A DNA stretch of 25,938 nucleotides from IMG/VR virus record IMGVR_UViG_3300009488_000068, positions 1 to 25,938 of that record, one strand, 5' to 3'. Under the pieces are notes generated by a model that did not search any database, had not been told where the DNA came from, and saw nothing but the letters and a program-made list of their open reading frames with translations. The translations under genes were made by a program, and so were the position numbers. Below, piece after piece: positions 1 through 25,938 of this stretch. Position 1 is the stretch's first letter. Each line of letters starts with the position of its first letter. Source of the stretch: a virus.

Positions 1-4
1 ATAA

Positions 5-12
5 TATAAATT
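5..12 (+). promoter_or_regulatory. Possible late-type -10 element
   Basis: The octamer TATAAATT differs at one position from the T4-type late consensus TATAAATA and lies 47 bases before the first gene's start. The DNA here is extremely AT-rich, so a chance match is likely. The rest of positions 1-59 is an AT-rich leader ending in the ribosome binding site AAAAGGAG. Confidence 0.15.
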
Positions 13-59
13 CTATTTAAACTAAAATTTTAAAATAAAAATTGTAAAAGGAGAAAAAA

Positions 60-419
60 ATGATAAAATCATCAAAAGAAGTTAAAGCATTTAGATGTCC
101 AATATGCGATAAATTAATTGAAATATCTAACAGTAGTAAAGAATATATAGTCATTCATGGAAGTTTAACATATGGTGAACGTGAACATATGAATTTTATT
201 GGAGAAAATAAGGAACCAATAAGAATTTGCACTTACTGTTTAATTAAGAAATTAGGAGGTATGCCTATAGAAATAATTAAAGACAAATTTGAAACACCAT
301 CTGGACTAAATCAACCAGATGATATTAAAGATAAAAAGATGTCATTTATAGGTATGCCAAAAGGAATATGGGACATATGGGACAAGATGAAAATTACAAA
401 AATAAATCACACAAATTAG
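60..419 (+). CDS. Small zinc-ribbon-like protein, unknown function
   Basis: This 119-aa protein has two CxxC pairs, C13-P-I-C16 near the N terminus and C57-T-Y-C60, about 40 residues apart. That is the usual arrangement of a four-cysteine zinc-binding fold. There is no membrane segment or signal peptide. The start follows a clear AAAAGGAG ribosome binding site about 7 bases upstream. The gene is transcribed toward the minus-strand structural block and is followed by two intrinsic terminators. I do not recognise a named family. Zinc binding is inferred from the cysteines only; a role in nucleic-acid binding or as a small regulator is possible but not shown. Confidence 0.7.
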   Translation: MIKSSKEVKAFRCPICDKLIEISNSSKEYIVIHGSLTYGEREHMNFIGENKEPIRICTYCLIKKLGGMPIEIIKDKFETPSGLNQPDDIKDKKMSFIGMPKGIWDIWDKMKITKINHTN

Positions 420-490
420 GAAATGATGAAAATAAATCATCTTATGATTATGATTCTATACGTAATCACATTCATCCGCGAGATTTATGA
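368..490 (+). CDS. Possible overlapping small ORF, -1 frame to the zinc-ribbon gene
   Basis: A 40-aa reading frame (37 aa if it starts at the second ATG, 377) begins inside the preceding gene and runs 71 bases past its stop. The peptide is hydrophilic, rich in N, D, K, S and H, and ends in DSIRNHIHPRDL, a composition that looks coding rather than random for AT-rich DNA. The frame is open back to a TAA at 332-334. AAAGGA is only 2 bases from the first ATG and about 11 from the second, so initiation is not convincing. It could be an overlapping gene, the product of a -1 frameshift from the upstream gene, or chance. Confidence 0.25.
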   Translation: MGHMGQDENYKNKSHKLGNDENKSSYDYDSIRNHIHPRDL

Positions 491-536
491 ATCACTATAA
501 TTAAAACAAGGTGATCCAGAAAATTAAATAACGTGG

Positions 537-580
537 AAACAACTCCCAGCGAATAGAATAATACTGGGAGTTGTTTTTTT
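537..580 (+). terminator. Strong intrinsic terminator
   Basis: AACAACTCCCAG (538-549) pairs perfectly with CTGGGAGTTGTT (564-575), a 12-bp stem extendable by A537-T576, with a 14-base loop. A T-rich tract (573-580) follows directly. It ends plus-strand transcription between the zinc-ribbon gene and the converging minus-strand block. In the minus direction the stem is followed only by a short T run, so it may work weakly there as well. Confidence 0.85.
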
Positions 581-581
581 G

Positions 582-602
582 TCTTCAACCTGAAGATTTT
601 TT
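582..602 (+). terminator. Second small terminator hairpin
   Basis: TCTTCA (582-587) and TGAAGA (591-596) form a 6-bp stem with a 3-base loop, followed by six T residues (597-602). It lies just downstream of the larger terminator and may act as a back-up. It is short and A/T-rich, hence weaker evidence. Confidence 0.4.
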
Positions 603-611
603 ATTTTTACA

Positions 612-701
612 TCATTTATTTTTCTTATGTTTTTTTAAATGTTTGAATAATTGGACTGAATTCTTGAATATTTTACTACACAATTTACATTTAATGGTCA
701 T
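612..701 (-). CDS. 29-aa C2H2 zinc-finger microprotein
   Basis: The protein starts MTIKCKLCSKIF and ends KKHKKNK. It matches the classical TFIIIA-type C2H2 signature exactly: C-x2-C-x3-F-x5-L-x2-H-x3-H, with C5, C8, F12, L18, H21 and H25, followed by a lysine/histidine-rich tail. The whole protein is a single finger plus tail. The ATG lies immediately after the TAA of the upstream 70-aa gene. A good AAGGA ribosome binding site sits about 8 bases upstream inside that gene's end, which indicates translational coupling. It is the last gene of the minus-strand structural block. Nucleic-acid or protein binding is expected for this fold, but one finger alone rarely gives DNA sequence specificity. 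The partner is unknown. Confidence 0.7.
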   Translation of the reverse strand: MTIKCKLCSKIFKNSVQLFKHLKKHKKNK

Positions 702-914
702 TTAGTTTTCCTTCTTGTACTCGCACCCACATGAACTTACTCTGAATTTTTGCAATTTAGACCGTAGTTTAATATGATTTAAAACAGATTTTGATTTTAA
801 TGAATTCATTCTTTCTGATAGATCCTCTGGTTTTATTTTTTTTGCAATTTTCATAAAATTCTGATATTCTTCTTCCAAAATTTTTAAATATTCCTTATAC
901 TCTATATCATTCAT
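702..914 (-). CDS. Small charged helical protein, unknown function
   Basis: The product is 70 aa, rich in E, K and L, and predicted largely helical, with a short cysteine pair (CGC, residues 62-64) near the C terminus. No family is recognised. A strong AGGAGAG ribosome binding site precedes the ATG, overlapping the end of the giant sheath gene (stop at 928). The gene lies between the giant sheath paralog and the C2H2 microprotein and shares their transcript. It may be a structural accessory, but nothing in the sequence shows this. Confidence 0.65.
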   Translation of the reverse strand: MNDIEYKEYLKILEEEYQNFMKIAKKIKPEDLSERMNSLKSKSVLNHIKLRSKLQKFRVSSCGCEYKKEN

Positions 915-927
915 TTATAAATCTCTC

Positions 928-3900
928 CTATCCTACATAAATATTTAATTCTATTTTTTCAGCAGTTTTAATAGGTTCTAACGTAACATTAATGTGAAAA
1001 GTTTTTGATTTTAATTCATATTCTGTCGCACTAACTTCGACTGAAAAACTATTTAGTCCTCTTCTTCTTTTAATTTCTTCTAAAAATAAAACTACATCAT
1101 CTCTGACATTATTCCATGTTGAGGTATTATTTTGTTCAAAAATATAATATTTTGCGAATTGTTCTAATGCAGCTTTAATATAAAGATACAATCTAACTAC
1201 TGTAATATCTTGAAGAGCCGATGCCTTTGATTGTGTAGTCAATTGACTCCAAAATGCATATCCTTGAGGAAATTTCACTATGGGATTTACTTGCCTCAAA
1301 TATAATTGATCTCTTTCAATTTGTTTTGTAGAATATCTTATATCTTTAACATTGTTTAGTTTGCCTCTATTAAGTCCGGCGGCAGCAAACCATATATCAC
1401 TTAAGTTATCATTTCTTGGTAATATATACGATGAATGATATAAAGGAGAAAACCAAATATCTTTGCCAGTCCATATATCATAGACTTTATTATAACCTTC
1501 GAATAATGCGGAGAAATAAGTGTTGTAAACATAGTCATTCTCTCTGGATGTTATAGTGGCATTATAATTTGCATTATCTCCATTATCTAATATTGCAAGA
1601 CTATCACCACGTCCTTGAGCTAATGTCATAATACTATCTTTAACATTTTTAGGATAACCGGCATCAAATATTAAATTAAAATAAACCTTATCGACATCCA
1701 AAACATCTAAACTGATCTGACCACTATATCCTTGGGATAGAACTTGAGTTGCGACTGATGTATTTAAACTTCCAGTACTTAACAATGATCCATCTGATCC
1801 TTTTTTCAGTGGTCTCTGTGAAAATAAATCTTCTATATGTTTATTTGTTCTCTTAATAACATAGGTCATATAAATATCTTCATAATTAAATGTATCGGTA
1901 TCTCCAAGCCATCCTATTGAATTTAATGATATATTTTTATTATTATATACTTTAATAACAGTTTCCGAAATAGTCGAACCTAAATAACCCCAAATTTGAT
2001 CTCCTTTATTGTCATTTACAATTACGACATATTCAGCAAAACCAGAATCTGTTGACCAATCAGTGAAATCTTGAAGTGTGTCCGTTATCGTATAAGATAA
2101 AATAATTATAACTGGTATACGTGAATGAACAATTGTTCTAATATCAACGATTTCTGAAGTTGGAATTATTTCTTGCCCACTAACAATTTCTTGTGAAGGA
2201 ACAATTGTACTGGTACGAATTATAATAGGAGTTGAAATAATTTCTTGACCATAAACAGTTTTAGTACAAGAAATTATATAAGAACCAGCCCATATTTCTG
2301 TTGTATCAACTCTTGCGCCACTGTCACCGCCGAATGATAACGCATCACTAATATTCCCATCTCCACCTAATGTTCTTCTCGCTTCATTTAGTACAGTTGT
2401 TGTAGACCATGAAGATCCATTCCATACTTCGGTTGTGTCAAGATAACTTCCACCAAGTAGATATCCACCGTACGCCAACGCATCAGATGTATTTCCACAA
2501 CCAGCTAATTTATCTTTACGTTCACTTAATCCAGTTTGTGTAGACCATGATGACCCATTCCACACCTCGGTGGTTTCAGTTATTCCAGCGGATGTACTTC
2601 TACAAAAACACAATCCGGAAGATGTTGTTCCACATCCTGCTGGGGCTATTTTCTTTTGATTCAAATCAGTCGTAGTAACCCATGAAGAACCATTCCATAT
2701 TTCTGAGTTGTCAGTAGGAACTCCAGATTGGACTCCTCCTGTGGTTATAGCGTCGCCCGTATTACCAAATGACGCACTAAGCATTACCGTATATACTCTT
2801 GTTGATGTTGTTGCCCAAGATGAGCCATTCCATTTTTCTGTTTTATCAGAATAAGTTCCATTTGTAACGCCGCCAATAGATAGTGCGCCAGATGTCACTC
2901 CACAACCCGAAAGACTATATGTTGGTGTATTTAAATCTCCAGTTGTCGCCCATGAAGTTCCATTCCATATTTCCGTTCCATCTTCATATGCGCCTCCGGC
3001 ATCTTTCCCACCAAAACATAAAGAATCAAGTGTTGTCCCACACCCTGCCAATAAATCTCTAACACTATTTAATGATGTTGTGACAGCCCATGTGGCAGGA
3101 ACTGTTCCGCCAGTTGTTATTTCTTGTGTGACTAATATTTCATAACCATGAACAATTTCAGGTGTTGTCACAATTCTTTCGTATGGTACATCATTCCATA
3201 TTTCTGTGGTAGAAATATTTGAAGCACCTCCGAATCCAGTATTACCACCAAAGCATAGGGCATTAGAAGTGTTTCCGCATCCTGCAAGGGCATATTTAAC
3301 TTCAGTTAGAGAACTGGTAGTTGCCCATGAAGTTCCATTCCATATTTCGGTGGTATCAACATTTGCACCTGTATATCCACCAAAACATAATGCGTCAGAA
3401 GTATTTCCACCTCCCGCTAAATTATCTTTAGTCTCATTTAAATTACCGGTGGTTGCCCACGAAGAACCATTCCATATTTCTGTCGTATCAACTCTTGCAC
3501 CACTATCTCCACCAAAACATAAGGCATCTGATATATTTCCACATCCAGAAAAATATCCTTTTATTTGTGTTAATATACCAGTGGTTGCCCATGAAGTTCC
3601 GTTCCATATTTCTGTCGTATTGACATATGCGTCGGTATTACCACCAAAACATAGGGCATCTGACGTGATTCCACAGCCAGCGACACCAAGTTTAGACTGA
3701 TTTAAAACTGAAGTTGTTGCCCACGAGGAACCAGACCATATTTCTGTTGTATCAGTATCTCCACCAGAAGTCTCTCCACCAAAACATAATGCGTCTGATG
3801 TTGTTCCGCATCCGGCAGAAGAGTATTTGGCCTCAGTTAATGAACCAGTTGTGGCCCATGAAGTTCCATTCCATATTTCTGTAGTAGAAACATAGTCAGA

Positions 3901-6900
3901 ACCAATTCCACTAAAACATAAGGCATCAGAAGTGTTTCCACAACCCGCTAGATATTTTTTAGTCTCAGTTAATGATCCTGTTGTTGTCCACGCACTTGCA
4001 CCCGGAATTGTTTCCGTGAGAACTGTTTGATAATCAAAGATATACGGAGTATGAACAATTTCAGGTGTTGTTATAATTCTTTCGAATGATGAGGCACTCC
4101 ATTTTTCAGTATTTGCTCTGTCACCAGGGGCAGCCGATCCGCCAAAAGATAGGGCGTCGGTGTAATTACCACATCCACCTAAATTAATTAAAGCCAAATT
4201 TAAATTAGATGTTGTTGACCATGAAGAACCATTCCATATTTCTGTTTTATTGGTTTTCGCACCTGTATTTCCACCGAAACACAAGGCATCGGATGTGACT
4301 CCACATCCAGCTAAATCAATAGTACCCTGATTTAAAACAGATGTAGTGGCCCATGAAGAACCATTCCATTTTTGTGTTTTATCACCAACAACGCCAGTAT
4401 TTCCACCAATACATAAGGCAGCAGAAGTTGTGCCAGCTCCAGCCATGGAATAAACAGCCACATTTAGTGCGCCAGTTGTGGCCCATGAGGAACCAGACCA
4501 TATTTCTGTAATATCCAAAGGATTGTTGCCACTGTTTTGTCCACCAAAACATAAGGCATCAGAAGTATCACCACATCCAGCCACATTTGTCTTAATAGCA
4601 CTCAGTGCGCTAGTGGTGGCCCACGAGGAACCATCCCATTTTTCTGTTGTACCGAAAAATGATCCGGCTGATTTACCTGCAAAACTAAGAGCACCAGACG
4701 TCGTTCCCGCACTACCCAATTCACGTCTTACGTCAGTCAGTGCAGAAGTCGTAACCCACAAACCCGTAAAAATTGTTTCTGTAAGGACTGTTTGATAATC
4801 AACAATATATGGACACTGAGTAATTTCTGGTGTTGTTACAATTCTTTCATACGCCGCACCATTCCATATTTCGGTCGTATCAACTTTTGCACCACTGTCT
4901 CCACCGAAACATAAGGCACCTGAAACGTTTCCACATCCAGATAAATTATTCTTAACCTGATTTAAGTGAGAATTCGTTGCCCATGAAGAACCATCCCATA
5001 TTTCATTTGTATTGACACGAGCACCACTACTTCCACCAAAAGATAATGCGTCAGAAGTATCACCGCAACCCGCAAGACCACTTCTACCCTCAGTTAATGC
5101 AGAAGTTGTTGTCCATGTTGATCCGTCCCAAATTTCAGTTGTCGTTACTATTGCGCCACTACTTCCACCAAAACTCAATGCGTCAGAAGTATCACCGCAA
5201 CCTGCATGACTACTTTTTATCTCATTTAATACCGTTGTCGTTGCCCATGAGGAACCATTCCATATTTCTGTATTATCAACTCTTACCCAGTTTGTACTAT
5301 ATCCACCAAAACATAAGGCATCGGAAGTTGTTCCACATGCGGCCACCGAGGAACGACCAAGGTTTAATACAGTTGTTGTCGCCCATGATGAACCATCGTA
5401 TTTTTCAGTTGTCGGTCTAAAATTAGGCCACGCAACTCCACCTATAATTAGTGCGTCCGATGTAATTCCACATGCGCCCATAAATGCCTTTCCTTCAGAT
5501 ACCGTTCCCCCGGTATTTGCCCATGTTGTTCCATCCCACACTTCTGTTCTTGTCACATAACCACCACTGTCTCCAGAAATACATAAGGCATCAGTTACTG
5601 TTCCACAACCACCCACACCATATATAGGTTCGACTAAAGTTGCTGATGTCGTACTCCATCCACCAACTGTTTCCGTGAGAACTGTTTGATAATCTAAAAT
5701 ATACGGACACGGATCAATTTCAGATGTTGTTTCAACATCATGACTAATATATGAATATGGTTCTATATCAAATCCATGAACGATTTCATATTGTATTTTC
5801 TGAAATTTCCATATTTCTGTGGTGTCAAAAATTGGAGTATCTTTTCCACCAATGGATAAAGCGTCTGAAGTGATTCCGCATCCAGTTAAACTTCGTCTGG
5901 TCACATTTAAGTCAGTTGTGGTTGTCCAAGATGATCCAGCCCATATTTCTGTCGTATCGACTGCCCCAGAAACTATTCCACCAAAACATAAGGCATCAGA
6001 AGTATTTCCACATCCACCAATATTTACTTTGGCTTCATTTAATGATGATGTTGTTGCCCAAGATGGTCCAGACCATATTTCTGTTGTGTCAATATTGTCT
6101 CCAGTATATCCACCAAAACATAAGGCATCAGAAGTATTTCCACATCCGGCAGGAGCGTATTTGGCCTCGGTTAATGAACCAGTCGTTGCCCACGATGAAC
6201 CATTCCAAATTTCTGTGGTAGAAACAATCGCACCAGTATATCCACTAAAACATAAGGCATCAGAAGTATTTCCACAACCAAAAAGGATATATTTAGCCTC
6301 AGTCAAATCACCAGTTGTCGCCCATGAAGTTCCATTCCATATTTCAGTCGTATCAACTTTTGCACCACTATTTCCACCAAAACATAAGGCATCAGAAGTA
6401 TCTCCACATCCTGCCAAACTATGTTTAACTTCACTTAATACACCAGTGGTGGCCCATGAAGTTCCGTTCCAAATTTCAGTTATATTTGTTTTAGTCGGAC
6501 CAGAAGTCTCTCCACCAAAAACCAAGGAATCAGAAGTATTTCCACATCCCGCCAAATTATATGTGGCCTCAACCAATGGTGATGTTGTTGTCCAAACACC
6601 AATAACAGCAGTGGAATCAGAATATCCCCATTTTTCTGTGGTATTAATGACAGCGCCAGTATTTCCACCAAAACATAAAGAATCTGACGTATTTCCACAT
6701 CCGGAATGGTCATATTTACCTTCAGTCAAAGAACTGGTAGTTGTCCATGATGATCCATTCCATAGCTCTGTTACATTCGAATAACCATCAATATTTCCAC
6801 CAAAAGCCAACGCATCAGATGTATTTCCTGATGTGAATAAACGATATTTTGATTCATTTAATACAGTTGTGGTTGCCCATGATGATCCATTCCATATCTC

Positions 6901-8625
6901 TGTTTTATTAGTTCGATCATTAGTAAGACTTCCTGTATTACCTCCACTACACAAAGCGTCAGATGTATTTCCACATCCACCTGGATCCCACACACCAACA
7001 GTTAATGAAGTAGTTGTCGCCCAAGATGATCCAGACCATATTTCTGTTGTGTCAACAACAGCAAATCCTCCACCAAAACATAACGCATCAGATGTAATTC
7101 CACAACCACTTACAGAAGATTTAATCTCACTTAACGCACCAGTTGTCGCCCATGATGATCCATTCCATATCTCGGTGGTATCATCATATGCATCACTATA
7201 TCCACCAAAACATAAGGCATCTGATGTGATCCCAACTCCAAAAAGTGCTTTTTTTGATTGTGTCAGCGCACCAGTTGTTGCCCAAGATGATCCAGACCAT
7301 ATTTCTGTTGTATCAACATTTGCACCAGTATCTCCACCAAAACATAAGGCATCAGAAGTTGTTCCACATCCACCCACAGCTTGTTTCGCTTCAGTCAATG
7401 ATCCAGTTGTCGTCCAAGTATAAACTGGATCAATATATGATTCAACAATAGAAGTCGTATCAATAAGAGCGGTGGTATCTATAACTGTAGTTGTATCAAC
7501 CAACGCTGTCGTATCAACAATGCACGTGGCATCAATAATAGAAGTCGCATCAACTAACGATGTTGTGTCAACAATACATGTGGCATCAACAATCGTGGTA
7601 GTGTCAATAAGTGATGTTGTGTCGATAATTGTTGTGGCATCCAAAATAGACGTGGCGTCAACAAGTGATGTTGTGTCGATAATAGAAGTCGTATCAACAA
7701 TCGCAGTTGTATCGACAATACAAGTCGTATCAATGATAGAAGTCGCATCAACTAACGATGTGGTGTCGATAATAGAAGTCGTATCAACAATCGCAGTTGT
7801 ATCTATAATAGAAGTTGTGTCAATAATAGAAGTCGTATCAACAATTGTTGTGGAATCAATGATAGACGTTGAATCAGTTGTTGAAGTTGAATCAACAGAA
7901 CCAACTGAAACATCACCTTTATTCTTATCAAATATACGTTCTAATAAATCAAAACCATTTTTTCCAACCATGGCTCTTAATATATTTGAATATGTTTCTA
8001 AAATATATTCAACAAAAATAGATTCACCAGATAAATTTTTGGCGTTTGCGTCAAATGATATTTTATATGATTCAATAACAACATCTTGTCCATCTGATTG
8101 TCTCTCATAAATATTCAAGACATATACACCACTTTTTAGATCTGGATCTACACACAATTCGATTCCATATTTATTATAGAATGCTCCTCTTCCCAACGCA
8201 TAAAAAATAACAAGAGGGCTTCTTACCCCAACCGATTGTAAGGCTGTTGTTATGTCTGTAGTATTATTTATATCCGGTACATATGTGATTTCAATATCTG
8301 TTGATGAATCATAATTAAGACCATCAATTCTTAAATTTGAATAAGCTGCGTCGTCTGGTAGGCACCTCATGAAATATAGTGAACCTGATTCGCCTAAATA
8401 ATTATAAGCCTCATATAAACCTTGACCATAACTTTGTCCATATGTGAGTATATTAGGTTTTCCAAATTCTGTAATTAATTCATCACGAGAACCTAAAAAG
8501 ACTATTTCATTGTCTCTACCCCTTTCGGACAATACACATATAAAACCAATCGTACCGGGAACAGCTCTAACAAATGTTGACAGATCAATAATTTTGGTAT
8601 AAACACCGGCTGATATATTTGCCAC
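928..8625 (-). CDS. Giant tail-sheath paralog with 25 hexapeptide repeats and 35 kelch blades
   Basis: This 2565-aa protein is a contractile tail-sheath subunit carrying an enormous insert. Residues 1-245 match the sheath N-terminal region (ANISAGVYTKI, AVPGTIGFIC, YNYLGESGSLYFMRCLPDDA). From about residue 2179 the sheath C-terminal region resumes (TDTLQDFTDW, RPLKKGSDGS, SQLTTQSKASALQD, KTFHINVTLEP). Between them lie 25 hexads of type TTSIID (residues 246-395), then 35 kelch units of about 44-50 aa beginning at W404. Each unit reads roughly WATTGxLxEAK, GCGxTSDALCFGG, TEIWNGSS. The units fall in groups of 6, 6, 6, 5, 6 and 6, like six beta-propellers, mostly separated by hexad-periodic linkers. 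Translation starts at GTG with AAGGAG 6 bases upstream. The sheath role is well supported. Outward display and glycan or surface binding by the propellers are inferred. No frameshift breaks the ORF. Confidence 0.9.
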   Translation of the reverse strand: MANISAGVYTKIIDLSTFVRAVPGTIGFICVLSERGRDNEIVFLGSRDELITEFGKPNILTYGQSYGQGLYEAYNYLGESGSLYFMRCLPDDAAYSNLRIDGLNYDSSTDIEITYVPDINNTTDITTALQSVGVRSPLVIFYALGRGAFYNKYGIELCVDPDLKSGVYVLNIYERQSDGQDVVIESYKISFDANAKNLSGESIFVEYILETYSNILRAMVGKNGFDLLERIFDKNKGDVSVGSVDSTSTTDSTSIIDSTTIVDTTSIIDTTSIIDTTAIVDTTSIIDTTSLVDATSIIDTTCIVDTTAIVDTTSIIDTTSLVDATSILDATTIIDTTSLIDTTTIVDATCIVDTTSLVDATSIIDATCIVDTTALVDTTTVIDTTALIDTTSIVESYIDPVYTWTTTGSLTEAKQAVGGCGTTSDALCFGGDTGANVDTTEIWSGSSWATTGALTQSKKALFGVGITSDALCFGGYSDAYDDTTEIWNGSSWATTGALSEIKSSVSGCGITSDALCFGGGFAVVDTTEIWSGSSWATTTSLTVGVWDPGGCGNTSDALCSGGNTGSLTNDRTNKTEIWNGSSWATTTVLNESKYRLFTSGNTSDALAFGGNIDGYSNVTELWNGSSWTTTSSLTEGKYDHSGCGNTSDSLCFGGNTGAVINTTEKWGYSDSTAVIGVWTTTSPLVEATYNLAGCGNTSDSLVFGGETSGPTKTNITEIWNGTSWATTGVLSEVKHSLAGCGDTSDALCFGGNSGAKVDTTEIWNGTSWATTGDLTEAKYILFGCGNTSDALCFSGYTGAIVSTTEIWNGSSWATTGSLTEAKYAPAGCGNTSDALCFGGYTGDNIDTTEIWSGPSWATTSSLNEAKVNIGGCGNTSDALCFGGIVSGAVDTTEIWAGSSWTTTTDLNVTRRSLTGCGITSDALSIGGKDTPIFDTTEIWKFQKIQYEIVHGFDIEPYSYISHDVETTSEIDPCPYILDYQTVLTETVGGWSTTSATLVEPIYGVGGCGTVTDALCISGDSGGYVTRTEVWDGTTWANTGGTVSEGKAFMGACGITSDALIIGGVAWPNFRPTTEKYDGSSWATTTVLNLGRSSVAACGTTSDALCFGGYSTNWVRVDNTEIWNGSSWATTTVLNEIKSSHAGCGDTSDALSFGGSSGAIVTTTEIWDGSTWTTTSALTEGRSGLAGCGDTSDALSFGGSSGARVNTNEIWDGSSWATNSHLNQVKNNLSGCGNVSGALCFGGDSGAKVDTTEIWNGAAYERIVTTPEITQCPYIVDYQTVLTETIFTGLWVTTSALTDVRRELGSAGTTSGALSFAGKSAGSFFGTTEKWDGSSWATTSALSAIKTNVAGCGDTSDALCFGGQNSGNNPLDITEIWSGSSWATTGALNVAVYSMAGAGTTSAALCIGGNTGVVGDKTQKWNGSSWATTSVLNQGTIDLAGCGVTSDALCFGGNTGAKTNKTEIWNGSSWSTTSNLNLALINLGGCGNYTDALSFGGSAAPGDRANTEKWSASSFERIITTPEIVHTPYIFDYQTVLTETIPGASAWTTTGSLTETKKYLAGCGNTSDALCFSGIGSDYVSTTEIWNGTSWATTGSLTEAKYSSAGCGTTSDALCFGGETSGGDTDTTEIWSGSSWATTSVLNQSKLGVAGCGITSDALCFGGNTDAYVNTTEIWNGTSWATTGILTQIKGYFSGCGNISDALCFGGDSGARVDTTEIWNGSSWATTGNLNETKDNLAGGGNTSDALCFGGYTGANVDTTEIWNGTSWATTSSLTEVKYALAGCGNTSNALCFGGNTGFGGASNISTTEIWNDVPYERIVTTPEIVHGYEILVTQEITTGGTVPATWAVTTSLNSVRDLLAGCGTTLDSLCFGGKDAGGAYEDGTEIWNGTSWATTGDLNTPTYSLSGCGVTSGALSIGGVTNGTYSDKTEKWNGSSWATTSTRVYTVMLSASFGNTGDAITTGGVQSGVPTDNSEIWNGSSWVTTTDLNQKKIAPAGCGTTSSGLCFCRSTSAGITETTEVWNGSSWSTQTGLSERKDKLAGCGNTSDALAYGGYLLGGSYLDTTEVWNGSSWSTTTVLNEARRTLGGDGNISDALSFGGDSGARVDTTEIWAGSYIISCTKTVYGQEIISTPIIIRTSTIVPSQEIVSGQEIIPTSEIVDIRTIVHSRIPVIIILSYTITDTLQDFTDWSTDSGFAEYVVIVNDNKGDQIWGYLGSTISETVIKVYNNKNISLNSIGWLGDTDTFNYEDIYMTYVIKRTNKHIEDLFSQRPLKKGSDGSLLSTGSLNTSVATQVLSQGYSGQISLDVLDVDKVYFNLIFDAGYPKNVKDSIMTLAQGRGDSLAILDNGDNANYNATITSRENDYVYNTYFSALFEGYNKVYDIWTGKDIWFSPLYHSSYILPRNDNLSDIWFAAAGLNRGKLNNVKDIRYSTKQIERDQLYLRQVNPIVKFPQGYAFWSQLTTQSKASALQDITVVRLYLYIKAALEQFAKYYIFEQNNTSTWNNVRDDVVLFLEEIKRRRGLNSFSVEVSATEYELKSKTFHINVTLEPIKTAEKIELNIYVG
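2107..2250 (-). repeat. Eight hexad repeats before the sheath C-terminal region
   Basis: After the last kelch blade the protein reads in six-residue periods: GQEIIS, TPIIIR, TSTIVP, SQEIVS, GQEIIP, TSEIVD, IRTIVH, SRIPVI. Mostly the 4th and 5th positions are I or V, the same phase as the large N-terminal hexad array. Similar hexad phrases (for example YERIVT-TPEITQ-CPYIVD-YQTVLT) link the kelch groups. The likely structure is an extended or solenoidal beta stalk; this is inferred from periodicity only. Confidence 0.6.
2281..7416 (-). repeat. Tandem array of 35 kelch-type blades (about 135-bp units)
   Basis: The units carry the kelch signature: hydrophobic residues followed by Gly-Gly (LCFGG), then an aromatic (EIW) and a second Trp (SSW) at kelch spacing. 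Counting from the N-terminal side gives groups of 12 (with a break after blade 6 at WGYSDSTAVIG), 6, 5, 6 and 6. The groups are separated by linkers such as YERIVTTPEI...YQTVLTET. Blades are similar but not identical at DNA level. Close relatives of this blade type are common in environmental phage tail proteins. Confidence 0.85.
7441..7890 (-). repeat. 18-bp minisatellite encoding 25 hexapeptides
   Basis: Twenty-five uninterrupted hexads fit the pattern [TSA]-[TS]-[SATC]-[ILV]-[IV]-D, for example TTSIID, TTAIVD, ATCIVD and TTSLVD. They span residues 246-395 of the giant sheath and lie between its N-terminal sheath region and the first kelch blade. Codons vary synonymously between copies, so the array is not a recent slippage product. 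Strict phase and alternation of Thr, Ile/Val and Asp suggest a beta-rich stalk. Confidence 0.85.
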
Positions 8626-8635
8626 TATCTGCTCC

Positions 8636-11600
8636 TTATTTAATAAAAAAGTTTAATTCAATTTTTTCAGTTATTTTAATTGGTTCTAAAATAATATTTA
8701 AATGAAATGTTTTTCTCTTGATTTCAATTTCTGTGGCCCCAACATCAACACTGTACCCAAACAAACCACGTTTCTTTTTAACTTGTTCCAAAAATAAAGT
8801 AACATTAGTTTTAACTGAACTCCAGGTTAATTGATTATTTTGGTCAAATACGAAATTATTAGCAAATTGTTTAATTGCCGTTGAAATATAAAGAACCATC
8901 CTTGTGACATTTAAGTCTTGAAACACAGATGCTTTAGATTGAGTCGTCAACTGACTCCACAAAACATATGAACTATTTTGATGGATTATTGGGTTAATCT
9001 GATCTAAATATAATATATCTCTTTGATTTCTGTTTGGGGTGTATCTTAATTCCTCAATATCACGACATACACCTCGGTTATTTCCCGCTGCTGAAAACCA
9101 TAATTCTCCAACATGGTCATTTCTCGGAAGAATATAAGCCATATGATAACAAGGAGAAAACCACACATGCCTTCCAGTCCATATATCAAATATTTTACTG
9201 TATGGTGAAAACAATGATGCGTAATATGTATTATATGGATAATTATTATTTCTGGATGTTATCGTTGAATTAATATCTGTATTATCACCAACGTCAATAA
9301 TTGCAATACTATCTTCCCTACTCTGTGATAAACCAACAATTTGATCTTTAACGTCTTTAGGATAGCCAGCGTCGTATATTAGATTAAAATATTTATCATC
9401 AGTATTAAGAACATCTTCATCAATTTGACCCGCATACCCTTGTGATAATAATTGAATAGCAATTGTTGTATTTAAACTTCCAGAACTTATTAGTGAACCA
9501 TCTGATCCTTTTTTTAGTGGTTTAATTGAGAATAAACCAGGGATACCAAGACCATCAACATCATATGATCTCTTTATAATATATGTCAAATTTAAATCAT
9601 TATAATCAAATACATTAACATCTCCATTCCAACCTCTTTCACTTGTATCTAAATCTCTATCTTTCCAAACATTAACAATGTGATTTTCAGAATCAGTCGA
9701 ATCACCTAACCATGCCCATATAATATTACTATTTGAATCACTTACGATAATTACATATGATGAATCACCAATTTCTGGATCTGTTTCATATGGACTAAAA
9801 TCTTGAACTGTATCAGTTAGTTGATAAACATCAGTGATAACTGGAATTAATTCGTGTGATATATGTGTTTCTGTTGCGTAAGTCGTGTACCATATTTCAG
9901 TTTTGTCTGTTCTATAAGTGTGATCTCCTGGATTCGTATTACCACCCATTGATAAAGCATCTGTGACCGTACCGCAAGATGCCATTCGATATACACCATT
10001 ATTTTGGGCACTTGTTGTTGCCCATGAGGAACCATCCCATTTTTCTGTTCCTGTGTCCATATTACCATCTGAGTTAAGACCACCAAAAGCTATACCGGCA
10101 TTCCATGTTGATCCGGCTCCATTCATATATTTTCTTTCGGCATTTAGTGGAGAAGTTGTTGACCATACAAATACTTCAACAATACTTGGAGTAATTATTT
10201 CGGTTGAATTTCCATCTTGTGCTCCACCAAAAACCATTGCACTATTATAGGCATCTCCTGCTCCACCATGACGATTTCTACCAGCATTCATACTTTGTTC
10301 GGATGACCATACGACACCATTCCATCTATATGTCGCACTAAGAAGAGTTGGTCCAGATCTATTTCCTCCATTTGAATTAAGATTGGTAGAAGAAGAATTC
10401 ATAGAACAATTATGATTATTGATACCTACTGGTAAAACTGTTGTTGTGGCCCAACTTGAACCATTAAATACTTCACATATATTACTGTATTGACCGGATC
10501 CGGCTGTTCCACCACCAAATTGAATGGCATCAGATGTCGTCCCACATGTTCTAAGATATATTTTTTTAGTTAATATATCTGGAGTTGTCGCCCATGATGA
10601 TCCATTAAATTTATAAACGTCAACTAAACCACTATTATTATAATTACCTCCGTATTGATAATATCCACCACCAATTCCAAGTGCATCAGATGTCGTTCCA
10701 CATGATCCCATCGCATATCCCCAAGTTGGAAAATTACCTTGGGCTGACCATGTGGCTCCGTCGAATATTTCCGTGATAATAGAATATGCACCTGCCGTTT
10801 TACCACCGGCAAATCTTAAACCAGCAGATGTCGTTCCACATGTTCCCATCTTACCGACACCTTCAGATATTATCGTGGTAGTCGCCCATGAAGATCCATT
10901 CCACAAACTAACATTTTGAACATAACCACCTCCTATACACAGTGCGTCACTTGTTGTTCCTAAACCTCCCATATCACTTTTACTGTAATTCAAATCTGAA
11001 GTTGTTGACCATGTATTCAATAATGGGTAAGTTGAATAATATTTTTCTGTTGTTGGCACAGCCGTATAACCCAGATCCGTGTAACCACCGGCACAAATAC
11101 AACTTGTTGTGTCTCCAAACATTGCTGGAAAACAGTGGTAACTATTCATTCTACTTGTTGTTGACCATGATGAACCATCCCAAAGTTCTGTATTTTTATC
11201 AAGATAACTTGTACAGGCACCACCAACCATTATGGCATCATTGATACTTCCAACAAGTCTCGGTCCAAGTTGTCTTTGTCTATTTGCGTCTGTCGTAGTT
11301 GCCCACGTAGAACCATTCCATATATCAACATCAACATAATCATCACCATAAGGATAACCACCGGCAATCAAACCACCATTTGTTGGATCACCACATCCAT
11401 CGTGATCTTCTCTTCTTCTTATCATCACTGTTGTTGTTGCCCATGTAGATCCATTCCATTTTTCAACACGAGTTGTTGGTACAGCGCTAATACCAGCCAC
11501 ACGACCACCACAGTTAAAAGCCCCACTCGTATTTCCAAAACCCCCTGGGCCTCCCATAACGCTATTTAAATTTGAAGTAGTTGCCCAGAATTGACCTGAT

Positions 11601-12460
11601 TCAACAACAACATGGGTTACAGTTGTCTGATCAATATAACTTGTTTGTCCTGACGACACAATTGATATATCACCATCATAATTATATTCACTTGTTTCTC
11701 CGGTAGGTCCACCAGTTCTTGTAACAGCCGCTCCACCCAGACCAGACAAACGAGTGTCATAATAAACTTTTTCTAACAAGGAAAATCCATCTGGACTAAC
11801 TTTAGATCTTAGAACTGTTGAATAAGTTTCAAGAACATATTCAACAAAAATAGATTCACCAGGATTTAGACTAACTGCGCTTTCATCAAATGATATTGTA
11901 TATGATTCAATCATTACATAATCACCATTCGATTGGGTTTCATATATATCTAAATGGTAAACACCCTCACCTGGGCGTTTTACATCTTCTGTAATTTCAA
12001 TACCTAAATTATTATAATAACTTCCTCTTCCAATTGGGTAAAAGATAACAAGAGGTGTGTTATTTCCCCATGTTTGCATCGCTGTTGTGATATCAGCAGA
12101 ATTATTTAGATCGGAGACATAATCAATAAAATAAACACTTGTCGTATCTGAATTTCCATATATTCTAAGATTAGAATATGTCGCATCATCCGGAAGACAT
12201 CTCATAAAATATAATGCACCAGACTCTCCTAAATAATTATATGCAACGTAAGATCCTTGACCAAATTGATTTCCATATAACGAAATATTTGGTTTTCCAA
12301 ATTCATCAACAAATTCTTTTTGGCCACCTAAGAATTTAATCTTATTATCTTCACCCTTCTCAGTTAATGCACATATAAATCCAATTGTACCTGGCACAGC
12401 CTGAACAAATGTGGATAAATCCACAATCTTAGTGTAGACTCCTGCGGATATGTTAGCCAC
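8636..12460 (-). CDS. Tail-sheath paralog with 12-blade kelch insert
   Basis: This 1274-aa tail-sheath paralog starts at GTG (12458-12460), with AGGAGG 7 bases upstream. The resulting N terminus VANISAGVYTKI aligns with both other copies. An ATG 54 bases further upstream would add 18 residues encoded by the intergenic hairpin and is rejected. Residues 1 to about 239 are the sheath N-terminal region. About residues 240-879 are an insert containing a G/T/S-rich linker and 12 kelch blades (first blade W292). The sheath core then continues (QLTDTVQDF, KPLKKGSDGS, SQLTTQSKASVFQD, FHLNIILEPIKI). Its blades are more divergent than those of the giant copy and it lacks the hexad array. The stop is 10 bases from the next gene's GTG. 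It probably forms part of the tail tube's contractile sheath. Confidence 0.9.
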   Translation of the reverse strand: MANISAGVYTKIVDLSTFVQAVPGTIGFICALTEKGEDNKIKFLGGQKEFVDEFGKPNISLYGNQFGQGSYVAYNYLGESGALYFMRCLPDDATYSNLRIYGNSDTTSVYFIDYVSDLNNSADITTAMQTWGNNTPLVIFYPIGRGSYYNNLGIEITEDVKRPGEGVYHLDIYETQSNGDYVMIESYTISFDESAVSLNPGESIFVEYVLETYSTVLRSKVSPDGFSLLEKVYYDTRLSGLGGAAVTRTGGPTGETSEYNYDGDISIVSSGQTSYIDQTTVTHVVVESGQFWATTSNLNSVMGGPGGFGNTSGAFNCGGRVAGISAVPTTRVEKWNGSTWATTTVMIRRREDHDGCGDPTNGGLIAGGYPYGDDYVDVDIWNGSTWATTTDANRQRQLGPRLVGSINDAIMVGGACTSYLDKNTELWDGSSWSTTSRMNSYHCFPAMFGDTTSCICAGGYTDLGYTAVPTTEKYYSTYPLLNTWSTTSDLNYSKSDMGGLGTTSDALCIGGGYVQNVSLWNGSSWATTTIISEGVGKMGTCGTTSAGLRFAGGKTAGAYSIITEIFDGATWSAQGNFPTWGYAMGSCGTTSDALGIGGGYYQYGGNYNNSGLVDVYKFNGSSWATTPDILTKKIYLRTCGTTSDAIQFGGGTAGSGQYSNICEVFNGSSWATTTVLPVGINNHNCSMNSSSTNLNSNGGNRSGPTLLSATYRWNGVVWSSEQSMNAGRNRHGGAGDAYNSAMVFGGAQDGNSTEIITPSIVEVFVWSTTSPLNAERKYMNGAGSTWNAGIAFGGLNSDGNMDTGTEKWDGSSWATTSAQNNGVYRMASCGTVTDALSMGGNTNPGDHTYRTDKTEIWYTTYATETHISHELIPVITDVYQLTDTVQDFSPYETDPEIGDSSYVIIVSDSNSNIIWAWLGDSTDSENHIVNVWKDRDLDTSERGWNGDVNVFDYNDLNLTYIIKRSYDVDGLGIPGLFSIKPLKKGSDGSLISSGSLNTTIAIQLLSQGYAGQIDEDVLNTDDKYFNLIYDAGYPKDVKDQIVGLSQSREDSIAIIDVGDNTDINSTITSRNNNYPYNTYYASLFSPYSKIFDIWTGRHVWFSPCYHMAYILPRNDHVGELWFSAAGNNRGVCRDIEELRYTPNRNQRDILYLDQINPIIHQNSSYVLWSQLTTQSKASVFQDLNVTRMVLYISTAIKQFANNFVFDQNNQLTWSSVKTNVTLFLEQVKKKRGLFGYSVDVGATEIEIKRKTFHLNIILEPIKITEKIELNFFIK
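9900..11587 (-). repeat. 12 kelch-type blades in the 1274-aa sheath paralog
   Basis: Twelve W(A/S)TT...GG...EKWNGSS units are countable. Spacer-like interruptions occur after blade 4 (KYYSTYPLLNT) and, less clearly, after blade 10 (ITPSIVEVFV). Twelve equals two six-bladed propellers. Blade sequences are degenerate; blade 9, for instance, is Ser/Asn-rich and has lost the GCG motif. Confidence 0.75.
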
Positions 12461-12484
12461 TGTTATTCCTCCTATAATATAATA

Positions 12485-12522
12485 TATGGAAGTTGGAATA
12501 TTATAATATCCCAACTTCCATA
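12485..12522 (-). other. 38-nt near-perfect palindrome between sheath genes
   Basis: On the minus strand TATGGAAGTTGGGATATTA (19 nt) is followed directly by its reverse complement with one difference. That difference is a G-U wobble in the minus-strand RNA, but an A-C mismatch in plus-strand RNA. The hairpin therefore folds without a break only in the direction the sheath genes are transcribed. It lies 15 bases after the 649-aa gene's stop and about 25 bases before the next GTG. No U run follows, so it is not a typical intrinsic terminator. A transcript-end stabiliser, RNase processing site or attenuator are alternatives. Confidence 0.6.
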
Positions 12523-12537
12523 AACTAATTAAGAATG

Positions 12538-14487
12538 TTATTTAATGTAGAAATTCAATTCGATCTTTTCAGCGGCTCTCACTGGTTCTAATTCAATGTC
12601 TATATGGAAAGTTTTTGTTTTTAATTCATAATCTGTAGCTCCAACGGTAACAGTGTATGATGATAAACCTCTTTTCTTCTTAACTGTCTCTAAAAATTCA
12701 GTTACATTTGACGCAACCTGACCCCAAGTTATGGCATCATTTTGTTCAAATATGAAGTTTACAGCATATTGTTCCAAAGCTCTCTTCACATAAAGAACTA
12801 ACCTCGCAATATTCAAATCTTGAAGAGCCGAAGCTTTAGATTGAGTTGTTAACTGACTCCAAACAACATAACCGGCTGTGAATTTGACAATTGGATTAAG
12901 TTGATTCAGATACATCTGATCTCTCTGACCCAATCTTGGATTAAATCTTAATTCTTTAATTGTGTTGATTGCCGCTCTATTAAAACCGGCGGCAGCAAAC
13001 CATAATTCAGATACCGCATCATTTCTTGGTAGAATATAAGACATATGATATATCGGTGAAAACCAAACATCTTTACCAGTGAAGATATCGTAAACTTTAT
13101 TATATTCTTCATAGATAGCGGCATAATAAGTGTTAAATGTGTGTGTTTCTTGTCTTGAAGCAATAGCTATAGTGTACGTTGAACTATCACCATTATCTAA
13201 AATACCGATACAATCTTCTCTTGTTTGACACAGTGTTACAATTTGTGTTTTGACATTTGTGGGATATCCACAATCAAATACCAATGTGAAATACATATTA
13301 TCGGTATCAAGAACGTTCGCATCGATTGTTCCCGCGTAACCATTTGCCAAAACAGATGTTGCCTGTGCTGTTACCAAATCTCCAGATTCATCTTTAAGTG
13401 CTCCATCTGAACCTTTCTTTAAAGGTTTTGGTGTTGAAGATGTAAACGCACTTGAAACATCAGTATTGGTTCTCTTCACTTCATAAGTGATTGTTGAGTT
13501 AACATCAAATGTGGAAGTTTCACCTGACCATTGTTGTGTAACCACAACAGCCGTCGCATCAAGATTTCTATTATCATAAACTGCAATTGTATCTTCATCA
13601 TCACCAGAAGCGGCTCCCATAAAACCATATACGGTATGACCTTTACCATCTTTGGCGATAATCATATATGTTGCACAACCAGAAGTTGTTTCCCAATCAC
13701 CAAAATCCTGTTTGTCGTCAGACAAAGTTGATGAACCGGCTGTTAAATCAACTGAAACCGTACCAATATCTTTATCAAATACTTTTGCGACAATATTATA
13801 TCCTTCAGTGCCAACTTTTGCTCTTAATACAGATGAATAAGTCTCAAGAATATCTTCAATGTATATCGATGCTCCTGCGCTATCGACTGCGATAGGATCG
13901 AAAGAAATTTCAAATGATTCAATAATAACATCATCTCCATCTGATTGTCTTTCATATACATCCATTACGTAAACACCGCTTAACAGTGGATTAGTATGAA
14001 CTGTAAAACGAACACCTAAACCATTGTAATATTCACCACGACCAATTGGATATAACATACAAAGTCGATACAAATCTCCAGTCTGAGTTCCCATATTTGT
14101 ATCAATCTCAGCCGTAGTATTAAGATCATCAACATATGAGATTGAAACAGTTGAAGTTGAGTCACACTCTCCTTGTGTTACATCAATTCTTAAATTTGAA
14201 AATGCGGCATCATCAGTTAAACATCTCATAAAATATAATGCGCCAGATTCCCCTAAATAATTATAAGCCTCATATAAACCTTGACCATAATTTGCGCCAT
14301 AAGTATTTATATTAGGTTCTCCAAATTCACTGATAAGTTCACTTCTAGATCCAATGAATAATACCTCGTTATCTCTACCTTTTTCTGTTAATGCGCATAT
14401 AAATCCAATTGTTCCAGGGACAGCAGAGACGTAAGTAGATAAATCAATTATCTTAGAATATACACCTGCGGAAATATTCGTAGCCAT
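12538..14487 (-). CDS. Tail sheath protein, ordinary length
   Basis: This 649-aa protein is a phage tail-sheath subunit of the contractile-tail family (Phage_sheath type). The N-terminal region carries ATNISAGVYSKI, AVPGTIGFIC and LGESGALYFMRC. The C-terminal sheath domain carries PLKKGSDGAL, WFSPIYHMSYILPRND, WSQLTTQSKASALQDLN and KTFHIDIELEP. It polymerises around the tail tube and contracts at injection. It is the unexpanded reference copy: aligning the three paralogs places the kelch inserts between about D247 and T254 of this protein. It starts at ATG with AAGGAG 6 bases upstream. The other two paralogs follow immediately on the same strand. The family call is secure; which copy dominates in the virion cannot be told. 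Confidence 0.93.
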   Translation of the reverse strand: MATNISAGVYSKIIDLSTYVSAVPGTIGFICALTEKGRDNEVLFIGSRSELISEFGEPNINTYGANYGQGLYEAYNYLGESGALYFMRCLTDDAAFSNLRIDVTQGECDSTSTVSISYVDDLNTTAEIDTNMGTQTGDLYRLCMLYPIGRGEYYNGLGVRFTVHTNPLLSGVYVMDVYERQSDGDDVIIESFEISFDPIAVDSAGASIYIEDILETYSSVLRAKVGTEGYNIVAKVFDKDIGTVSVDLTAGSSTLSDDKQDFGDWETTSGCATYMIIAKDGKGHTVYGFMGAASGDDEDTIAVYDNRNLDATAVVVTQQWSGETSTFDVNSTITYEVKRTNTDVSSAFTSSTPKPLKKGSDGALKDESGDLVTAQATSVLANGYAGTIDANVLDTDNMYFTLVFDCGYPTNVKTQIVTLCQTREDCIGILDNGDSSTYTIAIASRQETHTFNTYYAAIYEEYNKVYDIFTGKDVWFSPIYHMSYILPRNDAVSELWFAAAGFNRAAINTIKELRFNPRLGQRDQMYLNQLNPIVKFTAGYVVWSQLTTQSKASALQDLNIARLVLYVKRALEQYAVNFIFEQNDAITWGQVASNVTEFLETVKKKRGLSSYTVTVGATDYELKTKTFHIDIELEPVRAAEKIELNFYIK

Positions 14488-14649
14488 AATTAGCTCCTTT
14501 TTAAAAGGTTAAACTTTTCTATAATATTTTTAATTTTTTCTAATTTATTTTAATATCCTTACAGTGTTGTTTACTCTATTTTATCTGTTTCCAGTTTCTT
14601 CAATTATTTTTAACTCTTCATTTTTCATTATAACTTCTTGTTTTTAAAG
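14488..14649. other. T-rich (plus strand) gap before the sheath genes
   Basis: This 162-bp gap contains the ribosome binding site of the 649-aa sheath gene and a self-complementary CCTTTTTAAAAGG around it. It also holds a 15-codon minus-strand frame (14581-14628, MKNEELKIIEETGNR) that is too short to call. A TATTAT sequence on the minus strand near 14520 could be a -10 box but has no matching -35. No rho-independent terminator was found. Confidence 0.3.
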
Positions 14650-15330
14650 CTATACATAGATATACCAAATAAATGTAAGTATTCTTGCACTTGTTTTTAC
14701 GATTGATGGGAATGTAGTTCTGGCATAACATGTAAATGGTCCAGTTTCTCCACCTGAACGGCTTGAGGCTGTGAATAATCCCGCCTCACTTATATTGTAT
14801 CCATTTCCATTACCAGTTCCAACAGTAATTGTAACTTTTACGATTAAATATTTATTACTATTATTTACGTCTTGTTCAAATTCAATACCATCAATTGGCT
14901 GTTTATAATAACCTGGTACCGGTAGTGCCCTGTAATCTGCGTTAGTACTGTCATTGATACTAATCATAATATCATTACCTAATCCAGTGTCAGTATTTGT
15001 TGGTGCTGTTGGTGTTAATGGATCTCCCTCTGGGGCACCACCATCACCTAAACCTACCCAATAAATAAAATCATCAGGACCAGATGTAGTATCGGTATTA
15101 TTAACATTAAATAACCTTTGAGCCAACCACTCGCGTCCAATATAAAGAACTAAATTCGGTCTTCCAATCAATTTCTTTTGACCATCAGGAAATATTTCAT
15201 AAATCTCAACAAAGCCTTTTGGACCACGATTTTCATGACAGTTTATATTTATACCATCTTGTAGGCAAAAATCTCCATACTTATCGTGTACTTCAATTTG
15301 AATGTTGTTCAATTGTTTATCTTTATCCAT
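14650..15330 (-). CDS. Probable virion structural protein (tail or baseplate)
   Basis: The 226-aa protein has no membrane segment. It carries a central YWVGLGDGGAPEGDPLTPTAP segment (residues 91-111), GYYKQPIDGIEF near residue 143, and a C-terminal NISEAGLFTASS...YARTTFPSIVKT block. The pattern of a Gly/Pro-rich beta protein with an EAGLF motif resembles structural proteins of large myoviruses, where EAGL-type motifs recur in tail-fibre and baseplate proteins. It lies directly upstream of the sheath genes in the same direction. The start uses AGGAG, which overlaps the stop of the 53-aa gene before it. The exact role is not recognisable. Confidence 0.6.
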   Translation of the reverse strand: MDKDKQLNNIQIEVHDKYGDFCLQDGININCHENRGPKGFVEIYEIFPDGQKKLIGRPNLVLYIGREWLAQRLFNVNNTDTTSGPDDFIYWVGLGDGGAPEGDPLTPTAPTNTDTGLGNDIMISINDSTNADYRALPVPGYYKQPIDGIEFEQDVNNSNKYLIVKVTITVGTGNGNGYNISEAGLFTASSRSGGETGPFTCYARTTFPSIVKTSARILTFIWYIYV

Positions 15331-15344
15331 TTATAAATTATCTC

Positions 15345-15506
15345 CTATACATAATTGCGCGCAAAAAATGCCTCTTGTTCATATTGGCATTCTCTGTGTG
15401 TCTTGCACTTTTCTTCTATTTTTTCTTCATCTTCTGTTTCATCTTGTTCTTTTCTATAACGCATCTGACACTTCTCTAAAATTTTATCGAGAATTTTTTG
15501 TTTCAT
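15345..15506 (-). CDS. 53-aa highly charged protein
   Basis: The protein begins MKQKILDKILEKCQMR and ends EAFFARNYV. It is very rich in E, K, D and Q, with three cysteines (C13, C34, C40), and is probably helical. Its ATG overlaps the TGA of the upstream 105-aa gene (ATGA arrangement), and its own TAG overlaps the AGGAG site of the 226-aa structural gene. It therefore fills an otherwise empty gap in a translationally coupled chain. AGGAG lies 10 bases before the ATG. No family is recognised. Confidence 0.6.
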   Translation of the reverse strand: MKQKILDKILEKCQMRYRKEQDETEDEEKIEEKCKTHRECQYEQEAFFARNYV

Positions 15507-15820
15507 TTGTCTAAATCTCCTATCTGTTTTTGTAAATCTAATAAAATTCTTGTATTTTCTTGTGTATTTTTATCAATCTTTTCATTTAAATTTTCAAAAC
15601 TTTTTTGAATCGTACCTTCTAAAGAATCTAAGTCTCTTTGTATTGTTGAACGATTCATGATGTCTTCAATTTTATGTTCTTGAAAAGTAAATTCTGTTTG
15701 TTTGGCTGAGAATGCTTGTTTTGTCATCCATGTTGCCCAACCAATTGTTGCAATAAACAATGGTATCATAATACCTATAATAATTTTTTTGAATACATTG
15801 TCAGACATTTCTTGTAACAT
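15503..15820 (-). CDS. Membrane-anchored coiled-coil protein
   Basis: This 105-aa protein has one hydrophobic segment near the N terminus (FKKIIIGIMIPLFIATIGWA, about residues 10-29). A long polar helix follows with coiled-coil character (DLDSLEGTIQKSFENLNEKIDKNTQENTRILLDLQKQ). The topology is that of a small membrane-anchored phage protein with a rod-like domain. Accessory holin or spanin-type lysis proteins and XhlA-like proteins share this layout, but no diagnostic motif is present. The start is uncertain: AAGGAG is only 1 base before the first ATG and 13 before an in-frame ATG at 15808, giving 105 or 101 aa. Confidence 0.6.
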   Translation of the reverse strand: MLQEMSDNVFKKIIIGIMIPLFIATIGWATWMTKQAFSAKQTEFTFQEHKIEDIMNRSTIQRDLDSLEGTIQKSFENLNEKIDKNTQENTRILLDLQKQIGDLDK

Positions 15821-15830
15821 TCTCCTTCAA

Positions 15831-16064
15831 TCAAATATTTAATAAAAATAAATAAGATTCTAATAGTGATTTATGTTTCATTTTACGTCTTATCATTTCG
15901 GCTACCAAAAGTTCATGGATATCTTTTAAGAAAATTAAAAATTTAGGATTCATTTTTCTTTTCTTAGATCCACCCCATAGTTGGTGAGTTCTTGAATGAA
16001 GGCGAAGTAATTCTTTATCTGAAATTTTTTTAATTGATGTTTTATCTAAATCGTATAATCTCAT
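15831..16064 (-). CDS. Small basic His-rich protein, unknown
   Basis: The product is 77 aa, beginning MRLYDLDKTSIKKISDKELLRLHSRTHQLWGG. The second half reads FLKDIHELLVAEMIRRKMKHKS. It is strongly basic with several histidines and is predicted helical. It resembles short domains seen in environmental phage proteins that carry a LHxRxHQLW followed by a HELLVxEMxRRxxxHxS pattern, whose function I do not know. The ATG follows one base after the TAA of the upstream gene, so it is translationally coupled. Confidence 0.55.
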   Translation of the reverse strand: MRLYDLDKTSIKKISDKELLRLHSRTHQLWGGSKKRKMNPKFLIFLKDIHELLVAEMIRRKMKHKSLLESYLFLLNI

Positions 16065-16065
16065 T

Positions 16066-16425
16066 TTATTTTCCGAAGTCCAAATTTTCTTTTCTTTTTC
16101 CTTCTATCCACTTCACTAAAGCCTCTCTTTTATTTTTCCATTTTGAGGCAATATCTGGGTTTTTATGCATATTGTAAATATAAAGTGTGTTCAATTGTTT
16201 AGATAATGTATCCCAAGGTTTTTGATCAGATGTTATCTGATTCTTAAATTTTTCCAATGGCTCATCTATTCCTAATCCGAGTTCACCTGGTTCCATTGGA
16301 ATTCTAACTTTTTCTTTGGCTTCTGAAAGAATATCTTTATCGGTATGATTTTCCAGTAATATTTGTGACTCATCTTGTTTCTGATATTGATCTTTTAGAA
16401 AATTTAAAATATCATTTTTATTCAT
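16066..16425 (-). CDS. Hypothetical protein
   Basis: This 119-aa charged, largely helical protein has no membrane segment. It contains a proline/glycine-rich patch (RIPMEPGELGLGIDEP, residues 41-56). The C terminus, SKWKNKREALVKWIEGKRKE, is amphipathic. The ATG overlaps the end of the upstream 163-aa gene by 8 bases. It belongs to the structural transcript; no family is recognised. Confidence 0.6.
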   Translation of the reverse strand: MNKNDILNFLKDQYQKQDESQILLENHTDKDILSEAKEKVRIPMEPGELGLGIDEPLEKFKNQITSDQKPWDTLSKQLNTLYIYNMHKNPDIASKWKNKREALVKWIEGKRKENLDFGK

Positions 16426-16909
16426 TTAGAACTCTATCTTGTATTGCTGTATATATTAATTCTAATCGGATTGTTCCAGTCGGAATAGAATCGTGATTAT
16501 TAATAAACATATATAATTTATTAGTTAAAATGTCATCTCTATTTCTGATAATAAAATCCTCAAGTGACTGGTCGCTTCCTAACTTATTGTTTCCAGTATA
16601 TTTAACCACCTCGTTAATCGTGTCAAGTAACGTGATATCATTTTTATTAAGAATATTAAAATCAAAATTTGTTGAATTACATGATATTGAAATTCCTACA
16701 AGATTTATAGCGTAAGCCTCACCACTAACCGTGGTATTTGGCGTATTTCTGTAACTCCATCGTTCTAATGTTTTACTTGGTAATACAAATTCGATTAACT
16801 CCGAGCTGGTTGTGTCGGCCCCAATTCCTTCAGCAGAGTACTCAACTATCATGTACGGAACAACAGAGTCAGTGCGTACAGCGTTAACGGTAGTGCTTGC
16901 TATGGCCAT
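16418..16909 (-). CDS. Probable virion-associated beta-rich protein
   Basis: This 163-aa protein begins MAIASTTVNAVRTDS. Alternating hydrophobic stretches and Thr/Ser-rich turns suggest a beta sandwich. There is no signal peptide and no cysteine cluster beyond C57. An AGGAGG ribosome binding site 7 bases before the ATG gives a clear start. It lies between the modular A/B genes and the small genes leading to the sheath cluster, which suggests a tail or virion role. The family is not recognised. Confidence 0.55.
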   Translation of the reverse strand: MAIASTTVNAVRTDSVVPYMIVEYSAEGIGADTTSSELIEFVLPSKTLERWSYRNTPNTTVSGEAYAINLVGISISCNSTNFDFNILNKNDITLLDTINEVVKYTGNNKLGSDQSLEDFIIRNRDDILTNKLYMFINNHDSIPTGTIRLELIYTAIQDRVLNE

Positions 16910-17005
16910 TTATAAACCTCCTAAATAATTATTTTTGATATTATCTTTTATTATTTTGTTCCCACTATGGATTAATTCTTCTTGATTTTGAATTTTTCTA
17001 TTCAT
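16910..17005 (-). CDS. Possible 31-aa small gene
   Basis: A 31-aa frame begins MNRKIQNQEELIHSG and ends NNYLGGL. It fills the gap between the A-module gene and the 163-aa gene, overlapping the former by 8 bases (ATGAATAG) and stopping immediately before the latter's ATG. Its last codons contain the AGGAGG site of the next gene. The AGG near its own start is too close to the ATG to be a normal ribosome binding site, so coupling would be needed. The peptide composition is credible, but the frame could be fortuitous. Confidence 0.35.
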   Translation of the reverse strand: MNRKIQNQEELIHSGNKIIKDNIKNNYLGGL

Positions 17006-17231
17006 ACCTAAATGTTATATATTCTAATCCATCAATATTATTTAAATCACTTATTCCATTATTAATAATTAATGTTTCATCATCAATATAATATTTCAAA
17101 TCGTTTGAAGACATTATTTCAAAAAAAGAAAATAATTCCGATAAATTAATTTGGGTATTGATTGGAATCTCAATACCCAAGTCTTCAATCATCTTTGGTT
17201 GATCTGTACTATTTTTAACAATAACGACCAT
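16998..17231 (-). CDS. Stand-alone module A (virion-associated, unknown)
   Basis: The whole 77-aa protein is homologous to residues 5 to about 75 of the 291-aa protein encoded just upstream. The shared path is VIVKN/VIIKN, the DLGIEIP/DLGLPVP segment, INLSELF/INLGEQF, SSNDLK/GSDDLR, and a final INNGISDLNNIDGLEYI that matches VNDGSDDLSSAEGVKYL. It appears to be module A on its own. The ATG follows the upstream gene's TAA by 3 bases, with GGAG inside that gene's end. It probably has a structural role, from context. Confidence 0.6.
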   Translation of the reverse strand: MVVIVKNSTDQPKMIEDLGIEIPINTQINLSELFSFFEIMSSNDLKYYIDDETLIINNGISDLNNIDGLEYITFRYE

Positions 17232-17234
17232 TCT

Positions 17235-18110
17235 TTATGATCTCCAAGCAATCTCCACAACAATTATTGGAGAATTACATCTATTATTACTTGAAAAATA
17301 TCCTTGTAAACCATCACCGGTATTAATATCGATGTTGGTTGTTATATCTTGTTTTTTAGATTCTGAATTTAGAGATAATGATACAATTGGCGTTGTGCCA
17401 TCATCTTTTCGAATTTCAAATGTTCCAGTATTAGATGCATCAAACATTCCTGACAGTGAAACAATTACAGCATTTTTGCAAATTGGAACACCGGATAAAT
17501 TAGAAGGAACAATACCATTAAAAATATTCAAATATTGATTTCGTGTTCTACCTCTCCTTCCAAATACAATAAACATTCTTGTTGTACTTATCCATTTAGA
17601 CCGTGTACCATCATAGACAAAAAGAGTTCCATCTTTGACAGCCAGTTGTCCAGAAGATAAACCTGTTGATGGAAGGCTTGATTTTTCAGTTAATTCCAAC
17701 GGTGCATTTGTAGCTTCTCCAATATCAATTACAACAGCACCAGATGTTGCGTCAATTATTCTACCAGCGCCATCTCCACCCTCATTATAGGCTTCATCAA
17801 GTGTATTTTTATTTATTAACTGATTATCAATATATATTTTATCATAATAATTACCTTCTAAATATTGTTTATTAATAAGTATTAGATATTTAACACCTTC
17901 TGCCGATGATAAATCATCGGATCCATCATTAACTGTTAAATCACCACTTCCAACCAGTGTTCTAAGATCATCTGATCCACTAATTTCATCATAAGTAAAT
18001 TGTTCACCCAAATTAATCTCGGCTGTTGAATCTGGAACTGGTAAACCAAGATCATTTATAATTTGATCAGATCCACTATAATTTTTAATAATCACAATCC
18101 ATTGAGCCAT
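17235..18110 (-). CDS. Two-module (A-B) structural protein
   Basis: This 291-aa protein is built from three parts. Residues 1 to about 80 are module A, homologous to the 77-aa gene downstream. Residues of roughly 80-155 form a linker with YYDKIYIDNQLINKNTLDEAY, GGDGAGRIIDATSGAVVID and NAPLELTEKSSLPSTGL. The remainder is module B (LFVYDGTRSKWIST, GTFEIRKDDG, a final VVEIAWRS), homologous to the 149-aa gene upstream. The Gly/Thr/Ser-rich beta-type composition and the FVYDGTRSKW motif are typical of proteins I associate with large-myovirus virions. AGGAGG lies 10 bases before the ATG. A structural role is likely but not proven. Confidence 0.65.
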   Translation of the reverse strand: MAQWIVIIKNYSGSDQIINDLGLPVPDSTAEINLGEQFTYDEISGSDDLRTLVGSGDLTVNDGSDDLSSAEGVKYLILINKQYLEGNYYDKIYIDNQLINKNTLDEAYNEGGDGAGRIIDATSGAVVIDIGEATNAPLELTEKSSLPSTGLSSGQLAVKDGTLFVYDGTRSKWISTTRMFIVFGRRGRTRNQYLNIFNGIVPSNLSGVPICKNAVIVSLSGMFDASNTGTFEIRKDDGTTPIVSLSLNSESKKQDITTNIDINTGDGLQGYFSSNNRCNSPIIVVEIAWRS

Positions 18111-18128
18111 ATTTTTGAAACCTCCTAT

Positions 18129-18578
18129 CTATCTCCAAGCATGTTCAATTTTAACAGTAGGATTATTTATCCCACCTTCATTAACTTCCATTAAAACTTT
18201 GATTGAAGTATTTAGATCAATATCAATATTTAAATTATCAATTATTTTTTTTGGTTCATCATTCAATTTAATTATATAAACAATATTATCATCATTTATT
18301 ATTTTAAATGTACCATTTGAAATATTTCTTGTATGGACTGATATTAGTGTTATTGTCATATTTCTATTAACATCATATCCCTGTAGATTAGACCATACAT
18401 TATTATACATCATCCACTGATTATATTTTAAATGATTATGATTAATAATAAACTCAAATGAATTTCTGTAAATGCTCAACCATTTAGACCTAATACTATC
18501 AAATGTCACAAATATTCCGTTTTCATTTTGAATAAGATTTCTATATATTCCAGATTGAGGAATTATGTCAATCAGCAT
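18129..18578 (-). CDS. Stand-alone module B (virion-associated, unknown)
   Basis: The 149-aa protein aligns with the C-terminal half of the neighbouring 291-aa protein. FVTFDSIRSKWLSIYR matches FVYDGTRSKWISTTR, SNGTFKIINDD matches NTGTFEIRKDD, and both end in (E)HAWR/EIAWRS. It has more Asn, Ile and Tyr than its partner, which suggests long divergence. It is the first gene of the minus-strand block, and AGGAG lies 8 bases before the ATG. The likely role is virion surface or tail structure, from context only. Confidence 0.6.
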   Translation of the reverse strand: MLIDIIPQSGIYRNLIQNENGIFVTFDSIRSKWLSIYRNSFEFIINHNHLKYNQWMMYNNVWSNLQGYDVNRNMTITLISVHTRNISNGTFKIINDDNIVYIIKLNDEPKKIIDNLNIDIDLNTSIKVLMEVNEGGINNPTVKIEHAWR

Positions 18579-18804
18579 TAAGTATTCTCCTATTTATGTA
18601 ATTCGTTATGTAATAAATATTCACTTTGAATAATAATGATTTTACCTTCAATTTTAAAATTTTTATTATACCCTTTTTAATTTGTTCCCAGTTAAATTAT
18701 ATCTGATAGAACTATATATATTAATATGTGGTACTAAATCAATTCAATTATTTGAATAAATATCAAATAATCATTTTTATTTCAAATTTAAGGAGGATTT
18801 AATA
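18579..18804. promoter_or_regulatory. Divergent AT-rich promoter region
   Basis: These 226 bp separate the leftward structural block from the rightward accessory block and should hold promoters for both. On the minus strand a perfect TATAAT lies at 18665-18670, about 87 bases before the first gene, but the 17-bp-upstream hexamer (AACTGG) is a poor -35. No good plus-strand promoter is obvious; TATATT at 18717-18722 is a weak candidate. The plus-strand gene has a strong AAGGAGG ribosome binding site. Confidence 0.4.
18747..18771. promoter_or_regulatory. Inverted repeat, candidate operator
   Basis: ATTATTTGA (18747-18755) and TCAAATAAT (18763-18771) are perfect 9-bp inverted arms around a 7-base spacer, 33 bases before the first plus-strand gene. 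The dyad length suits a dimeric repressor. Alternatively, as RNA it is an A/U hairpin followed by a T-rich tract, possibly an attenuator. AT-rich context raises the chance of coincidence. Confidence 0.35.
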
Positions 18805-19263
18805 ATGTGTTTGAGAAATGAGAAAAAATTGTGTGGTCATAATAGAGAAATAACAGCATACAAAATATTGGGAAGAGTTTCAGTTTATTCATTTGAAGAT
18901 TATCGTGGTTATAAATTCGTGACTCATTGCAAATTAAGTAAATCGTTATTTGAACCGATCAATGTATTTGGTAAAGAAAAATATGAATTGAAAAAATTAT
19001 ATGAAATAGAATCACCAAGTAATGGTTTCCATGCTTTTCTAAATCTTAACGATGCCAAATCTTATTATTACAACGATTATCCTTTTGTGGATGAAGGTGT
19101 AATTGTAGAGATAAAAATGAGTCATTTAATGACAAAAGGTTATTATTTTAATTTTAAATCTGTAACTGGAAGATACATGACAATAGAAAAAATAGTTGTT
19201 TCTGGTGGAACATTTATTGATCTTTGTAAAAGATATTTTTTCAGATTAATATTTAATAAATAA
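18805..19263 (+). CDS. Phage protein with GFHAF motif, unknown function
   Basis: This 152-aa protein starts MCLRNEKKLCGHNREITAYKILGR. It contains a central GFHAFLNLNDAKSYY segment (residues 74-88), then an acidic/hydrophobic VIVEIKM strand and a GRYMTIEKIVV segment. The YK-ILGR, GFHAF and VIVE pattern recurs in small uncharacterised phage proteins; I know of no assigned function. It opens the rightward block, with AAGGAGG about 8 bases before its ATG. Confidence 0.6.
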   Translation: MCLRNEKKLCGHNREITAYKILGRVSVYSFEDYRGYKFVTHCKLSKSLFEPINVFGKEKYELKKLYEIESPSNGFHAFLNLNDAKSYYYNDYPFVDEGVIVEIKMSHLMTKGYYFNFKSVTGRYMTIEKIVVSGGTFIDLCKRYFFRLIFNK

Positions 19264-19288
19264 TAGTGAAATATTAATTGGAGGAAAA

Positions 19289-19459
19289 ATGAAAAACATT
19301 TCAGTTTTATTATGTTTTACGGTTGTCTGTCTCGTATATAATTTATTACATAATTGCCTAAAAAATGGAGAAAGAACTTACACTGGTGTGGTTGTGGTTA
19401 TATTTATATTTGTGATTGTTTCATTTTTCTTGTTAATTGGATTATTGTATGGAGGATAA
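19289..19459 (+). CDS. 56-aa double-membrane-segment protein
   Basis: The frame begins MKNISVLLCFTVVC and ends LLIGLLYGG. It has two hydrophobic segments, about residues 4-21 and 33-54, joined by a short polar loop (HNCLKNGERTYTG). That makes it a small integral membrane protein, with holin-like or other phage membrane roles possible. GGAGG precedes the ATG by 5 bases. Its last codons (GGAGGATAA) serve as ribosome binding site for the directly following small frame. Confidence 0.6.
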   Translation: MKNISVLLCFTVVCLVYNLLHNCLKNGERTYTGVVVVIFIFVIVSFFLLIGLLYGG

Positions 19460-19564
19460 ATGACTAGATATTTCTTCACAGCGGATTGGCATAATAACCA
19501 TACCTTTGAAGAATTGAATGAAATTATGAAATCAAAAAAACAGCATCATATTATTGAAAAATAA
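19460..19564 (+). pseudogene. Metallophosphoesterase N-terminal remnant (34 aa)
   Basis: The frame starts MTRYFFTADWHNNHTFEEL and stops after 34 codons. Its first 14 residues resemble the start of the intact metallophosphoesterase at 23469 (KHWFTSDHHNLHDNI), including the D-x-H metal-ligand motif. None of the later motifs (GD, GNHD, GHxH) follows. The ATG abuts the TAA of the membrane protein and has a good ribosome binding site, so the peptide could still be made. The best reading is a truncated paralog or deletion relic. Confidence 0.45.
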
Positions 19565-19577
19565 AGGAGAATAGATA

Positions 19578-19808
19578 ATGTATGTGATAGGAAGAAGTGT
19601 AATAGAATTAAATAAAAAAACATTAGAATTTATAGTTCAAATTGATGAATCTACTGGAGAGGTTTTAGCAATGCCATACATTGGTGAGGCTATTAAATTT
19701 GAAACAGAAGAAGAAATAACGAAAATACTAAAAAGACTTCCTAAAGATTTTGAAGTATTTTATTTAACAGATAAAGATAACGATGAGAATAAACAATGGA
19801 TAAATTAA
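19578..19808 (+). CDS. Small acidic protein, unknown
   Basis: This 76-aa protein begins MYVIGRSVIELNKKTLEFIVQID. The N-terminal half looks like beta hairpins and the acidic second half looks helical (EEEITKILKRLPKDFEVFYL). No motif is recognised. AAGGAG lies about 8 bases before the ATG, and the end overlaps the next gene by 13 bases. Confidence 0.6.
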   Translation: MYVIGRSVIELNKKTLEFIVQIDESTGEVLAMPYIGEAIKFETEEEITKILKRLPKDFEVFYLTDKDNDENKQWIN

Positions 19809-20440
19809 TTATTTCGAATAATAAAATATTTTTTAAATTCTGGAGTATGGATAAGAAAAAACATATGATTGTAGAAATCACACCAGCCGGTCTGTTGGAT
19901 CACCTATGGGATGATGTTCAAGTTAATAAAATTACATTGAGAAGAATCTTTGAAATTATGAGGCCGAATATAAGACTTTGGGGATTAATCTTGAATGAAA
20001 ACATTGAACCACTCTTCAGTGAGATGTTTGACAAAAAATGCAAATGTAAAAATAAAGAGAACTTAAAATACTTAGAAGTGTATCGGGAAGTTGAATATGA
20101 ACATGGTGAATGTATGGAGTTTCATTCATTTCATGCATATGGACAAGATACACATGAAACTGGAGCATATTACTCAGTGGGATTATCTCCGATTAATTCA
20201 ATAGGTGAGATAGAAATAAAAATAGATACCGAATTTAAAATTTGTGAAGCCCCCTCTGGAACCGACTCTAAATATAAATGGAAATTTGGAAGTAAGAATT
20301 TCACACTATTAGAATTTTTAAAGGCGATATTCTGGGAATTGTGTTTTTACGGAAATCCAGAAGAAAGAGACAAATTCTATAACAATATAATAGAAGAATG
20401 TAATAAAATTAAAGAGGAAGAATTAATAAATAAAATATAA
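19796..20440 (+). CDS. Hypothetical protein with FHSFHAYG motif
   Basis: This 214-aa protein has a C-K-C pair near residue 81 and an EFHSFHAYGQDTHETGAYYSVGLSPINSIGEIEI segment around residues 106-140. This His/Tyr-rich stretch followed by a YxVGLxPxNxxxxxEI strand recurs in small phage proteins of unknown role. It overlaps the preceding gene by 13 bases and has only a weak ribosome binding site. The last codons (EECNKIKEEEL) lie in a 36-bp sequence repeated inside the next gene. Confidence 0.6.
   Translation: MDKLIISNNKIFFKFWSMDKKKHMIVEITPAGLLDHLWDDVQVNKITLRRIFEIMRPNIRLWGLILNENIEPLFSEMFDKKCKCKNKENLKYLEVYREVEYEHGECMEFHSFHAYGQDTHETGAYYSVGLSPINSIGEIEIKIDTEFKICEAPSGTDSKYKWKFGSKNFTLLEFLKAIFWELCFYGNPEERDKFYNNIIEECNKIKEEELINKI
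20392..20427 (+). repeat. 36-bp direct repeat, copy 1
   Basis: These 36 bases, encoding the EECNKIKEEEL region, are repeated exactly at 20674-20709, in the same reading frame of the next gene. Copy 1 is the C-terminal coding end of the 214-aa gene. The repeat contains GAGGA followed by AATTAAT and could act as a ribosome binding site. Confidence 0.85.
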
Positions 20441-20461
20441 ATTAATGGAGGAAAAGATTCA

Positions 20462-21082
20462 ATGAGTAAAGTACACATTGCAATTCCTGATGATGTTGTT
20501 GATGAATTGTATGAATTTATTTTCGGAAACAAAACATTAGAAGACATTGAAAAGGGATATAAAGTAACTGAAACCGCATTAACAGTCATTAATTTTCTTA
20601 TAAAAGAAATGAAGAATGGAAAGAGAATAATGTCAGTTGGTGAAGATGGCACGACAACACTATTAAATATTAAAGAAGAATGTAATAAAATTAAAGAGGA
20701 AGAATTAATGGAGAATAACAAAATGGAAAGTATATTTGCTGGAGATTTTGGTTGTGGTGGAGACGTTTTTGATGGTTTCAATGTAGAAAATACTAAAGAT
20801 ATTAATTTATTATTTTCATATGATGAATGGTTAGACAGTATTGCCTATGTTTTATTTGAAAGGAATGGAAAATATTATGAAGTCAAACACAGATATTCTG
20901 ATGGTAACTCTTTATCATCATCCATGGATTTTAAAACATGGGAGCCAAAAGAAGTTAATATCCAAGAATTATACTATAATTTGAATAATTCTAAAGGAAA
21001 AGACCACATCTTCTATAGTTGGAATGAACCATTAAAAAGTAAATTGTTGGACTATTTAAAAAGAAACTTTGACTTAAATTAG
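20462..21082 (+). CDS. Hypothetical protein, possible fusion at a duplicated segment
   Basis: The 206-aa protein has two unlike halves. Residues 1 to about 72 (IPDDVVDELYEFIFGNKTLEDIEKGY, VINFLIKEMKNGKRI) look helical. Residues from about 84 on are mixed alpha/beta (MENNKMESIFAGDFGCGGDVFDGFNVENTKDINLLFSYDEW...). They meet at EECNKIKEEELM, an exact copy of the previous gene's C-terminal tail. ATG at 20708 has GAGGA 7 bases upstream inside the repeat, so the second half could be made alone. The main start follows GGAGG 10 bases upstream. Neither half belongs to a family I recognise. Confidence 0.6.
   Translation: MSKVHIAIPDDVVDELYEFIFGNKTLEDIEKGYKVTETALTVINFLIKEMKNGKRIMSVGEDGTTTLLNIKEECNKIKEEELMENNKMESIFAGDFGCGGDVFDGFNVENTKDINLLFSYDEWLDSIAYVLFERNGKYYEVKHRYSDGNSLSSSMDFKTWEPKEVNIQELYYNLNNSKGKDHIFYSWNEPLKSKLLDYLKRNFDLN
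20674..20709 (+). repeat. 36-bp direct repeat, copy 2
   Basis: This is an exact second copy of 20392-20427, 282 bp downstream. It sits in the middle of the 206-aa gene and ends at the potential internal start ATG-GAG. The identical length and in-frame position suggest duplication or recombination between neighbouring genes. Confidence 0.85.
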
Positions 21083-21095
21083 GAGGAATAATGAT

Positions 21096-22727
21096 ATGAA
21101 ATTTATAATTGAAACTGGAGTTTACAACAGCATTTTAGGATTCGATTTTAAAGAACCTGTAGAAATTCTAAATCCAATTTATTCATGGTGTGAAAAAATC
21201 GATGAACGCACATTAGAACAATTATTGGATATGTCTAAAATACCTCAAGTGCATGACCACGTTTGTGTCATGTCGGATTGTCACATGGGTTATGGTATCC
21301 CAATAGGTGGAGTTATGCCAGTTAAAGATATTATATTTCCTTATGCAGTTGGAAATGATATTGGTTGTTTTACTGGTAATACCAAAATTCTATTAGCAGA
21401 TGGAACGACAAAAACACTTAAAAAACAAGTTGATAGAGAATTTTATATATATTCTATTGATGATAATAATAGAATATTTCCTGGATTTGCAAGGTGTGTA
21501 AAAACTAGAAATAATGCAAATTTGGTTGAGGTTAAAATTAGCAACGGAGAAAAAATAAGATGTACACCAGATCATCTTTTTAAAATGAAAAACGGTGAAT
21601 ATAAAGAAGCCCAATATCTTAAACCAGATGATAATTTAATATCTTTTTATTTATGTCACCAAAAACCAAAAATTGGAAAAAATGAAATTGTTATCAGTGT
21701 TAAATTTATAGAAAAGAAAGAAGATGTTTATTGTCTACAGGTTAATAATAAATTTCATAATTTTGCATTAGCGTCAGGTGTATTTGTTCACAATTGTGGT
21801 ATGTCGGCAACAAAACTATCATATCTACATGAAGACCTTAATCCAGAAATTATTGACAAAATCATGAGTGAGATTAATAGAGTTGTTCCACATGGAACAG
21901 GTATTGGTCATCGTACAAAACAAGAATGGTATGGTTTTAATGAAGCTCCAGAATTTCCTAATTATATAAAAGCTGCCCTTGAGACAGCCAGATATCAATT
22001 AGGGTCATTAGGGGCTGGTAATCATTTTGTTGAATTATTAAAAGGAGATGATGATCGTACATGGCTTATGATCCATTCTGGTTCCAGAAATCTTGGAGCC
22101 AATATTTGCAAGGAATTTTATATCAGAGCCAAAAACTTTTGTGAAGAAAGCAAATTAGAAGTTCCATGTGCCCATCTTTCGTATTTACCTTTAGGTTCAC
22201 ATGAAGGTCAATGGTATCTTGATATGATGGATTTTGCATTAGATTTTGCGAAAGAAAATCGTAGGAGGATGATGAATGTGTGTGAATCAATTTCTTGTGG
22301 AATGTTGGGTTGCACAGTTGAACAACAAATAGATATTCATCATAATTACGCCTCTTTTGAAAGACACTACGGAGAAGAGGTTTTAGTCCACAGAAAAGGG
22401 GCAACACCAGCGTTTAAAGACCAATTGGGTATTATACCAGGGTCCATGGGAACATCCTCTTATATCGTAAAAGGGAAGGGTAATAAGGAGAGTTTTTGTA
22501 CAGTTTCCCATGGTGCTGGTAGAGCCATGAGTAGAACAGAAGCCAAGAAGAGATTCAAGGAGTCAGAAACTAAAGAACTTTTAAAAGGAATTTGGTTTAA
22601 TCGCCTCGCACTCGATGAAGACCCAAGATGTTATAAAGACATTAATGAAGTTATTAAGGCGCAAAGTGATTTGGTTGAACCTATTGTTCGTTTAGAACCA
22701 TTAGGCGTAATTATAGGAACCAAATAA
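21096..22727 (+). CDS. rtcB: RtcB-type RNA ligase interrupted by a mini-intein
   Basis: RtcB joins RNA 3'-phosphate or 2',3'-cyclic phosphate ends to 5'-OH ends, using GTP and Mn2+. The 543-aa precursor gives a 400-aa ligase after removal of an intein (residues 91-233). Family signatures are in order: MSDCHMGYGIPIGGV (59-73), VGNDIG joined to CGM (85-90 and 234-236, with the metal-binding Cys at 234), GAGNHF (N309, H310), MIHSGSRNLG (H327), VHRKGATPA (H432), and TVSHGAGRAMSR (H472, the guanylylated histidine by family analogy). A terminal lysine sits at 543. All expected metal and catalytic residues are present, so the spliced enzyme should be active. The start ATG follows AGGAGG by 9 bases. 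A GGQ release-factor-like gene lies 1.3 kb downstream, as in bacterial RtcB-PrfH repair loci. Confidence 0.95.
   Translation: MKFIIETGVYNSILGFDFKEPVEILNPIYSWCEKIDERTLEQLLDMSKIPQVHDHVCVMSDCHMGYGIPIGGVMPVKDIIFPYAVGNDIGCFTGNTKILLADGTTKTLKKQVDREFYIYSIDDNNRIFPGFARCVKTRNNANLVEVKISNGEKIRCTPDHLFKMKNGEYKEAQYLKPDDNLISFYLCHQKPKIGKNEIVISVKFIEKKEDVYCLQVNNKFHNFALASGVFVHNCGMSATKLSYLHEDLNPEIIDKIMSEINRVVPHGTGIGHRTKQEWYGFNEAPEFPNYIKAALETARYQLGSLGAGNHFVELLKGDDDRTWLMIHSGSRNLGANICKEFYIRAKNFCEESKLEVPCAHLSYLPLGSHEGQWYLDMMDFALDFAKENRRRMMNVCESISCGMLGCTVEQQIDIHHNYASFERHYGEEVLVHRKGATPAFKDQLGIIPGSMGTSSYIVKGKGNKESFCTVSHGAGRAMSRTEAKKRFKESETKELLKGIWFNRLALDEDPRCYKDINEVIKAQSDLVEPIVRLEPLGVIIGTK
21366..21794 (+). mobile_element. 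Mini-intein (143 aa) in rtcB
   Basis: The intein begins with C91 (CFTGNTKILLADG, splicing block A) and has the block B TxxH motif as TPDH (residues 157-160). It carries a block F-like VYCLQVNNKFHNFAL and ends VFVHN (block G, His-Asn) before extein residue Cys234. These are the residues of a standard class 1 protein-splicing element. At 143 aa it has no room for a LAGLIDADG or HNH homing endonuclease, so it cannot home by itself. Insertion splits the conserved DIG-CGM motif, directly before the catalytic metal-binding cysteine. Confidence 0.95.
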
Positions 22728-22737
22728 GGATGGATAA

Positions 22738-23145
22738 ATGAAAAGGAAATTAGATTTTGTAACAAATAGTAGTTCAACAAGTTATACCATACATCTTAAC
22801 AATCTTAAGATACCATCAGCAATCGAATTATTTATTCTTATTAAAGATTCTTTTATTATAGAAAGACAAATTTATGCCTCCAAATCTATTGGGTATGTTA
22901 TTTCACTGTTGGAAAGAAATATAATTTTTCCAATTTGTTTATCTACGACTACAGATTTAAAATTTACAGATTTGTGTGGTATTGGAATCTGTATTAATTT
23001 TAAAAGAAAAAATGAAAGAAATATTATCGAATATGAGCCAGATCCATCTCTTAATTATGTCTACTGTAAACATATTGATGAATTACCATATTTTGATAAA
23101 GAATTTTTCTGTAAATACTGGGATATAACAGTTAGTCAATTTTAA
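22738..23145 (+). CDS. Protein with N-terminal DFVTNSSS motif
   Basis: This 135-aa protein begins MKRKLDFVTNSSSTSYTI. The short N-terminal motif DFVTNSSSxS(F/Y) is found at the very start of many unrelated small proteins from bacteria and phages; its purpose is unknown to me. The rest is mixed alpha/beta with five cysteines and no membrane segment. It lies between rtcB and the Cys-rich gene, and the AAGGA site 7 bases before the ATG overlaps the end region of rtcB. The function is not assigned. Confidence 0.6.
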   Translation: MKRKLDFVTNSSSTSYTIHLNNLKIPSAIELFILIKDSFIIERQIYASKSIGYVISLLERNIIFPICLSTTTDLKFTDLCGIGICINFKRKNERNIIEYEPDPSLNYVYCKHIDELPYFDKEFFCKYWDITVSQF

Positions 23146-23202
23146 AAAGGAAGGTAATTAATATCATAACCGGAGGATTTGTAATTGGGATTGGTGGTAT
23201 AA

Positions 23203-23472
23203 ATGTTTGAAGAAAATGGAGTTGTAAAAATAATTTTCGATAAAAATAAACATAGAAATAGATGTTTGGTTGTATGCTCTAAATATCCTGAATGTCTTAA
23301 TCATGGAGGAGGAAATATTGATTGTAGTCATATAGGACTACACCATCAACTTAGAGACAATAATTGTCGTCCAGGTTGCTGTAACCACACAGGAACAGAA
23401 AATGGTAATGTCACGTGTGATAAAATTAATTTAAATATCATAAAAAGAATAAAGGAGGAATTAAATAGTTGA
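23203..23472 (+). CDS. Cysteine/histidine-rich small protein
   Basis: This 89-aa protein has eight cysteines (21, 25, 31, 41, 55, 59, 60, 72) and several histidines (HGG, SHIGLHH, NHTG), so it probably binds zinc. The C-terminal tail is lysine-rich. The ATG directly follows an in-frame TAA, and only a weak GGTGG lies upstream. A better GGAGG at 23172-23176 has no suitably spaced ATG. The stop overlaps the start of the metallophosphoesterase (TTGA). Confidence 0.55.
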   Translation: MFEENGVVKIIFDKNKHRNRCLVVCSKYPECLNHGGGNIDCSHIGLHHQLRDNNCRPGCCNHTGTENGNVTCDKINLNIIKRIKEELNS

Positions 23473-24020
23473 AACATTGGTTTACATCAGATCATCACAA
23501 TCTTCATGATAATATTCAAAAACACTGTAATAGACCATTCGGAAATGTTAAAGAACAAGAACAGTGTCTTTTGGATAATCATAATTCATTAGTTGATCCA
23601 AAAGACACGGTTTATATATTAGGCGATATATCAATGACCAAGGAAGGTGCTATATCTATCTTGGAAAAAATGAATGGTCAAAAATATTTTATACTTGGAA
23701 ATCACGATAAAGAATTAGTAAATGTAATAAAACAGTATTGTCAAGTTGTTCGAGATTTATATGACATAAAAATAAATAATCAAAAAATTACATTATGTCA
23801 TTATATGATGTTAACTTGGAATTGTTCTCACTATGGCGCATGGCAACTTTTTGGACACTCCCATGGTACAATCCAACCTATTGGATTACAACATGATGTG
23901 GGAGTGGACAATAATGATTTCAAACCTGTATCATTTGAACAGATTGTTGAAATTATGAAACATAGAAAAGAACACCATACAGTTAACAGTATTGTATTTA
24001 ATGGCGTTGAATTGAAATGA
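23469..24020 (+). CDS. Calcineurin-like metallophosphoesterase
   Basis: This 183-aa member of the metallophosphoesterase superfamily hydrolyses phosphoester bonds with a two-metal centre. Motifs in order are D8-x-H10 (TSDHH), G52-D53 (ILGDIS), GNHD (77-80), H111 (LCHYMM) and GHSH (129-132), a complete set. It begins at TTG (overlapping TTGA with the upstream stop) with AAGGAGG 10 bases upstream, and it overlaps the release-factor-like gene by 4 bases. The short length fits single-domain phage and bacterial phosphoesterases. The substrate is unknown. Its tight coupling to the GGQ protein and proximity to rtcB make an RNA-end or nucleotide substrate conceivable, but that is inference. Confidence 0.85.
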   Translation: MKHWFTSDHHNLHDNIQKHCNRPFGNVKEQEQCLLDNHNSLVDPKDTVYILGDISMTKEGAISILEKMNGQKYFILGNHDKELVNVIKQYCQVVRDLYDIKINNQKITLCHYMMLTWNCSHYGAWQLFGHSHGTIQPIGLQHDVGVDNNDFKPVSFEQIVEIMKHRKEHHTVNSIVFNGVELK

Positions 24021-24373
24021 GAGAACTATTATTTTCGATAAAAAAGAAGGATTTTGAAATTCAAACATTTAGATGTGGAGGTAAGGGCGGTCAAAAAGTA
24101 AATAAAACATCAAGCGGTGTTAGAATTATTCATAAAGAATCTGGATCAGTTGGGGAAAGTCGAACTGAACGTAGTCAAAGCCAAAATAAGAAAATTGCAT
24201 TTGGAAGATTAACAAATAATCTAAAATTTAAGTTATGGATACAAAAAAAGATATTTGAGTTAACACATGATAAAAAAGAAATCGAGAGAAAAGTTAAAAA
24301 CGAAATGAATTCTGAAAATCTAAGGATTGAATATAAAGAAAATGGCAAATGGGTAAAAGAGGATAAAACTTAA
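24017..24373 (+). CDS. GGQ release-factor-like ribosome rescue protein (PrfH/ArfB type)
   Basis: This 118-aa protein has the class-I release-factor catalytic domain. CGGKGGQKVNKTSSGVRI contains the GGQ motif (G24-G25-Q26) that hydrolyses peptidyl-tRNA. It is followed by ERSQSQNKKIAFGRL, matching the ERSQxxNK block of RF1, RF2 and PrfH. The stop-codon recognition domains of RF1/RF2 are absent, so it probably acts codon-independently. A basic C-terminal tail (residues 70-118) could enter the mRNA channel, as in ArfB. The ATG overlaps the TGA of the phosphoesterase gene and has no ribosome binding site of its own, so translation is probably coupled. PrfH is normally longer (about 200 aa). Membership in the RF-1 family is secure; the PrfH versus ArfB assignment is open. 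Confidence 0.88.
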   Translation: MRELLFSIKKKDFEIQTFRCGGKGGQKVNKTSSGVRIIHKESGSVGESRTERSQSQNKKIAFGRLTNNLKFKLWIQKKIFELTHDKKEIERKVKNEMNSENLRIEYKENGKWVKEDKT

Positions 24374-24400
24374 ATATTATTATTAATAGGAGAATATCTT

Positions 24401-25474
24401 ATGAAAAATGATACCAATAAATTCGGAAATGGTGTGTTATATGATATTGAAGATTTGGAAGGTACGATTTTTTGTCAATGTTGTGCCTGCATGAGTGTAA
24501 GTAGTGACTTTCTGTCATGGGCTAATTATGTTGATAATATTCATCGTATAGTCAATGATCCATTTGATGCCGACAATATAATTGTATTGTCGTGTCAGGT
24601 AACTGATCTTGCAGTATTGAACGATCTAAGATATCTTGAGGAATTAATCGATCAATATCCTGATAAAAAATTTTTTATCGGCGGCTGTTTGGCTAAGAGA
24701 TTTGATATATCTCTTCCTGATAATTGTGATAGGTTAGATAATGTCAGGATTGACTATCAACCAATTGTAAGAGTTGATTTATTAAATTATAGTCATCCAT
24801 TCTGGGTTGAAGATTGGGATGAAAGTTGTGATGACTCTCATACAGATGGAAACTTGTTTAGATATTGTCACCCTGTTCGAATAGGTTCTGGATGTGTAAA
24901 TAAATGTATATATTGTACTATCAATATAACAAGAGGTGAATTTTGTCAACTGAAACCTAGATCAATTAATGATCTTTCTCATTCAGATAATGTTCTGATT
25001 GCTGATAGCCCAACAATCGAACAGTTGCATGAATGGTCAGAATTGGCACTTAGGGGAAATAGACCAATATCTTTTCGCAATGTTGAACCGAATGCGATTA
25101 CGAATATATTTACAGGTCAGGGAACTCATTTTATCAATAGACTAATAGAGCATGATTTGTTGGAAATTTTACACTGTCCAATTCAATCTCCAAATCCAGA
25201 TGTTTTAAAAGATATGGGAAGAAGTGTAGAAGACACATTGTATTTTATAAACGAAGTGTGTCCAATAATAAAGGAACGTGGAGATTGGACGGATAAAAGT
25301 GGTGTTTTTCTGGCAACTAATATCATCATTGATTATAAAAACTTTCCGAATCCTACTCCTGATGAACTTGACGCATTTAATTACGTGTCCTGGAATCCTT
25401 ATTGGGATGGAATCTGGGATATAGATAAGGCTAAAGAGAGATGGAATCATTATTTTCCATGGAATAAAATTTAA
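24401..25474 (+). CDS. MiaB-like radical-SAM methylthiotransferase
   Basis: This 357-aa protein has the radical-SAM cluster motif GSGCVNKCIYC (C165, C169, C172) for the [4Fe-4S]-SAM centre. The N-terminal part resembles the methylthiotransferase (UPF0004) domain: clustered cysteines FCQCCAC (25-30), then VLSCQVTDLA (C65) and FFIGGCLAKR (C96), which correspond to the three ligands of the second cluster. Downstream, HCPIQSPNPDVLKDMGR matches the HLPVQSGSxxVLKxMxR region of MiaB/RimO/MtaB. It ends at about 357 aa, shorter than typical family members, with no room for the C-terminal TRAM RNA-binding domain. The likely target is a tRNA or a ribosomal protein. AGGAG lies 8 bases before the ATG. Confidence 0.8.
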   Translation: MKNDTNKFGNGVLYDIEDLEGTIFCQCCACMSVSSDFLSWANYVDNIHRIVNDPFDADNIIVLSCQVTDLAVLNDLRYLEELIDQYPDKKFFIGGCLAKRFDISLPDNCDRLDNVRIDYQPIVRVDLLNYSHPFWVEDWDESCDDSHTDGNLFRYCHPVRIGSGCVNKCIYCTINITRGEFCQLKPRSINDLSHSDNVLIADSPTIEQLHEWSELALRGNRPISFRNVEPNAITNIFTGQGTHFINRLIEHDLLEILHCPIQSPNPDVLKDMGRSVEDTLYFINEVCPIIKERGDWTDKSGVFLATNIIIDYKNFPNPTPDELDAFNYVSWNPYWDGIWDIDKAKERWNHYFPWNKI

Positions 25475-25487
25475 AATAGGAGACTAA

Positions 25488-25730
25488 ATGAAAATAAGTA
25501 CATATGAATGTCCAAAGTGTAAAGATAAAATATTCAGTAGAGCACACCATGACTGGAGAGAATGTAGTTGTGGTGAAATATTTGTGGACGGGGGATTCGA
25601 ATATATAAGAGTTGGATATATAACAGAACCACCTCCTATGATAGAGGTTGAAATTGATGTGACTAAAAAAAAATTATATGATGACTGGAATAATAGAACC
25701 GATAAGTATGGTATAATTAAAGGAGAGTAA
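25488..25730 (+). CDS. Small zinc-ribbon protein
   Basis: This 80-aa protein begins MKISTYECPKCKDKIFSRAHHDW. It carries C8-P-K-C11 and C26-S-C28-G with histidines 20-21 between them. The pattern YECPKC...HDxRxCSCGxIFVDGGFEYxR is familiar from small phage zinc-ribbon proteins without assigned function. AGGAG lies 6-7 bases before the ATG. Its neighbours on both sides are co-directional. Confidence 0.7.
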   Translation: MKISTYECPKCKDKIFSRAHHDWRECSCGEIFVDGGFEYIRVGYITEPPPMIEVEIDVTKKKLYDDWNNRTDKYGIIKGE

Positions 25731-25732
25731 TT

Positions 25733-25938
25733 ATGAAAAAGTTTATTATTTGCTACATATCAGGGTTTGTTTCGGAGAATAACACAACAAATTATGTTAG
25801 TGTTCCAATAATGTATGAATCTAAAGAAAAATTAAATCAAGATTTTACAAGTATTATTAGAGAATCATTCGAAAAAGGTAATGAATATTTCTATTTCAAT
25901 AACATTAAATTTGAAACAACTGACTTTATGTATTACAG
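25733..25938 (+). CDS. Partial gene running off the window end
   Basis: An open frame begins MKKFIICYISGFVSENNTTNYV and continues for 68 codons to the window edge without a stop. AAGGAGAG lies about 6 bases before the ATG, overlapping the end of the zinc-ribbon gene. The visible part is soluble and mixed alpha/beta (MYESKEKLNQDFTSIIRESFEKGNEYF). It is too incomplete to assign. Confidence 0.6.
   Translation, partial: MKKFIICYISGFVSENNTTNYVSVPIMYESKEKLNQDFTSIIRESFEKGNEYFYFNNIKFETTDFMYY

Follow-up and report, generated by a model that had tools for sequence, protein, structure and literature searches.

Three paralogs of the tail sheath protein, two of which carry long strings of kelch blades, were found to be encoded side by side in a 25,938-base window. 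The window is the whole stretch of DNA analysed here (IMG/VR record IMGVR_UViG_3300009488_000068) and belongs to a large, uncultured virus of microbes. On balance, the sequences make it rather probable that the tail has a mixed sheath, in which a main protein of 649 aa is accompanied by a few kelch subunits that show propeller strings, probably for adhesion.

The three genes are adjacent on the minus strand, in ORFs spanning positions 928-8625, 8636-12514 and 12538-14487. The main tail sheath protein, P0003, is encoded at 12538..14487 (649 aa, ATG start, SD sequence AAGGAG). For P0002, the first kelch sheath, the longest ORF reaches position 12514, and AGGAGG stands 7 nt before a GTG at position 12460, which is most likely the start, judging from the sequence. 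With this start, the gene occupies 8636..12460 and encodes 1274 aa, and the insert comprises about 625 aa instead of the approximately 640 extra residues counted in the initial annotation. The second kelch sheath, P0001 (928..8625, GTG start, SD sequence AAGGAG), is separated from P0002 by 10 nt. Its frame is open through 7.7 kb without a stop codon and encodes 2565 aa, about 1,916 residues more than the 649-aa sheath, a figure earlier put at about 1,930. The predicted masses of P0003, P0002 and P0001 are 72, 139 and 271 kDa, respectively, and a good SD sequence is present on each of the three genes. The expectation that a sheath subunit of 2565 aa would be exceptional was borne out, since this protein is twice as long as the longest of 153 surveyed sheaths, which ranged from 321 to 1283 aa (PMC9230969).

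The initial annotation had described three adjacent sheath paralogs with common N- and C-terminal regions, and the ORFs and the PHROG and Pfam matches agree with this. The PHROG tail sheath family phrog_19666 matched the N- and C-terminal parts with E-values of 1.8e-69 for P0003 and 1.4e-59 and 1.4e-61 for the long copies, and a further PHROG tail sheath family, phrog_23, matched the three proteins as well. Pfam Phage_sheath_1C was found on the C-termini of P0001 and P0002 above the cut-off (E 3.5e-10 and 2.7e-7, respectively) and on that of P0003 at the cut-off. These Pfam matches and alignment to the sheath family placed the C-terminal sheath cores of P0001 and P0002 at 931..1818 and 8639..9532, and the alignment placed their N-terminal sheath parts at 7906..8625 and 11741..12460, respectively. 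The main copy was the only one modelled in full; its AF2 model had a pLDDT of 79, and a Foldseek search with this model retrieved T4 and Klebsiella KP1-type sheaths at E 1e-24 to 1e-25, with P1 and phiKZ sheaths also among the top ranks. The profile of the P0003 family matched gp18 in the PDB at E 6e-31. At the level of the model, a T4-type sheath fold of P0003 was confirmed. The conserved core, the C-terminal domain and the fold are thus those of T4 gp18-type sheaths; however, gp18 is a single protein of 659 aa, whereas the window virus has three paralogs, two of them with kelch strings.

The sheath regions of the kelch copies are conserved. The N-terminal sheath part of P0002 is 55-71% identical to P0003, depending on the region; the kelch paralogs retain 69-72 of 77 invariant family residues (90-94%), and their N- and C-terminal arms are conserved. 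Codon comparisons between moderately diverged pairs gave omega values of 0.12-0.24 for the sheath cores of the kelch copies versus 0.09-0.10 for the main sheath, which indicates strong purifying selection on these cores. That P0001, P0002 and P0003 are true sheath paralogs with a conserved polymerisation core is therefore supported at the sequence level.

A blade HMM of 45 positions, which was built in this analysis, detected 12 kelch blades in P0002 and 35 in P0001, counts identical to those reported initially. The repeats are 44-56 aa long, with a GG doublet and a W/Y signature (consensus WATTSALNEARYSLAGCGTTSDALSFGGYTSGAVVNTTEIWNGSS), and the blade stretch covers about 570 residues in P0002 (kelch insert at 9884..11587) and about 1,700 in P0001. 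Independent contigs share this architecture and all 35 blades of P0001 scored 40-73 bits; therefore, the blades are not a product of chance. The profile of the P0002-type insert matched kelch structures in the PDB at E-values from 3.7e-9 to 1e-4, including the designed protein SAKe6 (3.7e-9), KLHL12 (2.7e-7) and KEAP1 (about 3e-5), and these matches support kelch homology. The propellers of the three proteins have the same blade type, 44-50 residues long with a GG doublet and a spaced W, but the window sheaths carry up to six propellers per chain, in groupings that suggest nesting. Unlike the profile search, phmmer searches of the PDB with two single propellers gave no match. No Pfam kelch model matched the window proteins at E 0.01, and the main PHROG match of the insert was phrog_27227, a family of unknown function. 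Searches of reference phages with the kelch stretches by tblastn and blastn also gave no match, for which the low-complexity filter was probably responsible. Because AF2 modelling of the P0002 insert, on a five-row alignment, yielded a pLDDT of only 34, closure of the propellers was deduced from sequence. Recent import of the kelch region was considered because of its increased GC content and was rejected, since GC3 was unchanged (0.21-0.22) and only codon positions 1 and 2 contributed to the rise.

The number of blades points to propellers with six blades each. In P0001, the blade HMM defined blocks of 6-6-6-5-6-6, corresponding to propeller 1 (6619..7416), propeller 2 (5809..6594), propeller 3 (4858..5658), the five-bladed propeller 4 (4087..4758), propeller 5 (3190..3990) and propeller 6 (2281..3090). 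Among the relatives, which were taken from IMG/VR, contig L003 differs from the window by 16 mismatches over about 14.5 kb, 12 of them within window positions 5600-5800, and it carries an insertion of 138 nt, or one blade, at window position 4511, inside the only five-blade block of P0001. The 35 blades of P0001 are thus probably 36 minus one. Blade totals were 6 and 12 in stand-alone kelch proteins (contigs L004 and L010) and 12, 18 and 36 in sheaths, although the arrays come from metagenome assemblies and the counts may be off. Since six divides all of these totals, the beads are probably propellers of six blades, two of them in P0002 and six in P0001. The six-fold blade totals are new in this analysis. 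An apparent excess of variation between the arrays of L003 and the window was also considered as hypervariation and was rejected, as it was mostly an alignment shift caused by the extra blade. The same shift inflated the omega of the P0001 array (0.70), and the omega of blades was therefore taken only from the comparison of L007 with L072, where it was 0.37.

Irregular junctions, called by eye from gaps between HMM matches, divided the blades into groups of 4-6-2 in P0002, 1-4-4-6-2-2-3-4-6-2-2 in L007 and 1-3-4-6-2-2 in L072. The L007 pattern can be parsed perfectly as nested six-blade rings, which happened for 0.36% of orders when the groups were shuffled and in 0.01% of cases when break points were drawn at random, and none of the other ring sizes from 4 to 8 parsed this pattern. 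The L072 pattern fits nesting only when its first junction is taken to mark the place where 18 blades were lost in comparison with L007. Judging from these counts, some arrays may consist of propellers inserted into propellers, after blade 4 of the parent.

The inserts of P0002 and P0001 occupy the same loop of the accessory sheath domain, entering between the predicted strands 244-247 and 254-257 of the P0003 model. Residue 108 of Pvc2 aligns to residue 407 of P0003, and the insertion domain lies within the approximately 300 P0003 residues before position 407, which are missing from one-domain sheaths such as Pvc2. Accessory sheath domains sit away from the tube (PMC9230969). By homology, the kelch loop would face outward.

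The inserts are not composed of kelch blades alone, since a hexapeptide stretch and hexad-like linkers frame the propellers. In P0001, this stretch (7417..7905) precedes the first propeller, and 24 in-phase copies of the motif [STAVC]x[LIV][GAED]xx (SIIDTT...) were counted at residues about 253-398, compared with a mean of 2.6 and a maximum of 7 in shuffled sequences. This is the motif of left-handed beta-helices. Against the PDB, the stretch gave marginal matches to acyltransferases (E 0.014-0.13), which are left-handed beta-helix enzymes. A strong match of the hexad stretch to 9e5c was discarded, since it reflected only the composition of a Thr/Ala/Glu repeat.

It was checked whether the long ORF could be an assembly fusion of a sheath gene and a fibre gene, as the initial annotation had warned. 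All three genes are also present in L003, where the contig stops within the third. L007, a record of 312 kb, encodes a normal sheath of 656 aa, an endonuclease-like gene and a kelch sheath of 2390 aa with 36 blades; a search of this whole record revealed no further sheath gene and no further kelch gene. L072 encodes a kelch sheath of 1564 aa with 18 blades. In L004 and L005 the contig ends while the second sheath is still in its first blade, and in L006 and L013 its start is visible, while each of five other large records (186-277 kb) has one sheath gene. The arrangement in L003 and the kelch sheaths, complete in L007 and L072 and begun in L004 and L005, exclude a chimera of the window. Repeats are indeed hard to assemble, one blade separates the window from L003, and the L072 array could be a collapsed form of an L007-like one. 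However, the same fusion points recur in independent contigs of differing divergence, the 7.7-kb frame is open, and sheath parts flank the insert on both sides in the four complete genes (P0001, P0002 and those of L007 and L072). An artefact, whether a chimera of sheath genes with a gene for a kelch fibre or a repeat that shrank or grew during assembly, is therefore very improbable. In both phylogenetic trees the second sheaths formed one clade (SH-aLRT 99 for the N part and 92 for the C part), and a single duplication followed by insertion is therefore the simplest history.

Between the main sheath gene and the kelch sheath genes, a terminator-like hairpin with a 17-bp stem was found at 12485..12522 on the minus strand. 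It has a z score of -5.4 and ranks first among the terminator-like sites of the region, and its tail is only moderately U-rich. Hairpins with z ≤ -4, as scored against mononucleotide shuffles, follow the stop codon of the main sheath in 21 of 24 family members. Comparison by eye with the equivalent hairpin of L004 revealed two compensatory pairs and no broken pair. Because the hairpin follows the main sheath gene, the kelch genes lie behind the likely end of its transcript, which suggests that they are expressed at lower levels by read-through.

The initial annotation had proposed a mixed sheath bearing strings of propellers. The paralogy, the kelch inserts and the string arrangement were upheld. 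Because the kelch genes lie behind a family-wide hairpin, a minor decorating component is favoured over an even mix. We infer co-assembly, low copy number, outward display and an adhesive role for the kelch sheaths. The tail sheath would be built mainly from P0003, with fewer duplicated subunits co-assembling through the shared polymerising core. The kelch genes would be read through the hairpin at a lower level, each with its own ribosome-binding site. The inserts would project from the tail as flexible beaded arms, with the hexapeptide-repeat stretch as a stalk in P0001, and the propellers may attach to glycans or proteins on the surface of the host or of particles.

The main rival to the mixed sheath, which we regard as unlikely, has the kelch copies form rings of their own at one end of the sheath, on the neck or baseplate side, as a collar or a receptor-binding skirt. 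Distinct sheath paralogs are employed in a comparable way by extracellular contractile injection systems (eCIS). Low expression behind the hairpin would suit a component needed in few copies, and the window sheath profiles match Pvc2, Pvc3 and Pvc4 as well as Afp2 and Afp3. In such eCIS machines (Afp2/3/4, Pvc2/3/4) there are several sheath paralogs with a core sequence similar to that of the window sheaths, and an eCIS sheath is polymerised from three paralogs, Afp2-4 (PMC12961389), but these paralogs are only about 350-450 aa each and lack propellers. Both arms and most of the invariant residues are still present in the kelch copies, however, no interface has obviously been lost, and the free variation of blade number among orthologs (12, 18 and 36) fits decoration better than an exact ring. 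It is more improbable still that the kelch sheaths act outside the virion, either polymerised on their own or as soluble decoys, or are hardly made at all. Their position behind the terminator-like hairpin would agree with this, but the good SD sequences, the strong purifying selection on the core, the retention in several lineages and the conservation of a small downstream gene argue against it.

The mixed sheath with minor kelch subunits was compared with known systems. The Pseudomonas jumbo phage PaBG has two sheath paralogs that arose by gene duplication, both present in the virion (PMC7412058). The window sheath genes are likewise duplicates, according to the trees of the N and C parts. 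The PaBG sheaths are both about 58 kDa, have no reported propellers and are encoded far apart (gene products 76 and 213), unlike the tandem window genes. Type 3 multi-domain sheaths of jumbo phages contain inserted accessory domains, proposed to serve adhesion or stability (PMC9230969); the surveyed additions are mostly Ig-like or helical, whereas those of the window are kelch propellers. A search of the open literature for tail sheaths combined with kelch or propeller domains turned up no description of propellers inserted into a sheath.

The jumbo phage CBB has a contractile tail with hairs of about 119 nm and kelch proteins, and the hairs have no assigned gene (PMC5259590). The kelch proteins of CBB, unlike those of the window, are described as free-standing proteins rather than as sheath insertions. 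It may tentatively be proposed, as a doubtful extension, that the kelch sheaths are visible tail hairs with six-bladed beads, some nested, whose length is tuned by whole propellers. If true, decorated contractile tails would have a genetic explanation, and the protein topology would be an unusual one; the kelch sheaths at least suggest what kind of gene may underlie hairy tails. Blade number changes six at a time, which suggests that selection acts on complete propellers. Duplication and insertion may allow a contractile lattice to bear very large loads on its surface, and kelch sheaths offer a natural display scaffold.

The small gene mentioned above (702..914, minus strand, 70 aa) lies directly 3' of P0001. 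Small genes of 59-70 aa follow the kelch sheaths in the window, L007 and L072, with 46% identity in L007, and within this data set they were found only beside kelch sheaths. The product of this gene is possibly an assembly partner.

Because inserts of other, non-kelch kinds were found between the same sheath parts in the related contigs L139 (about 245 aa; 8210-10903) and L138 (about 90 aa; 1191-3434), it is concluded that this region of the sheath has acquired inserts more than once. Homing-endonuclease-like genes adjoined the sheath genes in five related contigs. Four of them lay between the two sheath genes (L004, 6688-7152; L006, 5964-6521; L013, 3940-4704; L007, 12018-14063), and the fifth was located directly ahead of the main sheath gene (L010, 3835-4362). 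NUMOD4/HNH, GIY-YIG and zinc-finger plus restriction-endonuclease-like types were represented among these five genes.

Stand-alone kelch proteins with 12 and 6 blades were encoded by L010 (704-2542) and L004 (1491-2507), respectively. They shared an N-terminal domain of approximately 76 aa, and their genes were situated ahead of the sheath gene, among the structural genes of that block; at the equivalent position, the window carried no kelch gene.

Most blades of the large sheath protein P0001 (window 2281-7416) contained two cysteines eight residues apart (GCGxTSDALC), and the insert contained 54 cysteines in total. It is possible that these cysteines form disulfides. The second cysteine was mostly absent from the L007 blades.

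When genome contigs were searched with the N-terminal sheath part, the sole match was L145 (DAOVGR010000059.1; 35.8 kb), binned as a Thermoplasmatales archaeon MAG. Either a phage contig was misbinned here, or the match may offer a clue to the host; both are possibilities.

Elsewhere in the window, the plus strand carried an RtcB RNA ligase gene split by an intein (21096-22727; Pfam RtcB and Intein_splicing). It was adjoined by genes that were recognized by eye as metallophosphoesterase-like (23469-24020), GGQ release-factor-like (24017-24373) and radical-SAM-like (CxxxCxxC; 24401-25474), all on the same strand.
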